In this document: one piece after another, positions 1-64,000 of the stretch | Layout of the letters: the number at the start of each line of letters is the position of its first letter | Numbering within the stretch: position 1 is the stretch's first letter | Assembly (NCBI RefSeq): GCF_003671715.1 | Contig: NZ_RAIF01000012.1 | Coordinates: forward strand, 723,879-787,878 | Length of the DNA stretch: 64,000 nt | Direction: 5' to 3' | Origin: Streptomyces sp. E2N166 | GTDB taxonomy: Bacteria; Actinomycetota; Actinomycetes; Streptomycetales; Streptomycetaceae | The notes under the pieces: model-generated | Databases searched by the model: none | Seen by the model: the letters and a program-made list of their open reading frames with translations, nothing else | What the model was told of the DNA's origin: nothing | Made by a program: the position numbers and the translations under genes

Positions 1-3000
1 CCGTCCCCGGCACCCGCACCGGGCACCTCGGCCGTCGAACCGCACAGCGCACTGCTCGCACCCGCCCCGCCGATGCTGCGGCACACGCTGGCGCTGCAGC
101 GCTCCCTGCGCCCGCTGAAGCGCCGCACCGACGCTCCGGTGGGGCACGAGGTGGACGAGGCCGCGACCGCCGACCGCATCGCGCGGCTGGGGGCCGGCCC
201 CGAGTGGTGGCTGCCGGTGCTGCGGCCCGTGCGGGAGCGCTGGCTGCGGCTGAACCTGGTGCACGACGCGGGCCCCACGATGCCCGTCTGGCAGCCCCTG
301 GTGCGTGAACTGCACGCCACGCTCGCCCAGTCGGGCGTCTTCCGCACGGTCACCCTGCACCGTGCGGAACCCGACGGCACCGTCCGCGGCGAGGGAGCCG
401 ACGCGCCCGCCGACGGCCGTACCGTCACCCTGCTGATCAGCGACTGCATGGGACCGCAGTGGCGCGAGGGCCCGGCCGGCACCCGGTGGTTCGGCACCCT
501 GCGCCGCTGGGCGCGCCGTACGCCCATGGCCGTCCTGCAGCCGCTGCCCGAGCAGTTGTGGCGGGACACCGCCCTGCCGCCGGTCCCCGGCCGGCTGTCG
601 GCCCCGCACCGGGCCGCGCCCAGCGCGTCGCTCGCCTTCACTCCGTACGACGACGGCACCGCGCCCCCGGCGCCCGGCAAGGCGGTGCACGTACCCGTGC
701 TGGAACCGGGACCCGAGTGGCTGGCGAACTGGGCCGCACTGGTCGCGAGCCCGGGCGGCACCGAGTACCCGGGCGCCGCCGCCGCACTGCACCGCCCGTT
801 GCCGGCCGACGCCGACGACCGTACCGACGTGTCGCGGCTGTCCGCCGGGGAGCTGGTCCTGCGTTTTCGCGCGAGCGCGTCCCCGGAGGCCTTCCGGCTG
901 GCCGGCCACCTCGCGCTGGGGCGTCCGGACCTGCCGGTGATGCGGCTGGTGCAGGCCGCCGTCGAGCCGCACCCGCTCCCCCAGCACCTGGCGGAGGTCA
1001 TCCTCAGCGGGCTGCTCACCACGGTCGCCGGGCCCCCCGGCTCGTACGCGTTCCGCCCCGGCGTGCGCGACCTGCTGCTGCGCGGTCTGCCCCGTACCGC
1101 GCGCAACCGCACCCACGAGCTGCTGCTGCGGACCGGCGGCCTGATCGACGAACGGGCGGGGCGGTCGCCCGGCGAGTTCCGCGCGCTGATCCCCGACCGG
1201 GACGGCACCGAGCGGGCCGACCGGAACGAGTCGTTCGCGGCGATCAGCCAGGAGAGCGCGCGGCAGCTGGCCGCGCGGGAACGGCCACCGGCCGCGTCGC
1301 CCTTCCCGCGCGCGGTGAGCGCGCGCTACCGGCCGGTGCGCCGCCTCGCGCCGACCGGGAGGATGTGGCTGGCCGAGGACACCGCGGCGAACCGGACGGT
1401 GATGGTCCGGCTGCACGACGCGAACACCGACCCCGCGTCGCGCGAGGCGTTCCTGCGCGACGCGCGCCGCCTGACGGAGATCGCCCACCCGAACCTGGTC
1501 ACCGTCCTCGACCGCGGCATAGAGGACGACATCCCGTACGTCGTCATGGAGCACCTCGACGGCATCGCCCTGAACGCCCTCACCCGGTCGGGCGGCCGGC
1601 GGCTGCCGGTGCCGCTGACGGTGTCGGTGGGGGCGCAGCTGGCGGCGGCGCTCACCGCCCTGCACGAGGCGGGCGTCACGCACGGCGGTCTGGAGGCGTC
1701 CCGGGTGGTCCTGCTGCCGGACGGCACGGCCCGGCTGAGCCTCTTCGAGCCGGGGCGCACCTCGGGCCCGGCCGGCCGCTCCGAGGACCTGCGGGCCCTG
1801 TGCGACGTCCTGCTGCTGCTGACGTCGGGCACCTCGCGCCTGACGGTCCCGATCGACTCCCGCCACCTGGACCGGCTGCCCGGCAGCCTGCGGATCCACT
1901 ACGCGCACGCCTTCGACCAGCTGATGTCCGCCTCGTCGGCGACGCAGGCCCAGGGCCTGGGGCTGCTCGCGGCCCCGCGGCTTCCGGCCCTGGCGGCCGA
2001 GGCGTACGAGCGGCGCCGGTACGACGTCCTGGGACCGCTGCGGGTGCGGCTGCCGGACGGCTCCCCCGACCTGCCGCCGGACATCCGCGCGCTGCTCGCC
2101 ATGCTGCTGCTCAAGCACGGCCGCACGGTGACGCACGAGGAGCTGCGGTGGGGCCTGTGGGACCCGGGCGACGAGCCGCGCAACCCGCGGGCCGAGGTGA
2201 CCCGGCTGGCGGCGCGGCTGGCGGACGTCCTGGGCCCGGGCGTACTGGCGGCGTCCGCCCACGGCTGCGCCCTGCACACCAGCGCCGACGAAGTGGACGT
2301 GGTGCGGTGCGAGGAGCTGGTACGGCGCGCCGACGCGGCGCGGCTGGACGGCGCGCACGCCCAGGCCCGCGACCTCGTCACCGGGGCGCTGGCCCTCTGG
2401 CACGGCGCCGAGCCGCTGGCGGACGTCCCCGGTCCCGCCGCCCGCACCGCCCGCACCCGCCTCGTCCGGCTCCGCCTCGCCCTGCACACCAAGCGTGCCG
2501 AACTCGACCTGGCCCTCGGCGAGTACGACCGGGCGTCCACCGACCTGGACGGCCTGCTCCACGCCCACCCGCACCGGGAGGACTTCCGCCGCCTGTACCT
2601 GATCGCCTTGCGCCGCCAGGGCCGGGGCGAGGAGGCCCTGGCGGTGTACGAGGAGTACGAACTGTCCGGCGGGCGGAGCCCGGCTCTGGCGGCGCTGGGC
2701 CGGGAACTGCGCGAGGAGCACGACGAGCCGGCGGACGACGCCCCGTGGCAGGCGTACGAGGAGCCGCCGGCCCCGGACGGACCGAACGGCGCCGTGTCCG
2801 CGCCGGACGAGCTTCCGGAGGGCCCGTTCCCCACGGAGGACGGCCTCTGGACGCCCCTGCTGGAGGAGCCGGAGGAAACGACCGAGAATGCGGAGGCGGC
2901 CGAGTTGCTCGCCGCGCGCGGGGCGTGGGTGGGCGATCCCGAGGACGATTCGGACCTCGACCCGGCGGAGGTCCTGGAGCGGGCGGAGATCATGGCGGAG

Positions 3001-4296
3001 GTCGCGGAACTCGCGGCGGCGGAAGCCGCGGAGGAGGAAACCGACTTCGACACCGACTTCCGCGACTGCGCCCGCTTCACGTTCGCCGACGGCCGCCCGG
3101 GCGGTGAGGCCCGTTCGGCCCTGCACGGCGTGGTCGCGGACCTGCTGACGGGCAGCGGGCTCCACGGAGAGGCGTACGAACTCCTGGACGATCAGGACGG
3201 CGGCCTCCTCGTGCTGCTGGCGCCGCGGGTGGAGTCCTCCCGCCTCCTCCGGGCGACCGTGGAGGGGCTGCCCGGACAGCTGGCACGCCTGGACGGCCTG
3301 CGGTTGCGGGTCGAGTTCTGGCAGGAGGAGTTCCGCGTGGACGGCGCTGAGGTCCAGCGATTCCGCGCCGACCCCGGGCCGGTCGACGCGGCCCTGGACG
3401 CCTCCGGCGCACAGGCGGTCATCGCCCTCTCGGACTCCCTGTACTACGACGAGGTGTACGAGGACGCGGAGGGGGGCGACGGCGGCCCCGCCCTCGCCCC
3501 GGACGCGTTCCGGCCGCTGGGTGCCGACAGGGGCTGGTACCGCACGGTCGACGGGGCCCGCGGCCCGCGCGTGGCGGTACCGGCCGGCGCGGCGAACACT
3601 CCGGAAGACCTGATCGCCCGAGCCCGCTGCGTCCTCCTGGGCTTCGACGACGTGACGGCCCGGCTGTACCGGCCCGCCGCGGAGCGGGAGGTGCTCCTGG
3701 ACATCGCGGCGCTCCTCGTCGAAGAGCGTGATCCCGAGGACGCGCTCACCGGGGCAGCGCTGCCCCGGGTCGCGGCGGACGGGTACGCCGGCACGCTCGA
3801 CCTCATCCGGGCGCTCGCCGGACACCGGCTCGCCCATGACGTGCGTCTCCGGCTCGACCGGCACGAGGCCCGGGCGGCGCGCACCGCGCGGCCGACCCCC
3901 CTCGCCGACCGGCTGATCCAGGCGCTGCACACCCGCGAGGTGCCCACCGCCGTGGTGACCGACCGAGCCCCTGCCCCGGTCACCGCCTACCTGAGACGCC
4001 GGGGCCTGCTGGACGCCCTGCCGGGCGGCGTCCACGGCCGGGACGCCGGCCTCACCCGCCTCATGCCCGACCCGGACGTCCTCCGGCGAGCCCTGGAGCG
4101 GCTCGACGCGACCCCCGGCGAGTGCGTGCTGATCGGTTCCTGCGCCGCCGAGCAGTCCGCCGCCCGCGCCATCGGCCTGCCGTTCGTCGGCTACTGGCGC
4201 GCCGAACGGGTCCGACGGGATCTGAGAGCGGCGGACGGCGACGTGCTCCTCGTACCGGACCTCCGTCCGCTGCTCACGGCGGCCGAGAAACGCTGA
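1..4296 (+). CDS. SAV_2336-like protein: pseudokinase, SARP-like BTAD region and HAD-like C-terminus (5' partial)
   Basis: The frame is open from base 1, so the true start lies upstream; the first internal ATG is at 73. Numbering from that ATG, the N-terminal 400 residues resemble the region typical of Streptomyces SAV_2336-type proteins. Residues about 418-590 have a protein-kinase fold, but the catalytic Lys is replaced (VMVRL), the HRD loop reads HGG and the DFG position reads LFE, so it looks like a pseudokinase. Residues about 649-860 resemble an OmpR-like winged helix plus BTAD helices as in SARP regulators. An acidic linker follows, and from about 1205 to the end a HAD-like fold is recognisable (VVTDRA, then GECVLIG). 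This is probably a signalling or scaffold protein; the function is inferred from domains only. Confidence 0.75.
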   Translation, partial: PSPAPAPGTSAVEPHSALLAPAPPMLRHTLALQRSLRPLKRRTDAPVGHEVDEAATADRIARLGAGPEWWLPVLRPVRERWLRLNLVHDAGPTMPVWQPLVRELHATLAQSGVFRTVTLHRAEPDGTVRGEGADAPADGRTVTLLISDCMGPQWREGPAGTRWFGTLRRWARRTPMAVLQPLPEQLWRDTALPPVPGRLSAPHRAAPSASLAFTPYDDGTAPPAPGKAVHVPVLEPGPEWLANWAALVASPGGTEYPGAAAALHRPLPADADDRTDVSRLSAGELVLRFRASASPEAFRLAGHLALGRPDLPVMRLVQAAVEPHPLPQHLAEVILSGLLTTVAGPPGSYAFRPGVRDLLLRGLPRTARNRTHELLLRTGGLIDERAGRSPGEFRALIPDRDGTERADRNESFAAISQESARQLAARERPPAASPFPRAVSARYRPVRRLAPTGRMWLAEDTAANRTVMVRLHDANTDPASREAFLRDARRLTEIAHPNLVTVLDRGIEDDIPYVVMEHLDGIALNALTRSGGRRLPVPLTVSVGAQLAAALTALHEAGVTHGGLEASRVVLLPDGTARLSLFEPGRTSGPAGRSEDLRALCDVLLLLTSGTSRLTVPIDSRHLDRLPGSLRIHYAHAFDQLMSASSATQAQGLGLLAAPRLPALAAEAYERRRYDVLGPLRVRLPDGSPDLPPDIRALLAMLLLKHGRTVTHEELRWGLWDPGDEPRNPRAEVTRLAARLADVLGPGVLAASAHGCALHTSADEVDVVRCEELVRRADAARLDGAHAQARDLVTGALALWHGAEPLADVPGPAARTARTRLVRLRLALHTKRAELDLALGEYDRASTDLDGLLHAHPHREDFRRLYLIALRRQGRGEEALAVYEEYELSGGRSPALAALGRELREEHDEPADDAPWQAYEEPPAPDGPNGAVSAPDELPEGPFPTEDGLWTPLLEEPEETTENAEAAELLAARGAWVGDPEDDSDLDPAEVLERAEIMAEVAELAAAEAAEEETDFDTDFRDCARFTFADGRPGGEARSALHGVVADLLTGSGLHGEAYELLDDQDGGLLVLLAPRVESSRLLRATVEGLPGQLARLDGLRLRVEFWQEEFRVDGAEVQRFRADPGPVDAALDASGAQAVIALSDSLYYDEVYEDAEGGDGGPALAPDAFRPLGADRGWYRTVDGARGPRVAVPAGAANTPEDLIARARCVLLGFDDVTARLYRPAAEREVLLDIAALLVEERDPEDALTGAALPRVAADGYAGTLDLIRALAGHRLAHDVRLRLDRHEARAARTARPTPLADRLIQALHTREVPTAVVTDRAPAPVTAYLRRRGLLDALPGGVHGRDAGLTRLMPDPDVLRRALERLDATPGECVLIGSCAAEQSAARAIGLPFVGYWRAERVRRDLRAADGDVLLVPDLRPLLTAAEKR

Positions 4297-4429
4297 TCGC
4301 ACACCCCCCATTCAGCGGCCCCCCGCCCGGCCCTCTCCAGAAGGCGCCCGCCCCGGCCCCAGCGCACGATGCCTGGGAGGCCGGCCACCGGGCGGCCCCG
4401 CACGGTCCGCGCTCTCGGGAGGATCTGCC

Positions 4430-5479
4430 ATGACCGCCAGTACCGCCAGTCTGGAGCAGCTGCGCCGCTGCCACTTCGCCGTCGATCTGGGTGCGGCGCG
4501 GACCCGCGTGTACGTCAAGGGTGCCGGGCTCGTCGTCGACCAGCCGTCCGCCGCCGCGGTCAACACCCGCACGGGCGCGCTCATCGCGGTCGGCGAGTTG
4601 GCGGAGAAGATGACCGGCCGCACCCCCGCCTACATCCGCGTCGTCCGGCCCGTGTCCGGCGGCACGGTCGTCGACATCGAGATGGCCCAGCGCATGCTGC
4701 GGCACCTGCTCGGCGACAAGATCCGCCGCGCGCTGCGCCGCAAGCCCCGGCTGCGTGCCGCCGCCTGCACCCCGCACGACGCCGACCCGCTGGCCCAGCG
4801 GGCGGCGATCGAGACGCTGGTCGGGCTCGGCGCGCGCCGCGTGGAACTCGTCGACACGCTGATCGCCGCGGCGGTCGGCTGCGGACTGCCCGTGGAGCAG
4901 CCCGAGGCGACCATGATCATGGTGTGCGGGGCGCACGCCACCCAGGTCGCGGTGCTCTCCCTCGGCTCGATCGTGACCGCCGAACGCATCCCGGTCGGCG
5001 GTGAGGCCGTGGACCACGCGATCGTGCAGCTCCTGCGCCACCAGCACGAACTGGTGCTGCCCAGCCAGTCCGTACGCCCGCTGCAACTCGCCCTCTCCGG
5101 CAACGGCCTCACCCCGCAGGGACCGACGACCACCGAGATCCACGGCCGGGACGTGGCGACGGGGCTCGCGCGCAGTGTGCGGGTCGACACCGCCACCGTG
5201 CGCAACGCCATCCAGACGCCGCTGACGGCCGTGCTCGACGGGATCGGCAAGGTGCTGCGGGACTGCCCGCCGGACCTGGTCGCGGACCTCGCCGACCGCG
5301 GGATCATGATGGTCGGCGGGAGCGCGCTGCTGCCGGGCTTCGACCAGATGCTGCGTCAGGCCACGGGCATGCCGGTGCACATCGCGGAGCGGCCCGACGT
5401 GTGCGCGGTCCAGGGCCTCGGCACCATGCTGGAGGGCCGGGTCGAGCCGCTGGCCCTGAACCCGGCCTCGTCCGACTGA
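4430..5479 (+). CDS. MreB/Mbl-like bacterial actin homologue
   Basis: This 349-residue protein belongs to the MreB/FtsA/Hsp70 ATPase superfamily. The phosphate-1 motif is near residues 18-25 (AVDLGAARTRVYVKG), a TPHD segment replaces the usual TPSG, and the adenosine-binding motif is near residues 287-294 (MMVGGSALLPG). The length fits MreB. Streptomyces have several MreB-type proteins that act in aerial-hypha and spore-wall synthesis rather than rod elongation. The start is supported by GGGAGGA about 7 nt before the ATG. The motifs are more divergent than in housekeeping MreB (ARTRVYVKG in place of ANTLVYVKG), so this is probably an MreB-like paralogue. Confidence 0.8.
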   Translation: MTASTASLEQLRRCHFAVDLGAARTRVYVKGAGLVVDQPSAAAVNTRTGALIAVGELAEKMTGRTPAYIRVVRPVSGGTVVDIEMAQRMLRHLLGDKIRRALRRKPRLRAAACTPHDADPLAQRAAIETLVGLGARRVELVDTLIAAAVGCGLPVEQPEATMIMVCGAHATQVAVLSLGSIVTAERIPVGGEAVDHAIVQLLRHQHELVLPSQSVRPLQLALSGNGLTPQGPTTTEIHGRDVATGLARSVRVDTATVRNAIQTPLTAVLDGIGKVLRDCPPDLVADLADRGIMMVGGSALLPGFDQMLRQATGMPVHIAERPDVCAVQGLGTMLEGRVEPLALNPASSD

Positions 5480-5548
5480 CCCACCGGCGAGCGGACCGGG
5501 GGAGCCCGGAAGCCGCGGAGCCCGGAGAACCCGAGGAACCCGGACGGA

Positions 5549-6985
5549 ATGACCGCGCAGCCCGCGCCCCGACTGACCCGCCTCCTCGAAGCCGTCCTGG
5601 GGGTGGGCACCGACCTCGACCTCCGGAGCACCCTGCGGCACATCGTGGACGGCGCCGCCGAACTGACCGGTGCCGTCTCGGCGGCCCTGACCACCGCCGA
5701 CCCCGGCCGGGACGGCCTCGCCGAGATCCGCACCCCGGGCCGGGACGGCGTACCGGAGTCGGCGCCCCGGCTGCGGGTGCCGATCCACGTGCGCGACGGC
5801 GAGCGCGACGAGGAGTTCGGCGAGCTGTGTCTCGTCCGGCGGCCCGGCGGCGGCCCGTTCACCGCCGACGACGAGCAACTGCTGCGGGTGCTCGCCGCGC
5901 AGGCCGGCATCGCGATCGGCAACGCCCGGCTGTACGAGACGGCCCGGCAGCGCGAGCGCTGGCTCGAGGGCGCGGCGGCCGTCACCACCGCGCTGCTCAC
6001 CGGGGACAGCGCCGACGACGCGCTGACGACGGTCGCCGAACGGGCCCGGCTCCTCGCCGGCGCCGACGCGGGCGTGATCCTTCAGCCGACCGCCGAGGGC
6101 GGCATGGAGATCGTGACCGCCTCGACGCCCGACGACCCGGACGGCATCGTCGGCGCGGCCATCGCGCCGGGCAGCCCCGTCCTGGAACAGCTCCTGGGCG
6201 GCGAGCCGGTGTTCGTCGCGGACTCGGCGACCGATCCGCGCATGACGACGCACGTGCGACACCGGTTCGGGCCCAGCATGATGCTGCCCCTGGAGGCGAG
6301 CGGCCGGCTGATCGGGACCCTCGCCCTCCCCCGCCGCCGCGGCGACCGCCCCTACACGGCAGTCGAACGGCTGCTCGCCACTCAGTTCGCCTCGCAGGCC
6401 GCGCTCGCTCTCGTCCTCGCCGACGCCCGGCGCGGCCGGGAGCGCCTCGCGGTCTACGAGGACCGCGACCGCATCGCCCGGGACCTGCACGATCTGGTGG
6501 TACAGCGGCTGTTCGCCACCGGCATGATGCTGGAGTCCACGCAACGCCGCCCCGGCGCCGAGGACGTCCGCGACATCCTCGGCCGGGCGGTGGACGAACT
6601 GCGGTCCACGGTCCAGGAGGTGCGTACGACGATCTTCGCGCTGCAGCAGCCCCCGGCCGACCCGCCGGCCGGACTGCGCGGCCGAGTGCTGCGCGAGACC
6701 GCGTCCGCCGCGGCCCTGCTCGGCTTCCCGCCGTCCACGCACTTCACGGGCGCCGTCGACACCCGCGTACCGGACCGGGTCGCGGACCGCCTGCTCACCG
6801 CCCTGCGCGACGCCCTGACCGACGCGGCCAAACGGCCGGGCGTCTCCCGTGTCGAGGTCGCCGTCGACGCGACCGCCGCTTCACCGGGCGGCGGGGACGA
6901 AGTACGGCTGACGGTCGGCGACGACGGGGAGACCGGCGGGGGCGACGGCGGCGGGACGACGGTCACGTGGCGGTCGCCTCTGTGA
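5549..6985 (+). CDS. GAF-domain sensor histidine kinase of the HisKA_3 type with a degenerate ATPase domain
   Basis: The 478-residue product has two GAF-type sensory regions (about 22-135 and 150-290), then a HisKA_3 dimerisation helix with RIARDLHDLVVQ; the phosphoacceptor is His314. This is the DevS/NarL-type layout. The C-terminal HATPase_c part is short and eroded: the N-box reads LLTALRDALTDAAKR, only a DDGE remnant of the G1 box is seen, and the protein ends in a Gly/Asp-rich tail without a normal G2 box. No transmembrane segments are visible, so it should be cytoplasmic. No response regulator is adjacent. Whether it can autophosphorylate is uncertain. Confidence 0.78.
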   Translation: MTAQPAPRLTRLLEAVLGVGTDLDLRSTLRHIVDGAAELTGAVSAALTTADPGRDGLAEIRTPGRDGVPESAPRLRVPIHVRDGERDEEFGELCLVRRPGGGPFTADDEQLLRVLAAQAGIAIGNARLYETARQRERWLEGAAAVTTALLTGDSADDALTTVAERARLLAGADAGVILQPTAEGGMEIVTASTPDDPDGIVGAAIAPGSPVLEQLLGGEPVFVADSATDPRMTTHVRHRFGPSMMLPLEASGRLIGTLALPRRRGDRPYTAVERLLATQFASQAALALVLADARRGRERLAVYEDRDRIARDLHDLVVQRLFATGMMLESTQRRPGAEDVRDILGRAVDELRSTVQEVRTTIFALQQPPADPPAGLRGRVLRETASAAALLGFPPSTHFTGAVDTRVPDRVADRLLTALRDALTDAAKRPGVSRVEVAVDATAASPGGGDEVRLTVGDDGETGGGDGGGTTVTWRSPL

Positions 6986-7228
6986 GGGCGCGGGAGGGCC
7001 GGGAGGGTGGACCGGACCGGAGCCCGCGGACAGGGCCTTTACCCATCGTTGGGCCGAGCATTCCCCGGGCCCGGGTGTAGTCCGCTCTCCGGCGGGCAGG
7101 CGAACCGACAGCGCCGCCGGACCGCTGCGGGCCGGGACCCTGTTTCCCGGTCGGTCCGACGGCCGACGGGGGCTGTGCGACGTTGGCGAACGTCTGTCAG
7201 ACGGAGCAAGGACGGACAAGGCGGTGAC

Positions 7229-7966
7229 ATGACCCCAGCGGCACCACCACGTCTGGCGGGGACGCCGGCCACCCTGGTCATCGACGGCCGGGTGCACGCC
7301 GGCCGGGCACTGCTCGTCCCGCGTGGAGAACTCGTCCACGGGTGCGCGGACATCCTGGCGGAGGCCCTGGCCGCGTTGCCGGCCGGCGTGGACCGGGTCG
7401 ACCTGGACATGGGCGACGTGAGATTCATGGACACGGCCGGGCTGCGGTTCCTGGACCTGCTGGGCGGCTACAGCCACCGGCAGGCGGTGCCCGCGACGGC
7501 GACGAACTGGCGCGGCCAGCCGCTGCGGATCCTGGAGCTGGCCGGCCTGGACACCACCGACCCACTGCGGGCCACCGCCCACCGTCCGGAGCCGGAATCG
7601 GCACCGGAGCCGGAGCCGGAGCCGGCCCCGGAGCCAGAGCCGGAGCCGGGACCGGAGTCCGCGCCCTTCACCACCCCCTCGGGCCCGGCCGAGCGGCTGC
7701 ACGTCCTCCAGGAGGAGGTGGACCAGCTGCGCCAGGCGATCGCCTCCCGCCCGGTCATCGACCAGGCGCGGGGCGTGCTCATGGCGCTGCACGCCTGTAC
7801 GTCGGAAGAGGCGTGGCACATCCTGCGCGAGGCCTCCCAGCTGTCCAACACCAAGCTGCGCACCGTCGCCGCGGCGGTCACCGCCAGCGCCGAGAGCGAC
7901 GGCCCGCCCCCGCCGGCCGAGGTGCGCACGGCCCTGCGGACGGCACTGGGCCGGCTCGGACGCTGA
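7229..7966 (+). CDS. STAS-ANTAR fusion regulator
   Basis: The 245-residue product has an N-terminal STAS-like domain (about 15-115; the segment VDLDMGDVRFMDTAGLRFL resembles the anti-sigma-antagonist phosphorylation loop). A Glu-Pro repeat linker follows (about 118-145), then a C-terminal ANTAR domain (about 152-220) with the usual VIDQARGVLMA and heptad helices. ANTAR domains bind paired hairpins in nascent RNA and prevent termination. The frame is open further upstream to 7007, but ATG 7229 fits the start of the STAS homology. The regulatory target is not visible. Confidence 0.75.
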   Translation: MTPAAPPRLAGTPATLVIDGRVHAGRALLVPRGELVHGCADILAEALAALPAGVDRVDLDMGDVRFMDTAGLRFLDLLGGYSHRQAVPATATNWRGQPLRILELAGLDTTDPLRATAHRPEPESAPEPEPEPAPEPEPEPGPESAPFTTPSGPAERLHVLQEEVDQLRQAIASRPVIDQARGVLMALHACTSEEAWHILREASQLSNTKLRTVAAAVTASAESDGPPPPAEVRTALRTALGRLGR

Positions 7967-8031
7967 GTGGTGCCGCCGGCCCCGGATGGGTACCCGGCCC
8001 GGGACCCCGTCCGGCAGGAGGAGGCACCCCG

Positions 8032-8181
8032 ATGAGCGAACAGACCCCGTCCCAGGCGGAGGGCGAACGCGACGACGAGCGGAACGACGCCACCGACCCG
8101 CCGCACACCACTCCCTCCCAGGCGGAGGGTGAACGCGACGACGAGGAAGCGGACACGGTGGACGGCGCGGAGCGCGGATGA
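8032..8181 (+). CDS. 49-residue acidic protein with an internal duplication
   Basis: A short ORF with an excellent ribosome binding site (CAGGAGGAGG, about 6 nt before ATG). The product contains the segment TPSQAEGERDDE twice (about residues 5-16 and 27-38) and is otherwise rich in Asp, Glu and Thr. No membrane segment or known domain is recognised. It lies 65 nt downstream of the STAS-ANTAR gene on the same strand and may be co-transcribed. Function unknown. Confidence 0.55.
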   Translation: MSEQTPSQAEGERDDERNDATDPPHTTPSQAEGERDDEEADTVDGAERG

Positions 8182-8236
8182 CCCGGCGCCCCCGTCGGTC
8201 CGAGGGCGGTGAAAGCATGCCCAGCTCTGCCGACGC

Positions 8237-9283
8237 CTACCGACGCCTCGGAGTGGCCATGCGCACGTCCGCCCGCGCGGCTCTCCCGCGCGAAGGGGCG
8301 GGGTGGTACTGCTCCCGCCAGTCCCGCGGTGAGAGGCCGTAGGCCTGCTTGAACGCCTTGCTGAAGTGGGTCGCGTCCACGAAACCCCAGGTACGGCCTA
8401 TCGCCGCGATGGTCCGCACCCGGCCGCCCGGGCCCGCCAGTTCCCGCCTGCACTCGGCCAGACGGTGCGTGCGGATCCAGTCTCCGAGGCTGATGCCCGA
8501 CCGTGACAGCACGGTGTAGAGATGGCGGACCGAGATGCCGTGCGCGGCGGCGATGCGCGGGGCCGACAGGGCCGGGTCGGCCAGGTGCTCACGGATGTAC
8601 TTGGTGATGCACAGGCTGAGCGGCACCTCCGACACCGCCGCCCGGCCGTGGCCGGCACCGTCGAACTGGGAGGTCACGACGGCCCGGAGAAGTTCGACGC
8701 TGGGTCCGATGATCGCTTCGGCGTGCGCCCCGGTGCGTAACTCCTCACTGGCGGCCAGGTGGGAGAAGTACGTGAAGGCGAGGCGCGCGGTGGGATTGCC
8801 CGGGCCCAGGGCGATGGCGGCGACGTCGCGCAGCACCCGCTCCGGGAGCGCGAGCGCCTCGCGCGGGATGCGCAGGGAGAGGTAGTCGAAGGCCTTCTCG
8901 AAGCGCAGCGTGTACGGGGCGGTCGATTCGAAGACCACGAGGTTCCCCGGCGCGACCAGGCACTGGCGGTCGTACTGACCCACCAGGTTGGTCCCCGTCA
9001 CCTGAAGACCGAGGAACACCGACGGCTCGGCGTCCTCCCGGGCCAGCCGCTCCGTACGGCGCAGGGACACCGGGGTCCCGTGGGCGGAGCAGACCTTCAT
9101 GGGCCCCACGGTGCCGAGCCCCATACGGGCCCCTATGGCCTCCTGGGGGGCGTGGTGATCGATGTCGACCCGGGAGAAGGACTTCCACAATGCGTGCCGG
9201 ATCGTGTCCTCACGTTCCCGTGGTGCCACGACCGAAGTGTCCAGTGTCGCTGACGCGACGACGCGGTGATCTGTTCCCCCCAC
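8237..9283 (-). CDS. AraC-family transcriptional regulator
   Basis: A 348-residue protein. The N-terminal half resembles the AraC_binding_2 sensory fold found in FeaR/NahR-like activators (residues about 45-200). The C-terminal 100 residues contain two helix-turn-helix units of the AraC/XylS type (ITKYIREHLADPALSAPRIA; then WGFVDATHFSKAFKQAYG). The frame is open to 9562, but GTG 9283 is preceded by GGGAGGGG at a good distance and begins the conserved part, so it is preferred. It is convergent with the preceding operon and borders the tRNA/att region. Ligand and targets are unknown. Confidence 0.8.
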   Translation of the reverse strand: MGGTDHRVVASATLDTSVVAPREREDTIRHALWKSFSRVDIDHHAPQEAIGARMGLGTVGPMKVCSAHGTPVSLRRTERLAREDAEPSVFLGLQVTGTNLVGQYDRQCLVAPGNLVVFESTAPYTLRFEKAFDYLSLRIPREALALPERVLRDVAAIALGPGNPTARLAFTYFSHLAASEELRTGAHAEAIIGPSVELLRAVVTSQFDGAGHGRAAVSEVPLSLCITKYIREHLADPALSAPRIAAAHGISVRHLYTVLSRSGISLGDWIRTHRLAECRRELAGPGGRVRTIAAIGRTWGFVDATHFSKAFKQAYGLSPRDWREQYHPAPSRGRAARADVRMATPRRR

Positions 9284-9599
9284 AAGCCACCCCTCCCTCA
9301 CGGATATCAGGATGCGGCTAGCCACACCCACCGCACAAGGCACGGACCGTGACCGGTGGCCGGCCACGCGACCGACGAAGAGGGAACTCGTCCGACGGTG
9401 CAAGCGACGCGAAGGCTGCCGCTGCCGGCCGGCCCGTTGGCGGGCATCGCGGAACGCATGGCCGGCGGGCACGTCATCGAGGGTGTCGAACGGGCCCGCC
9501 GGTACGTCTACGGCGTGCGCGGCCTCCGGATGTGTACGCCTGCAACGGTGGCGTCCCCGCACGCGCGTACCTGAACGTTCCTGCGCCGAGAGGCTGGAG

Positions 9600-9646
9600 T
9601 GGGGCGGGTGGGACTCGAACCCACGGCCGGCGGATTATGAGTCCTT
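9600..9646 (-). pseudogene. 3' half of a CAU-anticodon tRNA (tRNA-Met type) at an integration junction
   Basis: On the minus strand the sequence has an anticodon loop with CAT (complement of 9637-9639), the 3' anticodon strand, a perfect T-stem/loop (GTGGG, TTCGAGT, CCCAC) and a 3' acceptor strand ending CCGCCCCA. No D-arm or 5' acceptor strand is found upstream; that sequence is replaced by the repeat at 9637-9659. This is what remains when a tyrosine-integrase element recombines in the anticodon loop. No CCA is encoded, as is common in Streptomyces. Confidence 0.75.
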
Positions 9647-9659
9647 TTCGGATCTTCCG
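9637..9659. repeat. att-like 23-bp direct repeat, copy 1
   Basis: The 23 bp starting ATGAGTCC and ending CTTCCG recur exactly at 15099-15121 in the same orientation. This copy overlaps the anticodon side of the tRNA remnant. Similarity between the two loci continues loosely for about 120 bp downstream. Interpreted as the core of an attachment site. Confidence 0.75.
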
Positions 9660-9760
9660 ATCCGGCCCCACTCTTGCCTCGATCTTCCTATAACCGCAGG
9701 TCAGAGGCACTTCGCCGTTCTGGCCCTGAGCCGGCCTTCCTGATCCTTCCGGGTCCTTCC

Positions 9761-9778
9761 GTCCACTGCGTGTCCACT
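9761..9778. other. Candidate integrase arm-type sites, copy 1
   Basis: GTCCACTGCGTGTCCACT contains two direct GTCCACT units 11 nt apart. An almost identical pair lies at the same relative distance after the second 23-bp repeat (15221-15238). Short direct repeats beside a core site are typical of tyrosine-integrase arm binding sites. The rest of the gene-free stretch 9284-10226 shows nothing else convincing. Confidence 0.4.
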
Positions 9779-10226
9779 GGCCGCCCCCCGAGAGTCCTCC
9801 CGAGGGAGCCACTTGAGGATGCCCGCCGGGATCGATGCAGGTTGAGCGGTGGGCGAGTCGAGGTCTCGAACTCGCACGCAGCGGAGTGCCTTACCGACGA
9901 GAAAGGCCCCGACCTCTTCGCCCGAGGGTGGAGCCACGCGGCCTTTTGGCAGGTCAGCCGCCTGTTCCCAGACTACCCCGGTGCTGAGCGGTGGTCACGA
10001 TCAGGCACGCCGCGCTCAGCATCCACTCCCTCCGGGGGCTGGAGCCTGGCCGGCTTTGAAGGTGAGCACCCAGGCTTCAGCCTGCGTGTGAGCCGGGTAG
10101 GACGTGCAGACGTATGCACTGGCTGGGAACAATTACGATGAGGCTCCGGTGTCGGCGGACAGTGATGCTGGCTGTCCGAGGTTCGCGTTACGGTGGCTGG
10201 ACCTAGGAGCGAGGGAGGCGTAGACC

Positions 10227-11207
10227 GTGACGGCGAGCGCCGATCACCTCAAGGCACTGCTTAGCGCACATGCGGCTGGCGATGACGAGCGGTTCTACAG
10301 CATTGCTCTGCAGGTCGCGGCAAAGTCTGCACGACAGGGCCATAGTCGTCTTGCGGCAGAACTGCGGGAGCTGATCGACACTTCGCGAGCAGAGAAGATC
10401 AGCCGCCAGCCTGCCCCTACGCCTGTGGTGCAGCCACGCGGGGAGCTGGCGAGTCTCCTTACCGCTGACTATCCAGAGACCCGACTGGCCGACATGACCC
10501 TGGCCGATGACACGCGTACGGCTTTGGAGAAGGTACTGCATGAGCAGCGCCAGCGAGGCCGCTTGGAGCGTTTTGGGTTTACGCCCGTACACCGACTACT
10601 ACTGTCTGGCTCGCCGGGCACAGGCAAGAGCATGACGGCAGCAGCGTTGGCACGAGAGCTCGGTCTGCCGCTATTTACGATCCGCTTGGATGGGCTGATC
10701 AGCCGGTTCATGGGTGAGACCGCCTCGAAGCTGCGCCTAGTGTTCGATGCCGCAGCGCAGACGCGCGCTGTGTACTTGTTTGACGAGTTCGATGCGCTGG
10801 GTGCTGACCGGGCCAATGGCAATGACGTCGGTGAGGCTCGTCGGATCTTGAATTCGTTCTTGCTCTTCTTGGACCAAGCGCCTGCGGAGAGTCTGGTGGT
10901 AGCGGCAACCAATCATCGTCATTTGCTTGACGGTGCCCTTTTCCGCCGGTTCGACTTGGCGATCGTCTACGGGCAACCGTCGACGGACCAGGCTATTGAA
11001 GTTCTGCGACGACGGCTCGCCGCAATGGACACCTCAGGGGTAGCGTGGGGAGATCTCTCTGCTCTCACAGAGCAGCTGAGTCACGCTGAGCTGGTCAAGG
11101 CTGCCGAGGCGGCCGCCAAGCGGGCGATTCTCGGGGGAAGCGACACGATCGACGCCGACCACCTGAGGGGCGCCCTGAACGAAAGGCACCTCCTGCGTCA
11201 TGCCTGA
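10227..11207 (+). CDS. AAA ATPase of a subtilase-linked pair
   Basis: A 326-residue AAA protein. Walker A is GSPGTGKS (128-135), Walker B is YLFDEFDALG (Asp186/Glu187), and further landmarks are the sensor 1 Asn in VVAATNH and the arginine-finger region LFRRFD. The N-terminal 90 residues are helical and unassigned. GTG 10227 has GGGAGG about 9 nt upstream. Its end overlaps the start of the protease gene by 8 nt (ATGCCTGA), implying translational coupling. In known AAA-subtilase gene pairs the ATPase is thought to control or feed the protease. GC content is lower than in the backbone genes, in keeping with transfer. Confidence 0.82.
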   Translation: MTASADHLKALLSAHAAGDDERFYSIALQVAAKSARQGHSRLAAELRELIDTSRAEKISRQPAPTPVVQPRGELASLLTADYPETRLADMTLADDTRTALEKVLHEQRQRGRLERFGFTPVHRLLLSGSPGTGKSMTAAALARELGLPLFTIRLDGLISRFMGETASKLRLVFDAAAQTRAVYLFDEFDALGADRANGNDVGEARRILNSFLLFLDQAPAESLVVAATNHRHLLDGALFRRFDLAIVYGQPSTDQAIEVLRRRLAAMDTSGVAWGDLSALTEQLSHAELVKAAEAAAKRAILGGSDTIDADHLRGALNERHLLRHA

Positions 11208-13830
11208 GGGTTCCCCTCCGAGCGTCCCGCATCTGCTAGTTCCCTGGTCACCGCGTACGCTGACGCCCCGGCCACCCCGAGCGGCTGGACAGGCTCAGAA
11301 GCTGATCGACCGTACCTCCGATCGTCCTGGGCATTCGGCTCGGCTAATCAGCAATGTCGAGGACGCGCAGGCGGAGGCTCTCGGCGCACGGAGCTCGTTG
11401 GACCCTCGTGATCGCGCGGACGGGTTCGCTATCCGTGTGGAAGCAGCTCCAGAACATGAGCTGAAGTTGGACTCGCTCGACAAGTCAGGGTTGACGCTCA
11501 TGAGCGTCCACGAGGCAGATGAGGAGCGGCCGCAGGAAGCCGTGGTGTGGGTGCCTGACGGGTCGGTGCCCACGCTTCTCCGAAAGATCGACCAGTTCAC
11601 GGAGAACACCAGCTCCGGCAAGCCCAAGAACGCTGCACTGGTCGCAAACGTCGAGCAGATCGAACAAGCCACGGTGGAGAGTCTGTGGCAGGAGCAGGAC
11701 CCCCTCCCTGATCCCGATGCCGTGATCTGGTGGGAGTTGTGGCTTGACCCCGCGCTCAGCAAGGCGGCCCCCGTAGAAACCCTGCGGCACTTGTCGCGGG
11801 TGCATGGCTGGCACATGGCGCAGCGGACCATTGGGATCGGGCATTTCCGGGTCGCCCAATTGCGCACCAACGTGCGCGGACTGACCCAGGTCCTGCGCAC
11901 GAACGCCTGCCCGTCCGAGATCCGCAGGCCGACGTTCACTGAAGAGTTCCACAGCCGTGAGCTGAGGGACCTACATCGCGACTTCGTAGTCGATCTCGTC
12001 GGTCGCCTTCATCCTCCCGCACCTGGCGCACCCACCATCACGCTGTTCGACACCGGCGTGGACCAGGAGCACCCACTGCTGCGCCCCATCCTCATCGGCG
12101 CTGACAGCGTCATCGGCGGAGAAGGGCCGGACGATAACGACCCTCGTGGACATGGAACGCGGATGGCCGGCCTGGCAGCCTTCGGGGATCTTGAGGGCGC
12201 GCTCTCGTCGACCGCACCGATACGGCTGGATCATCACCTGGAGTCGGTGAAGATCCTTCCGCAGAGAGCCCCGGCAACACCGCAGCCGTTTGGAGAGGTG
12301 ACGGCGACAGCGGTTGCCACGGCCGAAACAGCGAATCCCGAGCAGTCTCGCACCCGCGTGTTCACCATGGCCGTGACAGCTGAGTCCGGGGAGGGCGTCA
12401 ACGGAACTGACGGAACGGCAACCCTGTGGTCCGCGGCCGTAGACGCTCTCGCTGTCGGCACGGACGTGACAGTGACACACGACCGCATCGACCTGCTCGG
12501 GCCACCAGAACCCGATCAAACACGCTTGATCGTCGTCTCCGCTGGCAACGTCCGTGACCACCGCGCCACCGACCTCATGGATGGAAACGGAACGGCCACC
12601 TACCTGGATCTGTGCGACACCTCCCGAATCGAGGATCCGGCGCAGGCGTGGAATGCGCTGACCGTCGGCGGTCATACCGAACTTGCTCATGTGCCTACTG
12701 CCGAGGATTTCGCCGGCTATCGGACGGTTGCAGCGCCCGGGCTGCTTTCCCCGCACAGCCGCACCTCTGTGATGTTCCGCGACGCTGCGGCTTTGAAGCC
12801 TGACATCGTGATGGAGGGAGGCAACCTCCTCGTCGATGACGACCTGACCGTGGTCAGCGGCCACGACGCGGTCTCTCTTACCACCACGGCCCGCTCGCAT
12901 CTCGGTCAGTTGCTCACCACGATCGATGCCACGAGCGCCGCGACGGCGCAGGCTGCCCGCCTCGCAGCTCTCGCCTACGCCCGCTATCCGAACCTGCATG
13001 CAGAAACCGTTCGCGGCCTGCTCGTACATGAGGCCCAGTGGACCGACGCCATGATCGAGGGCGTCTACAACCGCAATGGTCGCCGCAAGATCGGTGCGGG
13101 TCAGCTCGCCCGCACCGTGCTGCGACGCTACGGCTGGGGTGTGCCCAGCGAAGAGCGAGTGTTGTCCAGTACTGCCAGCGCCGTCACCATGATCGTTCAG
13201 GGCTCGTTGAAGCCCTTTGTCCGCGACAGTAGGACGGTGCGCCTCGGCGAGCTGAAGCTGCATGAATTGCCCTGGCCTCGTGAGCAGCTTCTGGATCTGG
13301 ACGCCGAGGAGGTGCGTCTGCGGGTAACGCTGTCCTACTTCATCGAACCCAACCCGGGCCGACGCGGCATGCTCGGGCAGCACACCTACGCCTCCCACCG
13401 TCTCCGCTTCGCTCTCAAAGGTCCCTTCGAGACCATGGAGGAGTTCGAGAGGCGGATCGCCCAAGCCGCCCAGGCAGAGGACGACGCCCGTACGAGCATC
13501 CGGCCCTTCGACGCCGATAAGAACTGGCTCGTGGGCCCAACCAATCGTGACCGCGGCTGCCTGCACGCCGACATCTGGAGAGGCACTGCCCGGGAGCTGG
13601 CTGACTGCGGTGTCCTTGCCGTCTATCCCGCCGGCGGTTGGTGGAAGTACCACAACAGCTCCGACCGCGTCGGCCGGAGCGTTACATACGGCCTGCTCAT
13701 CTCGCTGACCACCCCTGAGGTCAGCGCCGACTTGTACACCCCCACAGCCATCCAACTCGGTGTCCCCGTCCCTGCTGAACTCCGCACCACAACAGACACA
13801 GCCGTCCCCGTCGAGACACGCCTGTTCTGA
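11200..13830 (+). CDS. S8 (subtilisin-like) serine protease, partner of the AAA ATPase
   Basis: An 876-residue protein with an intact-looking subtilase triad: Asp284 in TLFDTGVD, His318 in RGHGTRMAG, Ser579 in ATSAATAQAARLA (the usual Gly before Thr-Ser is Ala). There is no signal peptide, so it should act in the cytoplasm, unlike most subtilases. About 280 residues precede the catalytic domain and 250 follow; these may sense or bind the substrate. It is coupled to the upstream ATPase gene and followed closely by the CoiA-like gene, so the three probably form one operon. Confidence 0.82.
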   Translation: MPEGSPPSVPHLLVPWSPRTLTPRPPRAAGQAQKLIDRTSDRPGHSARLISNVEDAQAEALGARSSLDPRDRADGFAIRVEAAPEHELKLDSLDKSGLTLMSVHEADEERPQEAVVWVPDGSVPTLLRKIDQFTENTSSGKPKNAALVANVEQIEQATVESLWQEQDPLPDPDAVIWWELWLDPALSKAAPVETLRHLSRVHGWHMAQRTIGIGHFRVAQLRTNVRGLTQVLRTNACPSEIRRPTFTEEFHSRELRDLHRDFVVDLVGRLHPPAPGAPTITLFDTGVDQEHPLLRPILIGADSVIGGEGPDDNDPRGHGTRMAGLAAFGDLEGALSSTAPIRLDHHLESVKILPQRAPATPQPFGEVTATAVATAETANPEQSRTRVFTMAVTAESGEGVNGTDGTATLWSAAVDALAVGTDVTVTHDRIDLLGPPEPDQTRLIVVSAGNVRDHRATDLMDGNGTATYLDLCDTSRIEDPAQAWNALTVGGHTELAHVPTAEDFAGYRTVAAPGLLSPHSRTSVMFRDAAALKPDIVMEGGNLLVDDDLTVVSGHDAVSLTTTARSHLGQLLTTIDATSAATAQAARLAALAYARYPNLHAETVRGLLVHEAQWTDAMIEGVYNRNGRRKIGAGQLARTVLRRYGWGVPSEERVLSSTASAVTMIVQGSLKPFVRDSRTVRLGELKLHELPWPREQLLDLDAEEVRLRVTLSYFIEPNPGRRGMLGQHTYASHRLRFALKGPFETMEEFERRIAQAAQAEDDARTSIRPFDADKNWLVGPTNRDRGCLHADIWRGTARELADCGVLAVYPAGGWWKYHNSSDRVGRSVTYGLLISLTTPEVSADLYTPTAIQLGVPVPAELRTTTDTAVPVETRLF

Positions 13831-13855
13831 TGGCCATAGAACGGGGGAGGTAGGA

Positions 13856-15067
13856 ATGGGTCTCACCGCGATTGATCCCTCCTTCGGGATCCTGGACGCC
13901 ACTCAATCGGATCTGGGCTGTGGGCGGGACTGGGCAAGCGTTCACCGGATGCGGCCTCGGCCGATGCTGTTATGTCCGGCCTGCCACCACCGCGTCCATG
14001 CCAAGCTTTCCCCAGGCGGCGTACGGTTCTTCGCCCATGATCCGGGAGCATCTCGGCAGTGTGCGCTGGCGGGTGAGTCGGTCGAACATCATCGACTGAA
14101 GCTGGCACTAGCCAGCTCCGTCCGCGAGGCAGGGCACCATGCGTCCGTTGAGGCGGCCGGGCCCGAGGGACTATGGCGTGCGGATGTGTTGTCTACCAGC
14201 CCCGATGGCGCCACCCGCTGGGCCTGGGAAGCTCAGCTATCCGCAGCAACCAACACGAACATAGAGGAGCGCACCGCCCGCTATGCCACCGACAGCATAG
14301 AAGTGTGCTGGGTGTCTGACCGACCCAGCACTTGGCTCGGAGCCGCTCCGTCGCTGCTAGTGAGGCCCGCTGGCATCGGTGACTACGCCGTGGAGGCTGG
14401 CACAGCACGGTTCGTCACCGAGGAATGCGCCTGCAGCCACGGCCACCGTACGTGCCCGGCTGGTCGGCACGGACACTGGGAAGGCGGACACGAGGCCCCT
14501 TTGGGAGAGGTAGTCGACCGTATCCTCCACGCTGCCCTGCTGCCCCATGCCCCCACAGTGCCGGTGGTGCTGGAAGCCATGGGCGCTTGGCGATGGTTGT
14601 GGGCGACGTCGGAGGCGATCGCAGAGGCAGAGGTATACGCCGAAGACGAGCGTGTCGGCCGGGAGCGTTGGCGCAACGAACAGATTGATTACGCTGTCCG
14701 CCGATTCCCCGAGGCCAACGCCCCCTTCGTCAACCAGTGGCAGCAGACGCTCGCTCCAACCGCGCGGCAGCGATTGCAGGACGCCGCGCTGGCGCAGGCC
14801 CGCGCCGAGACCGGCAAGCCAGCATTCGTTCATCTGACAGCGACGGCGTATCACTTCGGATGCGGAATTCTGGTCACGGTTGGCTCGGCCGTACCCAACT
14901 CAACCCGGGGCTGGTACGGCCTGATCCGCCCCGATCCCACCCGGCTCGACATGAAGCTGGTCGAACAGCTCGGCTTGGTGCTGTTCACCACCCCCTGTGA
15001 GTCGGCCGCCCTAACCAGAGCAGCCCCGCCCGGAATCCGCGTCATCACGGTCGCGACCCAGGTGTGA
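13856..15067 (+). CDS. CoiA-like zinc-ribbon/nuclease-fold protein
   Basis: A 403-residue protein. The N-terminus has CPACHHRVHAKL and then FFAHDPG followed by Cys and His residues, like the zinc-ribbon plus HxxxP-type start of CoiA competence proteins. A restriction-endonuclease-like segment follows (WRADVLSTSPDG, then WAWEAQLSA), with Asp and Glu-x-Gln at positions expected for a CoiA-type PD-(D/E)xK core. The C-terminal 200 residues are not recognised. ATG 13856 follows GGGGGAGG by 6 nt and lies 25 nt after the protease stop. This is a likely third member of the cassette. The nuclease activity is inferred. Confidence 0.6.
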   Translation: MGLTAIDPSFGILDATQSDLGCGRDWASVHRMRPRPMLLCPACHHRVHAKLSPGGVRFFAHDPGASRQCALAGESVEHHRLKLALASSVREAGHHASVEAAGPEGLWRADVLSTSPDGATRWAWEAQLSAATNTNIEERTARYATDSIEVCWVSDRPSTWLGAAPSLLVRPAGIGDYAVEAGTARFVTEECACSHGHRTCPAGRHGHWEGGHEAPLGEVVDRILHAALLPHAPTVPVVLEAMGAWRWLWATSEAIAEAEVYAEDERVGRERWRNEQIDYAVRRFPEANAPFVNQWQQTLAPTARQRLQDAALAQARAETGKPAFVHLTATAYHFGCGILVTVGSAVPNSTRGWYGLIRPDPTRLDMKLVEQLGLVLFTTPCESAALTRAAPPGIRVITVATQV

Positions 15068-15098
15068 CGGTAGCTCGACGCCTCATCGCCAACCATGG

Positions 15099-15121
15099 AT
15101 GAGTCCTTTTCGGATCTTCCG
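15099..15121. repeat. att-like 23-bp direct repeat, copy 2
   Basis: An exact direct copy of 9637-9659, located 31 bp after the stop codon of the CoiA-like gene. Unlike copy 1, it is not joined to the tRNA 3' half; similarity stops at the anticodon trinucleotide. It marks the far end of the AAA/protease/CoiA-like cassette. Confidence 0.75.
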
Positions 15122-15220
15122 CTTGCGGCCGGATCCTGCCCTGATCTACCCATTTCAGCAGGTCAGCGCATGCAACCTTCGGACCTGCGCGTGGCCTTGC
15201 TGGTCCTTCAGGATCCTTCC

Positions 15221-15238
15221 GTCCACTGCCTGTCCACT
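15221..15238. other. Candidate integrase arm-type sites, copy 2
   Basis: GTCCACTGCCTGTCCACT matches 9761-9778 at 17 of 18 positions and has the same relation to the 23-bp repeat. Confidence 0.4.
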
Positions 15239-15319
15239 ACGGGTGCACCGTGAGCCATCCGCGACGGCCACTGGGGAACCCCGCCGAGGACAGGTGTACA
15301 GGCAGAGGCCTGGTGCCTC

Positions 15320-16056
15320 CTATGACCCAGAGCCCTGCCACCATTGCCTGATCCATCGCCTCAGTTTGGCGGAAGGCTCAGTGCTCAGTGCTTTGAAGAT
15401 GCGGAATCTCGGTAGGCGCTTCCGGAAGGCCAAGGACTCACCCACTACGGCGTCATTACCGGTGGCGTCAGCGAGCTGGGCGGCGGCATCGAAGGCTCGG
15501 GCCTGAATCCGAGCGATCTCCTGCTGGCGTCATCGATCGGGTACCCGGTATCGATCAGCATCCTGACGCCGGTCCCGACCGACGGGGCTGCGGCACCTAC
15601 GCCCTTCACTACCTGCCATCGCGGCCTCGTCTGTGGGTTCGTCGTCAGCGTGCTCGGCGCCCGCGATCGTGATCGTCTGCTCGGAGCCGAGGAGATAGCC
15701 GAGCGCGGTGTCGACCAGCTTCGACGCATCGCCGAGATCGCGCCGCCCGGTTCCGGCTTCGTCATCGCCGGTTATCGCTGCGACGTGGCCGGCCTGATTG
15801 GAGTCGTACGCGGCCAGCAGACGGTAGGCGGCGAGGCGACGAGGCGCCGCAGGTCCTCGTCGGGCACCCAGGAGGAGGTCAACTCCGCCCAGGCGTCGCG
15901 GCCCGGTCGGCGCGGGTCGGCCATGACCGGCTTGTAGTCCAGCCAGCTCCAGAGGTCGGGGATCAGCTCGCCGTAGGCCCAAGGCGCCCCTCCAGGCAGT
16001 CGGCCCCGCGCCGCAGGCGCCCCCCCGTGTCCGATACTCCACCCCAGACCGCTCAT
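15320..16056 (-). pseudogene. Frameshifted phage protein remnant, probably portal-like
   Basis: Protein-like sequence runs through several frames on the minus strand. One frame has WSWLDYKPVMADPRRPGRD and ends VPDEDLRRL; a second continues with AAYRLLAAYDSNQAG and LVDTALGYLLGSEQ; a third has VRMLIDTGYPIDDAS; a fourth has QEIARIQARAFDAAAQ and stops at 15320. At least three frameshifts are needed to join them, one of them an apparent short insertion near 15835. The flavour is that of SPP1/Gp6-type portal proteins of actinophages, judged from memory of such sequences. It cannot make a functional product. Confidence 0.5.
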
Positions 16057-16216
16057 AACGGAGTGATAACACCGGGCGAGAAGATTCCGTGACCTTTCGT
16101 GCGTATTTTTGTGCTTAAGTGCAGGTCAAACAACACCCTCCTCCCACATGATGCGGAGAAGTCACCCTCTCCCTTCACGGTGACTCCGGTAGCCTTCATG
16201 GCATGGAGGTAGGGCG

Positions 16217-17119
16217 GTGACCATGGACGAGCTGAAGTTGGGCGAGGTAGTAACGCGGCGTGATCTGCACTCGCGCTTCGGTGGTACCCCCCAAGGCGGC
16301 ATCTCACCGTCGACGCGGTCTCAGATGGTGATGGTCTTCGTCACCGAGCGACCTAGCCCGGACGACTTCACAGGGTGGGGGGACGACGGAGTTTTCCATT
16401 TTTCAGGCGCTGGCATGCACGGCGACCAGGAGATGACGCGAGGAAACCTCGCGCTGCTGCGCCACAAGGAGCAGGGGCGCGCGGTGCACTTGTTCCACCA
16501 GCTCCGGAAGCACTCAGACGAACCAGGTCGGCTCTATCGCCATCTAGGGCGCTTCGAGGTCGACTCTGAACAGCCGTACTACGTCGCGGACGCCCCAGAT
16601 GCCGACGGCTACATGCGGACCGTGATCGTCTTCCGACTGCGGCCGGTCGGAGCCACTGTCCCCGACGGACCGCGCCTGCCGGTCACTCCGCTGACCGAAA
16701 CACGCGTCACCAGGGCGGCGGACTTCAGGCTGGCCAGCGTGCGCCGACAGCCCCAGGAAACCGCCGGAGGCATCGTCAAACGCTTGACTGCGGAGTACGC
16801 CAGCCACCTGAACGGTCTTGGGCGCGAGGTCGTCACCGCACAGGTGCGCGTGAAGGGCGAAACCTCGGTTGCTCGTGTCGATCTTCTGGACGTCACCGAG
16901 AACAGGCTGATCGAGGTGAAACACAGCGCCGCCCGGCAAGCAGTCCGGACGGCGATCGGCGCCCTCATGGATTACCGCCGCTTCTTCGACCCGACTCCCA
17001 CCCTCGTGCTGCTCGTGCCCGCAGCCCCGAGGGCGGACCTGCTCGACCTCTGTGCGTCCCTGTGTATCGAGGTCGTATGGCCGAACCCTGAAGGAGGATT
17101 CACGTCGACCCATGACTAA
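16217..17119 (+). CDS. Probable modification-dependent (type IV) restriction endonuclease: SRA-like domain plus PD-(D/E)xK
   Basis: A 300-residue protein. Residues about 8-150 resemble the ScoMcrA/YDG (SRA-like) base-flipping fold (GEVVTRRDLHSRFGG; then FHFSGAGMHGDQ), which recognises modified cytosine or phosphorothioate DNA. The C-terminal part has a PD-(D/E)xK nuclease signature: Asp222 in VDLLDV, Glu233 and Lys235 in LIEVKHS, followed by the helix RTAIGALMDYRRF. The GTG start follows GGAGGT by 6 nt. It stands alone, as type IV enzymes usually do, within a run of defence-type genes. Substrate specificity cannot be told from sequence. Confidence 0.6.
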   Translation: MTMDELKLGEVVTRRDLHSRFGGTPQGGISPSTRSQMVMVFVTERPSPDDFTGWGDDGVFHFSGAGMHGDQEMTRGNLALLRHKEQGRAVHLFHQLRKHSDEPGRLYRHLGRFEVDSEQPYYVADAPDADGYMRTVIVFRLRPVGATVPDGPRLPVTPLTETRVTRAADFRLASVRRQPQETAGGIVKRLTAEYASHLNGLGREVVTAQVRVKGETSVARVDLLDVTENRLIEVKHSAARQAVRTAIGALMDYRRFFDPTPTLVLLVPAAPRADLLDLCASLCIEVVWPNPEGGFTSTHD

Positions 17120-17242
17120 CGGCTGAGGCAGTACGCGCAAGGCAATGCGCCGCCGCCCCAGCCGCCGTCTGGTTACCACAGGGGTCCTAGTCGCTGTGAG
17201 TAACCGTGCCCTTGTCCAGCAAAGAACAGGAGCTACTCCATT

Positions 17243-17419
17243 ATGTGCGAAAACAACGCCGTGCCTGAAGTCAGCAACGGTCACGACGCCACTGCGGCCC
17301 GAATCTACGGGCTCGCCCTGGTGGCCGGCGTGCTGCTGATCATCTTCGGGAACACCAGCCCGGTCGAAGCATCGGGATTTGTCTCCCCGTTCCTGGTCAT
17401 GTTCGAGCAGCGGCGGTAG
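17243..17419 (+). CDS. 58-residue single-pass membrane protein
   Basis: A short ORF with AGGAG about 10 nt before ATG. The first 20 residues are polar, then one hydrophobic helix (about 22-38, YGLALVAGVLLIIFG), then a short tail ending in EQRR. No family is recognised. It sits 123 nt after the restriction-enzyme gene and could be part of the same transcript or an independent small effector. Confidence 0.45.
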   Translation: MCENNAVPEVSNGHDATAARIYGLALVAGVLLIIFGNTSPVEASGFVSPFLVMFEQRR

Positions 17420-17497
17420 CTAGCCGGTGGCGGTCGCTCCAGTGGTGCGACCGCCACCGTGCCCGAGGCAGATCACCCCGTCGGTTCACACCACGAA

Positions 17498-17930
17498 TCA
17501 CGGCTTCTTCCCGGCCGCCTCAGCCGTGGCCTCGTCGTAGCCGGGCATGCCTGCGGGCGGAATCGAGGAGCAGGTGCCGAGGAAGCTGTCCGGTCGCTTG
17601 CGCTCTGCTCGTGCTCGCCGAGCTGATCCCGCCGGTCGGCGCGCTCGATCTCGCTCCCGCTGGAGTAGTCGGGCGCTGCACCGTTGGCGATCTTTTGCAG
17701 CTGCAATGCCAGGCCCTCGCTGCGCCCGAGCCGGTACGTCTCGCGTACGCAGTCGAAGTGTGCGGCGCGCTGGCTTCTCCGCTCCGGACGAACAGCCCGT
17801 GAGGCACGCGACCGCGAGGGTGCGCGGCTTCGTCGTCGCCTGCCGCGATGCGGAGGCGACGAGGAAGCGGTCTGCCCGGGCGTTGAGGCTGAGTCCTCGG
17901 TGATGCGGGCGTGGCGACCAGTTAGCTGGC
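17498..17930 (-). pseudogene. Possible frameshifted lipoprotein gene
   Basis: On the minus strand one frame has a lipobox-like LAVACLTGCSSG (near 17800) and a natural-looking end (FLGTCSSIPPAGMPGYDE, stop at 17498). The protein-like middle (HFDCVRETYRLG, then LALQLQKIANG) lies in another frame. Two compensating frameshifts would be needed. No other gene is seen in 17420-18008. This may be a decayed secreted-protein gene or chance. Confidence 0.3.
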
Positions 17931-18008
17931 TGCGCCCGGGCACCTGTGGTCGAGAGCATGGCGACGGCCACTATTGTGAGCCACCTCATTTGCCGGTGAA
18001 CTTGTCGC

Positions 18009-19490
18009 ATGCACCGCTGGACAGCGTTGAACGACCGACAACTCGCGCTCCTCAGAGACATCGCCGATGGAAAGGATCCCAGCGCCCAGGACCCGGGCAT
18101 GCGGCGGTCAACCTATGCGCTGCGCGATCGAGGTCTGGTGACGGTCAGCCGTCAGGGTGGCGGTTGGCAGACGCAGGTCACCGAGGCTGGTCAGTTCTAC
18201 TTGGAGCGCGGTCATCATCCGGAGCATCCGACACTTGGCGGTGCTCCGGGTGAAGCGTCAAAGACGTCGGTGACCGTGGCAACGGGCACAGGCCGTGATT
18301 CCGAGACGACAACTACACCGCGCCGGCGCAAGGGCACGACCGCGCAGAAGAAGCCGCCAACGCCCTACAGCGAAAGGCCCATCCCTGTAGCGCGCCGGGC
18401 GCAGGCAACCAGGCTCGTCGAGCGATTGGTCGCAGAGCGCCATGTTGTCATCTCGGAGCCGGACGAAGCTGAGATTACAGAGTGGCGGCGTGTCGTCGAC
18501 TTCGCCAAGCGGCACGGACTTGCTCCGGCAGGGAAGCGCATCGAGAAGCAGCGACTTTGGAATGCGGGTCGGGACCTGCAGATTTCGCTGGTGGATGGCC
18601 CGCACGCCAACTCTGGGCGCAGGTCCTCGGTGGACAACCCGCGAGTTCCAGTACCTGCGCAGCTGCGCTCACCTCACCGCGTCGTGGTGGGGTTGCGAGA
18701 TAGTGAGCGCCGGCTTCTCATGCCACCCTCCCTGCGACGCCGAGCTCTGTTGCTGCTCCAGGGACTGGCCGCAGAGGCTGAGCGCCGGGGGTACAAGGTC
18801 CGGGAGCATCCCGCCCTCGAGCGTGACAATCGTTCAGCGCACTACTACAACGGCCGGTACTTCCCCGCGAGCTGCCGGGAAGGGGTGCTGGACATCGTCA
18901 TCGATGGCTTCACCTGTAGCGTCACGATCAAGCAGGAATTTCCCCAATCTGCTGACCCAGATCGCTCTCAGCAGCTCGCCCTGGACGTCGGTTACAGCCG
19001 ATCCCATAGGCAGCACCACTGGGGCGACCGCAAGCGGTCGAAACTCGAAGACGTCCTGGGGATCGTGCTTCAGGAGCTGGAGACCCGGGCGATCGAGGAG
19101 CGGCAGAGGGAGTTGGATGAGAAGCGCGCGAAAGAAGAGCGCCGCATCCGCTGGGAAGCGGCCATGGACGCTGCCAAAGAAAAGGCTGCTCAGGCTCGGT
19201 TGGGAACGATCCTCCGTGAGCAAGCAAAGCAGTGGCAGGAAGCGCACGCGCTCCGCCAGTATTGCGACGCCCTGGAACGCCGGCTCGACGTACCGGCGGG
19301 AACAGAGACCGACGTCGAATCGGCTCGTGTCTGGTTGCGGTGGGCACGCGAGTACGTAGAGACGCTGGACCCGCTGACACAACTACCGACTATGCCGTCT
19401 GGGCTGGCGTTCGAGCCTGAAGACCTCAAGCCATACCTCAATGGTTGGAGTCCGTATGGACCGGAGGGGCGCACGGTGGGGTGGGGATGA
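18009..19490 (+). CDS. Unknown protein with N-terminal winged-helix-like and C-terminal coiled-coil regions
   Basis: A 493-residue product not assigned to a family. The first 65 residues (LNDRQLALLRDIADG, then YALRDRGLVTVSRQGGGW) look like a winged helix of the type that reads as ordinary DNA-binding. A basic Thr/Arg/Lys-rich linker follows. The middle (about 120-340) is a mixed alpha/beta region with MPPSLRRRALLLLQGLAAEAERRG. Residues about 350-420 are highly charged and predicted to form a long coiled coil. No strong ribosome binding site precedes ATG 18009. The next ORF start (19487) overlaps its stop. Confidence 0.6.
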   Translation: MHRWTALNDRQLALLRDIADGKDPSAQDPGMRRSTYALRDRGLVTVSRQGGGWQTQVTEAGQFYLERGHHPEHPTLGGAPGEASKTSVTVATGTGRDSETTTTPRRRKGTTAQKKPPTPYSERPIPVARRAQATRLVERLVAERHVVISEPDEAEITEWRRVVDFAKRHGLAPAGKRIEKQRLWNAGRDLQISLVDGPHANSGRRSSVDNPRVPVPAQLRSPHRVVVGLRDSERRLLMPPSLRRRALLLLQGLAAEAERRGYKVREHPALERDNRSAHYYNGRYFPASCREGVLDIVIDGFTCSVTIKQEFPQSADPDRSQQLALDVGYSRSHRQHHWGDRKRSKLEDVLGIVLQELETRAIEERQRELDEKRAKEERRIRWEAAMDAAKEKAAQARLGTILREQAKQWQEAHALRQYCDALERRLDVPAGTETDVESARVWLRWAREYVETLDPLTQLPTMPSGLAFEPEDLKPYLNGWSPYGPEGRTVGWG

Positions 19491-19745
19491 CTTCGGTCGA
19501 GCGGACCGCGTATCCGCGGTTCAAGCGACTGATCCCCGCGCGTGAGCTGCGTGTGTTCTTCACGTCGTCATAGGAGGAACGCGCCTGAGCGGAGGAGGCC
19601 GAGACTTCAACGAGCACCGGCTCGCGCAGCTGCTTGCGCTGAAGTCGTACCGGCGCATGGCTGCTTCCCCAATGCGTACAGGTGCCGAACCAGGTAACGA
19701 AGCTCATGCGCCAGGCGGCAGAGCTCCCTGTAGCCCGATCCATCC
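19487..19745 (+). mobile_element. Fragment of a Tn3-family transposase (N-terminal DUF4158 part)
   Basis: ATG 19487 opens a frame reading MTSVERTAYPRFKR and ARELRVFFT before a stop at 19573. This is the characteristic start of Tn3-family transposases. After two shifts of frame, LAQLLALKSYRRM, CFPNAYRCRT and VTKLMRQAAELPVARSI continue the same domain to about 19745. The rest of the roughly 1000-residue protein is absent. It marks an old insertion or deletion between the two neighbouring accessory genes. Confidence 0.65.
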
Positions 19746-19795
19746 GTTGTCAAAACGCCAAGTGTGCTCGCCCGTTCGGGAACTAGGCTGCCCGG

Positions 19796-21094
19796 ATGGC
19801 ACGATCGTGGACCCGGCTGCACGAATTCCTCGGCCACCCGCCGGGACCGGTGACATACGAGATGGTCGCCGAGGCCGTTCAGCGGAAGCTCGGCGAGAGC
19901 GACGACCTGGACTGGAAGGAGGCCCTGCCAGCCACCTCGCCAGTTAAGGGCGAGTGGAACGAGTTCGCCAAAGACGTCGCCGCTATGGCCAACACCCGCG
20001 GCGGTCTGCTCGTCTACGGCGTCAGCGACGACATCGCGATGGTCGGCATCGACCTGGACGAGGTCAACGACAAGCAGCTGGGCCAGTGGCTGCGCGTCCA
20101 TCTGCAGCCCGCAGTGAGCGGAGTGAGCTACGTCAAGCTCCCGGCTACCGACGGTACCGGCAAGGACATCCTTGTCGTCGACGTCCCGGCCAGTGAGATG
20201 GCGCCGCACTTCCTCTACGGATGGCAGCAGAAGGACAAGGACAAGACCACCTTCAACGCCCCCTTCCGGCACCGTGACGACACCGACTACATGGCCGAGC
20301 ACCAGATCGCGCTTGCGTACCGGGAACGCTTCGCCCGCCAGGCGGCTGCCGAAGCCGCTCTGGACCAGCACGTTCAGCACGTCACGGACCTCGTCCTGGG
20401 AGAGTCGGAAGCCCCTGCGGCATGGCTGGTCGTCGCCGCACGGCCCACGCGTCCCATCCCCAGGATGGTGCCACCGCTGTCCCGCTCGGAGGCGCAGCAT
20501 GTCATGTACCAGAGCGGGAAGCGCGCGGAGGCCCTGCTCGCTGACGCCGTACCGATGCCCCGGCTACGGGTCCCCCAGCTCTTCCATGATCTCCTCGACA
20601 ACAATCCACGCAGGGGCCTGCGCCGCTGGGTCGACACCAACATGCTCGTCCCGTCCCGCGCTACGCGCCGACGCGGCGTGCTGGTGGAGCTCCATCACGA
20701 CGGTACGGTCGTCACTGCCGTCGATCTCTCCCACAACGCCCTGCCGGCGCCGCAGTCGGAAGTCGTACTGCCAGTGGCCACGCCGGTACTCACCAGTGCT
20801 GTCTTCGAGACGGTCGCACTCGTCCACGAGCACCGACTGGCGCTGCGCATGGACGCTCCCATCGAGCTTCGGGCCGTTCTCGGGACGCAGCGCACTGGAC
20901 TCTTCCGCTTCACTCCAGTCGTCCTCGGCCACAGTCGCCCCGAGGTAGCCGAATGGGCACGGCAGCCCTCCGCCGTGCAGCCCGCCCACAGCGACCTGGC
21001 GCCCTTCGCCGACGATCAAGCCCTCACCGCCGGTGCCACCGAGCTCGCAGAAGGATTGTTGCACCAGTTCGGACTCGAAATCATGCCGACGTGA
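19796..21094 (+). CDS. AlbA_2 (Schlafen-like) domain protein
   Basis: A 432-residue protein. Residues about 30-180 form an AlbA_2-type nucleic-acid-binding domain: SDDLDWKEALP, FAKDVAAMANTRGGLLVYGV, then DILVVDVPASE and the FRHRDDTDYM end of the fold. The C-terminal 250 residues are not recognised. In other bacteria AlbA_2 domains occur in regulators and in predicted defence or RNA-targeting proteins. A TAGGCT element ends 6 nt before ATG and no ribosome binding site is seen, so the message may be leaderless. It is convergent with the STAND gene. Confidence 0.7.
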   Translation: MARSWTRLHEFLGHPPGPVTYEMVAEAVQRKLGESDDLDWKEALPATSPVKGEWNEFAKDVAAMANTRGGLLVYGVSDDIAMVGIDLDEVNDKQLGQWLRVHLQPAVSGVSYVKLPATDGTGKDILVVDVPASEMAPHFLYGWQQKDKDKTTFNAPFRHRDDTDYMAEHQIALAYRERFARQAAAEAALDQHVQHVTDLVLGESEAPAAWLVVAARPTRPIPRMVPPLSRSEAQHVMYQSGKRAEALLADAVPMPRLRVPQLFHDLLDNNPRRGLRRWVDTNMLVPSRATRRRGVLVELHHDGTVVTAVDLSHNALPAPQSEVVLPVATPVLTSAVFETVALVHEHRLALRMDAPIELRAVLGTQRTGLFRFTPVVLGHSRPEVAEWARQPSAVQPAHSDLAPFADDQALTAGATELAEGLLHQFGLEIMPT

Positions 21095-21183
21095 GGCCAT
21101 CGGCACGCACGGGAGTGACCGTCAGGTCCAGGGAGAGCGTGGGGTTCCGGTTTCAAGGGACCTTCACGAAGCGGCACACGCGG

Positions 21184-24100
21184 TCAGCCGCTCTGCTGCG
21201 GAAGGCGGCGGTGAGCGAAGACTATGTCCCTCACGCGTTCTACAGCGGCTGGGGCGATGCGGGCCAGTACGGGCAAGGCGTGGTACCAGCCGTCGCCGGC
21301 GAGCGCGCTTGCCGTGAACTGCCGGGCCTCCTGCGCCGTTTCCGTCATGTCGGGCGGGATCTGGGCAATGGCGAGTGTTCGAAACGTGTCGGTGAAGGCT
21401 GTGCTGGTGGATGCCGAGACGGCGCGGATGCCTGACGGCGTCCGGGTGAGATAGCCGGCCACGGCCGCGAATGCCTCGGCACGGTCGTAGGGGACGTTGT
21501 GTCGGCTTGCGCGATGGCGTGCGGCATCGAGGTTGCCGAGTGCCGCGTGGGCGATGGCGATGGCCCCGGTCGGCAGCCCCCACGGGGCGTTGCCGGTCGA
21601 CTTCTCCTCCCACGACGTCAGCGTGTTGCGGGCGATGTCGCGTTCTTCCCGGGCATGCAGGAGGAGCACCGTGAGGAGGTCCTCCGTATCCAGCCAGGTT
21701 TCGGATTCCTTGAGCTTTAGCGCCACGTGTTCGGCGGCTTGGTGAAGGCGGCCAGCGCAGTTGGCGTCAGCATCGGCGATGGCGGCGAAGAGCTCACCGA
21801 GCTCGGCCATACGTCCGCTCCAACCACGCGGTGATGAGTCTGCGGTCAGAAGACGTTCTCGTTGACGGTCGATGAGGTCCACAGCGGTGGCCGGGTCGTA
21901 GGACCGCAGCCCGGCCGCGACGGCCACCAGCGCGCGCTGCCTTCTGTCGTGATCCGCCGGGCCGGTCTCCTCGGCGAGGGCCAGGGCACGGTCACGTTCG
22001 CCGACGTAGGCCAGGGCCTGAGCAGCGGCGCCCTTTGCGTCGGCCACCTCCCGGCCCGGAGCGCCGTCGAAGAAGGAGAAGTTGTCGGCGCCTTCCAGCG
22101 TCCGGGTATGGTCGGCGGCCTCGCACGCCAGTCGTCGAGCATCCTCAGGATGCCCGGCCGGTGAGGCTGTGGCGGCTGCCGCAGCGAGCGCCTGCACTTG
22201 CTCGACAGGGTTCCGGAGACTCCGTGCCAACTGCGCGCCGTCACGCTGCCGGCCGATGGCCGAAAGTGCGGCGCACAATGAGATGAGCCAGGTCTCCCGT
22301 GGCTGGTTGCGCCGAGTGCCTCGGCCTTGGGGAGATCCGAGTGCTTCCAGCGCCTGGGACAGCAGCCGACTCGCCTCGTCGGGCTCGTTACGCTCCGCGA
22401 GTCGGTATGCCTGCTGAGCCAGCGTCTGTGCCGATGGTTCCTCGCCGGGGTCGTCGAGGCCATCGGCGAGCGTGGCCCGGGCCCCGGCGAGCGTGTCCAT
22501 ACCCATCAGCCCGATGTGCCTCTCCTCGGGCACGCAAGCAACGAGACCGTGCGCGCGGTCCACCGAGCCTGTGTCCACCAGGGCCCGTACGACGGCGGTC
22601 AGCATGGGGCTGAGGAGCATGGTCAGATCGGATCCGTCGTCGGCCGACAGGCCATCGGGGTCTCCCAGCGCAGCCTCCAGGCGTTGTGCAGCCCGGTCAG
22701 CCAGGGTGTTCGCCTGTTGCGGGCGGGCGGTGGCCAGGGCCGAGGCTGCGGAAGCGTCGACGGCGCAGGCGGTGAGACGTGCGGGGAACGCTTGGGTGTA
22801 CTGGCTGATCCGTTCGTACATCCGGTCGGCTTGTTCGCCTTCGGCGGCCGCGGCGACGGCGGCCCATGCCGACACGGGCGCGCTCGGATCGGCCGGAGAG
22901 CCGTCGGCCAGCTCCTCGGCATACCGCTCGGCCTGCCCCAGCAACTCCTGAGCCAAAGCGGGGTCGTGAGACTGGGCTGCGAGGGCGGCCCGGGCCACCA
23001 CAGTGGCTCCGGCTTCGTCGCCGGCTGCTGCCGACGCCCCGAGCTTGCCAAGCAGTTCGCGTCCCTGTCGCAGCTCGCCGACGGCCATCAGTGCTACGGC
23101 GGCCTCCCCGGTGGCCTCCTCCGCCTCCTGCTCATCTCCGCTTGGCGGAGCACTTTCCCGGCGGGCCCGCTCAGCCCATCGTGCGGCCTCCGACGCCGCC
23201 TCAACGGCGTGCCGGTCGTCGATTCCGACCAGGACATGGGCCAGCTTCGCCAGCCGAACAGCCTTTTCTGCCGGAAAGGGTGCAACGAGCGCAAGATCCA
23301 TGGCGCGCCGAGCGTGTCCCAGCCTGGCGAACGCCACCGGGACACCTGCTGGCAGGGCCCTGGCCCGCTCGGCGAGCATGGCCGAGGAGGCCGCCAGCGC
23401 CGTCAACGCCACCAAGTCGTCGGGACGATGGCGTCGGACCGTCTGGGCGGTGAGCTCGATGTGGGAGAACGCCGTATCCAGTGAGGCGCGCTCCAACAGG
23501 GCACGTTGACGATGCGGGTCGAGGGCGATCTCGGTCAGCCGCTGGATGTCGCCGAGGCTGTACAGCATGCGCGGGTAGTCGTAGAGCAGGTAGGACGGAG
23601 TATCGGACGGCCAGTCCCGGGCGCGATAGCCATCCGCCCACTCGTGCAGCTGCCTCTCGAACCCGGTCACGTCGCCCAAGGCGGTCAGGGCCTCCCGACG
23701 AAGCTCCTCGTGGCCCAGCGCATGGGCGTGCGAGGCGGTCGGAGACTCGGACACGAGGACCTGGCCGTGGCTGCCGGGGATGAAACTGCGGCCGGTGATC
23801 CCCCGCAGGAGCCTGTCCACCCGGTAGGGGCGCACGCCGACAAGATGGGCCAGGTCGGCGGCCGTGAGGCTGCCGCGGGCCGCGACCAGCAAGCCGAGGA
23901 GGGGGACTCCGACCTCCTCGTCGTCCAGGAGCCGATGCAGCTCATGCCGGGCGAAGGCGCTGATGCCAGGGGCGTGAGACCAGGGATCAAGCGTGCGGAC
24001 GATGTGTCGGGCGCGCAGGGGATGGTCAGGGGGAACGTCGTCCGGAACGGGCGGGCTGGGCCGGCCGGTGACCAGCACCCGCATGCCGCCTGGCGGGACC

Positions 24101-24924
24101 TTCGGCAGCAGGGCGGCGATGCTCAGCCCGTCGGTGGCGGGTCCCTGGTCTTCGTCGAGGCCGTCCACGATCAGCACCAGGCGCCGCCCCCGGCCCTGGC
24201 ACCCCTCCGCTGCGGCTCGGCAGAGGTCGATGAAGTCCTCGGGCCGGCTTCCCACGGTTCCAACGTCCCGCTGGGCGACCGCCGCCAGTTGCCGCATCAC
24301 CGTCTGGAGGAATCCCTGCCGGTCGTTGCGGCCCAAGCGATCGGTGACGAAGCAGGACACGATCTCCACGCCGTCCGGCCGGTGCCGGAGAACGAAGTCG
24401 GAGACCAGGGCTGATTTGCCCGCCCAAGCAGGCGCCTGCCACCACCCGTACGCGGATGTATGAGGGGAATCCTCTGCGGTACAGAACGCGCTCAGTTCCC
24501 GTAGCTCGGCATCCCTGTCCAGCAGCTGCACGGGAAGGACATACTGCTCGATCCAAGCGGCGTGGCTCTCGTCTCCCCGCGATGACGGCTTCGCAGGCGC
24601 GAGAGGCGAACGGAGTGGCTGGGCGTCATCCAACAGGGTGCGCCACCAACGCGTGTCACACGGCACATTCGCCCAGGTGCTCCACTGCTGGACCACGGCG
24701 ATCAGTTGCTCACTGCTGCTCGGATCCGGAGTCTTCGATCTGTTCCAGTCGGGGTTCAGCCACTCCGCCAGGCGCCGGTCGACCTTCGAATCACGGCCGC
24801 CGACCGCACGGGCGACAGCACGACGCGAATGCTCCCGCCCTGCCTGACGGCGGGCGGCTTTGGCTTTGGCCTCCAGGGCCCGCAGCGCGTCGTACAGCTC
24901 ACGAGCCTTGGACGACTCCCCCAC
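21184..24924 (-). CDS. STAND-type NTPase with a long helical-repeat C-terminus
   Basis: A 1246-residue protein. The N-terminal 110 residues are basic and helical with an HTH look (AVARAVGGRDSKVDRRLAEWL). A P-loop ATPase follows, with Walker A near Lys170 (APAWAGKSALV) and Walker B near 250 (LVLIVDGLDED); VLVTGRPSPP is a sensor-like strand. The remaining 800 residues are alpha-helical and TPR-like (many RARRAM and ALLER-type helices). This is the architecture of STAND/NACHT signalling ATPases, which include bacterial antiphage sensors such as Avs; similar proteins in Streptomyces also act in regulation. GTG start with GGAG just upstream. No separate effector domain is obvious. Confidence 0.72.
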   Translation of the reverse strand: MGESSKARELYDALRALEAKAKAARRQAGREHSRRAVARAVGGRDSKVDRRLAEWLNPDWNRSKTPDPSSSEQLIAVVQQWSTWANVPCDTRWWRTLLDDAQPLRSPLAPAKPSSRGDESHAAWIEQYVLPVQLLDRDAELRELSAFCTAEDSPHTSAYGWWQAPAWAGKSALVSDFVLRHRPDGVEIVSCFVTDRLGRNDRQGFLQTVMRQLAAVAQRDVGTVGSRPEDFIDLCRAAAEGCQGRGRRLVLIVDGLDEDQGPATDGLSIAALLPKVPPGGMRVLVTGRPSPPVPDDVPPDHPLRARHIVRTLDPWSHAPGISAFARHELHRLLDDEEVGVPLLGLLVAARGSLTAADLAHLVGVRPYRVDRLLRGITGRSFIPGSHGQVLVSESPTASHAHALGHEELRREALTALGDVTGFERQLHEWADGYRARDWPSDTPSYLLYDYPRMLYSLGDIQRLTEIALDPHRQRALLERASLDTAFSHIELTAQTVRRHRPDDLVALTALAASSAMLAERARALPAGVPVAFARLGHARRAMDLALVAPFPAEKAVRLAKLAHVLVGIDDRHAVEAASEAARWAERARRESAPPSGDEQEAEEATGEAAVALMAVGELRQGRELLGKLGASAAAGDEAGATVVARAALAAQSHDPALAQELLGQAERYAEELADGSPADPSAPVSAWAAVAAAAEGEQADRMYERISQYTQAFPARLTACAVDASAASALATARPQQANTLADRAAQRLEAALGDPDGLSADDGSDLTMLLSPMLTAVVRALVDTGSVDRAHGLVACVPEERHIGLMGMDTLAGARATLADGLDDPGEEPSAQTLAQQAYRLAERNEPDEASRLLSQALEALGSPQGRGTRRNQPRETWLISLCAALSAIGRQRDGAQLARSLRNPVEQVQALAAAAATASPAGHPEDARRLACEAADHTRTLEGADNFSFFDGAPGREVADAKGAAAQALAYVGERDRALALAEETGPADHDRRQRALVAVAAGLRSYDPATAVDLIDRQRERLLTADSSPRGWSGRMAELGELFAAIADADANCAGRLHQAAEHVALKLKESETWLDTEDLLTVLLLHAREERDIARNTLTSWEEKSTGNAPWGLPTGAIAIAHAALGNLDAARHRASRHNVPYDRAEAFAAVAGYLTRTPSGIRAVSASTSTAFTDTFRTLAIAQIPPDMTETAQEARQFTASALAGDGWYHALPVLARIAPAAVERVRDIVFAHRRLPQQSG

Positions 24925-25114
24925 CTACTCCGCCCTCCCAGAGTGCCCGCCGCCGCCCGTCTGCCCGCCTCAGGGCACAGCGGGCACGGCAATGACCAGG
25001 AGCGTAGAGGCACTTCGCCCGCCCTGCCCGCCCTTTGGGACATCCACCACCCACACGCGGCACGGTCATCCCTGTCCGGCCCCACCGGTCGGCGGACACC
25101 GAGGAGAGGAACAC

Positions 25115-25243
25115 ATGAACATGACCACGCCCGTAGCCCGCAAGCTGGGCCGTGCCGCGCTCTTCAGTCTGGTCCGTGGCGCATGCTGGGCACTGGGCTC
25201 AGCACTCGTGGCGGGCATTGTGTGGTGGATCCAGAACCAGTAG
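25115..25243 (+). CDS. 42-residue membrane peptide divergent from the STAND NTPase
   Basis: A short ORF with GAGGAGAGGA ending 4 nt before ATG. It has a basic N-terminus (about 1-16, ARKLGRAA) followed by one hydrophobic helix (ALFSLVRGACWALGSALVAG) and the end WWIQNQ. No family is recognised. It is transcribed away from the STAND gene across a 190-bp gap. A membrane-active effector or an unrelated small membrane protein are both possible. Confidence 0.5.
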   Translation: MNMTTPVARKLGRAALFSLVRGACWALGSALVAGIVWWIQNQ

Positions 25244-25322
25244 CCGCTCAGGAGGGGCGCCTGGGCCGCGCGATGGCGCCGCGCGGTTCGTTCGTGTGGG
25301 TCACGGTTCGCTTCCCTGCAGG

Positions 25323-25354
25323 GCGGCCCCGGGCGGCGTACCGGCCGGGGCCGC
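25323..25354 (-). terminator. Hairpin downstream of the DUF4192-like gene
   Basis: A perfect 10-bp inverted repeat (GCGGCCCCGG / CCGGGGCCGC) with a 12-nt loop lies 9 nt past the stop of the last gene of the minus-strand phage block. There is no U-run, as is common in Streptomyces terminators. Confidence 0.5.
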
Positions 25355-25362
25355 GAGGGCGG

Positions 25363-26445
25363 TCAGAGGGCGTGGAGCGCGGCTTCGTCGTCGGCTTGGT
25401 CCTGGGCGGCCGATGTGCGGAAGACCTCGAGGAAGCGACCTACCGGGACGCCTTGGTTGAGTCCTTGGTGGAGGTGGTGGGCCAGCAGATAATCGTTATC
25501 GATGGTCATGGCCTCGCGGAGGGCGAGGCGCGCGGCGCCAGGGTCGTCCTGTCGCCAAGCGACCCAGGCGAAGAGGGTGAGGAGGGCGGGGGCGAGTTCG
25601 GTGTAGGGCGGGACGCAGCGGCGGGCCAGGTTGGCCCAGAACTGTCGTTCGTACGGCACGTCCTCTTCCGGTCCCGAGGACAGGGCGCGGTCGCGGGCGC
25701 GCCGGTCCTGCAGGCCGAGGATGATGCGTGCGGCGGGCTCGTCGCCGATGGGGGTGCCGTTGCGCAGGTCCTTCAAGGTCCCGTCGATGATGTTGAGGGT
25801 GCCTTGCCGCGCGATGAGTCGGCCGCGCGGGGTGCGGCTATTGGGAAGGAAGTCTGCACTGGCCTCATCAAGAGCTTGCCGGTAGCGGGCCGCATTGGTG
25901 TAGCTGGGCCGGTACTCGCTGGCGATCTCGCGGCTGGGGCGGCCGGGGGAGCGGCCGAGCGCGCGGAGTTGGGCGGTGATGCTCTCGGGGTGGTTGCCGG
26001 CGGGCAATGGTTCGCCCTCGCAGCAGCCGGGCCAGTGGCAGCTGTAGTCCCACCAGTGGTTTCCGACGATGCCGAGGACGAGCTTGACCGGAGCGTCGCG
26101 GAAGTTGACGAAGGCATCGATCATCCAGTCGGCCATGTGGCCGAGGAGGTGTGCGGTCGCTTCGGGGCTCTGTCCGGGCTGGGGGTTGCGGTAGAGGCAG
26201 ACGACGACGTCGAGGATGTCGATTCCGCGGTCTCGGGTGGAGTGGATGAATTCGGGGGCGACGGCTTCTGCGATGAGGCGCCATTGTGTGGGGTCTTCGG
26301 GGAGCGGCAGCGCCATGACGGGTCCGGCGAGGCCGACGTTGGTGATGCCGTGCACCACGAGGGCGTTCTCCGGGGTGTAGCCGAGGAGGAACGGCATCAG
26401 TTCGAGGAAGTCGCGGGGACTGGCGATGCGCAGCGGCTCGGTCAT
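25363..26445 (-). CDS. DUF4192-family protein
   Basis: A 360-residue protein. It starts MTEPLRIASPRDFLELMPFLLGYTPENALVVHG, the hallmark opening of DUF4192 proteins, which are common in actinobacterial phages, plasmids and chromosomes and have no established function. The C-terminal third has the usual helical part (LLTLFAWVAWRQDDPGAARLAL). The start codon overlaps the stop of the upstream gene (ATGA), so the two are translationally coupled. It is the last gene of the phage block in transcription order. Confidence 0.75.
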   Translation of the reverse strand: MTEPLRIASPRDFLELMPFLLGYTPENALVVHGITNVGLAGPVMALPLPEDPTQWRLIAEAVAPEFIHSTRDRGIDILDVVVCLYRNPQPGQSPEATAHLLGHMADWMIDAFVNFRDAPVKLVLGIVGNHWWDYSCHWPGCCEGEPLPAGNHPESITAQLRALGRSPGRPSREIASEYRPSYTNAARYRQALDEASADFLPNSRTPRGRLIARQGTLNIIDGTLKDLRNGTPIGDEPAARIILGLQDRRARDRALSSGPEEDVPYERQFWANLARRCVPPYTELAPALLTLFAWVAWRQDDPGAARLALREAMTIDNDYLLAHHLHQGLNQGVPVGRFLEVFRTSAAQDQADDEAALHAL

Positions 26446-26954
26446 GTCGTGGGTCCTTCGGTTGTGGTGTCGGCCTTCTGCTCGTCGGTGGTTGTGCTGA
26501 CGTGCTTGGGCTTGTGGGCGAGTGCTGGAAGCAGGTGGTCGCGGACGAGCGCGCCGAGGTCGTCGGCCAGGTCCTTGCTGTTGCGTGTGGCGAGGACGGC
26601 GTGCCAGGTGCGGCCGGGCTGGAGCCGGGCGTCGGTGGCGGCTTGTGCTTCGGCCTGCTCGATGTCGGTGCCGTCGGGGATCGGCGGCAGGTCGGGGCCT
26701 GCGGTGATCCAGGTCTGGATGGCGAGCCCGCGGGGCTGGACGCGGAGGCCGATGCGGTGGCCGTCGGGGTGCTGGTAGGCGGCGGTGCGGTCGGGGGTGT
26801 CGGTGTGCTCCTTGCTCCACGGTGGGTCGAGGGTGGGGGCGAGCTGGTCGAGAGGCGGCAGGTCGATCTCGTCGCGAGGTCCGGCGAAGGCCGGGCGTCG
26901 GCGGCGCGGTGCCGGGGTGGTGCCGGGTCGGTCGAAGGGATCGGGTTCGGTCAC
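26442..26954 (-). CDS. Unknown phage-type protein, operonic with DUF4192
   Basis: A 170-residue protein rich in Pro, Asp and Arg, with a central beta-like segment (HRIGLRVQPRGLAIQTWITAGPDLPP). No domain is recognised. It overlaps the genes on both sides by 4 nt (ATGA), so the N6-methylase-like gene, this gene and DUF4192 form a tightly coupled trio. Confidence 0.6.
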   Translation of the reverse strand: MTEPDPFDRPGTTPAPRRRRPAFAGPRDEIDLPPLDQLAPTLDPPWSKEHTDTPDRTAAYQHPDGHRIGLRVQPRGLAIQTWITAGPDLPPIPDGTDIEQAEAQAATDARLQPGRTWHAVLATRNSKDLADDLGALVRDHLLPALAHKPKHVSTTTDEQKADTTTEGPTT

Positions 26955-27961
26955 GCGGCGTTCTCTTTGCTGGGCATGAGTTCGTCAAGAAGGGCGAGGG
27001 CGCGGCGGTGGGCGACGATCGTGGAGGCGGTCTCCATGTACCGGTCGCGCTGCTCGAAGGCTTCTTTGGCTTCGGCGCGGGTCTTGGCGTAGTCGTCGTC
27101 CGGGGCGAGGGAGTCGGCGCAGCCGATGAGGCAGCGCGGGCCGAGGTCCCAGATGATCGCGTTGACGGCGGCGCACCCAGCGGACAGCGAATCGACGTCG
27201 TTGCCGTACCAGTGGAAGTCGTGGGTGTTGAGGTCGAGATCGCGCAGGCGCTGGGCGACGGAGCGGAACATCGTGCCGGAGCCAACGGCGGGTTCGCGGA
27301 AGGACATGCCGGGCTGGGCAAAGTCCTTGTCCACGGTCATGTTGGCGAGCAGGTCGGTGACGCACGCCGGCGTGTGGTACTCGCCGCGCCACTTCTTGTC
27401 GCTCTTGTGGCGGAGACCAGTGAGCAGAGGGCTGAGGACGTCGGCCTCGGAGCGGCGCCAGGGGTCGTCGTGGCCGGTGAGGTCCATCAGACCGGTGTTG
27501 ATGGCAGCGCGGGTGACGGCATGGACGGCGCGGAGCTGCTGCTTGTCGGGGTCGGGGTTCCAGGCCCAGTCGTGCAGGCGTATCGCACGGTTGATCAGGT
27601 CGGGGCGCTTGGTCCAGTGGCCGAGGTAGATCTCCTTGAGGAGCTGCGGGAGTTCTTCGGGCTTGAGGTTGAGCACCCAGTCCGCCAGGCCGGGGACGTT
27701 GCGGAGCAGCGAGAGCCCGGCAACGGTGCCGAGGGGGACGTCGATGCTGCTGCCGCCGGAGGACTGGTACCAGGCGTCGAGGACGTTCTCCGCGATCTTG
27801 CGGGCGTGCTCGTGCGGGTCGCGCGGGGCTGCGTAGCGGCGGGCGGTGACCTTGCCGGTGGGGCGGGTCTTGGACTTGGCCGGGGGCTTCTTCGCCCACG
27901 ACGGCGCGGGTCGCGCGGCGGTTGCCGGGGCTGCCGCGCGGGGCAAGAAGTCATCGGACAT
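26951..27961 (-). CDS. N6-adenine methylase-like protein lacking a visible catalytic NPPY
   Basis: A 336-residue protein. Residues about 190-260 have the AdoMet-binding motif of HsdM-type methylases (FREPAVGSGTMF) preceded by the typical GEYHTPACVTDLLANM. The catalytic motif IV (N/D-PP-Y/F) is not found; the protein ends soon after GNDVDSLSAGCAAVNAIIWD and IGCADSL. Such shortened forms are frequent in Streptomyces phages and plasmids. The start at ATG 27961 is preferred (GAAAGGA 7 nt upstream) over the in-frame codon at 27991. Enzymatic activity is doubtful. Confidence 0.65.
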   Translation of the reverse strand: MSDDFLPRAAAPATAARPAPSWAKKPPAKSKTRPTGKVTARRYAAPRDPHEHARKIAENVLDAWYQSSGGSSIDVPLGTVAGLSLLRNVPGLADWVLNLKPEELPQLLKEIYLGHWTKRPDLINRAIRLHDWAWNPDPDKQQLRAVHAVTRAAINTGLMDLTGHDDPWRRSEADVLSPLLTGLRHKSDKKWRGEYHTPACVTDLLANMTVDKDFAQPGMSFREPAVGSGTMFRSVAQRLRDLDLNTHDFHWYGNDVDSLSAGCAAVNAIIWDLGPRCLIGCADSLAPDDDYAKTRAEAKEAFEQRDRYMETASTIVAHRRALALLDELMPSKENAA

Positions 27962-27994
27962 GACGGCGGGTTCCTTTCTGCGGGCGCGCATGAA

Positions 27995-28028
27995 GCCGCC
28001 CCGGTTCGCAGGGCGCGGCCGGGGCGGC
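27995..28028 (-). terminator. Intergenic hairpin
   Basis: Perfect 10-bp arms GCCGCCCCGG / CCGGGGCGGC between the gene ending at 28053 and the methylase-like gene starting at 27961. Confidence 0.4.
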
Positions 28029-28052
28029 GTGTGGATGAGGTGAGGAGCCGGG

Positions 28053-28355
28053 TCAGCCGGTCTGCTGGAGATCCCGGAGAGTGGCGAAGATGCCGCGGAC
28101 CTCGACGGCGTAGGCGGCTTCGGGGAAGCCGGCCTGGCGCAGGCCGCTGATGAGGAACATCAGGGCTGCCTCGTCGGGGTCCATGTCACCGATGAGCTGG
28201 GCGAAGCTGGTGTCGCGCAGCTCGTCGGGGCGGTGCTCGTAGCCGACGCGGAGGGTCTGCTCGATGTCGGCGAGGGTCGCTGCGGTCTGCTCGTCGGTGA
28301 GGCCGAGCAGCGCGGACCAGGCCGCCAGGGTGTCGTCGTCAACGGGGAGTTTCAT
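28053..28355 (-). CDS. Unknown 100-residue phage-type protein
   Basis: An acidic, helical product (WSALLGLTDEQTAATLADIEQ; then MDPDEAALMFLISGLRQAGFPE) with no recognised domain. ATG 28355 was chosen because GAAAGG lies about 10 nt upstream; the frame is open further but reads as low-complexity Pro/Arg. It is flanked by strong hairpins on both sides, so it may be expressed as a single unit. Confidence 0.55.
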   Translation of the reverse strand: MKLPVDDDTLAAWSALLGLTDEQTAATLADIEQTLRVGYEHRPDELRDTSFAQLIGDMDPDEAALMFLISGLRQAGFPEAAYAVEVRGIFATLRDLQQTG

Positions 28356-28376
28356 GGGCTGGTGCCTTTCTGGGAG

Positions 28377-28414
28377 GCCCGTGCCCGGCCGCGCGGGGCA
28401 GGCCGGGCACGGGC
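28377..28414 (-). terminator. Strong intergenic hairpin
   Basis: Perfect 13-bp arms GCCCGTGCCCGGC / GCCGGGCACGGGC with a 12-nt loop, between the genes ending at 28424 and starting at 28355. Confidence 0.5.
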
Positions 28415-28423
28415 GGGGAGGGG

Positions 28424-29062
28424 TCAGGCGGCCGGGACGGTGGGGAAGGGGTTGTGCCTGTGGTCCGGGTGGCAGGCGGCGTACAGGCCTCCGGGGAGGC
28501 GTTCGGTGATGACGCCCCATCCGGCCCAGCGCATGACGGCGAGGTAGCCGAGGTCTCCGCCTGCGAAGCCGGTACGGCCCTTGGCGCCGGGGTCGGGGGC
28601 GATGAACACCCAGCCGGGCAGGTCGCCGGTGTCGTCGGGTAGGACCTGGAAGCCGGGGCGGAGTTCATGGACGCCGTCGGTGTGGATGGGCGGCAGTCCG
28701 GCGGCGGTCAGGATGCGTACGGCGGCCTGGACGTGCGGGTGGCCGTGGCATTCGGGCAGGGTGCCGACTCCGGTGTGGAGGGGCCGCTCGTACGGGAGGC
28801 GGCCGACGGCGGCCTTGTAGATGTCCATGAGGAGTTGGGCGTCGTCGCGGCGGCCGGCGTGGCGCATGGCGAGGTTCGCGACGATGGCGATGGAGTGCCG
28901 GTCCTGGGTGAACAGGCGGCGGAACTGGTCGAGGGTCATGCCGGTGGTCACCTGCACGTGGGCGAAGGTGCGTGAGGCGAAGCGGACGGCGTGGGCGACG
29001 TGTTCGGGGTCGAGCCCTATTTCGTGGGCGAGTTGCTGGACTCCGGGCGAGTAGTCGGTCAT
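28424..29062 (-). CDS. Unknown phage-type protein with hairpin/CCTCTTGGAGA leader
   Basis: A 212-residue protein. The N-terminal 75 residues are helical (VQQLAHEIGLDPEHVAHAVRFA, then MTLDQFRRLFTQDRHS). The C-terminal 100 residues contain beta-strand-like stretches (GWVFIAPDPGAKGRTGFAGG; WAGWGVITERLPGGLYAA). No family is recognised. The ribosome binding site is the conserved CCTCTTGGAGA leader, 4 nt before ATG, which fixes the start. Confidence 0.6.
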   Translation of the reverse strand: MTDYSPGVQQLAHEIGLDPEHVAHAVRFASRTFAHVQVTTGMTLDQFRRLFTQDRHSIAIVANLAMRHAGRRDDAQLLMDIYKAAVGRLPYERPLHTGVGTLPECHGHPHVQAAVRILTAAGLPPIHTDGVHELRPGFQVLPDDTGDLPGWVFIAPDPGAKGRTGFAGGDLGYLAVMRWAGWGVITERLPGGLYAACHPDHRHNPFPTVPAA

Positions 29063-29066
29063 TGGG

Positions 29067-29121
29067 TCTCCAAGAGGCGCTTGCGCGTATGGGTGCGCCC
29101 CCGGCGGTGGGCCGGGGGCGC
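29067..29121 (-). promoter_or_regulatory. Start-associated leader 1: hairpin plus CCTCTTGGAGA
   Basis: On the minus strand a perfect 11-bp hairpin (29095-29121, arms GCGCCCCCGGC / GCCGGGGGCGC) is followed 17 nt later by CCTCTTGGAGA (29067-29077), then the start codon. One of seven such units in the phage block. The hairpin may also terminate the cysteine-rich peptide transcript. Confidence 0.6.
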
Positions 29122-29147
29122 GGGGTGCTGCTGGGGTTCGGGGATGG

Positions 29148-29240
29148 TTAGCGGCGTCCGCCGCATCCGGCGTGGCCGCAGCCGCCGCAGAAGCCGCCGC
29201 TGTTGCACTCGCAGCCGCATCCGTGGTTCTGGGTTTCCAT
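29148..29240 (-). CDS. 30-residue Cys/Gly-rich peptide
   Basis: A tiny ORF with AAGGGGA 7 nt before ATG and its own AT-rich promoter upstream. Of 30 residues, six are Cys (8, 10, 12, 18, 21, 26) and about eleven are Gly; the sequence opens METQNHGCGCEC and ends in GGRR. No hydrophobic helix. The Cys spacing (CxCxC, then CxxC) could bind metal or form disulfides. No known family is recognised. Promoter, palindrome, ribosome binding site and terminator-like hairpin around it argue that it is a real gene. Confidence 0.6.
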   Translation of the reverse strand: METQNHGCGCECNSGGFCGGCGHAGCGGRR

Positions 29241-29256
29241 TCCAATTCCCCTTCCC

Positions 29257-29275
29257 ATTCGGGCGTTTCCCGAAT
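29257..29275. promoter_or_regulatory. Palindrome between promoter and Cys-rich peptide gene
   Basis: ATTCGGG / CCCGAAT arms (7 bp, perfect) with a 5-nt spacer, just downstream of the predicted transcription start. Could be an operator or a leader hairpin. Confidence 0.4.
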
Positions 29276-29286
29276 TCCCTACTTAT

Positions 29287-29314
29287 ATCTTAATGGCAAA
29301 TACCCCAGAAGCAA
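29287..29314 (-). promoter_or_regulatory. AT-rich promoter of the Cys-rich peptide gene
   Basis: On the minus strand TTGCTT, a 16-nt spacer and TAAGAT, inside the shared sequence TAAGATATAAG (complement of 29282-29292). The AT content stands out sharply from the surroundings. The same core is at 35816 and 39801. Confidence 0.55.
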
Positions 29315-29359
29315 GATACACCCAACTGAATGCGCATTTAATTTCCGCAATTCAATTCC

Positions 29360-29989
29360 CTAATTCGCGGCTGCTGGAATGAGGTCGGGCCAGCGGACGG
29401 CCTCCAGCGCGCGGCGGTGCGAGTCGGGCACGGGCACGGTCGGGTAGCCGAGCCAGTCGAGTCCCATCGCGGCGAGGATCGTGGCGTCCGCCTGGTCGTA
29501 GCGGCCCGGCCCCTCACACGGGACGCCGTACCGCTCGACAGCCACCGAGCGCACCATGCCCTTCGCGATGCGGGCCCGGTCCTTGCGCGGGAAGTCCTGG
29601 GCCGGGTTCGCCCGGCCGGTCGCGTAGATCGTGCGCCCGTGCGGGGTTACGACGGCATACGGGATGCGGTGGCGCCACAGGTACTGGGTGACCAGCCACC
29701 ACAGCCCGGCCAGCTCGTGGTGCCCGGCCTGCCCACCCTGGGCATACGCGGCGCCCTCGACGACCACCAGGTCCGCGCCATCCTTCACGCTCAGCGCGAC
29801 AGCCGCGACCAGCCAGTCCAGCCGCTCGTGGCTGCGGCGGCGGCCGGGCCGGTAGGCGCGCGCCCAGTCCGTGCCTGCGATGCCGGTCGAGGTCAGCGAC
29901 AGGTCGAGACCGACAACACGCGGCTGCCACTCCCCTTTCTCCTGGACACTCGGCAGGGTCACCGGGGCGCTTTGAAGTTCGGCGGTCAC
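29360..29989 (-). CDS. RuvC-like Holliday junction nuclease
   Basis: A 209-residue protein with the RNase H-like fold of RuvC. Acidic positions are Asp29 in VVGLDLSLTSTG, the Glu in LVVVEGAAY, and the Asp pair in YDQADATILAAMG near the end. Phage RuvC-like resolvases process recombination intermediates and packaging-branch DNA. GTG start overlaps the stop of the upstream gene (GTGA), so the two are coupled. It fits with RecT and the exonuclease in the same block. Confidence 0.75.
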   Translation of the reverse strand: MTAELQSAPVTLPSVQEKGEWQPRVVGLDLSLTSTGIAGTDWARAYRPGRRRSHERLDWLVAAVALSVKDGADLVVVEGAAYAQGGQAGHHELAGLWWLVTQYLWRHRIPYAVVTPHGRTIYATGRANPAQDFPRKDRARIAKGMVRSVAVERYGVPCEGPGRYDQADATILAAMGLDWLGYPTVPVPDSHRRALEAVRWPDLIPAAAN

Positions 29990-30486
29990 CGATCACCCTC
30001 GCCGGTTGCCGCGCGATGGTCGGTGATAAGCCGGTTCGCCTCAGCCATGGCCGCGGTCTTGGCGCGGGCCGTCCACTCGCCGTCATAACTGCCGGGCGGC
30101 CCCCACAGATACCAGCCGGTGTCGTAGTAGCCGTCCTTCGGATTCCTGCGACGGTAGCTCAGTTCCCACCAGCCATCGCGCCAGCGCCACAGGCGCTTCG
30201 CGTCCGGGTCGGGCACCCAGCCGGCACGCTCGGCCAGGGCCTGGAAACGCGCCACGTCGGTGCGCAGCATCGCCGCTTCGGCGGCGGCGTCCAGGTCGCG
30301 CGGAGCGGTGCACTCGTCACCGCCCGCCTGATGCCCGGGCACGGAGGGGCGAAGGCCGAGCTGCCGCACGGCCTCGTCCCTCTGGCGCGCGACGCGCCGT
30401 AGCAGACGGGCCGCGCCAACCAGACCCCGCTCCTCCAGCCACTTCGCCGTGGCGTCGATCTCGACGCCCACGGGACAGTCGTTCAT
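29986..30486 (-). CDS. Unknown phage-type protein
   Basis: A 166-residue protein. Helical first half; the second half contains many aromatic residues (LWRWRDGWWELSYRRRNP; YYDTGWYLWGPPGSYDGEW). No family is recognised. AAGGAG lies 7 nt before ATG, and its stop overlaps the RuvC-like start. Confidence 0.55.
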   Translation of the reverse strand: MNDCPVGVEIDATAKWLEERGLVGAARLLRRVARQRDEAVRQLGLRPSVPGHQAGGDECTAPRDLDAAAEAAMLRTDVARFQALAERAGWVPDPDAKRLWRWRDGWWELSYRRRNPKDGYYDTGWYLWGPPGSYDGEWTARAKTAAMAEANRLITDHRAATGEGDR

Positions 30487-30502
30487 CTCGAACTCCTTCG
30501 GC

Positions 30503-30534
30503 GGGGCCGTCCCAGCGCGCTCCGGGACGGCCCC
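30503..30534 (-). terminator. Hairpin after the HU gene
   Basis: Perfect 11-bp arms GGGGCCGTCCC / GGGACGGCCCC, 15 nt past the stop of the HU-like gene. Confidence 0.5.
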
Positions 30535-30548
30535 TGGTGTGCAGCGGG

Positions 30549-30890
30549 TTACGGGCGGGCGACCTTGGGGGACTTGGGGTCCTTCTGGATGCAGTTGCCG
30601 GACTCGGGCATGGCCCGGCGGCCCGCCACGAGGTCCTTGAACCGGGCGCCGGGGCGGAACTTCACGACCCGGCGCTCGGCCACCTCCACCGGCTCACCGG
30701 TCTGCGGGTTGCGAGCGGTACGGGCCGGGCGCACCTCGGGGGTTAGGCTGCCGAAGCCGGTGACGGAGACGACTTCACCGGCGGTGACGGCGCGGACTAT
30801 CGCGTCGAGCGCGGCCTCCACGGCGTCGGCCGCCTGAGCGCGGTTGCCGGTCGTCTTCGCCACGGCCTGGATGAGCTGGGCCTTGTTCAC
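30549..30890 (-). CDS. HU-family DNA-binding protein
   Basis: A 113-residue protein. It begins MNKAQLIQAVAKTTG and contains the HU/IHF dimerisation helices, GFGSLTPEVRPARTARNPQTGE (the beta-arm with its Pro tip) and the C-terminal FRPGARFKDLV. A 20-residue extension follows. The GTG start (30890) is set by homology and AAAGGAAA upstream. Phage HU proteins organise replicating DNA. A long leader (about 130 nt) separates it from the AGATAGGTGACATT site at 31030. Confidence 0.85.
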   Translation of the reverse strand: MNKAQLIQAVAKTTGNRAQAADAVEAALDAIVRAVTAGEVVSVTGFGSLTPEVRPARTARNPQTGEPVEVAERRVVKFRPGARFKDLVAGRRAMPESGNCIQKDPKSPKVARP

Positions 30891-31029
30891 AGGGGTTTCC
30901 TTTCGATTCGACTGGGCCGCAGGAGTCGAGGGACGGGCGCGCCACGCGGCGGGCCACGGGTTCAGTCCGTAGCCGGGGTCCGCGATCTGGCCGCACACCG
31001 GAGCACGGGAGCACACAACATGATTCATG

Positions 31030-31043
31030 AATGTCACCTATCT
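31030..31043 (-). promoter_or_regulatory. AGATAGGTGACATT site, copy 1
   Basis: One of three exact 14-bp sites in the phage block, all in the same orientation and upstream of minus-strand genes; this one precedes the HU gene. Asymmetric, so either part of a promoter or a stoperator-like binding site. Confidence 0.5.
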
Positions 31044-31047
31044 CGAC

Positions 31048-31857
31048 TCAGTCGGGCAGGCGGACGAGGAATTTGCCGACCGCGAGCACCTGGGAGATGG
31101 GCAGGGTGATGGCCGCGTAGTCGGCCGAGATCAACCACGGCTCCTCGCCGGAGCGGGGCCGGGCGGGCACGAGCCACTCCGTAGCCGTCCAGTCCGCGTA
31201 GCGCGCCCCGACCTCGAGGAACTGCCCGGCGAAGAGGAACAGGCGGGTGCGCAGCGACGAGGACCATCCCTCGCCCGGCACCGGGCCGTCCCAGCCGTGC
31301 GGGGTCTGGAGGCCGAGGAAGTCGGGTCCGGCGGTCACCAGAGTGCCCACCGGCCCAAGGGAGCGGAACTCGATCGCCTCGCCGTAGCCGCCGGCGTTCA
31401 GCCACCGGGACAGGTCGTCGGCGCTGAGCTGTACGGGGCGCCCCTGCGCCAGCGGGTGGTCGCGAGCGTCGAGCACCAGGCGCAGCAGGGCGCGCCACGG
31501 CAGGCGGCCGACGTGGGGTGCGGCGGGGACGGTGAGCTGAGCGAGGCCCTCGGTGAAGCGAAGCAGCTGGTGGCCCCGGCTGGTGACGTGCTCGACGGTG
31601 ACGGCGTCGGACGACTCCAGCCAGCCGCGCAGCGCGGTGGCGTCGTCGTAGCCGACGGGGGCCGTCCACACGTCACCCGCGACGGGAGTGCGGGCGACGG
31701 CGAGCGTCCGGTCGCTGCACGCGACGACATGGAGGTGGCGGGGGGTGCAGTCGAGGACTAGGGCGTCGAGGTCGTTGGCGTCCTCGTCTGCCTGAAAGCG
31801 GTGCGGGGCGGCCTGGTCGAGGATGGCCGCCAGGTCGCGGGCCTTGATGGTGAACAT
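31048..31857 (-). CDS. Unknown phage protein, possibly sliding-clamp-like
   Basis: A 269-residue protein. The opening MFTIKARDLAAILDQAAP and LDALVLDCTPRHLHVVACSDRTLAVARTPV echo the first domain of DnaN-type clamps (a helix, then strands with a DG/ACSD turn), and a similar pattern recurs in the second half. The length is about two thirds of a bacterial beta clamp. This resemblance is weak; no other family is recognised. The replication-type context makes a clamp-like role reasonable. Confidence 0.45.
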   Translation of the reverse strand: MFTIKARDLAAILDQAAPHRFQADEDANDLDALVLDCTPRHLHVVACSDRTLAVARTPVAGDVWTAPVGYDDATALRGWLESSDAVTVEHVTSRGHQLLRFTEGLAQLTVPAAPHVGRLPWRALLRLVLDARDHPLAQGRPVQLSADDLSRWLNAGGYGEAIEFRSLGPVGTLVTAGPDFLGLQTPHGWDGPVPGEGWSSSLRTRLFLFAGQFLEVGARYADWTATEWLVPARPRSGEEPWLISADYAAITLPISQVLAVGKFLVRLPD

Positions 31858-31890
31858 GGTGTGTCTCCACAGGAGTTGTAGGGGTGGTGA

Positions 31891-32301
31891 TCAGGAGCCG
31901 GAGGCGCGCTTGCGGGCCCGGCGAGCCTGCTGGGCGAGCCGTCCGGCCTCCAGGCACAGGGAGCAAGCGCGCTCCCCGCGCCGGTTGTGGGCACGGGCAC
32001 CGGCTTCGGTGCCGTGGGTGATCGGGCGTCGGCCGCGCTCGCGCAGTTCGGCGGGCTGAGCGCCCTCGCAGGTCGCGAGGACCTGCCCGTTGTGCCAGAG
32101 CCGCCCGCCGCACACGCCGTCGAACAGGCTCGTGCTCGGCAGGACCAGGTCGATGCACTGCGACCGGAACGGGCAGCCTTGGCAGGCCGCGAGGAGGCAG
32201 AGGACCAGCGGCTCCGTCAGGGCTTCGGCCACCGTCTCCTCGGACGTGAAGCGGGCGTCCCCGGCGCAGGGGGCCTGGGCGACCCACCCGTTGCCGCTCA
32301 T
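31891..32301 (-). CDS. WhiB-like iron-sulfur regulator
   Basis: A 136-residue protein. Four Cys in the WhiB pattern: Cys12, Cys40, Cys43 and Cys49 (C-x27-C-x2-C-x5-C), expected to hold a 4Fe-4S cluster. The usual G-V/I-W-G-G turn reads GVCGGRLW, so the Trp is replaced by Cys. A basic C-terminal tail (RRARKR) suits DNA binding; a further CSLC pair lies just before it. Phage WhiB proteins can interfere with host WhiB2 and septation, as known for mycobacteriophage TM4. ATG 32301 begins the conserved region. Confidence 0.75.
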   Translation of the reverse strand: MSGNGWVAQAPCAGDARFTSEETVAEALTEPLVLCLLAACQGCPFRSQCIDLVLPSTSLFDGVCGGRLWHNGQVLATCEGAQPAELRERGRRPITHGTEAGARAHNRRGERACSLCLEAGRLAQQARRARKRASGS

Positions 32302-32320
32302 CTGCTCCTCCTCCCGTGGG

Positions 32321-33046
32321 CTAGGCGGTCGGCGGCAGCGGCATCAGGCGGACCTGATCGCTGACGCTGGAGCCATGGGGATGGGCGAAGCCGCGCGGTA
32401 CCGGCATCAGGTGACGGTCGGCCAGCGGCGGGAGGAGAAAGACCTGTGCCACGAGGCGCGTGAGGGCGTCGTCGCACGCGTTGCTGAGCCGGGGCCGGAC
32501 TACAGGGGCGGGCGCGTCGCCGTCCGCCTGCTCCTCGATGACCCCGACGACACGACCCCCGCCTGCGCGGCCGTCCACGACGACCGCCGTCGCCGCAGGG
32601 TGGTGCCCGCGTATCAGCTCGGCTACACGGGCCGCGCGGTCGACCGGGGGCAGCTCCAGAAGCCAACTGCCGTCCATGCCCGTGTTGCGATGCACGAGCG
32701 CCCAGGCCGGTGAAGTCGGGGGCAGGAGCGCGTACTCGGCGTCCAGGGTGATGTCCGAGTCAATCTCGTTGAGCGGATGCCCGGCCTGGGTGCCGTCCCA
32801 CAGCCAGGGGCACGCTCCCAGCGGGCTCGGCTGCTCGCCGAGCACGCCGTAGACGGAGACGGCGCGGTCTTCGTCGCCGCGGTCGAAGGCCACGTAAGCG
32901 GCCTCGGGGCAGCGGGCACGGATCTTGGCCGCGAGGTGATCGATGATGGCCAGGCAGTGGGCTTGCTCGGCTCGGCGGAGCGCGAGCGACAGCTCCTCGC
33001 GCTGCTGAGCCAGGATGACCACCTGGTCATGTGCTGCCGGTGTCAT
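32321..33046 (-). CDS. Unknown phage-type protein
   Basis: A 241-residue protein with an N-terminal helix (VVILAQQREELSLALRRAEQAHCLAIIDHL), then mixed alpha/beta sequence. DSDITLDAEYALLPPTSPAWALVHRNTG is the best-conserved-looking stretch. No family is recognised. It lies between the C5-methylase and WhiB genes and is probably co-transcribed with them. Confidence 0.5.
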   Translation of the reverse strand: MTPAAHDQVVILAQQREELSLALRRAEQAHCLAIIDHLAAKIRARCPEAAYVAFDRGDEDRAVSVYGVLGEQPSPLGACPWLWDGTQAGHPLNEIDSDITLDAEYALLPPTSPAWALVHRNTGMDGSWLLELPPVDRAARVAELIRGHHPAATAVVVDGRAGGGRVVGVIEEQADGDAPAPVVRPRLSNACDDALTRLVAQVFLLPPLADRHLMPVPRGFAHPHGSSVSDQVRLMPLPPTA

Positions 33047-33079
33047 GGCAGGGGTGTCCCTTCTTCTTGGGGGATGGGG

Positions 33080-34570
33080 TCAGGCGAGGACGGGCTTGAG
33101 GCATTCGCCGATCCACCGGGCGACGTTGACGCTGACCGCGTTGCCGGCCTGCTGGGTCTGGGCGGCCTTAGAGCCGACAACCTCGTACGTCTCGGGGAAC
33201 CGCTGGGCTGATAGCTGCTCGCGGGGCTGCAACATGCGGAAGTAGCAGTCCTCGATGGCGGGCGCGGTCCGCACGATGGCCGCCGAGTCGCGGGTCGACA
33301 GGGTGTGCAGGGGCTCGCCCGCGGTCTTCGGCGCGGCCTTGCGGTACGGGATGACCAGCGTGTTACGGGCCCGGGTGCGGACGTTGCCGTCGGGCACGAC
33401 CAAGCCGTGGTGGCGGGCCGTGGCAATGGTGCTCAGCGGGGCGTCGATCGGCGCGGCGTCGCAGTTGTTGCGGAACTCCACGATGAACGGATCCACCGTG
33501 ACGAGGGCTTCGCTCTCCCGGGTGGTGCGGGTGCGCATCGGCTCCTCGATGGGCGAGGCCGTGTCGTTCCACGAGCCGCCGACCGGCACCAGCAGGGCTT
33601 CACCGAGCTTGGCCGTGCGGGTGGGCAGCGGCCGGGTGTGCGGGGCGAAGGCCCGGTCGGTGCCGTCCTTGCCGTGTGTGACGGTGACGACGGACGGCTC
33701 GTAGGGGAACTTCGTCAGTCCGGCCGCGATGCGGCGCATGGTGTTCGGCACCAGCGGGCGGGCGCGGTCTCCGATGCGCTGGCCGATGTTGTCCCACATG
33801 ATCACGTCGGAGGCGGGCCGGACGTACGGCTCCACCAGCGCGTGGCCACAGCGGCTGTTCGGGCAGCGGTAGTCGTACTGCTGCTGGTACTTGCCGACCT
33901 TCACCCGCAGGTCGCGCCAGCTCTGGCGTGCCTTGACGTCCCGCCCGCACTCGAAGCAGTACGCCAGCGGGCGCGGCGCGAGGTCCGGGCGGCGGATCCC
34001 GGCGAGGGTGAACACCACGTAAATCCGGTCGCGCCACTGCGGGGCGTAGGGGTTGGTCTCCGAGCCGATGTGTGCGGAGGACACGGAGACGATCTGCACC
34101 CGGTAGCCGAGCTTCTTCCCCGCGCGGATCCACTCGGGGAACAGGATCCAGTCGGTGACGAACTCGGGGACGTTTTCGACCACCACGCAGGGGAATCGTT
34201 TGGCCTCCATGGCGCGCAGCACGCACCAGGCGGTCACCCGGGTCATCTCGAAAGCCTCGGGCGGCAGTTCGCGCCACTGCTCCTCTTCCTCGAACAGCGC
34301 GTCCTGCACGGGGTCAGTGCGCTTCCTCCCGCCGGCGGGACTGATCTCGGTGCAAATGACCGAGGCCCACAGCACCAGGGCCTTCGGGAGCCAGCGCATG
34401 GGGTAGTTCTGGATGTCGGCACAGCGGGCCGCCGCATTCGGGTGGTTGAGCCCGAACGTGTCGACGGCGGTCTGCCAGTGGTTGATGCCGAGGATGGGTT
34501 CGAAACCGGCTTCCAACAGGCCGGTGGCATCTCCGCCCGCTCCACAGAGCAGGTGGATGGATCGGGGCAC
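33080..34570 (-). CDS. DNA (cytosine-5) methyltransferase
   Basis: A 496-residue C5-methylase. Motif I is LLCGAGGDATGLLEAGF. The catalytic Cys73 lies in SVICTEISPAGG rather than the usual PPCQ, a variant seen in phage enzymes. Motif VI is VVVENVP (Glu132), motif VIII is near QWRDRIYVVF, and motif X is QQAGNAVSVNVARW. A CxxC pair (CFECG, then CPNSRCG) in the middle suggests a zinc-binding insert. The GTG start follows the conserved leader by 9 nt. Phage methylases usually protect the genome from restriction, which is relevant beside the type IV enzyme at 16.2 kb. Confidence 0.85.
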   Translation of the reverse strand: MPRSIHLLCGAGGDATGLLEAGFEPILGINHWQTAVDTFGLNHPNAAARCADIQNYPMRWLPKALVLWASVICTEISPAGGRKRTDPVQDALFEEEEQWRELPPEAFEMTRVTAWCVLRAMEAKRFPCVVVENVPEFVTDWILFPEWIRAGKKLGYRVQIVSVSSAHIGSETNPYAPQWRDRIYVVFTLAGIRRPDLAPRPLAYCFECGRDVKARQSWRDLRVKVGKYQQQYDYRCPNSRCGHALVEPYVRPASDVIMWDNIGQRIGDRARPLVPNTMRRIAAGLTKFPYEPSVVTVTHGKDGTDRAFAPHTRPLPTRTAKLGEALLVPVGGSWNDTASPIEEPMRTRTTRESEALVTVDPFIVEFRNNCDAAPIDAPLSTIATARHHGLVVPDGNVRTRARNTLVIPYRKAAPKTAGEPLHTLSTRDSAAIVRTAPAIEDCYFRMLQPREQLSAQRFPETYEVVGSKAAQTQQAGNAVSVNVARWIGECLKPVLA

Positions 34571-34579
34571 GGTCTTAGG

Positions 34580-34620
34580 TCTCCAAGAGGCGGGGCCGCC
34601 CGGCCCGGCTGGGCCGGGCG
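34580..34620 (-). promoter_or_regulatory. Start-associated leader 2: hairpin plus CCTCTTGGAGA
   Basis: Hairpin 34597-34620 (arms CGCCCGGCCC / GGGCCGGGCG), 6 nt, then CCTCTTGGAGA at 34580-34590 and the methylase GTG. Confidence 0.6.
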
Positions 34621-34627
34621 ACCGTGG

Positions 34628-34735
34628 TCAGGACTCGTCGGAGGCGCGTAACGCGCGGTGGTGGCGGCTGTCCTCGATGCCGAGGGCGGTGAACCCCAGC
34701 AGTCCGAGGGCGCACACGATCAGCAGCCAGATCAC
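34628..34735 (-). CDS. 35-residue single-pass membrane peptide
   Basis: GTG ORF with a hydrophobic N-terminal helix (IWLLIVCALGLLGFTALG) and a polar, basic tail (EDSRHHRALRASDES). It fills the gap between the gene ending at 34778 and the leader hairpin of the methylase. The ribosome binding site is weak. Might be a small phage membrane protein. Confidence 0.4.
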   Translation of the reverse strand: MIWLLIVCALGLLGFTALGIEDSRHHRALRASDES

Positions 34736-34777
34736 CGGTCCGCGCCCCCGGTGGGGCGCGGTGCGCGGCGCGGCCGG

Positions 34778-35401
34778 TCAGTCATCGCTGCGGGTGACGC
34801 GGACGGTCGTGATGTGTCCGGCGCACTCGAACAGCGCCAGCGGGTAGCCGTCCGCCTGGGGCCGCTGCCAGACACGGCGGTAGCCCTCGTGGTCGGTGAG
34901 TCGCTGGGACCACTCCGAGAAGCGGGCGATGGCGGTGGCCGCGCCCTCGATTCCGGCGGTCTGGTTCTGGCTGGCGCCGTACGGCGCGGTGTGCGTGGCC
35001 GAGACGATCAGCCGGGGTGCGCGGCGGGGAACGTCGAGGCTGTCGATGCGGGCCAGCAGCGGGATAAGGCTGTTGCCGTGGTGGCGCTGCGGGCCGTTGG
35101 GGGTGGAGTCGTACAGGACGGTGTGCCTGTCGGCGTTCTCCACGTCCTGGCGGATTGCCGTCCAGCCGTTCACCTCGGCGGGATCGGCGGGCAGGCTGTG
35201 CTCGGAGGCGATGATCAGCTCCGTGCCGTCCCGCAGGTCGGCACGGACGAAGAACTCGCCTCCTCCGGCGGTCTCGACGTCGGTGACCCAGCCCTCGTAG
35301 CGCAGCGGGGTAATGACGTGGCTGTAGCGGTGGAAGAGCCGCTGCCACAGTGGGTCGGTGGTGCGGCTGTGGTCGGGCAAAGCCGCGATGGTGGTGGTCA
35401 T
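34778..35401 (-). CDS. Unknown phage-type protein with hairpin/CCTCTTGGAGA leader
   Basis: A 207-residue protein with no recognised family. Sequence such as GWVTDVETAGGGEFFVRADLRDGTELIIA and PLALFECAGHITTVRVTRSDD suggests beta-rich ends around a helical middle. ATG 35401 sits 7 nt after the conserved leader, which fixes the start in place of the in-frame upstream codon at 35440. Confidence 0.6.
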   Translation of the reverse strand: MTTTIAALPDHSRTTDPLWQRLFHRYSHVITPLRYEGWVTDVETAGGGEFFVRADLRDGTELIIASEHSLPADPAEVNGWTAIRQDVENADRHTVLYDSTPNGPQRHHGNSLIPLLARIDSLDVPRRAPRLIVSATHTAPYGASQNQTAGIEGAATAIARFSEWSQRLTDHEGYRRVWQRPQADGYPLALFECAGHITTVRVTRSDD

Positions 35402-35408
35402 GTGCTGG

Positions 35409-35440
35409 TCTCCAAGAGGGTGTGCACGGCGGGCGCACAC
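35409..35440 (-). promoter_or_regulatory. Start-associated leader 3: hairpin plus CCTCTTGGAGA
   Basis: Hairpin 35420-35440 (arms GTGTGC / GCACAC) directly abuts CCTCTTGGAGA at 35409-35419, before the start at 35401. Confidence 0.55.
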
Positions 35441-35461
35441 AAAGCACGCCCCCCGTTAAAA

Positions 35462-35475
35462 AATGTCACCTATCT
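35462..35475 (-). promoter_or_regulatory. AGATAGGTGACATT site, copy 2
   Basis: Exact 14-bp copy, followed by TTTTTTAACG, upstream of the gene starting at 35401 and its leader. Confidence 0.5.
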
Positions 35476-35490
35476 CAGGCGAAGTGGATG

Positions 35491-35769
35491 TCAGGCGGTG
35501 GGCAGTTCGCTGCGGGCGAGGATCTGCACCGACCACATCCGGCCGCCGTCGGTGACGACGCAGCCGATCGCGCGCCCCTCGTGAGGCAGGACGAAGCCGC
35601 TGCCACCCTCCTCCTTACTCAGGTCGCTGACGAGCTCGCGGACGCCGTGCTCGGCGCACTCGGCCGAGCAGTAGAGGTGGTCGCCGAGGCGCGGTGCGAC
35701 CGGCGAGCCGTGGATCACTTCGGCGACCACGACGTAGGCGTCGGGGGCCGGGGTGAGTGTGTCGGTCAA
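35491..35769 (-). CDS. Unknown 92-residue phage-type protein, probable TTG start
   Basis: The product includes YVVVAEVIHGSPVAPRLGDHLYCSAECAEHGVRELVSDL; the CSAEC pattern resembles short zinc-binding motifs. The frame has an ATG at 35814, but that ATG lies inside a perfect hairpin and has no ribosome binding site. The conserved CCTCTTGGAGA ends 5 nt before TTG 35769, so TTG is preferred. Function unknown. Confidence 0.55.
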   Translation of the reverse strand: MTDTLTPAPDAYVVVAEVIHGSPVAPRLGDHLYCSAECAEHGVRELVSDLSKEEGGSGFVLPHEGRAIGCVVTDGGRMWSVQILARSELPTA

Positions 35770-35774
35770 GGTGG

Positions 35775-35812
35775 TCTCCAAGAGGTCGGTGAGTTCGGCC
35801 AGCTCCGAACTC
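35775..35812 (-). promoter_or_regulatory. Start-associated leader 4: hairpin plus CCTCTTGGAGA
   Basis: Hairpin 35791-35812 (arms GAGTTCGG / CCGAACTC), 5 nt, CCTCTTGGAGA at 35775-35785, then TTG. It follows the promoter at 35821 at once, so the transcript probably begins with this structure. Confidence 0.6.
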
Positions 35813-35820
35813 ATGCTTAT

Positions 35821-35848
35821 ATCTTAATGGCGTACACCAGGGCGTCAA
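35821..35848 (-). promoter_or_regulatory. AT-rich promoter with TAAGATATAAG
   Basis: Minus-strand TTGACG, a 16-nt spacer and TAAGAT. It shares 17 contiguous bases with the promoter upstream of the Cys-rich peptide gene, though the downstream genes are unrelated. Confidence 0.6.
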
Positions 35849-35871
35849 TGTTGCCGATCTCGGGAACGCTC

Positions 35872-36786
35872 CTATCTCTGGCGGGAGTTGGCGCCCTTCT
35901 CGCGCCCCATTCGGGCCAGCTCTCGCACTCGCTGGCGGGCCATCTCCAGGGCCTGCGGGTCCGTCTGCGCAACGCGCCGCTCCTGCTCGGCGAAGAACTG
36001 CCGTAGCCAGTCCTGCTGCTCGCGGTGCTCGCGGTCGGCCGCTTCCCGCCGCGCCTGCTCCCTCCCGGCACGCGGGTTCGTCCCGCACCCCCGGCAGTTG
36101 CTCACCGGCTCGGCGTGCTTCGGGCAGCCCGCCCGCTGCGGCTCTCCGCGCTCCACCTCCGGCTCCCCTGCGGCGTCAGCCGTGGGGGTAGGGGGGTTAG
36201 GAAGAGAAGAGGAAGAAGGAGGAAGAGAAGGGGTTTCCCCAGGGGAACCCGCCCGGTTTCCCTGCGGCAACCCACTGGGTTCCCCTGGGGCAACCCTGCC
36301 TGGAGCGTCATCAGGGTTCCCCTGGGGCAACCCTGGCTCCAAAGCGGCCTCGGCGGCGGCCCGTGCCTCTTCCCGCGCGGCGACGTCCTGCTGGGTCCGA
36401 GCCGCCGACGACGGCTTGCGACGCGCGGTCTTGCGGGCCAGCCGGGGGTTGGTCGGGGCACGCTGCGCCGCCCGGCGCCGCTCGATCAGCTCCTCCGTCG
36501 ACGGGATGGGCGGCACGCCGTGCGGGAACACCCGGTACTCGGCGCGACGGCCGACACGTCCGACCGTGACCCGCTCGACCAGACCAAGGCCGACGAGCTG
36601 CGTCACCACCGTGATGACCTGCTTCTCCCCTACGCCGGCCCAGGCCATCATCCGCTCCAGGCCCGGCCGGGCCAGCCTGGTCTGGTCATCGGCCGAGTCC
36701 GCGATCTTCATGAGGACCAGCTTCTGCGTGGTGTTGATCACCTCCTTCGGCAGGTAGGCCGCCACCACCATCAGTTGGATGCTCAC
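35872..36786 (-). CDS. Winged-helix phage replication-type protein with GLPQGN repeats
   Basis: A 304-residue protein. The N-terminal 90 residues form a winged helix (TTQKLVLMKIADSADDQ; MMAWAGVGEKQVITVVTQLVGLGLVERV) like those of phage replication initiators. The Pro/Gly-rich middle has GLPQGN-type repeats. A Cys/His cluster (CPKHAEPVSNCRGCG) and a charged helical tail follow. GTG 36786 is preferred to GTG 36792 because GGAG is then 8 nt upstream. It lies beside recombination genes, as in many actinophages. Binding site unknown. Confidence 0.6.
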   Translation of the reverse strand: MSIQLMVVAAYLPKEVINTTQKLVLMKIADSADDQTRLARPGLERMMAWAGVGEKQVITVVTQLVGLGLVERVTVGRVGRRAEYRVFPHGVPPIPSTEELIERRRAAQRAPTNPRLARKTARRKPSSAARTQQDVAAREEARAAAEAALEPGLPQGNPDDAPGRVAPGEPSGLPQGNRAGSPGETPSLPPSSSSLPNPPTPTADAAGEPEVERGEPQRAGCPKHAEPVSNCRGCGTNPRAGREQARREAADREHREQQDWLRQFFAEQERRVAQTDPQALEMARQRVRELARMGREKGANSRQR

Positions 36787-36830
36787 CGGCACCTCTCCGT
36801 GTTCCGTCCAGCCCCCGCCGCACCGGGGCA

Positions 36831-36856
36831 GGGGCGGAGCACGCCAGCTCCGCCCC
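36831..36856 (-). terminator. Hairpin after the exonuclease gene
   Basis: Perfect 10-bp arms GGGGCGGAGC / GCTCCGCCCC with a 6-nt loop, 15 nt past the stop at 36872. Confidence 0.5.
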
Positions 36857-36871
36857 CGCCGGGTGGCGCGA

Positions 36872-38014
36872 TCAGGGCTTCTTGCGCGCGGTGACGTTGA
36901 TGCTCACCGCGGTCCGCCGGTCGTGGTCGAGGCGCGTGGGCACGGGGATGCCCACCTCCTTCAGCGTCGCCTTCATCGACGCCGCATCCGGCACCATCGG
37001 CACCTCCAGCCCGGCGCGGCGGTACAGCGCGACCATCGCCTCGACGTCATCGACCTTGGTCGGGTTGCCGCCGCTCCACTTCAGGACGTTGTCGCCGTAG
37101 ACGCCGGGTTCGGAGCCTTCGAGCTGGGCGCGCAGGAACTTCTGCCGGTCCTTGAGCGGCTTGATCTGCTCGGAGACCTCGGCGTACTCGGCCAGCGCCT
37201 TCGCGCGTCCCTCGTCGTCGTGGATGAGCTGGCTCTGCGGTGAGCGCCCGGCGACGAGCGGCCCCCAGCACGCGGTGCGGAACGGGCAGTGGTCGCAGAT
37301 CGCGGAGATGCCCGGCCCCTGGAAGGTACGCGGCAGCTCCTCCGGTGAGGCGGCGGCCCGCACCTGCTGAACCCACCAGCGGGCACGGCGGGCGCGGTCC
37401 GCCTCGTAGGCGATCTCCTGAGCGTGGTCGTCGCCCGAATCGCGGTTGATGAACCGGAAGCGGATCCGGGCAACCGGCACCGGCCCGAGGTGGGCGAGCT
37501 GCCGCTGGCCCCGGACGCTGGCGAAGCCTTCCGTGCCGAGCAGGTCGGCGTACAGGTACACCTGCCGCAGCTCGGCCTCGCTCGCGCCGTACCGCAGGAC
37601 GCTGTCCCACTGGTACGTGCTCTTGGTCTTCACGTCCTCGACAGTCGTCTCCTCGGCCGGGAGCGTGGGGCGCAACCGCTTGGGGAGCCGGGCGGCGGTG
37701 GTGCTGTCGAGCTGGACGGCATCGATGTGGCCCCGGAGGGTGTCGTCCTCGACGCGGCGCTCGACGAGCCAGCCGTACTCCTCGCGGGCGGCCTCGAGTA
37801 TCCCGGCGTGCAGCCAGGTCCCGAGGATCGCCTTGCGCTTCTCGCCGACGTCAGTCGGGGTGCGGCCGTGCAGGAGGTACCCGGCCCGGCGGGCGCACAC
37901 GGTGTCGCTGGCACCGAGCTTGGTCTGTTGAGAGCGGGGGCGGCGTGCGTCCGCCGCATGAGCGGCGGGCCACAGGCTGACGGGCCGCTCCGGCGCGATG
38001 GCCATAGTGGTCAC
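36872..38014 (-). CDS. RecB/Cas4-like PD-(D/E)xK nuclease, RecE-type partner of RecT
   Basis: A 380-residue protein. The nuclease core shows GHIDAVQLD, then VEDVKTKSTYQWD (Asp then Lys of the PD-(D/E)xK motif), then RQVYLYADLL. A Cys near the N-terminus (TVCARRAGYLLHG) and CDHCPFRTACW later give four Cys arranged as in Cas4/AddB iron-sulfur nucleases. The start is GTG 38014, 5 nt after the conserved leader. Its gene follows recT, so the two should form an exonuclease-annealase pair for phage recombination. Confidence 0.72.
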   Translation of the reverse strand: MTTMAIAPERPVSLWPAAHAADARRPRSQQTKLGASDTVCARRAGYLLHGRTPTDVGEKRKAILGTWLHAGILEAAREEYGWLVERRVEDDTLRGHIDAVQLDSTTAARLPKRLRPTLPAEETTVEDVKTKSTYQWDSVLRYGASEAELRQVYLYADLLGTEGFASVRGQRQLAHLGPVPVARIRFRFINRDSGDDHAQEIAYEADRARRARWWVQQVRAAASPEELPRTFQGPGISAICDHCPFRTACWGPLVAGRSPQSQLIHDDEGRAKALAEYAEVSEQIKPLKDRQKFLRAQLEGSEPGVYGDNVLKWSGGNPTKVDDVEAMVALYRRAGLEVPMVPDAASMKATLKEVGIPVPTRLDHDRRTAVSINVTARKKP

Positions 38015-38019
38015 GGTGT

Positions 38020-38063
38020 TCTCCAAGAGGATGGGTGCCGCCCGCCGACAGCGGGCGGCACCC
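38020..38063 (-). promoter_or_regulatory. Start-associated leader 5: hairpin plus CCTCTTGGAGA
   Basis: A perfect 13-bp hairpin 38033-38063 (GGGTGCCGCCCGC / GCGGGCGGCACCC) stands 2 nt before CCTCTTGGAGA at 38020-38030. It lies between recT and the nuclease gene. Confidence 0.6.
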
Positions 38064-38077
38064 GGTGTCGTCAGGGG

Positions 38078-39073
38078 TCAGGAGGCGCGGCGGGGCGCGG
38101 AGGTCCCCTTACGCGGGGTGCGCTTCGCCGGAACCGGGGCCTCGTCGGACTCCGCGGCGGTGTCCGGCTTGGCCTCCGGAGCGGCCTTCCTCCCGGCACG
38201 CGCCCGCTTCTTCGGCGCGGGCTTGTCCGTGCTCTCGCCCTGGTCCCCGGCCTGGGAGTCCTCAGCGGACTCCTCCTTCGCGTCGCCGCCCTTGCCGTCG
38301 CCCGCTTCGAGCCCGGCGGCCTCGCGCAGGCGTCGGGTCGCCTCTTCCGCCTCGCGGACGACGGCTTCAGCGTCGGCCCGCGCCATCTCCTCGTCCACGT
38401 ACACGCCGGACAGGTCCTGCGGTGCGGCCATGCGCAGCGCGCCGGCCTCGGCGCACTTGCGGAGCATGTGGGCGGGCATCTGCTGCCACATCTTCGCTAC
38501 GACGTACGCGCCCTGCTTGCGGTCGTAGTACGTCGGGGCGAACTCGTCCCAGCGGGCGATGAACGGGAACCTGGCGTTGCCGCGCAGGACGGTGACCTTG
38601 ACCGCGGCCGGGTACGCCTTCGACAGCCAGACCTCGTGGGCGTTGCCCTCGGAGTCGTAGTAGACGGTGTCCTCGTACGAGATGGACTCCCCGGCCTTGA
38701 TGGCCGCGCGGTGGGCGACCGTGCGGAAGCCGTCGATACCGGTCTGGATGGTCCAGGTCTTCTCCGGCTCGTCGGGGTTGTCGGCGGCCTTCCAGTTGGT
38801 ACGGCCGATCATGTAGATCTGCCGCGCGAACGGGTCGAGGCCGGACCGCACGCAGAAGTGGAAGAACAAGGCCAGTTGGGCACGCGGCGCCTGGGCGAGC
38901 CCGGGGCTGATCAGCGACAGGGCGGCCACCTGTCGTGCGTCGAACTCCACTTGGTCGGCGCGCAGCACAACGGCGCTCTGGGAGACGCTGCGTTCGGGCA
39001 GCGTCTCGGGGCCGGTCGGCACCGGGGAGACCGACGCCGTGTCGGCATCCTGCTGCTCGGTGGGTTGGTTCAT
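38078..39073 (-). CDS. recT: RecT-family single-strand annealing protein
   Basis: A 331-residue protein. The conserved RecT/Bet core spans residues about 40-225: LALFFHFCVRSGLDPFARQIYMIGR, TWTIQTGIDGFRTVAHRAA, and AKMWQQMPAHMLRKCAEAGALRMA. The last 90 residues are a highly charged, Lys/Ala/Pro-rich tail, probably disordered. Its ATG follows the conserved leader. With the nuclease downstream it makes a RecET-type recombination module. Confidence 0.88.
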   Translation of the reverse strand: MNQPTEQQDADTASVSPVPTGPETLPERSVSQSAVVLRADQVEFDARQVAALSLISPGLAQAPRAQLALFFHFCVRSGLDPFARQIYMIGRTNWKAADNPDEPEKTWTIQTGIDGFRTVAHRAAIKAGESISYEDTVYYDSEGNAHEVWLSKAYPAAVKVTVLRGNARFPFIARWDEFAPTYYDRKQGAYVVAKMWQQMPAHMLRKCAEAGALRMAAPQDLSGVYVDEEMARADAEAVVREAEEATRRLREAAGLEAGDGKGGDAKEESAEDSQAGDQGESTDKPAPKKRARAGRKAAPEAKPDTAAESDEAPVPAKRTPRKGTSAPRRAS

Positions 39074-39083
39074 TGGTCGTATC

Positions 39084-39125
39084 TCTCCAAGAGGGTTGGT
39101 TCACTCGGTCCGCAGGCTGCGGACC
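39084..39125 (-). promoter_or_regulatory. Start-associated leader 6: hairpin plus CCTCTTGGAGA
   Basis: Hairpin 39107-39125 (arms GGTCCGCA / TGCGGACC, loop 3 nt) overlaps the end of the upstream coding region; CCTCTTGGAGA at 39084-39094 precedes the recT ATG. Confidence 0.55.
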
Positions 39126-39445
39126 TCGAAGGCGCCCGCCCATTCGGGGTGGCGCTCGATCAGGAGCCGGACGTACCGGCTGCGGAAGTTGTTGTTGAGG
39201 CGGAACTCGTCGCCCTCGGTCGCCGTGACGTAGCGCCAGCGCAGGACCTCGAAGAGCATCCCGATGCCGACACGGCTCGCGCCGCGCTTGAGGTAGTCGG
39301 CTGTCAGGGCCTCCAACGCGCGCAGCACCCAAGGGTTGAGCTCGTGGAACGTCTCGAACTGGGCCTGGATCGAAGCCGGCTGGCCGTCCGGCTGCCTCAC
39401 GGTGTGGATGACCAGGCCCGGTATCTCGTCCTGGACGGCTGCCAT
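39101..39445 (-). CDS. Unknown 114-residue phage-type protein
   Basis: Basic-acidic helical product (FETFHELNPWVLRALEALTADYLKRGASRVGIGMLFEVLRWRY; then FRLNNNFRSRYVRLLIERHPEW). This pattern is common in small proteins near phage recombination genes and looks DNA-associated, but no named family is assigned. ATG 39445 has AGGGGGTG just upstream. Confidence 0.6.
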   Translation of the reverse strand: MAAVQDEIPGLVIHTVRQPDGQPASIQAQFETFHELNPWVLRALEALTADYLKRGASRVGIGMLFEVLRWRYVTATEGDEFRLNNNFRSRYVRLLIERHPEWAGAFEVRSLRTE

Positions 39446-39472
39446 ACCCACCCCCTGATTACTTCTTTCAAG

Positions 39473-39486
39473 AATGTCACCTATCT
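39473..39486 (-). promoter_or_regulatory. AGATAGGTGACATT site, copy 3
   Basis: Exact 14-bp copy, 27 nt before the start codon at 39445 and followed by CTTGAAAG. Confidence 0.5.
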
Positions 39487-39553
39487 TGCGGGTCGGCGGA
39501 CAGATGATCAACCCCACCAGCTACAGGCGCGACTTCACAAGCTCAGCCCGAGG

Positions 39554-39757
39554 TCAGACGGAGGCCCGCTCGGCCGCCTCCTCCATGCGCGCCTCACGAG
39601 CCTCGTTGGCCGTCGACGCGGCCCGCAGGGCATCGATGGCGACGTTGGACTCGGGGTGCTTGAGGACGTAGAGCGAGAGGGCCCCTTCGACGACCAGGGC
39701 CTCACGGGCATCCATGACGGCGATCTCGTCGCCGCCCGGCGTGGCGATGAACTGCAC
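39554..39757 (-). CDS. Unknown 67-residue phage-type protein
   Basis: Small acidic protein (DEIAVMDAREALVVEGALSLYVL, then helical Ala/Glu/Arg-rich end). GTG start with AAGGAGG 7 nt upstream. Preceded by the third AAGATATAAG promoter. No family is recognised. Confidence 0.6.
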   Translation of the reverse strand: MQFIATPGGDEIAVMDAREALVVEGALSLYVLKHPESNVAIDALRAASTANEAREARMEEAAERASV

Positions 39758-39800
39758 TGCTGCCTCCTTGGTGAACTGCGGACCCCCATAACGGGGATTA

Positions 39801-39811
39801 CTTATATCTTA
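39801..39811 (-). promoter_or_regulatory. AAGATATAAG promoter core, copy 3
   Basis: Shares TAAGATATAAG with the promoters at 29287 and 35821. The -35 box is less clear here. AT-rich for 40 bp around. Confidence 0.5.
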
Positions 39812-39847
39812 TTTGCAATTCGAGGCTAAGTACAGTGTTTGCGCAGG

Positions 39848-40420
39848 TCAGAGGGCCTTTCGGGCGTGGCGGCCCCGGGTCAGTACGCGACTGCCGGGCC
39901 CGTCGTAGGTGCCGTCGCGCAAGGCGGAGACGACCGCTTCGTCCACGTCCCAGGGCAGGCCCCGCGCGCTCTCGCGGAGCTTCGGGACAGCGTCGAGGAC
40001 GGTGTCCAGCATCCAGAGCATCGACCCGGACAGCAGCCAGTCGGGCTCCGGGAACCGCCCTGTCGCGATGGTCGTCGCCAAGTTGCCCTGCGCGGGGAGG
40101 TGGAACAGCTCGATGATCTCCTGCTGGCCGACGATCGGCGGCAGCTCATCCCCCATGTCCGGCTCCCAGCCCTCGCCCTGCTCCGCGATGATCCGCGCCT
40201 TCACGTCCAGGTCGACCTGGCGGAACCGCGCCGTGGTCGCTCCCCACCCGGCCGCGAAACCGAGCGGCCAGTACCGCACCCCGCTGACGATGATGGCGGT
40301 CTCCGGATCCAGCACGCTGCCGCGGCTCGGCGCGAGCCACTGCGCGACCTGCTTCGGATCGACGCGGTAGAGCGCGGCGAACTCCTGGTGCCCGACCAGA
40401 TACGGCTTGCCCCGACTCAT
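39848..40420 (-). CDS. Phage protein with two excisionase/HTH-like halves
   Basis: A 190-residue protein built of two similar units: LVGHQEFAALYRVDPKQVAQWL with a following YWPLGFAAGWG, and IVGQQEIIELFHLPAQGNLATTI with a following LWMLDTVLDAV. Each resembles an AlpA/excisionase winged helix (a site reading 'check module, choose position'). ATG with GGAGG 9 nt upstream. It may be a DNA-binding directionality or regulatory protein; not certain. Confidence 0.55.
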   Translation of the reverse strand: MSRGKPYLVGHQEFAALYRVDPKQVAQWLAPSRGSVLDPETAIIVSGVRYWPLGFAAGWGATTARFRQVDLDVKARIIAEQGEGWEPDMGDELPPIVGQQEIIELFHLPAQGNLATTIATGRFPEPDWLLSGSMLWMLDTVLDAVPKLRESARGLPWDVDEAVVSALRDGTYDGPGSRVLTRGRHARKAL

Positions 40421-40518
40421 CCCCGTCCTCCGGTGTCTGCCCTGGATGCAGAGGGCAGCGTAGCCGTACGCGCACGCCAGCGTACGCGGCGGTCGCTGCT
40501 ATGGTGGCGGCGGTCTTT

Positions 40519-40560
40519 TCTCCAAGAGGACCAAACGGCCCCCGTCTCGGCGGGGGCCGT
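40519..40560 (-). promoter_or_regulatory. Start-associated leader 7: hairpin plus CCTCTTGGAGA, without a nearby start codon
   Basis: Hairpin 40535-40560 (arms ACGGCCCCCG / CGGGGGCCGT), 5 nt, then CCTCTTGGAGA at 40519-40529. The next gene starts only at 40420, almost 100 nt further, and no start codon follows within 20 nt. It may be an orphan copy or a terminator with a leader relic. Confidence 0.5.
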
Positions 40561-40577
40561 GTGCGTCGCCGCGCGCG

Positions 40578-41027
40578 CTACGCGGTCTTGCCCTCGGGCT
40601 GGTCGGCGGTGGAGCTGAGCCGGGTCGAGCCCTGCTCCTTCCTCTGGCGCGTGAACCGCAGGGCGTGGATGGTGCGTCCGCCGGTCACCTCGCGGAAGGC
40701 GGTCGCCACCTCGGCCTTGGTCAGCCGCCGCCCCCTCAGCGTGAACAGCGGCCCGTCCGTGCGTGCCCCGATCAGCTCGCGCAGCGCGTTGGCCGCCGAG
40801 ACGGTGATCCCGGCCTCGTAGACGCCGACCTCCTTCGCGTGCCGGATGACGACCAGACGGTCATCCAGCTCCGCATCCGGCACGTCGAACGCCAGGACCT
40901 CGTCCAGCCGGACCTCCGACTCCCAGAGCAGTTGCCACACCGCGCGGATGGCGGCCGGGACCGCCGGGTTCGCGAGCGCGGTGTCCACCTCCAGGTCGGT
41001 GACGAGCAGGTGTGTCGTATCCATCAT
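40578..41027 (-). CDS. Unknown protein resembling a piece of a tyrosine recombinase
   Basis: A 149-residue protein. LLWESEVRLDEVLAFDVPDAELDDRLVVIRHAKE and GPLFTLRGRRLTKAEVATAFREVTGGRTIHALRFTRQR follow the layout of the catalytic half of phage integrases (LR..E.L.L...D, then H.LR), but the Arg-I position, the His-x-x-Arg box and the Tyr nucleophile are not convincing. It could be a repurposed integrase-like fold. It has its own promoter (41060). Confidence 0.45.
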   Translation of the reverse strand: MMDTTHLLVTDLEVDTALANPAVPAAIRAVWQLLWESEVRLDEVLAFDVPDAELDDRLVVIRHAKEVGVYEAGITVSAANALRELIGARTDGPLFTLRGRRLTKAEVATAFREVTGGRTIHALRFTRQRKEQGSTRLSSTADQPEGKTA

Positions 41028-41059
41028 GACCCCCAGGCCGCAGGAGCAAGTGCGCCCTC

Positions 41060-41081
41060 ACGCTATGCGCGCTGTCGGACA
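41060..41081 (-). promoter_or_regulatory. Phage promoter with TGTCCGACA-N7-TAGCGT, copy 1
   Basis: Minus strand: TGTCCGACA (complement of 41073-41081), 7 nt, TAGCGT (complement of 41060-41065). Identical elements with identical spacing precede the tail operon (54545). The near-palindrome TGTC-C-GACA lies where a spacer operator would be. Confidence 0.55.
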
Positions 41082-41109
41082 ACACCGCTTGACGGCAGGG
41101 GCGTTCGTC

Positions 41110-41355
41110 TCAGCTGCGGGCCAGGCTGAAGACGGTGAGCACCACCGCGGTGATGCTGGCCAGTACGGCGACGGTCGGCAGCGGCCACCTGGTCTTCTCC
41201 AGCGCGCTCACTCTTTCCTCCAGGTCCTCCAGGGCCTTGTCCGTCTGGTCGCTCCGCTGGACGAGCAGCGCCAACTGGCCGTCGATGCGCGCGAATCCGA
41301 CCTCCAGCGCCTGGCGCAGCTCCGCCAGGGCGAGCGCGACCTGTCCTTCGGGCAC
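41110..41355 (-). CDS. Small holin-like membrane protein with coiled coil
   Basis: An 81-residue protein: a helical, coiled-coil N-terminus (LAELRQALEVGFARIDGQLALLVQRSDQTDKALEDLEERVSALE in register) and one C-terminal transmembrane helix (LPTVAVLASITAVVLTVFSLA). It lies next to the endolysin. One-helix proteins of this shape are common in actinophage lysis cassettes as a second holin-like component. Confidence 0.6.
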   Translation of the reverse strand: MPEGQVALALAELRQALEVGFARIDGQLALLVQRSDQTDKALEDLEERVSALEKTRWPLPTVAVLASITAVVLTVFSLARS

Positions 41356-41388
41356 GGTCCCTCCTCCTGTTCTCTCACTGCCCGGCGA

Positions 41389-41634
41389 TCAGTGCTTGGG
41401 CGTGGCCGGGTCGCGCTTGAGCGGGAGCCACGAGGCTGTTCCGGGCCTGCCCAGGACGGTGCCGAGGGTGGACTTCAACGCGCTGAGCGCGGCCGGTATC
41501 GCGGAGACCGCGGCGGCCTGCCACGCCGACAGGGACACCATGTCCGTCGTGCTGGAGGCTGCCATCAGGCCCAGCAGCGACTGGAGGTAGGTGGCAACGG
41601 TGCGCTCGGCAACATCGGCAAGGACCTGCGGCAT
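41389..41634 (-). CDS. Possible nested in-frame holin start inside the endolysin gene
   Basis: ATG 41634 lies in frame within the endolysin ORF and has CAGGAG 9 nt upstream. The 81-residue product would be exactly the holin-like segment, with no cell-wall domain. Separate synthesis of the holin from the fusion gene is therefore plausible. Confidence 0.45.
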   Translation of the reverse strand: MPQVLADVAERTVATYLQSLLGLMAASSTTDMVSLSAWQAAAVSAIPAALSALKSTLGTVLGRPGTASWLPLKRDPATPKH

Positions 41635-42624
41635 CGGGTCGTGCTCCTGGTTCGGGGTGGCGGGGGTCGGGGCGGTGGCACCGGCCTGGTGCGGGACGCG
41701 GAGGTCCGCCCAGGTCTGCGGGCCGGGAATGCCGTCGGCGTCGGCCCCGTGGTGGCCGCGCTTGATCTGGTAGGCCGCATACGAGCGGCGGTGCGCGTCG
41801 TTCCACACCGGGCCGGGCGGCGTGTCGTAGGAGTCGCAGCCCTCGGCGATCAGCCGCTTCGCCATCGCGGCGATCACCGGCGAGGAGCGGCCCTCGCGGA
41901 AGAACTGCTTGCCCGGGTACGCCGCGTACTTCGTTGTCGGCCTCGGCTTGGGCTTCGGGTCCGGCTTCGGCTTCGGGTCGGGCTTCGGCTTCGGGTCGGG
42001 CTTCGGCTTCGGGTCGGGCTTCGGCTTACCGCCGTCCTTGAGGTGCCGAGCGACCCGGGCGCGGAAGCCGTCCATGTCGATGCCGCCCGGGTCCGGCTTC
42101 CCCGGCTGCCACTCCTTGTGACCGATGACGGAGTGCTCGTTCCAGCCGTGCGCACGGCAGATGGCCGCCGCCGCCCGCGCCATCGCGTCGAGCTGGGCAG
42201 CCGGCCACGGCTGACTCCCGGTGTTGATGCACTCGAAACCGTAGAAATGCCGGTTGCCGTCGGTATCCGCTTCGTTGTCGCGCGGGAGATCCGACTTCTC
42301 CGCGATGACCGCGAGCAGGACGTCGGTGTCTCCCATGCCGGCGTGGTTGGTCCGGCCGTAGCCGACCAGGTGGATCGTCCCGGACCGGTCGATGACGCCA
42401 TGGCACAGGGGGCCTGGGAGATCCTGGTAGCCGACGCGGCACAGCTCCACCATGTCCTTCTCGGAGCTGTACGGCCCGGTGTGGTGGATCATGACCCCGT
42501 TCGCGGGGCCCCAGTTGCCGTGGGTGTTCCGGTTGTGGGTGCGCCATTTGCCGTGCTCGACCACGCCGAGCCCGGCGCCCTTCAGCACGGACAGGAACCT
42601 GTCCGCGCTCAGCGGTGTAGCCAC
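41389..42624 (-). CDS. Endolysin: N-acetylmuramoyl-L-alanine amidase with holin-like C-terminal region
   Basis: A 411-residue protein. Residues about 20-190 are an Amidase_2/PGRP domain: MIHHTG (zinc His47), FYGFECINTG, then VIGHKEWQPGKPDP. A linker of repeated Lys-Pro-Asp-Pro follows (about 205-235). Next is a peptidoglycan-binding-like part (FFREGRSSPVIAAMAKRLIAEGC; GADADGIPGPQTW). The last 81 residues (from Met331) look like an actinophage holin: TYLQSLLGLMAASSTTD and AAAVSAIPAALSALKSTLG. GTG 42624 is chosen because AGAAGGA is 9 nt upstream. Confidence 0.8.
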   Translation of the reverse strand: MATPLSADRFLSVLKGAGLGVVEHGKWRTHNRNTHGNWGPANGVMIHHTGPYSSEKDMVELCRVGYQDLPGPLCHGVIDRSGTIHLVGYGRTNHAGMGDTDVLLAVIAEKSDLPRDNEADTDGNRHFYGFECINTGSQPWPAAQLDAMARAAAAICRAHGWNEHSVIGHKEWQPGKPDPGGIDMDGFRARVARHLKDGGKPKPDPKPKPDPKPKPDPKPKPDPKPKPRPTTKYAAYPGKQFFREGRSSPVIAAMAKRLIAEGCDSYDTPPGPVWNDAHRRSYAAYQIKRGHHGADADGIPGPQTWADLRVPHQAGATAPTPATPNQEHDPMPQVLADVAERTVATYLQSLLGLMAASSTTDMVSLSAWQAAAVSAIPAALSALKSTLGTVLGRPGTASWLPLKRDPATPKH

Positions 42625-42849
42625 GCGCTTCGTCCTTCTCCCCTGCGCCGGATGGCAGTCGGCCGTGGCCGCCGCGGCGGCCCGGTCCCTCGGGGAGCAC
42701 GAAGCAGGTGGAGGGTCACCCTGATCCCATGCTACGGCGTATTGGCGGCTCGGATCATCGCCCTCTTGATTCGCTGGCGGGTGACAGTCTGGTCTGATAG
42801 TCGTGGCGCGTGGTGAACCCCGAATGCCGTGTGGGAGTTGGTCAAGTTC

Positions 42850-43368
42850 ATGGATGACTCGTTCGAGACAGTGTTGACAAACCACTGCCCACTCCAGGGG
42901 CGACACTCTCTTCCGGAGGGTGCGACCGGAATGATCACGGGGGACGAACACGGCATCGCAGAACTGCTTGCAGGGGTCTACGACGGCTGCGAATACTGCA
43001 AGGAACATGCACATGCACGCTTCCAGTTCGATACCGGAAACGTCGTCTTATGCACGATGACCGCCATCTGGTTGTGCTCATACGCGCAGGTGCGCGCCTC
43101 TCAAGGGCTACCCCCGGTCGATACTGCGGACTTGCTACTCCCGCCCGCCGTACTTAGGGAGTTGAGTCCACGGACGCGCAGCGTTCTTCGCAGAATCCTG
43201 TTGTTCCCTTGCAAGGCTGCCAGCGGCGCGGCTGTTGCCCAACCCGATCCCGTGGATATGGCTGATGTGCTGATCAATCACACCGACGGACTCGACCGCT
43301 GGGACATTTGGCGGGATGCGCTCGATGGAGCCGTATCCATCGTCATGATGGAGGCCACTCGGGACTGA
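42850..43368 (+). CDS. Plus-strand moron-like gene of unknown function
   Basis: A 172-residue protein encoded against the direction of all neighbours, between the endolysin and tail-fibre-side genes, and visibly less GC-rich. Contains CEYCKEHAHARFQF, a possible metal-binding cluster, and VVLCTMTAIWLCSYAQVRASQG. No family is recognised. ATG 42850 is chosen because GTG 42829 has no ribosome binding site. Position and composition are typical of a moron. Confidence 0.5.
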   Translation: MDDSFETVLTNHCPLQGRHSLPEGATGMITGDEHGIAELLAGVYDGCEYCKEHAHARFQFDTGNVVLCTMTAIWLCSYAQVRASQGLPPVDTADLLLPPAVLRELSPRTRSVLRRILLFPCKAASGAAVAQPDPVDMADVLINHTDGLDRWDIWRDALDGAVSIVMMEATRD

Positions 43369-43463
43369 AGAGCCACGCTGGCGGCTACAGGCAGAGACCC
43401 CTCAGCCATCCGCACGAAGTTGAACTTTGGGGCCACCGCCTAGTGCCCATGCGAGGTAGCCAA

Positions 43464-43901
43464 TCATGTGTCGGCGCGGTCGGTCCGGAACGTGGTGCCA
43501 TCGAGGCTGATCCAGGACGCGCGGACGCTGCCGCCGCCTTGGACGCGCAGCCGCACCAGGCCCTTCGGGTCGATGTCGAGCTGGAGACTGCGGCGTGCCG
43601 CGTCGGAGGCGACATCGACCGTGCGCGGTGCTTCCGGCCAGTACCCCTCGGGCAGCAGCGCGACCAGTTGCTCGTCAGCAGCCCGGCCGCCCGCCAGTCC
43701 GATACGGCCGCAGAATTCGGTCGTGTCCCAGGGGTTGGCGCGGAACTGCGGCGGCTGCTCCTCGTCGGGGACGGTGGTGTCGCCGGTCAGCGGGAGGTCG
43801 CGCCACTCCGGGTACGGCGCGCGGCGGGCGCGTTCCAGGGTGACAACGCGCTTCTCCAGCTTGGCCAGTCGGCGGCCGAGGTCGGCGATCGTGTCCGGCA
43901 C
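43464..43901 (-). CDS. Phage minor structural protein
   Basis: A 145-residue protein with an N-terminal coiled coil (IADLGRRLAKLEKRVVTLERARR) and a beta-rich rest (WRDLPLTGDTT; LVRLRVQGGGSVRASWISLDGTTFRT). It is the distal gene of the tail cluster, a place usually held by a tail-tip or small fibre-associated protein. Its start lies directly after the stop of the preceding tail gene. Confidence 0.6.
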   Translation of the reverse strand: MPDTIADLGRRLAKLEKRVVTLERARRAPYPEWRDLPLTGDTTVPDEEQPPQFRANPWDTTEFCGRIGLAGGRAADEQLVALLPEGYWPEAPRTVDVASDAARRSLQLDIDPKGLVRLRVQGGGSVRASWISLDGTTFRTDRADT

Positions 43902-45005
43902 CTACCGCTCCTCTCCCTCGCCCGCCTCGTCCTCGGGCTTGTTGGTGCGCTCCAGCTTCAACGTCACGCGCTCGGCCGTCTCGCCCTCGCCGGGCCGCAC
44001 CGTCCATCCGACGATCCGGCACCAGCCGTCGTACTCGGTGTGCGGCTCGAACAGGCGGATCCGGACGTCGTCCCCGATGCGCAACGCGTGGATAGGGGCC
44101 GCCGGGTGGTCGATGATCTCCAGCTCGGTCAGGGAGGGCAGGACCTGGCGGGCCAGCCGTTCGCGGCGGGCCCGCTGCTTCAGCTTCGCCTCGTCCTTCT
44201 CGCTCGTCTCCAGCCGGTGTTCCAGGCGCAGGCGGCCGTTGCGCACGCCGTCCACGACGACCTTGCGCTTCTTGCCCTCGCCCGCGCCGAGCCCGATGAC
44301 CAACTGGGCGTAGGAGTCGGCGTCCTTGATGACGTGCGGGGTGCCGACCACATTCGCGCCGGTGGTGAACGTCAGGTCCTCGCGGCGTCGGCCAAGGCGC
44401 GGCGCACCGAGGATGATGCGGCGTTCGGCGCGGCGCCCGCGCCAGGCCACGGTCTCCGACCATTCCAGGCCGTCATCGATCTCGGCCATCTCGTCCACCA
44501 TCTCGCCCAGGTTGCGCGGATCGGTCTTGGAGGTGGTGTACGGGTCCTTCGCGGTGCCGGTCTTCGCCTTCGACTTCGTGTCGTCCACGACCACGCCGAG
44601 GTCGCCGTCCGGCTGCGCCTGCGCGTAGGCCCACACATCGCGGATCACCTCGCACGGGTCCGCTTCGATGTACGGGCCGCGACCGTCGAGGTTGCCGTGC
44701 AGGTCGAAGCGGCGGTGGAGGTAGCTCGTGAACCCGGAGGCTTCGACGGGCAGGGTGTTGCCCTCTGGTTCGGCACGCCACAGCAGCCCGCCCCAGTCGA
44801 GGCGGGCGTTGCGCTCGACGAGGAGCACCGTGTCGCCGGCGTCGAGGGCATCACCGAGGGAGCGGCGGAACGCGGTCGGCAAGGTGGCCTTCAACGAGCC
44901 GGGCCCGGATATCTCCGGGCCGTATTCGACCTCGCTCAGCGGCAGGTTCCAGTGTAGAACGTCGCCGGTCGCGGCCCGCGCGACGATGTAGCGGTAGTCG
45001 GCCAT
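43902..45005 (-). CDS. Phage tail-tip protein (Gp37-like)
   Basis: A 367-residue protein. YRYIVARAATGDVLHWNLPLSEVEYGPEISGPGSLKATLP is the N-terminal signature of siphovirus tail proteins of actinophages related to Gp37 (baseplate/tail hub). Further landmarks are LDWGGLLWRAEPEGN and YDGWCRIVGWTVRPGEGE. ATG 45005 lies 2 nt beyond the stop of the upstream gene. Confidence 0.72.
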   Translation of the reverse strand: MADYRYIVARAATGDVLHWNLPLSEVEYGPEISGPGSLKATLPTAFRRSLGDALDAGDTVLLVERNARLDWGGLLWRAEPEGNTLPVEASGFTSYLHRRFDLHGNLDGRGPYIEADPCEVIRDVWAYAQAQPDGDLGVVVDDTKSKAKTGTAKDPYTTSKTDPRNLGEMVDEMAEIDDGLEWSETVAWRGRRAERRIILGAPRLGRRREDLTFTTGANVVGTPHVIKDADSYAQLVIGLGAGEGKKRKVVVDGVRNGRLRLEHRLETSEKDEAKLKQRARRERLARQVLPSLTELEIIDHPAAPIHALRIGDDVRIRLFEPHTEYDGWCRIVGWTVRPGEGETAERVTLKLERTNKPEDEAGEGEER

Positions 45006-45007
45006 CG

Positions 45008-45934
45008 TCACGCAGGCCCTTCCGTGAACGCGACGTCGAGCGTGACCGTCGTGCCCTTGGCCACGCTCAAGTCGCCGTCGCCGTACTTGTCGTTCTGGTT
45101 GATCTCGACGGCCAGGTGCTGGCGGGTACCCCGGTAGGCGGGCGGCACGGCGAGCGTGTCGGCCAGGGTCACGGAGGAGCGGCGGGTGGTGGTGCCGTCG
45201 TCGTCCACAACGGTCGGCTTCGCGGCGCGCTCCCCCAGTCGCGTGCGCAGCTCTGCATAGACGGACCCCGCCTCGGCACGCAGGCCGGACAGAGTGACGA
45301 CGATGGCGGCCTCCGTCGCCCAGGCCGGGACGTCGAGATCCCAGGCGGCCTCCTTGGGCCAGGCCGCCCACTGGCCGTGCTTGCCGGGCACCTTCTCCGC
45401 GGTGGTCGGGTGCACGGTGCGCAGCGTGCGCTCGGTGCGCGGGTTGGCCAGCCGCCTCAGATCCGTGATCATCTCGGCGGTGATCGTCGCGGTGTTCCGG
45501 GGGATGGTGAGGCGGGCCAGCGGGATCGCCGTCATCTCCCGCAGCGCGGCGGTGTCCTGTGCGCCGATGTTCTGGATGAGGTGGAAGTAGCCGATCTCCT
45601 GGCGGCGCGGGTCGCGGTCGCCTTCGAACTCCGGGTCCTCGATGCGCAGCACGAGCAGGTCGGTGCGGGCGACGGGCCCGGTCGCCGGCACGTCGACCAC
45701 GGTGTCGCCGATGTTGGACTGGGTGTAGGCCCCTTGCCACGGCCGGGCACCGTGGATCAGAGCAGAGCCATCGCCGACGCGGACACCGGGGCCCGGAGTC
45801 TCAAGGGGGCGGACCTTCAGGTCCTCACCGCCAGCGACACCCTGCCGGCCGCGGGCCAAGTCGCGGATCATCAGGCGCATCGCGCGGGCGGAGTGGTCGG
45901 CCCCGCGCACCATCATCGGGGGTTGCAGCGTCAC
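45008..45934 (-). CDS. Phage tail/baseplate structural protein
   Basis: A 308-residue protein. The first half (VRVGDGSALIHGARPWQGAYTQSN; GYFHLIQNIGAQDTAALREMTAIPLARLTIPRNT) is typical of a family encoded between distal tail and tail-tip genes in Streptomyces phages. The C-terminal half has a beta-sandwich look (AIVVTLSGLRAEAGSVYAELRTRLG). GTG start with GGAG 7 nt upstream. Confidence 0.6.
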   Translation of the reverse strand: MTLQPPMMVRGADHSARAMRLMIRDLARGRQGVAGGEDLKVRPLETPGPGVRVGDGSALIHGARPWQGAYTQSNIGDTVVDVPATGPVARTDLLVLRIEDPEFEGDRDPRRQEIGYFHLIQNIGAQDTAALREMTAIPLARLTIPRNTATITAEMITDLRRLANPRTERTLRTVHPTTAEKVPGKHGQWAAWPKEAAWDLDVPAWATEAAIVVTLSGLRAEAGSVYAELRTRLGERAAKPTVVDDDGTTTRRSSVTLADTLAVPPAYRGTRQHLAVEINQNDKYGDGDLSVAKGTTVTLDVAFTEGPA

Positions 45935-45947
45935 GTGTGGTCTCCGT

Positions 45948-46904
45948 TCACAGGGTGGTGTACGCCGACCGCCACGCCACCTCGAGGCGCGCGGTGCCGG
46001 ACGGGTCGTTCGCGCTCCACGCGATCTCGGACCGTCCGGGCGGCAGGGTGAACAGGTCGAGACGGGATGCGGGGCTGAGGTCGTTGGCCACGTTGACGGT
46101 GCCGTTACGCAGGGCCCAGCAGGTGCCGGGCCGGGTCTCCATTTCCACCCACTCGCCGTCGCGCAGCGACAGGTCGAGTTCGAGGACGCGGCGGGTGACG
46201 GTGTTCCAGATGCGTGGGTCAGTGACTGGGCCGTGCACGCGCAGGCTCGGGTAGGTCGGCACGTCGCCGTGGTTGGTGACCCAGCCGGGGCGGTCGTCGG
46301 CCGGGTGGTGGTGCGGGTCGGCCGGGCGGCGGCAGGCGGCGGATCGGCCCATTGCCTCATCGACGGTGCGGTCCCCGCTGCGGGGGCGGACGGCTTGGTC
46401 CAGGCCGAGCGTCAGCTTCGACAGTTCGTCGTCGTACCAGCGGGGGTTGTCCAGGCCGACGAATTCGATGTCGAGAGGTATCCACCCGTGCACCGCGTTG
46501 GCTGTGCTGGTCGCCTCCATACGCCGAAGTCGCCCGTACATGCGGCGCGTTGCATGTCCGGGCCACCGGGCCCGCAGAACGTGACGGCCGTCGGGATTGG
46601 TACGGGCGTCGGGGGTGTCCAGGGCGCGCTCCAGCCGGGCGAGGATCTCGGCGGCCTTCACCGGGTCTCCGGGCGTCTTGATGCCCGCCTCGAAGCGCAG
46701 AGGGCGCGGGCCGTAGAAGTCCCGGCCCGGTGACGTGCCGTCGCTGTTCGAGTGGTCGGCGTCCTGCGGGCGGGTGCCGGGTGACCCGAGCCCTTCGACG
46801 TTCCCGACCGGGACGTAGCTGCCGGTGCCAAGGACGACACCGCCGATCTCGTACTGCCACGGGGCCAGTTCGGGGCGGCTGTGCTTGTTCGGTGCTGTGG
46901 TCAT
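45948..46904 (-). CDS. Distal tail (Dit-like) protein
   Basis: A 318-residue protein. WQYEIGGVVLGTGSYVPVGNVEGLGSP and the paired domains ending in WYDDELSKLTLGL and WRSAYTTL match the siphoviral phage-tail/Dit family, located as usual just after the tape measure. ATG overlaps the tape-measure stop by one base (TGATG). Confidence 0.72.
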   Translation of the reverse strand: MTTAPNKHSRPELAPWQYEIGGVVLGTGSYVPVGNVEGLGSPGTRPQDADHSNSDGTSPGRDFYGPRPLRFEAGIKTPGDPVKAAEILARLERALDTPDARTNPDGRHVLRARWPGHATRRMYGRLRRMEATSTANAVHGWIPLDIEFVGLDNPRWYDDELSKLTLGLDQAVRPRSGDRTVDEAMGRSAACRRPADPHHHPADDRPGWVTNHGDVPTYPSLRVHGPVTDPRIWNTVTRRVLELDLSLRDGEWVEMETRPGTCWALRNGTVNVANDLSPASRLDLFTLPPGRSEIAWSANDPSGTARLEVAWRSAYTTL

Positions 46905-49900
46905 CACACTCTCCCGCCCCGCTGCGCGTTGCGCAGGGTGCGCATCATCTCGTTGCCGATCTGCTCGGGGGTGGCGGAGCTGTCGGTGACGGTGACCGGC
47001 ATCGAGCCGATCAGCGGCTGCTGCTCGCGCACGACGACGACCTGGACCCGCCCGCCGGCGCGGGCGTCCACCACACGGGTGCGGGCGCGATCGCTGCCGG
47101 TGCGGATGTCGAAGGAGCGCACGACGCCCGCCATGGCCGCGACGCTGCGAGCCTGCTTGAAGCTGCTGGCGAGCATCGGGTTGTAGTCGCGGCCGCTCCG
47201 GCCACGTACGCCGCCGTTGGCGTACCACTCGACCTGGCCACCGAACCGGTCGACCACGGTCTCCACGATCGCCTTGCTGCGGTCGCGCTTCGAGGCGGCC
47301 ATGGGCACGTACGCCTCCCCGCCGGTCTCGGGCTCACCCCAGATGCGCCAGCTCCCGGCCGGGGCGATCTGTGCGACGTGCTGCTCGCGGCGCCGGGGGC
47401 CGGTGATCCCGCCGTCGGCGAAGTAGTCGACGACTCCGCCGTCGGCCTGCTTCTTGGCAGCGCGGGCCTGGGCGTCGGCCTGCTTCTGGATGGCGTCAGC
47501 GATGGAGGCGTTCGACTCCTGGAGCTGGTCGAAGATCGTCACATGGCGCGTGGTGACGGTCACCTCTTTGCCGCGCAGCGCGTTGATGCGGCCCTGGATC
47601 GTGTCGGCCGCCTTGGTCGGGCCCCCGGTGGGAACCGTGACCTTCACGTCCTTGGAGCCGGGGATCTTCTCGATACGGAAGCCCAGCGACTCCAGCTCCT
47701 TGCGGGCGCCCGCGGTCGGCGCGCTGACCCGGACGCTCTTCGCGCCGGGCGTCGCCCGGATCTTCGCCTGTACCGCCTCCAGGCTCTTGATCGCCGCAGC
47801 GGTCGGCGCCGACACCTTCACGTTCTTCGAGCTCGGCGTCTGCCCGAGCTTGTCGATCAGCACGTCCAGGTCCTTGCGGGCGCCCGCAGTCGGCGCCGTG
47901 ATCTTGATCTGCCGCGTGCCCGGCACCGTCTTGACCGTGAAGCCGAGGCTGCGCAGCTTCTTCTGCGCGCCGTCGCTCAGCGAGTCAACCTTGATCGTCT
48001 TCTGCTTCGGCAGCCGGTGAAACTCAGCCTGCACCGCGATCAGGTTCGCCAGCGTGCTGTCCATGCCCTTGGTCTGGAGCAGCAGCGACACCTTCGACGG
48101 CAGCAGGCCAAGGCTGTCCGCGACGCCCTCGGCCTGGGCCTTGGTCAGCCCGTAGCCGCGTGCGGCTCGGATCGCCTCCGCGCGGGCGCGGCTCATCTCC
48201 CCGCGGGCCTTCGCCAGCGCCGCGGGCAGCGACTCGCCGTTGCGGATGGCCAGGTCGTAGGTGGCCACCGAGGCGTCGGCCGCCGCGTCGGACAGGGCGG
48301 TGAGCTGCGTGTAGAGCTGCTGCCCGTTCCTCGTCGTGGTGTTGAGGGTCTTGTCCTCGTTGACGAGCTGCTTGCCGCCGTAGCCCTGGCCCCGGTTGAC
48401 GCTCTTGCTGCCCTCCTGCAAGTCGAGGACGGCGGAGTTCACCTTGGCCTTAGCTGCCTGAAGAGAGATCTGGCCGCCCGACAGCAGGTCGAGCGCCGAC
48501 TTCAGCGAGCGCGTGCGCGTGTCGGCGTCGGCCGTCTCGTCCGCCAGACCGCCGACGGCCGCCTTCAACCGGTCGTATGCGGACGTGCCGTCCCCGGCCC
48601 CCTTGGTGGCCTTGGCGAGCTCCTTCGCGTTCTTCACCGACTCGGCCATCTCACCCTTGACGCTGCCGAGCGCGTCGGCGGCGTCCTTGTACTGCTGGCC
48701 GACCTCGGAGTAGTCCTGGACGGTCGCCTTGCCTCCGGCGACGTCCTTCCACACCTTGTGCTTGTCGGCGGTGGCCTGGAGCTGCTTCTGCAGCGCGTCC
48801 AGCGAGGTGCCCTGACCCAGGTACGCGTCCGTGAGCGACGCGAGCGGCACGCCGGCCTGCTCCATAACCTTGGTGAGCTGGCCCTGTTCGGTCCTCGTAT
48901 CCAACAGGGCCTGGGCCGCCTGCTGGCGGACGTTGCTGTCGATCTGTCCCCCGGACTCACGCAGCGCGGACGTCAGGGTCGAGACGCGCTGCTGATGTTC
49001 GGCGGCGGCCTGCGCGGCCTTCTGCTGGCGCGCCGCGAGCAACCCCAACCCCACCGACACGCCCGCCATGACGACACCGAACGGGCCGCCGAGCGCGTTG
49101 GTCACGCCGCCGAGCGCCGAGCGCAGTCCCGATCCAGCCGCCCGGCCGACCCCGTTGAGCGTGCCGACGAACGTCTGCCCGGCGCCGTTCGCGCTGCGGA
49201 ACGCAGCCGTCATGTCCCCGAGGAATCCGACACGAGCCTGCACCGCTGCCCACGCCGCTCCGTACCGGGACAGCGCGACGCCGGATGCGGCGGCCAAGGA
49301 CTGCTGCACCCGCATCTGCTGGTTGAAGGACTGCACCCCGGACCGGACGGGGCCGGTCATGGTGTTCGCCATGTTTGTCAGGGCGGGCTGCGCGCGGCGG
49401 AACAGCAGCATCGCCAGCGCGGCCGACTGGATCGGCGCGGGCAGCGCGCCGAACGCGCTGACCAGCCCGCCGACGAGGTGGCCGACGGGAACGAGAACCA
49501 GGGACAGCCCGGAGACCGCGTCCATGGCCACGTTGCCGACGGTGGCGATGATGTCGAGCGTGCCGGCCGCCGCGCCGCCCTCCTCACCAAGCCCGGCGAC
49601 GGCCTCAAGGAGCGGTTCCGCGCCGTCGGCGGCGTTCTCCAGGACGTCGCCGAGGGTGCTTGCGGCGTTGATCAGCAGGTTCAGGCCGGTGGCCAGCGAG
49701 TGCTCACCGATCTCCGTGAGCGGCCCGATCAGCTCCTTCGCCTCATCGATGAGCCCGCTGAGCCCGTCCTTGGTCGCCTCCTTCAGGTCGGGGCCGTACA
49801 GGGTGGCGATGTCGCGGCCGTAGTCGAGGGCCGTGGTCAGGTACGGGGTGGCCCCGGCCATCCCGCGGGTGAGCAGGCGCGTCACCCACTCCAAGCCGGG

Positions 49901-51172
49901 CGCCATCCCCTCGTACAGGGCGATCCCAGTCTGTTTGGCCTGGGTGCGCAGCTGCGTCATCGCACCGGCGAGGCCCTCGCCGCGCGAGGCGGTGATGGAC
50001 GCTGCTGAACCGGTCTGCCTCACGGCCATCGACAGGGCGTCGAAGGACTCGGTGCCCTGGTGGGCGAGCGCCACCGCGCCGGACAGGGCGGGCTTGCCGA
50101 AGGCGCGGGTCACTCCGGCCGTGAAGTCCTTCTGGCTCATGGAGTGTTCGGCCTTCGACAGGCCGTCGATCACCGTGCGCAGGCCCTTGAAGCGCCCCTG
50201 CGCGTCCCAGGCTTCGATGCCGAGGTCGCGCAGGGCGTTCTTCATGATCGGCGTCGGCGCCGCCAGGTTGGCGAAGATCCCGCGCAGGCTCGTGCCCGCT
50301 GTCTGGCCGAGGATGCCGCTCTTGCCGAGCATGCCGACTGCGGCGGCGGTGTCCTGGAGGCTGACGCCGAGGGCGTTCGCGACGGGGCCCGCGTACCGCA
50401 TCGAGTAGTAGATGTCGGTGATGGAGCCGGAGGCGTTGTTCGCGGTGGCCGCGAGGGTGTCTGACGCTTTGGACGCCTGATCAGCACCGAGGCCGTACTG
50501 ATCCATGATGTCGCCCAAGTACTTGGCCGATGTGGCGGCGTTGACGTCGGCCGCCGCGGCGAGCTGGAGTGAGGCGCGTACGGCGTCGATCGACTGATCG
50601 GCGCGGAAGCCGGCCTTGCTCAGCTCGACCATGCCCTCGGCGGCGTCCGCCGACGTGGACGTGGGCAGCGTCAGGTCGTTGCCGAGTTCCTGAGCGACGA
50701 CGGCGGCACGCTTCATCTGCGAAGCGGTCGCGCCGGTCACCGCCCGGAACAGGTTCATCTGCCGCTGGTAGCGGTTGCCCTCCTCGATCATCTCGCCGGT
50801 GCCGAGGACGAGGGCGCCGCCGGCGAGCATGTTCGTAGCGGACAGGCCCCGGCGACCGGCCCCGGCGGTCGCCCGCTGGAGCCGGGACATCGACCGGGCG
50901 CCGTCGTCCCCGGCCGCGCGCAGCGCCGCACGGGCCGCCCCGGCGCGGGCGGTGATCCGGTTCAGCTCCCCGGCGGCCGCACGGGAGGAACGATTCAGCG
51001 CGGCGAACTGCGCAGCGAGCCGCGCCCCGTTGGCGTCCAGCCGGGCCAGGGACCGGTTCGCGGCGTCGGTACGCTCCCCCAGGGTCCGCATCTGTGCGGA
51101 GGCAGCACGGGTTCCCGCGATCAGGTCGCGGACCTCGGCGCGCATCGCGACCGTGAGGGTGAACCCGGCCAC
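46904..51172 (-). CDS. Tail tape measure protein with five C-terminal sequence repeats
   Basis: A 1422-residue protein. The N-terminal 120 residues are coiled-coil rich; the TP901-type domain follows (MKRAAVVAQELGNDLTLPTSTSADAAEGMVELSKAGF; GKSGILGQTAGTSLRGIFANL). Hydrophobic helices are near residues 560-620 and 710-740. At about 1055-1205 five units of about 29 residues share the strand pattern xVKVSAPTAGARKxLExL, joined by short PG-containing turns. The length implies a tail of roughly 200 nm if the usual 1.5 Angstrom per residue holds. Directly after the chaperone genes, as expected. Confidence 0.9.
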   Translation of the reverse strand: MAGFTLTVAMRAEVRDLIAGTRAASAQMRTLGERTDAANRSLARLDANGARLAAQFAALNRSSRAAAGELNRITARAGAARAALRAAGDDGARSMSRLQRATAGAGRRGLSATNMLAGGALVLGTGEMIEEGNRYQRQMNLFRAVTGATASQMKRAAVVAQELGNDLTLPTSTSADAAEGMVELSKAGFRADQSIDAVRASLQLAAAADVNAATSAKYLGDIMDQYGLGADQASKASDTLAATANNASGSITDIYYSMRYAGPVANALGVSLQDTAAAVGMLGKSGILGQTAGTSLRGIFANLAAPTPIMKNALRDLGIEAWDAQGRFKGLRTVIDGLSKAEHSMSQKDFTAGVTRAFGKPALSGAVALAHQGTESFDALSMAVRQTGSAASITASRGEGLAGAMTQLRTQAKQTGIALYEGMAPGLEWVTRLLTRGMAGATPYLTTALDYGRDIATLYGPDLKEATKDGLSGLIDEAKELIGPLTEIGEHSLATGLNLLINAASTLGDVLENAADGAEPLLEAVAGLGEEGGAAAGTLDIIATVGNVAMDAVSGLSLVLVPVGHLVGGLVSAFGALPAPIQSAALAMLLFRRAQPALTNMANTMTGPVRSGVQSFNQQMRVQQSLAAASGVALSRYGAAWAAVQARVGFLGDMTAAFRSANGAGQTFVGTLNGVGRAAGSGLRSALGGVTNALGGPFGVVMAGVSVGLGLLAARQQKAAQAAAEHQQRVSTLTSALRESGGQIDSNVRQQAAQALLDTRTEQGQLTKVMEQAGVPLASLTDAYLGQGTSLDALQKQLQATADKHKVWKDVAGGKATVQDYSEVGQQYKDAADALGSVKGEMAESVKNAKELAKATKGAGDGTSAYDRLKAAVGGLADETADADTRTRSLKSALDLLSGGQISLQAAKAKVNSAVLDLQEGSKSVNRGQGYGGKQLVNEDKTLNTTTRNGQQLYTQLTALSDAAADASVATYDLAIRNGESLPAALAKARGEMSRARAEAIRAARGYGLTKAQAEGVADSLGLLPSKVSLLLQTKGMDSTLANLIAVQAEFHRLPKQKTIKVDSLSDGAQKKLRSLGFTVKTVPGTRQIKITAPTAGARKDLDVLIDKLGQTPSSKNVKVSAPTAAAIKSLEAVQAKIRATPGAKSVRVSAPTAGARKELESLGFRIEKIPGSKDVKVTVPTGGPTKAADTIQGRINALRGKEVTVTTRHVTIFDQLQESNASIADAIQKQADAQARAAKKQADGGVVDYFADGGITGPRRREQHVAQIAPAGSWRIWGEPETGGEAYVPMAASKRDRSKAIVETVVDRFGGQVEWYANGGVRGRSGRDYNPMLASSFKQARSVAAMAGVVRSFDIRTGSDRARTRVVDARAGGRVQVVVVREQQPLIGSMPVTVTDSSATPEQIGNEMMRTLRNAQRGGRV

Positions 51173-51205
51173 CGCGGCGGCCTCCTTACATGGTGCGGGG
51201 GTGGA

Positions 51206-52101
51206 TCAGGGGCGCGGCTCGTACTGCTCGCGCGGCAGGAGCTGGATCTTCACGCCGTAGCCGGACCGGTCCTGGGGGACGTGATCGCGTTCCTGCTCGA
51301 TCAGCTCGCAGCCGGGGCAGCGCAGGGTGTCGGTGACGTAGGCGTGGGGGTCGCCGCCGCGTTCGCGGTCCCACTCCTCCAGCCGGGTGTGGCACTCCGG
51401 GCACACCGACCGCTGCCACTCCGCCCAGGCCAACGCCTTGGCCCGGTCGAGGTCGGACCAGCGGCCGTCGCCGCCGAGGAACTGCGAGTGCGGGATGCCG
51501 TACCGCTCACACAGCTCCAGTTCGGCGCGCAAGCCGGCGTCACGGCTCAGCCTTTTCCCAGCTCGACCCGGCTCTCCTGCTGGATCTGCCAGGCGGCGTC
51601 CCACAGCGCGTTGGCGTCCGGCGCAGACCAGCCGTTCAGCAGCTCCTCGGCCTCCTCACGGCTCATGCCGTCCACGGAGGCCGCCGCCACCAGCGCGGCG
51701 GGGAAGGTGTCGGCGTTGAAGATCGCCCCCTCCTCCGCCTGCTGCTCGGTGGGCGGGTGCTCGCTGATCAGCTCCTCCAGCACCGGGCGCGGCAGCGCGC
51801 GGAAGGTCAGGAACTCCGAGACGGCGTCGAGCGCCGCCAGGGCCTGGTCCCGCGCCGCATCAGCGTCGGTTGCCTGGCGCGCGGCCAGCTCGTCACCCGG
51901 GTTGGCCTCGGCGACGAACCGTGCACGGCGGGCAGCCTGCTCAGCCTCGTCGTACCGCTGGCGCAGCTCAGCGTCATCGCAGATACGGAGCCGGTTCTGC
52001 GGCCGGGCGCGGCGGCGGAGCCGTTCCATCTTGGCCGACCACGCCCCCTCCGCCGACGTGGCGGAGGGGGACGGGCGCTTGGCCTGTGCGGGGCGCGACA
52101 C
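51206..52101 (-). CDS. Tail assembly chaperone GT fusion made by -1 frameshift
   Basis: The second reading frame (down to 51206) has no good start of its own and joins the upstream chaperone at the slippery site 51553-51559. The fused product would be 298 residues: 183 from the first frame, then 115 with a zinc-like CPECHTRLEEW and LRCPGCELIE pair. Lambda gpG/gpGT and nearly all long-tailed siphoviruses use this arrangement; both products are needed for tape-measure assembly. Confidence 0.85.
51547..52101 (-). CDS. Tail assembly chaperone G
   Basis: A 184-residue acidic, helical protein (RQRYDEAEQAARRARFVAEANPGDELAARQATDADAA; YLTFRAL-like segment EFLTFRALPRPVLEELI). It lies between the major tail and tape-measure genes. 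Translation ends four codons after the slippery heptamer unless ribosomes shift. Confidence 0.82.
   Translation of the reverse strand: MSRPAQAKRPSPSATSAEGAWSAKMERLRRRARPQNRLRICDDAELRQRYDEAEQAARRARFVAEANPGDELAARQATDADAARDQALAALDAVSEFLTFRALPRPVLEELISEHPPTEQQAEEGAIFNADTFPAALVAAASVDGMSREEAEELLNGWSAPDANALWDAAWQIQQESRVELGKG
51553..51559 (-). promoter_or_regulatory. Programmed -1 frameshift site GGGAAAA
   Basis: On the minus strand the zero frame reads CTG GGA AAA GGC TGA, so the heptamer is in the canonical X-XXY-YYZ phase (G-GGA-AAA). A shift by -1 gives GGG AAA AGG and continues into the downstream ORF. Confidence 0.88.
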
Positions 52102-52103
52102 GA

Positions 52104-52739
52104 TCAGCCCTCGTCAGCGTCGTGCTCGCGGACCATCGCCTCGGTCTTGGTCTTCGTGGTGCTGACCACGGTCACATCGACGTGGTCACCGTCGTGGTGG
52201 CCGTGCCCGTGGTCGTCGTCGCAGTCCTCATCCGGCAGCGGACGGGGATGGGCCTGCGGCACCGGGCGGTCGAGGCACGGCTCGTCAGTGATCGTGAAGT
52301 CCACCTTGAACTTCGCGGCCTCGTTGCCAGTGCTGTACGTCGCGGCGCGGGTAGCGACCTGCACGGGGAACACGTCCACCGAACGGGAGCCGGGCAGGTC
52401 GCCCTTCCGAAGCAGGATGACGTAGCCCTTCGCGCCCTTGGGGAGCTGCTGCTCGATCTCGTCGGAGAAGCGGTCCTCGTAGAACGTCAGGCTGGAGTTC
52501 TCGGCCTTGTCGTTGCCCGGGATCGAGGAGTTGAAGGTCGAGCCCATGTCGGGGGTCTCGATGGGGTCGTTCTCCAGCGCCCAGCCCTCGATGTCCGAGA
52601 CGGCGTCGGTCAGGCCGAAGGCGTTGGTGATCTCTCGGCGGCTGGGGTACTTCGGGTCGTTAAGGTCCTTCGACCACAGGATCTTGGAGATGCCGCGCCG
52701 CAGAAATCGGGTCTGGGTCTTCTTCGTGCTCGTGGACAC
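52104..52739 (-). CDS. Major tail protein with a His/Asp-rich C-terminus
   Basis: A 211-residue protein of siphoviral major-tail-tube type (RREITNAFGLTDAVSDIEGWALEND; SSLTFYEDRFSDEIEQQLPKGAKGYVILLRKG; FPVQVATRAATYSTGNEAAKFKVDFTITDEP). GTG 52739 has GGGAG about 7 nt upstream. The last 35 residues include a run of Asp and His (DEDCDDDHGHGHHDGDH), unusual for a tube protein and perhaps exposed on the particle surface. Confidence 0.82.
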   Translation of the reverse strand: MSTSTKKTQTRFLRRGISKILWSKDLNDPKYPSRREITNAFGLTDAVSDIEGWALENDPIETPDMGSTFNSSIPGNDKAENSSLTFYEDRFSDEIEQQLPKGAKGYVILLRKGDLPGSRSVDVFPVQVATRAATYSTGNEAAKFKVDFTITDEPCLDRPVPQAHPRPLPDEDCDDDHGHGHHDGDHVDVTVVSTTKTKTEAMVREHDADEG

Positions 52740-52856
52740 AGGTCCGCTCCCACTTCTGGGGCAGCGTCCCGTGCCGAGGCCCTGCCCCTTGAGGTTCAAA
52801 GGGGGTTCGCCTGGCCTGGGGCCTAGCGTCCGCGCGGGCCTCCGCGGTGAGGATCA

Positions 52857-52872
52857 GAAGAATCGATTCTTC
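52857..52872. promoter_or_regulatory. Perfect 16-bp AT-rich palindrome before the major tail gene
   Basis: GAAGAATCGATTCTTC is fully symmetrical and overlaps the stop codon of the tail-terminator gene, about 120 bp before the major tail start. It could be an operator, promoter element or stem for differential expression. Confidence 0.4.
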
Positions 52873-53314
52873 ATGCTGGGGTCACGGTGATCGTGACCCG
52901 CTGCACGTAGGACACGATAGCGCCTGCCGCCGACACCGAGGGCTCTCCTCCGGCGTCGTAGGTCAACTCCCGGTCAATGACGCGCGCTTCGGGAACGTGC
53001 AGGTCGTGGGTCCAGCTTCCGTCGGTCCGGCCGACGACGCCGGCGCGTACACGGTCGGCCAGCCACTCGACCTGATCGGCCCGTTCCCCGACCGAGGTGA
53101 CCTGGTAGGCCCAGGAGGCATCGGCGTGCCAGTCCCACAGGGGCGGGCCCGCGAACTCGGCGGGCAGCGAGTCGAGGATCGTGTACGGGACGGGCGCGGG
53201 CTCCCAACCGGACTTCCCCTGCGCACGCGGGAGTTCACCGACACCGCACGGGCGGCCCGTGACGTGCTCCAGGAGGGCGGCGAGCGCGCGGGTCACCGGA
53301 AGACGAGCGATCAC
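52871..53314 (-). CDS. Tail terminator-like protein
   Basis: A 147-residue protein (ALAALLEHVTGRPCGVGELP; PPLWDWHADASWAYQVTSVGERADQVEWLADRVRAGVVG). The sequence and position between a gp10-like protein and the major tail protein match actinophage tail terminators. The start overlaps the preceding stop by 4 nt (ATGA). Confidence 0.68.
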   Translation of the reverse strand: MIARLPVTRALAALLEHVTGRPCGVGELPRAQGKSGWEPAPVPYTILDSLPAEFAGPPLWDWHADASWAYQVTSVGERADQVEWLADRVRAGVVGRTDGSWTHDLHVPEARVIDRELTYDAGGEPSVSAAGAIVSYVQRVTITVTPA

Positions 53315-53739
53315 GGCAGCACCCCGTCCGCCAGGGCCTGGATGAACGCCGGTTCGGTCTGCCGGAACGCAGGCTCGACGTGCGGGAACGGCGGCTGCCG
53401 GTAGTGCCGCCCGAGGCTGTCCACGCCGACGAAGCCGTACTCCAGCCGTCGCGCCTGCGGGGCGTCAGAGAACACCTCGGCGGTAACCTCGCCGCCGCCA
53501 GAGCGCATCCGCACGTCCCAAGAGGCGCGGTACTGCCCGGTGATCACGTTCGGTCCGGGCCTGCCGCTCGCGTTCCGCTGGATGCGGACCCGCAGCAGCA
53601 TCGCGTGGTGACGCGTGATCGTCCGCGTACGGGCGCGGGTGGCCGGACCCATCCGGGCCAGCGCGGCGGCCAGCGCGATCGGATCACGGAACGCGGTCGC
53701 GTCCGGGTGGGCGTTGGGGTGCGGGTTCGCCGGGGCCAT
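53311..53739 (-). CDS. HK97 gp10-like head-tail joining protein
   Basis: A 142-residue protein. VITGQYRASWDVRMRSGGGEVTAEVFSDAPQARRLEYGFVG followed by YRQPPFPHVEPAFRQTEPAF is typical of the gp10/tail-completion family, with its YG and FP...PA signatures. Starts within the stop of the upstream gene. Confidence 0.72.
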   Translation of the reverse strand: MAPANPHPNAHPDATAFRDPIALAAALARMGPATRARTRTITRHHAMLLRVRIQRNASGRPGPNVITGQYRASWDVRMRSGGGEVTAEVFSDAPQARRLEYGFVGVDSLGRHYRQPPFPHVEPAFRQTEPAFIQALADGVLP

Positions 53740-54170
53740 CAGTCGATCACCTGCACCCTGACGATGCGCACCACACTGTAGGTGCCCACCGCTTCGTCGG
53801 AGACGCGGAACCGACGGCCCACCAACTGCGGGTCGCGGGAACCGCCAGGCCGCACGGAACCGGCCACGCGGATCACGTCGTCGCGCCGCAGCACCGGGGC
53901 TTCCACCGGCAGCACGGCCTGATAGTCGGTGACCGGCGGCTCCACGGCGACCGACCCTCCCACGGGCTGGGTGATGGCCGGGCGGCCGAGCGGCATCACC
54001 GCGCCGAGCCCATCCCAGACCAGCTCCTCGTCCGGCGCGGGCGGCACAAGCCGGCCCGTGGCCTCGTCCAGCACGTCATCCGTACGGCCCGCGCTGTCCC
54101 GCCACACCTCCAGCTTGTCGTCAAGGATGCGGCCGACGACTCGGCGCGCACCCTCCACGTCAAAGGCCAC
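53739..54170 (-). CDS. DUF6093-like phage connector protein
   Basis: A 143-residue, beta-rich protein (EVWRDSAGRTDDVLDEATG; VTDYQAVLPVEAPVLRRDDVIRV; GRRFRVSDEAVGTYSVVRIVRV). It resembles DUF6093 proteins found between capsid and gp10-like genes. GTG 54170 has GGAG 7 nt upstream and overlaps the upstream gene by 11 nt. Confidence 0.65.
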   Translation of the reverse strand: MAFDVEGARRVVGRILDDKLEVWRDSAGRTDDVLDEATGRLVPPAPDEELVWDGLGAVMPLGRPAITQPVGGSVAVEPPVTDYQAVLPVEAPVLRRDDVIRVAGSVRPGGSRDPQLVGRRFRVSDEAVGTYSVVRIVRVQVID

Positions 54171-54537
54171 GAGCCCACTCCACAAGCTGGGTCAGCATCG
54201 CCTTAGTCAGCGAGTACGGCTCGGTGCCGAGGTCGGGGCGGGCCAGCGCGGCGCGCTCCAAAGCCTCCGGGTCGATCGCGTCGAGGAACACGGCTGCCGC
54301 CGGACCGGGGTCCGGTAGGTCGGCCACCGCCACGCGGGCCAGACCGGACCACTGGGTGTCGCCACGGTCCGCGACGTGCAGCAGGACCTCCGGCCGTTCC
54401 CCGGCGAAGTGGCTGACCGAGTACGCCTTGACGGCGCTCGGATCGATTCGCGTGCCCTCGATCTCGATGTCGGCCCGACCGCCCCGCGCGCTGATCTGCA
54501 CGCGTCGGGCGGTGGCCGTGTCGTTCGTCTGATCCAT
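54160..54537 (-). CDS. Phage head-tail region protein of unknown function, first gene of tail operon
   Basis: A 125-residue protein (VQISARGGRADIEIEGTRIDPSAVKAYSVSHFAGERPEVLLHV) of a kind usually encoded right after the capsid gene in Streptomyces siphophages. Here nothing phage-like precedes it. The ATG comes 7 nt after a TAGCGT box, so the mRNA is probably leaderless. Confidence 0.6.
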   Translation of the reverse strand: MDQTNDTATARRVQISARGGRADIEIEGTRIDPSAVKAYSVSHFAGERPEVLLHVADRGDTQWSGLARVAVADLPDPGPAAAVFLDAIDPEALERAALARPDLGTEPYSLTKAMLTQLVEWARGL

Positions 54538-54544
54538 TCAGCCG

Positions 54545-54566
54545 ACGCTAGGAGCAGTGTCGGACA
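54545..54566 (-). promoter_or_regulatory. Tail-operon promoter with TGTCCGACA-N7-TAGCGT, copy 2
   Basis: Minus strand: TGTCCGACA (complement of 54558-54566), 7 nt, TAGCGT (complement of 54545-54550), then ATG 54537. It has the same two elements and spacing as at 41060. The enclosing GTGTCCGACAC is an 11-bp palindrome. Confidence 0.6.
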
Positions 54567-54740
54567 CCTCGAGGCGTCGGGAACGGAGCCCCAGTGGGCG
54601 GCCCCGTGCCTGACGCACGTCCTGGCGTGGATCTGCGCGTTTACTCCGTCGGTCCGTTAACTCTTGGCGACGGGCCTTCTGGGCACCATTCGCAATACGT
54701 ACTCTGGCCACAATGCTCCGATCAGCGAGGGGAAGCCGAC

Positions 54741-55970
54741 GTGAATGAGAGCGTTATGCTGGGGGACCGACTCCGAGTGGCACGCAAGACGCGGGGACTG
54801 TCCGCCGCGCAACTGGCCCAGCGGGTCGCGATTTCCCCCAGCCTGGTGCAGAAGCTGGAGTCCGGCGCGCGGAAGGCGACGCCGAGCCTGATTCTCGCGC
54901 TGTCGAGGGCCCTGCACTTCGGCCCCGAGGTCCTGACCGGTCAGCCGTACTACGGGGACCCCGAGGCGGAGGACGGCGTGCACGCCGTCATACCGGAGCT
55001 GAGGCGCATCCTGCTGTGCTTCGATACCCCAGATGAGCTGGAGACGCGTCCGCGCGCTCTGCCGGTCCTGGCCTCCGAGGTGGACCAGATCGCAGCTCTC
55101 CGGCGTGATGCCCGGTACGTGCCGATGGGGCCGCTGCTCCCTCCGGTGATCACAGAACTGACCCACGTTGCTCTCAGCGCACGTGGCGATGAGCAGCAGA
55201 AGGCGTTCTGGCATCTGGCCCGCGCCTACCGCGCCGTCAACAGCCTGGCCCACAAAATGGGGCACCACGACCTCGGCAATACGGCGCTGGAGCGGGTGAG
55301 GTGGGCAGCGGATCGCAGTGGTGACCCGCTCATGCAGTTCACCGCCGGGTTCCTGGTGGCGGGGTCGATGCTGCGGCAGGGAGCCACCGAGTCGGCTCGT
55401 CGCAAGCTCAAGGGCCTGCGGCACGAGTTGGAGCGGGCCCAGCCGGAGCGTTCGTACACCGACGACGCGCTCGCGGTCGACGGGGCACTGCTGCTGAAGC
55501 TGGCGGTCGTTGAATCGCGGGACAACAACCCCGACGCGGCAGAAGAGTTTCTGCGCGAAGCAGAGCAAGTCGCGCTGATGGCCGGCAACCGGGACAGCCT
55601 GGCCTACGAGATGAGCTTCGGTCCCACGAACATCAAGATCCACTCGGTCCATACGTTGATCGACACCGGGGACAGCGAGCAGGCCCTCGCCCACCTCACT
55701 GAATGGGGACAGGGTGGAGCGGCCTGGGTGCCACCGACCTCCACGGTGGGCGAGCGATCCAGCCACCATCACATCGACGTCGCCTCCGCACGCCTGGCGG
55801 AAGGTGACCGCGGCGGAGCGTTCGCAGAGCTGAGGCGAGCCCGGAAGATCGCGCCGAACCACACGCGATTCCACCCATCCGTGCGCGAAACGCTCGGCTC
55901 GCTACTGCGCATGGACACGCACCCGTCAGCCGAGTTGTCCGCGTTCGGCACCTGGGCCGGAGTCGCGTAG
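54741..55970 (+). CDS. XRE-family regulator with TPR-like C-terminus
   Basis: A 409-residue protein. The HTH lies at about 8-62 (LGDRLRVARKTRGLSAAQLAQRVAISPSLVQKLESGARKATPSLILALSRAL). The rest is helical-repeat sequence, a layout common to Streptomyces cluster-linked regulators. GTG 54741 has GAGGGGA 6 nt upstream. It is divergent from the phage tail operon and first in the radical SAM cluster, so it could control either or both. Confidence 0.8.
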   Translation: MNESVMLGDRLRVARKTRGLSAAQLAQRVAISPSLVQKLESGARKATPSLILALSRALHFGPEVLTGQPYYGDPEAEDGVHAVIPELRRILLCFDTPDELETRPRALPVLASEVDQIAALRRDARYVPMGPLLPPVITELTHVALSARGDEQQKAFWHLARAYRAVNSLAHKMGHHDLGNTALERVRWAADRSGDPLMQFTAGFLVAGSMLRQGATESARRKLKGLRHELERAQPERSYTDDALAVDGALLLKLAVVESRDNNPDAAEEFLREAEQVALMAGNRDSLAYEMSFGPTNIKIHSVHTLIDTGDSEQALAHLTEWGQGGAAWVPPTSTVGERSSHHHIDVASARLAEGDRGGAFAELRRARKIAPNHTRFHPSVRETLGSLLRMDTHPSAELSAFGTWAGVA

Positions 55971-56012
55971 CACAACTCCCTTTACTCTCGCGGGACTTGG
56001 CCTGAATTGGGT

Positions 56013-56029
56013 GCGGACAGTTTGTCCGC
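56013..56029. promoter_or_regulatory. Operator-like palindrome
   Basis: GCGGACA-GTT-TGTCCGC, perfect 7-bp arms, between the XRE gene and the next gene. It shares the half-site CGGACA/TGTCCG with the two phage promoters. Confidence 0.45.
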
Positions 56030-56059
56030 GCACACCCGCCTCCAGAGTGGAATGGTCCT

Positions 56060-56077
56060 CTCACACTCAGTTGTGAG
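56060..56077. promoter_or_regulatory. Small inverted repeat before the start codon at 56090
   Basis: CTCACA / TGTGAG arms with a 6-nt loop, reaching into the GAGGGGG ribosome binding site. A hairpin here could limit translation, or it could be a protein site. Confidence 0.35.
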
Positions 56078-56089
56078 GGGGCCTTTCCT

Positions 56090-56509
56090 ATGTCGGACGC
56101 GATCCCGACCACTCGACTGCCAAGGTGGATGCCTCTCGGCAGCGAGCCGGAGTTGTGTCCCGCCGGCACGTGGTGGGACGCCATCCGTGCACCCGAACAT
56201 CTGGGCCGCAGGGCCGTAGAACTCATCGAGGAGCAAGGGCTCCCTGTGGGCTCCGTCGTCCTCGACGACGGCGGCCGTGAGCCGCGCATGTACTTCCTGA
56301 CGCCGGTCGGCACCGCTGAACGGTGGGAGGAACAGGGCACTGTCGCGTTGGGACCGTCCTGCCACGTCCTGGTCCCGTCGGCGAAACGGACGTCCGGCCC
56401 CGGTCTCCACTGGTACCGGCTGCCCACCGGCCCCCGTGCCGTGATCTCACCTGCCGGGCTTCACCGCGCCCTGATCAAGGCGCGCCGGGAGCGCGAAGGC
56501 CCCCATTAG
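56090..56509 (+). CDS. Unknown 139-residue protein of the radical SAM cluster
   Basis: Contains AVELIEEQGLPVGSVVLDDGGREPRMYFLTPVGTAERWEEQGTVALG and LHWYRLPTGPRAVISPAGLHRAL. This type of sequence often accompanies XRE-TPR regulators in Streptomyces and faintly recalls primase-polymerase-like folds, but no function is known. GGGGG lies 8 nt before ATG. Confidence 0.6.
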   Translation: MSDAIPTTRLPRWMPLGSEPELCPAGTWWDAIRAPEHLGRRAVELIEEQGLPVGSVVLDDGGREPRMYFLTPVGTAERWEEQGTVALGPSCHVLVPSAKRTSGPGLHWYRLPTGPRAVISPAGLHRALIKARREREGPH

Positions 56510-56513
56510 GACT

Positions 56514-56558
56514 CGCTCTGCGGCCCGAACTCCTCCCCGTGGGAGCTGCCGCAGAGCG
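56514..56558 (+). terminator. Hairpin A of the leader between 56509 and 56661
   Basis: Perfect 11-bp arms CGCTCTGCGGC / GCCGCAGAGCG enclose a smaller CTCC-GGGAG stem. It starts 5 nt past the stop codon. Likely terminator or first half of an attenuator. Confidence 0.5.
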
Positions 56559-56565
56559 GCTAGGC

Positions 56566-56594
56566 GCCGCCCCACCCACTCCCCGTGGGGCGGC
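56566..56594 (+). terminator. Hairpin B of the leader between 56509 and 56661
   Basis: Perfect 10-bp arms GCCGCCCCAC / GTGGGGCGGC, 7 nt after hairpin A. Two strong hairpins in series before the radical SAM genes suggest separate control of the downstream part. Confidence 0.45.
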
Positions 56595-56660
56595 ACCCGC
56601 CGGTCTCCGGCGGATGCAAGTGATTGTTCCAGCACGTCCGACACACAGAGAGGATCAACC

Positions 56661-57020
56661 GTGCCTCAAGCCAGGCGAGAGAAGAAGGATCACCTGATCT
56701 ACGCGGACGTCGTGGACTCCAAGTCCAAGGCGGGCGTGTGGATGGGTGAGCGGGCCTCCTTCCAGGAGAAGCAGGGCCGCATCATCGAGGCGCTCAAGGA
56801 GCAGACCGACTGGGTCGAGCTGAAAGACGCGATCATGGTCATCGGCACCGACCCCGCCGGCATCACGGTCATCGCCCCCAACCCGACCCTGCCGGGCGTG
56901 ATCGTCCTCGCCGACGGTGGCTCCCCGGCCACCTCGGCGAAGCTCCAGGCCACCGCGGAGGAGAAGGTCCGCGCGGTCATGGGCGAGCTCGGGATCGCCG
57001 AAGAGGAAACGGCGGCCTGA
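56661..57020 (+). CDS. Unknown 119-residue protein preceding two radical SAM genes
   Basis: Starts MPQARREKKDHLIYADVVDSK and continues with helical (EKQGRIIEALKEQTDWVELKDAIMVIG) and Pro/Gly-rich (APNPTLPGVIVLADGG) stretches and an acidic end. GTG with GAGAGGA 6 nt upstream; only 5 nt separate it from the radical SAM gene. It could be a partner or carrier protein, or a long precursor peptide, but has no Cys and no obvious leader/core layout. Confidence 0.5.
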   Translation: MPQARREKKDHLIYADVVDSKSKAGVWMGERASFQEKQGRIIEALKEQTDWVELKDAIMVIGTDPAGITVIAPNPTLPGVIVLADGGSPATSAKLQATAEEKVRAVMGELGIAEEETAA

Positions 57021-57025
57021 GCAAC

Positions 57026-58327
57026 ATGGCCGTCCCCCGGATGCTGTGGGGGAAGTACTTCCAGTACGAGCGGGACGGGGAAGCAGTTCTCCTCGACCCG
57101 GTCGAGCTGGACAGTGTGTTCATCGACTCCGGCGAGGTCCACGACCTCGCCGGGGTCCCCCCGACCGCGACTCATGAAGCCCTCGCAGGGCTCGGCTTCA
57201 CCTCCGACGGCCCCGTGGCCGACCGGCGAGAAGCACTCCGTAACCGTCTTCGACTCCTTGGGCTCGACGCCACACCTCACCGCATCAGCGGTCTGCGCGT
57301 AGTGCTCACCGACCGCTGCAACATGGCCTGCACGTACTGCTTCGTCGATACGAACACCGGCAAGCCGGACATGACGAAGGAGGAGCTGTCGGAGGGCCTG
57401 GAGTTCCTGTTCGAGCAGAACGCCGGCCAGGAAGAGGTGTCCATCCAGTGGTTCGGCGGCGAGCCGACGATCCGCTTCGACCTCATGCAGTACGGCGACC
57501 AGTTCGCAGACACCCTCGCCGACCGCTACGGCGTTGCAAGGGTCCGGCGCACGGTCGTCACCAACGGGGCCCGTCTGACCGACGAAGCCCTCGACCACTT
57601 CGTCGCGTACGAGTACGGGGTCGGCATCTCCATCGACGGCCCCCCGGGTATCAATTCCGCCCACCGCCTCCTGCTCGGCGGAAAGCCCGCTGACGACCGC
57701 ATTCGCCGCAACGTCAGCCGATTCGTCGAAGCGGAGGGGCTGCACGTGGGCTGCAACCTCACCCCGACGGCCGCGAACATCGGGCGCTTGGCCGAAACGG
57801 TCCGGTGGATCATCGATGACCTCGGGCTGAAGTTCATCTACGTCAACACGCCCATCCCGACTGCGGGCCGCTGGCAGGTAAAGGGCGCAGACCTGGCTCA
57901 GGAGCTCTACGAGGCCCGCTTGGCCGCCCTGGGTCGCGGCGGAATGCTGTTCTCTGTCCTCGATCGCGCCTTCCAGGCCCTCGACACCCGTCGGCCGATG
58001 CTGTTCGACCACATGCAGGGGGACCGCAGTCTGAACGCCGCCCTGCTGCCCGGCAACCGGGTCAGCCTGTGCGACATCAACTTCACCGAGCCGTCATTCC
58101 TGCACACCCTGGACGAGTTGCGTGCTGATCCAGGACAACTGGCTGGTGTGGCGAAGAACGTCGCGCCCATCCCCGAGTGCGGGAACTGCCCGGCGCTCGC
58201 CATCTGCGGCGGCCCCTCCCGCAACGAACAGGCCCTCGTCGGAGGCACCAGCCCTGATCCCGAGATGTGCGCGTTCTACACGAGCACCGTGGAGATCGCC
58301 GTGTGGGACAACACGGGGGTGCAATGA
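57026..58327 (+). CDS. Radical SAM/SPASM-type enzyme 1
   Basis: A 433-residue protein. The radical SAM cluster motif is CNMACTYC (Cys98, Cys102, Cys105), preceded by LRVVLTDR; FGGEPTIRF is the SAM-binding glycine loop. The C-terminal part has Cys residues in CGNCPALAICGG and CAFY, as in SPASM/twitch auxiliary cluster domains of peptide-modifying enzymes. The first 80 residues look like an extra recognition domain. The stop overlaps the start of the second radical SAM gene (ATGA). Confidence 0.85.
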   Translation: MAVPRMLWGKYFQYERDGEAVLLDPVELDSVFIDSGEVHDLAGVPPTATHEALAGLGFTSDGPVADRREALRNRLRLLGLDATPHRISGLRVVLTDRCNMACTYCFVDTNTGKPDMTKEELSEGLEFLFEQNAGQEEVSIQWFGGEPTIRFDLMQYGDQFADTLADRYGVARVRRTVVTNGARLTDEALDHFVAYEYGVGISIDGPPGINSAHRLLLGGKPADDRIRRNVSRFVEAEGLHVGCNLTPTAANIGRLAETVRWIIDDLGLKFIYVNTPIPTAGRWQVKGADLAQELYEARLAALGRGGMLFSVLDRAFQALDTRRPMLFDHMQGDRSLNAALLPGNRVSLCDINFTEPSFLHTLDELRADPGQLAGVAKNVAPIPECGNCPALAICGGPSRNEQALVGGTSPDPEMCAFYTSTVEIAVWDNTGVQ

Positions 58328-59229
58328 GCGTCCAAGTCCGTACGGCGCTGGTCTCCACGGCCGGGCACTGCAAGGTGGCCTGCGGCTTCTGCTTCCGCGC
58401 TGACCGAGCTCACGGCTTTCTCGACACCGCGACGTACACACGCACACTGTCGCGGCTGCGGGAAGCCGGCGTAGAGGGCGTATGTCTGACGGGTGGCGAG
58501 CCCACCCATCATCCGCAGCTCAGGCAGCTTGTACGGCTGGCGCACCAGTTCGGCATGTCGGTGTCGATGGTGACCTCGGCTCGCTCCGTGGCCGAGGTCA
58601 TCGCCCTCTCCCACGTGACCCACCTACTGAGCAACGTGACCGTGTCCGCCGACTCACAAGGCGCGATGCTGCTGGGACGCACGACCCGCACAGCGGCCTC
58701 GGGCATCGCCACGCTACGCGCCATCAGCACCGAGACGAAGATCCTCCACGTCACCTGCTGGGGCCTGAGCGACGATGAGTGCCAGGAGCTGGCCGACCTC
58801 GTGTCCGAGGCAGGCGTGGAGGTCCAGTTCAGCCCCGTCGTCCTCGACGAGCGCGCCTTGCGCCGGGACGGCAAGTCGGTCCAGGACTATCTGGTACAGC
58901 AGCATCTGGACGCCGACGTGCTGAGCCGCTACTTCAACCTGTCCGATCGGTACCGGGCCTACCTCGGCGAGCTCCGGGATCTACAACTGCCACCGACGGG
59001 GGGCGAGCGGTGGTCGTGCCGCTCGGCGACCGCGTACGTGTCCGCGGACGGTCACATACGGCGCTGTCCCTACGGCCAGGCATCAGTCAGCGTCGATGCA
59101 CCTCGGGCCAGCATCAGACAGTTCCTGACCGATCCGGCGCAGGACCGCGTGACCCCGGACTGCGCTGCAATCTGCCGCTCCTCCGCCGCACCCGACGACC
59201 GCACGGCGTCGTGCGCCGCGCCGGCGTGA
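58324..59229 (+). CDS. Radical SAM enzyme 2
   Basis: A 301-residue protein with the cluster motif CKVACGFC (Cys16, Cys20, Cys23), GGEPTHHPQL, and a C-terminal Cys-bearing stretch (WSCRSATAYVSADGHIRRCPYG, then CAAICRSS) that may hold another cluster. MoaA/NirJ-like in shape. The ATGA overlap with enzyme 1 implies that both act in one pathway. Confidence 0.8.
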   Translation: MSVQVRTALVSTAGHCKVACGFCFRADRAHGFLDTATYTRTLSRLREAGVEGVCLTGGEPTHHPQLRQLVRLAHQFGMSVSMVTSARSVAEVIALSHVTHLLSNVTVSADSQGAMLLGRTTRTAASGIATLRAISTETKILHVTCWGLSDDECQELADLVSEAGVEVQFSPVVLDERALRRDGKSVQDYLVQQHLDADVLSRYFNLSDRYRAYLGELRDLQLPPTGGERWSCRSATAYVSADGHIRRCPYGQASVSVDAPRASIRQFLTDPAQDRVTPDCAAICRSSAAPDDRTASCAAPA

Positions 59230-59251
59230 ACGGTGCTACGTACACGACTCC

Positions 59252-60034
59252 ATGGACCGCCCTATGACGATCACGACACCGGACGACTTCACACATCGGT
59301 GGCGGCAACCACCGAACTTCTCCTTGGAGGTCGCCTTCGACTACACGTTCCTGCCCGCCATCGACGTCCTCGACCACATCCGCCGGGACGCGGAAGTGCG
59401 CTTCACGATCCTCGGGGACGACGATTGGCAGGTGCGCATGGACCGCACCGCCGCCTTCTGCACCGCCCCGCTCGAAGAGATCGTCACGTGGCCGTTCCGG
59501 CTGGTGCACTTCAACCTCAGCCGCTTCTACGACGACCTTCTGCACGGCTTCCAGGACGAGGTAATGATCCCCTGGCGCGCCCATCTGTCCGCCCAGGGTT
59601 TCACCTGGCAGCGCCTGGCTCCGATCCTCTTCCTGTCCACCGAAGGCGCGTCCTCGACGTACCACAACGACAACTCGCACGGCCTGGTCTGGCAGGTGCA
59701 TGGCACCAAGACGTTCCACAGCTACCTCACACCCGACAAGCACCTCTCAGCCGAGGCCGCGGTGATCGGCGAGACGACGGGTGAGGAGCCGCCCGAGCAT
59801 GACGCGGCCGACCGCCAGTCGGTCGTCATGCGGCCCGGCGACCAGTTGTGGAGCCATGCCCTGACCCCCCACTGGGTCACCACCGAGTCGTCGCTCGCCA
59901 TGAGCGTCACCCTCTCCCACGGCGGCCTGTGCCACCAGGGCCGCTTCTCCGACCGGGAGTTGGCACTGCGGGCCTACTGGGACAAGAACCCTGCCGAGGC
60001 GTGGACGCATGACCTGCGCAGCGTCCGCTACTGA
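59252..60034 (+). CDS. Cupin/JmjC-like oxygenase
   Basis: A 260-residue protein. TYHNDNSHGLVWQVHGTKTFHSYLTPD gives the His138-x-Asp140 pair and the Lys/aromatic strand, and GDQLWSHALTPHWV supplies the distal His (202, or 207), as in JmjC/cupin-type Fe(II)/2-oxoglutarate oxygenases. Such enzymes hydroxylate or crosslink amino-acid residues. ATG 59252 has no clear ribosome binding site; ATG 59264 is an alternative. It follows the radical SAM pair closely. Confidence 0.65.
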   Translation: MDRPMTITTPDDFTHRWRQPPNFSLEVAFDYTFLPAIDVLDHIRRDAEVRFTILGDDDWQVRMDRTAAFCTAPLEEIVTWPFRLVHFNLSRFYDDLLHGFQDEVMIPWRAHLSAQGFTWQRLAPILFLSTEGASSTYHNDNSHGLVWQVHGTKTFHSYLTPDKHLSAEAAVIGETTGEEPPEHDAADRQSVVMRPGDQLWSHALTPHWVTTESSLAMSVTLSHGGLCHQGRFSDRELALRAYWDKNPAEAWTHDLRSVRY

Positions 60035-60038
60035 GACC

Positions 60039-60079
60039 GCGTCCCACGACACGAGGCATCGGCCCGTGTCGTGGGACGC
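60039..60079. terminator. Bidirectional terminator
   Basis: A perfect 15-bp inverted repeat (GCGTCCCACGACACG / CGTGTCGTGGGACGC) with an 11-nt loop fills the gap between the convergent oxygenase and synthetase genes. Confidence 0.8.
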
Positions 60080-60092
60080 GCCCATCAGCCGG

Positions 60093-61403
60093 TTACGGCG
60101 TGAGACGGTTCGGTCCGCGGAAGAGGAAGGTGGCCTCGCGGATCGACTCCAGACCGAGGAGCACCATCAGCACCCGACCGAGGCCCATGCCCAGGCCACC
60201 GTGCGGCGGGCAGCCGTACCGGAACGCGTTCAGGTAGTCCTGCAACGGCTCTGGGCTCATGCCCTTCTCGGCGGCCTGCTTCAGCAGCACGTCATACCGG
60301 TGCTCGCGCTGTGCGCCGGTGGTGACCTCCAGCCCCTTCCACAGCAGGTCGAAGCTCAGAGTCACACTCGGGTCGTCGGCCGGCCGCATGTGGTAGAAGG
60401 GCCGGATGCTCACCGGGTAGTGCGTGATGAACACGAACTCGTGCCCGGTGGCCTCCTGGATGTGGGCGCTGATGCTGCGCTCGCCCTCCGGGTCCAGGTC
60501 CTCCTTGATCCCTTCCGGGTCCCACCCTCCCTTGCGCAGGATCTCGTGCGCCTCGGCCATGGTGATGCGAGGGAAGGGCGTCGTCGGGACAGTGATCTCC
60601 ACACCGAAGTGCTCTCGGATGGCCTCACCGTGGGAGTCGGCGACCTTCGCGATCGCGTGGGCGAGCATCTGCTCCTCGAACGCCATCACGTCCTCGACGC
60701 CGTCGATCCAGGCGAGCTCGACGTCGACGCCGGTGAACTCGGTGGCGTGCCTGGAGGTGAACGATGGCTCGGCACGGAAGACGGGGCCGATCTCGAAGAC
60801 CTTCTCGATGCCAGCCGAGATTGCCATCTGCTTGTAGAACTGCGGCGACTGCGCCAGGTAGGCGCTGCGGCCGAAGTAGCCGAGCTTGAAGACCTCCGCT
60901 CCGGATTCCGAGGCCGTTCCCATGAGCTTGGGGGTGTGCATCTCCGTGGCGCCCTGCGCGTAGGCGTACTCGCGCATCCCCTGTTCCAGGGTGGTCTGCA
61001 CGGCGAACATCAGCTGTGTGGCGGTCCGACGGCGCACGTCCAGGAAGCGCCAGTCCAGCCGATGCTCAATGCCGGTGTGCTCGTCGATCGGCAGGGGCGT
61101 AGCGGCCAGGTTCAGGACCTCGACCGACTCAGGGACGAGTTCCAGGCCGCCGAGCTTGACCTGCTCGGCGTCGACGACACGGCCGGTGATCTTGACTGCG
61201 GACTCGGGGGTGAGAGCTTCGAGCTGGGCCTCAAGCGGCCCGTCGTCACGCTTGTGGGTCACCTGCACCATGCCGGTGCTGTCCCGCACGATGACGAACT
61301 GCATCTTGCGCTGCAGGCGCAGGGTGTTTACCCACCCGCAGACAGTGACGGTACGGCCGACGTGTTCTCGCAGGTCAGAGACGTGTACGCGGCTTTGGAT
61401 CAT
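60093..61403 (-). CDS. aspS: Archaeal-type aspartyl-tRNA synthetase (AspRS2)
   Basis: A 436-residue class IIb synthetase, much shorter than the roughly 590-residue bacterial AspRS because it lacks the GAD insertion. The N-terminal OB fold holds VTVCGWVNTLRLQRKMQFVIVRD. Class II motif 2 is EIGPVFRAEPSFTSRHATEFTGVDVELAW and motif 3 is GLGMGLGRVLMVLLGL. This subtype often charges both tRNA-Asp and tRNA-Asn. Streptomyces have a housekeeping AspRS elsewhere, so this is a second, cluster-borne copy. GGAGG 6 nt before ATG. Confidence 0.85.
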   Translation of the reverse strand: MIQSRVHVSDLREHVGRTVTVCGWVNTLRLQRKMQFVIVRDSTGMVQVTHKRDDGPLEAQLEALTPESAVKITGRVVDAEQVKLGGLELVPESVEVLNLAATPLPIDEHTGIEHRLDWRFLDVRRRTATQLMFAVQTTLEQGMREYAYAQGATEMHTPKLMGTASESGAEVFKLGYFGRSAYLAQSPQFYKQMAISAGIEKVFEIGPVFRAEPSFTSRHATEFTGVDVELAWIDGVEDVMAFEEQMLAHAIAKVADSHGEAIREHFGVEITVPTTPFPRITMAEAHEILRKGGWDPEGIKEDLDPEGERSISAHIQEATGHEFVFITHYPVSIRPFYHMRPADDPSVTLSFDLLWKGLEVTTGAQREHRYDVLLKQAAEKGMSPEPLQDYLNAFRYGCPPHGGLGMGLGRVLMVLLGLESIREATFLFRGPNRLTP

Positions 61404-61440
61404 TGCGGTCCTCCGAAGGACATCGTCATGATCCCTTGGG

Positions 61441-61680
61441 AGTGCGGGCGAGAAGGGCAACTCGCGGTGCCACCGCACTTTCGCCGCCACAGCGTGGCGG
61501 CCTCATTCGGGCCCGCTGACGGGGGCCAACCGGCGGGGCATTGGACCACCGAACGGGGTCGTTCCTCCCCGCGCTCAGGAGGGTCTTCGCCTCGGGGCGC
61601 GAGGCCGCCTTTCCAGCTTCCGGCGGCTCTCTCGACTCGCGTGATCCCGGGCTACTCGTCTCCATCAACGCGTTGTCCAG
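61441..61680 (-). promoter_or_regulatory. T-box leader of the aspartyl-tRNA synthetase gene
   Basis: On the minus strand, in order: GACGAGTAG (61652-61660, AGTA-type bulge), GTCGAGAGAGCCG (AGAGAG, near 61625-61635), GCTGGAAAGGC (61608-61618), and the T-box GGTGGCACCGCG (61463-61474). Order and spacing match T-box riboswitches with a short stem I, as in actinobacterial ileS. The synthetase ribosome binding site sits in GTCCTTCGGAGGAC, able to fold on itself, so regulation of translation is likely. The specifier codon is not resolved (GGGATCACG holds both ATC and GAT). Confidence 0.75.
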
Positions 61681-61744
61681 CAGGATACGGATCTCACGGG
61701 CACCGCCGCAATCAAGAACACACTTCTGAACGGGAGGAACGGCT

Positions 61745-62227
61745 GTGAGCGTGCCCGTGCGACGGGCGGTGGCCGCCGACGCCGGGGAATTGGCCCGCCT
61801 GCGCCAGCTATCGCTGACCTGCCCGGCGGTGCCTTGGAGCAGGCCCCGGGATGTACCGGACGGGCCGTGGGTCAAGGAGTGCCAGCAGGTGTTCGCTGCC
61901 ATGCTCGATGGCCCGGACACGGCCGCCGCGTTCGTGGTGGATGCGGCTCCCGGCCGCGTGGCGTCCTGTGCGGTGGGGTTTCTTCTACCTCGACTTCCTG
62001 GCCCAGGGAGCAGCAAGCCGTTCAACGGTGACATCAGCACCGTCGCCACCGATCCCGAGTTCCGCAGGCGGGGCTATGCCCGGGCAGTGGTGACGGCCCT
62101 GATGGGCTGGATGGCCGTGCGCGGCTGCAAGCGCATCAGCCTCACGGCCAGCCCAGAGGGAGAGCCGCTCTATACGTCGCTCGGGTTCGTGTATGACGAA
62201 CCTCGGATGACCTGGCGGGTCCAGTGA
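61745..62227 (+). CDS. GNAT-family acetyltransferase
   Basis: A 160-residue protein. GDISTVATDPEFRRRGYARAVVTALMGWM is the GNAT acetyl-CoA-binding motif A (RRRGYA), and LTASPEGEPLYTSLGFVYDEPRM is motif B. GTG with GGGAGGA 6 nt upstream. It is divergent from the synthetase gene, and its stop overlaps the next start (GTGA). N-acetylation for self-protection or tailoring is possible. Confidence 0.8.
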   Translation: MSVPVRRAVAADAGELARLRQLSLTCPAVPWSRPRDVPDGPWVKECQQVFAAMLDGPDTAAAFVVDAAPGRVASCAVGFLLPRLPGPGSSKPFNGDISTVATDPEFRRRGYARAVVTALMGWMAVRGCKRISLTASPEGEPLYTSLGFVYDEPRMTWRVQ

Positions 62228-63174
62228 TTGCCCGGCACCGGAGCGACCAGAGCGTCCCGCTCGATCAGCACCCGGCGCGCGACGACGTCGCGCTGCGGCC
62301 GGCGGTGGAGGACGCCGCTATGGGCCGTTGGGAGGGGGCACGGGATCTGCTGGCGGCGACCGGCACGGACTGGGACCGCCGGATCTTCCGCCTTCAGGTA
62401 CTCGCCGAGGCCGGAGCCCGCCTACGGTTCGCCGACACCTGGGCAAGGGCCGAACCGCGCTCGCCCCACGCACTCGCCCTCCTGGCCAACGTTCAGGCCC
62501 TCCGGGCCATGATCGCCGGGCCAGGCAGCAGCGGTCGGGGCCTGATGGAGGAAGCCTGGGCCACCTGTCGCGCGACCCTGGAAACGTGGCCGGAGGACGT
62601 GGCGCCGCTGGTCGTGATGCTCGCGCTGCTCCGCACCCACGCCCCGAACCGAAAGACCCTGAACGCGGTGTGGGACGAGATCATCAAGCGCGACCGATGG
62701 AATCGCGAGGCGCACCACGAGGTCGTGACCTTCCTGCTCCCCCGCTACCACGGAGAGCAGGGCGAGGCGATGTGGTGGGCCGAGGAGCAGGCGGCCATCG
62801 CCCCTCAAGGGCTGCCGATCGCGGTTCTGCCACTCGTGGTGATCGCCGAGGCCCACCGGACCCGCCAGGAGCAGGACCGCGACGCTTACGGGCTCACCAT
62901 CCATCCATGGGTCGACTGCCCGCAGATCGACCACGTGCTGGAGGGCTGGTGGCGCTACCGCGCCCCGCGACCGCACGCCTGCTTCGCGGATGACGCCAAC
63001 TACCTGGCTCACGCCCTGTCGTTCGCGAACCGTCACAGCGAGGCCCTGGAGGTCTTCGACGCGATCGGCCCGTACGCCACACAAGTCCCCTGGTCGTACT
63101 GCGGACAGGCCCGCGATCTATTCCTGCGGCACCGCGCCTGGGCCTACAGCCCACCTCGGCGCCGACGCCGCTGA
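62224..63174 (+). CDS. Helical-repeat protein of unknown function
   Basis: A 316-residue, alpha-helical protein with TPR-like pairs (GRWEGARDLLAATGTDWDRRIFRLQVLAEAGARL; NRHSEALEVFDAIG). The end is very basic (PPRRRRR). It overlaps the GNAT gene by 4 nt. Such proteins often accompany Streptomyces small clusters; no enzymatic motif is seen. Confidence 0.6.
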   Translation: MIARHRSDQSVPLDQHPARDDVALRPAVEDAAMGRWEGARDLLAATGTDWDRRIFRLQVLAEAGARLRFADTWARAEPRSPHALALLANVQALRAMIAGPGSSGRGLMEEAWATCRATLETWPEDVAPLVVMLALLRTHAPNRKTLNAVWDEIIKRDRWNREAHHEVVTFLLPRYHGEQGEAMWWAEEQAAIAPQGLPIAVLPLVVIAEAHRTRQEQDRDAYGLTIHPWVDCPQIDHVLEGWWRYRAPRPHACFADDANYLAHALSFANRHSEALEVFDAIGPYATQVPWSYCGQARDLFLRHRAWAYSPPRRRRR

Positions 63175-63216
63175 ACCCTCGAACTACCCCTTAAACGAAC
63201 GAAGGACGGAAATCCC

Positions 63217-64000
63217 GTGCCCCTCGATGTCTCTCGCGTCTCTGACGAGGAACGCCTGAAGCAACTCGGCTACCAGCAGACGCTCTCCCGCTCCATGTCG
63301 GGCCGCGCCAACTTCGGCGTCAGCTTCACGATCATCTCCATCCTGTCCGGCTGCATGACCCTCTACGGCTACGGAATGAACACCGGCGGGCCAGCGGTGA
63401 TTATGTGGGGCTGGCTGTTCGTCGGCTTCATGACGCTCTTCGTCGGGCTGTCCATGGCGGAGGTCTGCTCCTCCTACCCCACCAGCGCGGGCCTGTACTT
63501 CTGGGCGCACCGCATGGCGCCCGCAAGAACGGCCGCGGCATGGGCGTGGTTCACCGGGTGGTTCAACACCCTGGGCCAGATAGCCGTGACCGCAGGCATC
63601 GACTTCGGCGCCGCCACCTTCCTCAACGCCCTACTGGACCTGCAATTCGGCTACGCCGCCACGCCCGGCCACACCATCACGCTGTTCGGGATCATCCTCG
63701 CCCTGCACGGCGTACTGAACACCTTCGGCGTGCGCATCGTCGCCTTCCTCAACGAGGTGTCCATCTGGTGGCACATCCTCGGCGTCGTCGTCATCTGCGG
63801 CGCCCTAGTGCTCATCCCTGACCACCATCAGTCGACCAGCTTCGTATTCGGCGAGTTCGTCAACAACACCGGCTTCTCGTCGAGCGTCTACGTGGTGCTC
63901 ATCGGACTGCTCATGGCCCAGTACACGTTCACCGGCTACGACGCCTCCGCCCACATGACCGAGGAGACCATCGACGCCTCCACCGCCGGCCCCAAGGGCA
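63217..64000 (+). CDS. APC-family amino acid permease (3' partial)
   Basis: At least 261 residues and still open at the window end. RLKQLGYQQTLSRSMSGRANFGVSFTIISILSG is the usual start of the GABA/polyamine permease branch. Transmembrane helices follow (YGYGMNTGGPAVIMWGWLFVGFMTLFVGLSMAE; SSYPTSAGLYFWAHRMAP with the TM3 signature; VYVVLIGLLMAQYTFTGYDASAHMTEET near the end). GTG start with AAGGA upstream. It may import a precursor or export a product of the cluster. Confidence 0.85.
   Translation, partial: MPLDVSRVSDEERLKQLGYQQTLSRSMSGRANFGVSFTIISILSGCMTLYGYGMNTGGPAVIMWGWLFVGFMTLFVGLSMAEVCSSYPTSAGLYFWAHRMAPARTAAAWAWFTGWFNTLGQIAVTAGIDFGAATFLNALLDLQFGYAATPGHTITLFGIILALHGVLNTFGVRIVAFLNEVSIWWHILGVVVICGALVLIPDHHQSTSFVFGEFVNNTGFSSSVYVVLIGLLMAQYTFTGYDASAHMTEETIDASTAGPKG

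What the first reader, a model, noticed from the sequence alone, without database searches (positions are those of the whole stretch)
10227..15067. Three-gene cassette: AAA ATPase, cytoplasmic subtilase and CoiA-like nuclease
The ATPase and protease genes overlap by 8 nt, the third gene follows in 25 nt, and the whole unit lies between att-like repeats in a defence-rich region. An ATP-controlled protease plus a nuclease-fold protein would make a plausible abortive-infection or surveillance system. AAA-subtilase pairs are known in accessory DNA; linkage with a CoiA-like protein is, as far as I can tell, not described.
Basis: partly seen in the sequence, partly recalled or inferred. Interest (0 to 1): 0.85.

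Follow-up and report, generated by a model that had tools for sequence, protein, structure and literature searches.

The report
IetAS defence pair in prophage cargo
Two of the three genes are a known bacterial toxin-antitoxin and anti-phage pair (IetAS) carried at one end of a Streptomyces prophage, and the third, a DNA-cutting-enzyme-like gene, stays in place while the defence pair beside it is swapped for another system in a related strain, so this is movable cargo and not a new three-part machine.

Summary
The three genes are real: ietA 10227-11207, ietS 11200-13830 (8-nt overlap), and a CoiA-like gene whose likely start is 13856 (25-nt gap). The first two are IetAS, a known AAA-ATPase/subtilase toxin-antitoxin and anti-phage pair; catalytic motifs are intact. 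The third gene is not a conserved partner: none of 10 other intact Streptomyces IetAS loci has it, and none of 20 more distant CoiA-like loci examined has IetAS beside it. S. torulosus carries the same trio, but in S. djakartensis an 80% identical CoiA-like gene follows a different defence pair, Mokosh MkoAB. Those two loci are 95% identical starting 17 nt before the CoiA-like ATG and essentially unrelated upstream apart from an att flank, so the defence pair is exchanged beside a constant CoiA-like gene. The 'att-like repeats' are real copies of a tRNA-Met attachment flank. The trio is variable cargo at the integrase-distal end of a ~90-kb tRNA-Met prophage; a 90-92% identical prophage in another species has 0.6 kb where this one has 15.3 kb. 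Verdict: known pair in a known kind of setting; the swap beside a constant CoiA-like gene is the new part. No function was tested.

The parts
9595..9644 (-). 3' half of tRNA-Met(CAT), truncated at the anticodon loop: outer edge of the prophage (attL side)
   Evidence: Matches the 3' half of the intact tRNA-Met at window-equivalent 100174-100251 (98% over 50 nt); ARAGORN finds no intact tRNA in the window
9637..9975 (.). phage-side att flank, shared with related tRNA-Met prophages
   Evidence: 86% identical next to a near-identical prophage in another species; 87-93% in several other genomes
10227..11207 (+). ietA, AAA+ ATPase, the predicted antitoxin/regulator (Walker A GSPGTGKS at residues 128-135, Walker B YLFDEFDALG from 183)
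   Evidence: PADLOC IetA 2.2e-69; NCBIfam IteA 198 bits, below cut-off; motifs
11200..13830 (+). ietS, S8 subtilase, the predicted toxin/effector protease (D284, H318, N450, S579)
   Evidence: PADLOC IetS 7.7e-33; Pfam Peptidase_S8 1.4e-42; active-site residues aligned across 15 sequences
13856..15067 (+). CoiA-like PD-(D/E)XK nuclease-fold gene, 403 aa (H78/H79, D110, E125-x-Q127); not part of IetAS
   Evidence: Pfam CoiA_nuc 3.3e-8; invariant active-site residues; core modelled as alpha-beta3-alpha-beta
15099..15260 (.). second, diverged copy of the att flank, without the tRNA part
   Evidence: Score 121 against shuffle maximum 31
9976..25280 (.). variable cargo segment of the prophage
   Evidence: A 90-92% identical prophage elsewhere has 555 bp here; a third species has only the 17901-19474 gene here

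Best explanation
Two units sit side by side in prophage cargo. (1) IetAS: the AAA+ ATPase IetA is predicted to hold the cytoplasmic subtilase IetS in check; when phage infection, plasmid conflict or loss of IetA disturbs the pair, IetS cleaves cell proteins and stops growth or kills the cell. That protects the lysogen population from rival phages and helps keep the element. (2) A free-standing CoiA-like nuclease-fold gene, constant at its position while the defence pair upstream is exchanged (IetAS here and in S. torulosus, Mokosh in S. djakartensis) by recombination between the tRNA-Met att flank and the 5' end of the CoiA-like gene. Shown here: gene identities, intact active sites, prophage position, absence of co-conservation, and the swap with a sharp edge 17 nt before the CoiA-like start. 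Inferred: antitoxin/toxin roles (from tested homologues), anti-phage activity, the recombination route, and any nuclease activity of the third protein.
For: IetAS membership. Homology to a Ti-plasmid pair (IetA 51%, IetS 36%), the level at which the tested SGI1 pair resembles pTiC58 (50%/36%; PMC5006074). Tested toxin/antitoxin behaviour of such pairs: PMC5006074 and PMC8562856. Active-site conservation. No co-conservation with CoiA. Swap. Prophage with integrase, xis-like gene and intact tRNA-Met at its far end. Cargo absent from sister prophage. Cargo G+C 0.647 against 0.706 for the phage core and 0.753 for the chromosome.
Against: The trio is found in two species as one block (86% nt identity over 10095-15053), and the 25-nt spacing would allow co-transcription, so a functional link in this lineage is not excluded. 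NCBIfam scores for IetA and IetS are far below the equivalog cut-offs (198 of 510 and 42 of 900 bits), so function could have drifted. The swap rests on one pair of species. No defence assay was possible.
Confidence: 0.82

Rival explanations
1. A genuine three-component system: the CoiA-like nuclease is activated by, or works beside, the IetAS protease to destroy incoming DNA.
For: Same order, strand and tight spacing in two species; active-site residues kept and dN/dS well below 1 in the CoiA-like gene; a CoiA-domain protein was recovered in an E. coli anti-phage selection (PMC9519451).
Against: Third gene missing from 10 of 10 other intact Streptomyces IetAS loci and from the downstream DNA available at the other IetS loci fetched; a close CoiA orthologue follows Mokosh instead; no plasmid record covers 80% of the trio although hundreds carry IetS.
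Confidence: 0.08
2. The CoiA-like gene is a separate one-gene defence or DNA-degrading factor that shares the cargo segment by accident of position.
For: Relatives stand alone or in tandem in many Streptomyces chromosomes and linear plasmids, without a fixed partner; CoiA domain in a tested E. coli defence gene.
Against: No PADLOC model matches it; no enrichment test against control genes was made; compatible with the best explanation, differing only on the third gene's job.
Confidence: 0.45
3. The CoiA-like gene is a backbone gene of one family of tRNA-Met elements that processes DNA for the element, and defence pairs are inserted beside it.
For: Constant in two element copies with 95% identity running on into the next gene while the upstream pair differs; both carry the same att core.
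Against: Not a constant of this prophage family: absent from sister prophages; relatives also occur on linear plasmids with unrelated neighbours.
Confidence: 0.3
4. IetAS here serves only as an addiction module that stabilises the prophage, with no anti-phage role.
For: IetAS-type pairs stabilise pTiC58 and SGI1 (PMC5006074); present on conjugative plasmids.
Against: PADLOC and NCBIfam list the family as anti-phage; here it sits among other defence genes in phage cargo.
Confidence: 0.25

Closest known systems
IetAS (pTiC58 ietA/ietS toxin-antitoxin pair, Yamamoto 2009; listed as anti-phage in PADLOC and NCBIfam)
   Same: AAA+ ATPase then S8 subtilase, overlapping or abutting, same order; all catalytic motifs; 51% and 36% identity to the pTiKerr27 pair
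   Different: Divergent member, below NCBIfam equivalog cut-offs; lies in a Streptomyces prophage and is followed by a CoiA-like gene
SgiAT of Salmonella Genomic Island 1 (PMC5006074) and the mycoplasma AAA-ATPase/subtilase pair (PMC8562856)
   Same: Same two-gene design; shown to be toxin and antitoxin; SGI1 is an integrated mobile element
   Different: Other hosts; no third gene reported in the passages read
CoiA family (PF06054), PD-(D/E)XK nuclease superfamily (PMC1189080)
   Same: Nuclease-like domain with the family's PD-ExQ active-site variant
   Different: No evidence for a role in competence; own C-terminal half; relatives sit on Streptomyces chromosomes and linear plasmids
Mokosh (MkoA/MkoB)
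   Same: Occupies the equivalent position beside the orthologous CoiA-like gene in S. djakartensis
   Different: Unrelated proteins: kinase-helicase plus PLD-domain protein
Prophage defence hot spots of P2/P4-like phages (PMC9122126)
   Same: Variable defence cargo at a fixed place in otherwise conserved temperate phages
   Different: Here a tRNA-Met Streptomyces prophage with cargo at the integrase-distal att end

Membership tests
IetAS | IetA: AAA+ ATPase with Walker A and B | tested here: met
   PADLOC IetA 2.2e-69; GSPGTGKS at 128, YLFDEFDALG at 183
IetAS | IetS: S8 subtilase with complete Asp/His/Ser active site | tested here: met
   D284, H318, N450, S579 aligned with 14 homologues; PADLOC IetS 7.7e-33
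IetAS | Adjacent genes, ATPase first | tested here: met
   8-nt overlap
IetAS | Scores above the NCBIfam equivalog cut-offs | tested here: not met
   198.1 of 510 and 42.1 of 900 bits; these cut-offs define the equivalog, not the family, so a divergent family member
IetAS | Protease toxic, ATPase neutralises; protection from phage | not testable with these tools
   Needs expression and plaque assays
CoiA family PF06054 | CoiA_nuc domain above gathering score | tested here: met
   34.3 against 20.3 bits
CoiA family PF06054 | CoiA_N domain above gathering score | tested here: not met
   20.1 against 26.3 bits; the CxxC and FAH residues are nevertheless conserved
CoiA family PF06054 | PD-(D/E)XK fold and PD-ExQ active site | tested here: inconclusive
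   Residues D110, E125, Q127 invariant; model core has the expected order of elements but overall pLDDT is 49.7 and no PDB match reaches E 0.001
CoiA family PF06054 | Role in competence / DNA uptake | not testable with these tools
   Experimental
Three-gene IetAS-CoiA system | Third gene conserved with the pair | tested here: not met
   0 of 10 other intact Streptomyces IetAS loci; close orthologue with Mokosh

The most novel reading that the evidence does not exclude
The CoiA-like nuclease is a shared third component or recombination anchor that works with interchangeable defence pairs (IetAS or Mokosh), so that one element family updates its immunity by swapping the pair upstream of a fixed nuclease gene.
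Probability: 0.15. Interest if true: 0.65.

Novelty: new member of a known kind. Interest (0 to 1): 0.35.

Why it matters
It settles that the pair is IetAS, and shows a well-resolved case in which two different defence systems replaced each other beside the same downstream gene. It also adds a tRNA-Met Streptomyces prophage family with a variable defence-cargo segment, which gives a place to look for further systems.

Tried and rejected
Three-component system: rejected as main reading for lack of co-conservation. Independent 5.5-kb mobile element between the repeats: no integrase or transposase gene was seen between 9.6 and 15.1 kb, and the tRNA edge, integrase and intact tRNA show a ~90-kb element instead. 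Search of viral contigs for CoiA relatives: none confirmed; the phage collection gave one weak match. Structure: the CoiA-like model is poor outside its core and the fold search gave no significant hit. PDB sequence search for the CoiA-like protein: none. Promoter and terminator scans: nothing above chance. Yamamoto 2009 and an id tried for the anti-phage report of IetAS are not held, so both rest on secondary citations or database names. Megablast of the prophage core against named phages: none.

Full report
The observation. Two open reading frames, 10227-11207 and 11200-13830, overlap by 8 nt, and a third ends at 15067. The third is listed from 13760, but the start at 13856 follows a clear ribosome-binding site, leaves the stated 25-nt gap, and matches the starts of its closest relatives. 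Domain searches give AAA, Peptidase_S8 and CoiA_nuc.

The pair is IetAS. PADLOC assigns IetA at 2.2e-69 and IetS at 7.7e-33. NCBIfam's IteA/IteS models match too, well below their equivalog cut-offs, so this is a divergent member. Walker A and B motifs and the subtilase residues D284, H318, N450 and S579 are in place and align across 15 sequences that include a Ti-plasmid pair. Identity to that pair is 51% and 36%, the same as between the tested SGI1 pair and pTiC58, 50% and 36% (PMC5006074). In SGI1 and in mycoplasmas such pairs were shown to be antitoxin and toxin.

The third gene is not a fixed partner. Of 393 genomes of the genus (Streptomyces, judged by the named records that match them), ten others have an intact or nearly intact IetAS pair (one ietS carries an in-frame stop), and none has the CoiA-like gene near it; of 20 more distant CoiA-like loci examined, none has IetAS. 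In at least two Streptomyces IetAS loci the gene after ietS looks like a type I restriction methylase subunit, judged by eye from the sequence. IetS is on 459 plasmid records and CoiA relatives on 76, but no plasmid holds most of the trio. In the class-wide and viral-contig searches no CoiA-like gene was found in the DNA available beside IetS; most of those loci are short on the downstream side.

A swap. Only two close orthologues of the CoiA-like gene were found, both about 80% identical. In S. torulosus it follows IetAS, with 86% nucleotide identity to the window over 10095-15053. In S. djakartensis it follows MkoA and MkoB of the Mokosh system (MkoA 1.4e-232, MkoB 6.9e-80). These two loci are 94.9% identical over 2270 nt beginning 17 nt before the CoiA-like ATG, and differ upstream except for an att flank (82.6% over 219 nt) and one weaker 197-nt stretch at 70.6%. 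Synonymous divergence between the window and S. torulosus is 0.46 and 0.45 for ietA and ietS but 0.69 for the CoiA-like gene, which hints at, but does not prove, separate histories.

Setting. The left repeat begins with the 3' half of tRNA-Met; the intact tRNA-Met lies at window-equivalent 100174-100251, beside a tyrosine integrase (98137-100026) and a small helix-turn-helix gene of the excisionase type. Tail tape measure, minor tail, endolysin and replication proteins lie between. So the trio is at the integrase-distal end of a prophage of about 90 kb. A prophage 90-92% identical over 25281-37943 in another species has the same att flank with 555 bp where this one has 15.3 kb; a third species has only the 17901-19474 gene there. 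The second repeat at 15099-15260 is a diverged copy of the same flank, as expected if the trio came from a related tRNA-Met element by recombination between att flanks; that route is inferred. Cargo G+C is lower than phage core and chromosome.

Mechanism. IetA is predicted to restrain IetS; disturbance by infection or a rival element frees the protease. This rests on tested homologues, not on tests here. The CoiA-like protein keeps D110, E125 and Q127, the PD-ExQ variant described for CoiA (PMC1189080), and evolves with dN/dS of about 0.2-0.3, so it is probably a working nuclease. What it does is open: a CoiA-domain gene was found in an E. coli anti-phage selection (PMC9519451), which makes a separate defence role plausible.

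Limits. The swap rests on two species, the genomes searched are a sample, gene calls in fetched loci are from my own simple caller, and nothing was tested at the bench.

Noticed in passing
window 16217-17119: Protein with a weak SRA-like N-terminal match (Pfam 0.01; PADLOC type IV restriction 0.0038): a possible modified-DNA restriction enzyme in the same cargo.
   Followed up: partly
window 21184-24924: Large STAND ATPase, PADLOC STAND_TPR 1.3e-225, also in the prophage cargo segment.
   Followed up: partly
window 19796-21094: Schlafen/AlbA_2 domain protein (Pfam 2.1e-12) in the cargo segment.
   Followed up: no
window 18009-19490: Gene of unknown family, 90% identical (DNA) and alone in the cargo segment of a sister prophage (L144).
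   Followed up: partly
window 57026-58327: Radical SAM protein with a partial match to prokaryotic viperin models (PADLOC 3.5e-13).
   Followed up: no
L076, L077, L078, L079, L080: Broken IetAS loci in other Streptomyces: in two, IetA is whole or nearly so and IetS is cut short; in three only IetS fragments were seen.
   Followed up: no
G254, G255, G263, G226 and others: Several genomes hold two copies of the 58-bp tRNA-Met att core some 5-20 kb apart, suggesting tandem elements at this tRNA.
   Followed up: no

Follow-up and report, generated by a model that had tools for sequence, protein, structure and literature searches.

A T-box leader with an aspartate specifier precedes a duplicate aspartyl-tRNA synthetase gene beside a biosynthetic cassette in Streptomyces: a probable self-resistance switch

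Introduction

Some antibiotic biosynthetic clusters include self-resistance synthetases, such as SerRS2 of albomycin and of valanimycin and IleRS2 of mupirocin. We know of no self-resistance synthetase whose gene has a T-box specific for the cognate amino acid, and the accessible literature yielded none.

T-boxes of Streptomyces and other actinobacteria are placed on ileS only in the accessible literature (PMC1262725), which agrees with a preliminary description of the present locus that they are known chiefly for that gene. Most translational T-boxes have an intermediate or ultrashort Stem I and are devoid of the distal motif (PMC7583486). Among the Asp T-boxes of TBDB, 94% have GAC as their specifier (PMC7778990). 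According to the accessible part of the report on Bacillus cereus lysK, which codes for a second LysRS, its T-box is partly inducible by reduced charging of Asn-tRNA (PMC2916919).

Here, we describe a T-box upstream of aspS2, a duplicate aspartyl-tRNA synthetase gene of Streptomyces sp. E2N166. It is probable that this translational, long-Stem-I GAC T-box controls aspS2 as a backup that provides self-resistance against a product of the adjacent cassette, which would block the housekeeping AspRS.

Results

The T-box, its specificity, its conservation and its genomic linkage are supported directly by the sequence of the window (the whole 64,000-nucleotide stretch of DNA analysed) and of its relatives. 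The T-box upstream of aspS2 is real. The preliminary description had recognized the element before a second AspRS gene, and both points are borne out by a covariance-model search, in which Rfam RF00230 was matched from end to end (model 1-219) at 61677-61441 of the minus strand, from Stem I to the antisequestrator, just 5' of aspS2 (61403-60093, minus strand). The match scored 78.6 bits, with an E value of 2.3e-17 for the 601 bases searched and 7.1e-17 genome-wide (7.9 Mb). The gathering score of RF00230 is 93, and a default scan skips the aspS2 leader. Its sub-cut-off score is no argument against a T-box, since the ileS T-box of the E2N166 genome reaches 60.4 bits and none of the RF00230 matches, present in 130 of 150 Streptomyces genomes and including ileS, lies above 93. 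The motifs follow one another in T-box order on the minus strand, as had been described: AGUA of the Stem I S-turn (61656-61653; 5' strand of the specifier loop), which is aligned to the Rfam AGUA; AGAGAG (61632-61627), the distal Stem I T-loop (IDTM) motif, invariant at five of six positions and at least 90% conserved at the sixth across 71 leaders; GCUGG (61617-61613), the second distal motif according to both the RF00230 alignment and leader conservation; and GGTGGCACCGCG, which contains UGGC at 61472-61469 and has its 3' end at 61463. A probable promoter, recognized by pattern only, is formed on the minus strand by TTGCGG (61711-61706) and TATCCT (61687-61682) with an 18-nt spacer, so placed that the predicted transcription start coincides with the 5' end of the T-box. 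Of 83 distinct leaders, 55 have the putative pattern TTGNNN-17 to 19-TAYNNT, which sits 6 or 7 nt 5' of the T-box in the leaders listed. Elsewhere in the window, a tRNA-like match with a CAU anticodon loop (9600-9669, minus strand; Rfam 36.1 bits) is not called by ARAGORN.

The secondary structure was evaluated for 70 pairs over 71 distinct leaders, and 97.7% of the cells were paired. Double changes were observed in 25 pairs, compared with a mean of 10.3 after shuffling (none of 500 shuffles was as high), and slid-partner controls were far lower, with loss of the covariation signal. This signal was strongest in antisequestrator helix A1 and in Stem III. The antisequestrator (61479-61441, minus strand) consists of A1 (helix 12; 61479-61473/61447-61441), which is 99.8% paired and has two-sided changes in three of seven pairs (in 35, 21 and 15 sequences), and A2 (61465-61461/61452-61448), which is 99.7% paired. 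Stem I contains a K-turn, the AGUA S-turn and the specifier loop, its lower helices being 99.5-100% paired; with its conserved distal AGAGAG/GCUGG it is of the long kind and not the ultrashort Stem I of actinobacterial T-boxes.

Within the specifier loop, which reads GAA-GAC-C-CUCC on the minus strand and is followed by closure of the lower helix through CUCC, the TBDB rule takes the second to fourth bases of the specifier bulge, counted from its 3' end, and gives GAC (Asp) at 61585-61583. The ATC (Ile) or GAT (Asp) proposed earlier both fall outside the specifier position, and with GAC as the codon the puzzle that they posed disappears. GAC is retained in 80 of 81 distinct leaders, the single exception being L071, in which Stem I is lost. 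In that AspRS2 leader, Stem I has been replaced and the 3' half is intact, and it is probably a decayed element. The genome encodes tRNA-Asp(GUC), cognate to both the GAC specifier and aspS2, and UGGC of the T-box bulge (UGGCACC, 61472-61466, minus strand) is complementary to the 3'-ACCG of tRNA-Asp, whose discriminator is G73.

That the T-box reads another tRNA, either Ile through ATC or Thr through an ACC register one base downstream, is very improbable. The Thr register can appeal to the equal spacing to GAA in GAAG-ACC and in GAAG-AUC of the ileS T-box, and to a few UGGA leaders that are compatible with U73 of tRNA-Thr. However, the TBDB rule gives priority to the GAC register, and UGGC rules out tRNAs with A73 or U73, which are those for Ile and Thr, respectively, in this genome, where both tRNA-Asp and tRNA-Asn have G73. 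Moreover, a sister T-box on a duplicate seryl-tRNA synthetase gene (SerRS2) in the same genomes, 79-87% identical to the Asp T-box, has UCC (Ser) at the exact place of GAC; in L074, the Stem I halves of the two T-boxes show about six differences, two of them within the specifier. This natural GAC/UCC swap fixes the reading register, and the Ile, GAT and, together with the discriminator, Thr readings were rejected on these grounds. Of 83 leaders, 52 have UGGC, 26 UGGU and five UGGA. The 26 UGGU leaders require a G-U wobble with G73, for which Trp T-boxes offer a precedent (PMC7778990), and the five UGGA leaders are unable to pair with G73; both count against the Asp reading, but sensing of Asp by the T-box is well supported by the sequence comparisons as a whole. 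The UGGA bulges occur at L026, L072, L073, L074 and L205, where a SerRS2 gene is also found whenever the flank suffices.

Downstream of the antisequestrator, the RNA is predicted to form a sequestering hairpin (61434-61397, minus strand) in which GGAUCAU (61434-61428) pairs with AUGAUCC of the start region (61403-61397). Inside it, a smaller hairpin of GUCCU (61421-61417) and AGGAC (61412-61408) holds the SD sequence GGAGGA (61414-61409); a UA to CG double change occurs in this SD hairpin in 34 of 71 leaders, and GUCC/GGAC becomes GCCC/GGGC in about half of them. UGAUCC stands at the gene start in all 71 genes with T-box leaders (one of which starts with GTG) whatever comes after it, and does not occur there in the listed AspRS2 genes that lack a T-box; this different start in T-box-less homologues links the start region with the RNA. 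Since these hairpins around the SD and start codon are conserved and no terminator was seen, there being no U-run 3' of the antisequestrator in the leader sequence, control of aspS2 is probably translational. It is unlikely, though not to the degree of a misread tRNA, that the leader acts on transcription, through attenuation or RNA decay, rather than on translation initiation. Such action would suit the prediction of the SD hairpin in every state that was folded, but it fits poorly with the missing U-run, with the conservation of an SD/start-codon hairpin and its link to the T-box, and with the translational action of known actinobacterial T-boxes (PMC1262725, PMC7583486).

For the switch itself, the start-site hairpin and the antisequestrator are predicted in silico to be able to coexist. 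CCCUU in the A2 loop (61457-61453, minus strand) is complementary to AAGGG (61437-61433), which overlaps the start helix; both sides are invariant in 71 leaders and show no covariation, so this is a candidate pairing only. Three other devices were considered and rejected: a CCCUU:AAGGG pseudoknot atop the full antisequestrator, which is geometrically unlikely (3-nt linker, 12 bp); a leader ORF (AUGACGAUG...UGA overlapping the start) for translational coupling, whose frame and start many leaders do not retain; and a helix between the T-box strand and ACCGCA 5' of the start codon, which is not conserved.

The aspS2 gene (start codon 61403-61401) codes for an archaeal-type AspRS of 436 aa (AspRS2), which scores 483.2 bits with NCBIfam NF003483 (cut-off 353) and 391.5 with TIGR00458 aspS_nondisc (cut-off 368.4), both being aspartate--tRNA(Asn) ligase families. 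The housekeeping bacterial-type AspRS is encoded separately (G000:C40:102381-104114; TIGR00459, 604.8 bits), and the genome-wide RF00230 search found no T-box at that gene. In the indirect pathway to Asn-tRNA, AspRS charges both tRNA-Asp and tRNA-Asn. As no AsnRS scored over the cut-off in the genome and GatB is present, the housekeeping AspRS presumably feeds both tRNAs, and a useful backup must then be non-discriminating; these same features of the genome make it likely that AspRS2 charges tRNA-Asp and tRNA-Asn. Two AspRS2 copies per genome are found in G006 (C1 and C9, both with T-boxes) and G169 (C13 and C23). A different AspRS2, 37% identical, is encoded at L203:7579-8859 (minus strand) next to transporter, ureohydrolase-like and ornithine-cyclodeaminase-like genes, which suggests another biosynthetic cluster; this type has the same kind of GAC T-box (with UGGU), the T-box being seen in L174. 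One further AspRS2 gene, of 79% identity, lies on a 790-kb linear Streptomyces plasmid (L276, NZ_CP109170.1) and has no cassette within 9 kb.

Convergent to aspS2 is a cassette of four genes on the plus strand. The first (56661-57020) codes for a 119-aa protein of no Pfam family, a possible modified precursor, whose first 30 residues are strongly conserved and predicted to be disordered and whose C-terminal part is folded; it may comprise a core and, C-terminal to this, a recognition domain. A fold search with this model, in which the N-terminus is of low confidence, gave no significant PDB match. The other genes code for radical SAM enzyme 1 (57026-58327), nearest in NCBIfam to the PapB/SPASM peptide maturases, radical SAM enzyme 2 (58324-59229), recognized by profile matches, and a JmjC/cupin_8-like oxygenase (59252-60034; Pfam PF13621, E 3.9e-4, below the cut-off). 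The cassette was not found on plasmids, and among the genomes sampled from the class the only cassette protein was that of the window itself.

Using radical SAM 1 at 74% identity or more as the cassette marker, we found AspRS2 in 34 of 393 Streptomyces genomes and the cassette in 19, all 19 among the 34 (hypergeometric 1.8e-23, a value that ignores common descent and concerns two physically linked items). AspRS2 adjoins the cassette wherever the latter is present. Among loci with enough flank, the cassette is present in 32, and all 32 have the T-box. Another 24 loci have AspRS2 and its T-box with no cassette, and five have cassette fragments only; in L259, for example, the fragment is the C-terminal half of the JmjC gene (92% identity). 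When presence of the cassette is mapped onto the AspRS2 tree, about five changes are required. The possibility that AspRS2 is a mobile backup against general Asp starvation or AspRS inhibitors of foreign origin, with only a loose connection to the cassette, is the most serious of the alternatives, but still an unlikely one. It would account for the patchy distribution of AspRS2 (34 of 393 genomes), the plasmid copy, the many loci without the cassette and the prophage-like genes adjoining aspS2 in the window, but not for the cassette implying AspRS2 in 19 of 19 genomes, nor for the five cassette remnants beside an intact AspRS2, which indicate loss of the cassette and not chance proximity. A resistance gene would be expected to persist once the cassette is lost, as the synthetase does, although this is not proof of such a role.

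The association with biosynthetic genes is constant in these 19 genomes; four genomes (G005, G011, G073 and G276) have divergent cassettes and no AspRS2. SerRS2, at 83% identity or more, is found in eight genomes, all with AspRS2 and 3-15 kb from it; the T-box with a long Stem I and UCC is present in all SerRS2 loci examined. SerRS2 lies next to AspRS2 at L201:6843-8156, L202, L258, L205, L072, L073, L074 and L107, and is more distant at L204. The positions of SerRS2 and its T-box also coincide in G097, G104, G110 and G146. This linkage also bears on the idea that AspRS2 supplies Asp-tRNA as a substrate for the product, with the Asp T-box topping up the enzyme when Asp-tRNA is drained. Such a role, which we regard as quite unlikely, would agree with AspRS2 always adjoining the cassette where the latter is present. 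It is difficult to reconcile with the presence of SerRS2 beside AspRS2 in eight genomes, with AspRS2 and its T-box being nearly as frequent without the cassette (24 with none and five with remnants) as with it (32), and with profile searches that recognized no aminoacyl-tRNA-dependent enzyme family in the cassette.

In two of the four divergent-cassette genomes, a foreign alpha-beta GlyRS is encoded about 6 and about 13 kb from the cassette. Among the 393 genomes, 15 have such a GlyRS, including three of the four with divergent cassettes (P 1.8e-4, ignoring descent); G011 and G276 are apparently close relatives, and the GlyRS link represents at best one or two events. Fused alpha-beta GlyRS genes near divergent cassettes are located at L255:13497-16568 (minus strand) and G011:C29:37707-38561, and L255 also has YcaO and TfuA thioamidation genes nearby. 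Within its conserved segment of predicted disorder, the 119-aa protein contains V-D-S-K in cassettes linked to AspRS2/SerRS2 and V-G-S-R in the divergent ones, with G in place of D. As a speculation that we hold to be rather improbable, cassettes of radical-SAM-modified small proteins might yield amino-acid-mimic inhibitors and travel with resistant synthetases for the mimicked amino acid, those for Asp and Ser being under matching T-boxes. If this were true, the core residue of the 119-aa protein (D or G) would name the target enzyme.

Discussion

From the features described above, we infer tRNA binding, a switch, translational control and a role in resistance for the aspS2 leader. If the housekeeping AspRS were blocked, uncharged tRNA-Asp would accumulate; its GUC anticodon would pair with GAC of Stem I, its elbow would dock on the distal motif of Stem I, and UGGC would pair with its free GCCA end. 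This pairing would stabilize the antisequestrator and expose the aspS2 SD and start codon. If the tRNA were charged, there would be no such effect, and the start site of aspS2 would remain in its hairpin. Induction by an uncharged tRNA, as had been suggested for this locus, fits the logic of the specifier and the T-box bulge.

The likeliest blocker of the housekeeping AspRS would be the product of the adjacent cassette, in which case aspS2 would be a self-resistance gene. That a cluster product blocks this enzyme, also suggested previously, gains indirect support from the co-occurrence of AspRS2 and the cassette, from retention of the synthetase after cassette loss, and from the linked SerRS and the divergent-cassette GlyRS duplicates. 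Self-resistance to the cassette product is, in our judgement, the best current explanation for aspS2.

With these observations, actinobacterial T-boxes are seen on duplicate Asp and Ser synthetase genes in addition to ileS. Full-text literature searches, whose coverage was partial and did not include TBDB, returned no report of a Streptomyces aspS or serS T-box, and the novelty of these T-boxes is provisional. The arrangement suggests a simple circuit for inducible self-resistance, whereby the cell would sense the damage, namely uncharged tRNA-Asp, and not the antibiotic. The T-box specifier would thereby predict the target of the natural product of the cassette, making the latter a lead for AspRS inhibitors, and a T-box combined with a duplicate synthetase may serve as a signature for genome mining.

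Like the self-resistance synthetases of antibiotic clusters, AspRS2 is a duplicate, divergent enzyme encoded beside biosynthetic genes. It also resembles the second LysRS of B. cereus in being a second synthetase of different descent under a T-box; the synthetase and the phylum differ, and a link to a biosynthetic cassette is not seen for lysK in the accessible part of the source (PMC2916919). With the actinobacterial ileS T-box, which is present in the same E2N166 genome, the aspS2 leader shares the RNA family, the T-box bulge and the antisequestrator (PMC1262725; PMC7583486), as well as the absence of a terminator, a predicted sequestration of the start site and probable control of an aminoacyl-tRNA synthetase. 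The two differ in specifier and bulge (GAC and UGGC in aspS2, AUC and UGGU in ileS) and in the gene controlled, which is a duplicate synthetase in one case and the essential one in the other; moreover, the aspS2 T-box has a long Stem I with AGAGAG/GCUGG, unlike most translational T-boxes. A long Stem I, GAC and the UGGN logic are in turn common to the transcriptional Asp T-boxes of Firmicutes (PMC7778990). In contrast to these, the aspS2 leader has no terminator, belongs to another phylum and precedes a duplicate archaeal-type synthetase gene beside a biosynthetic cassette.
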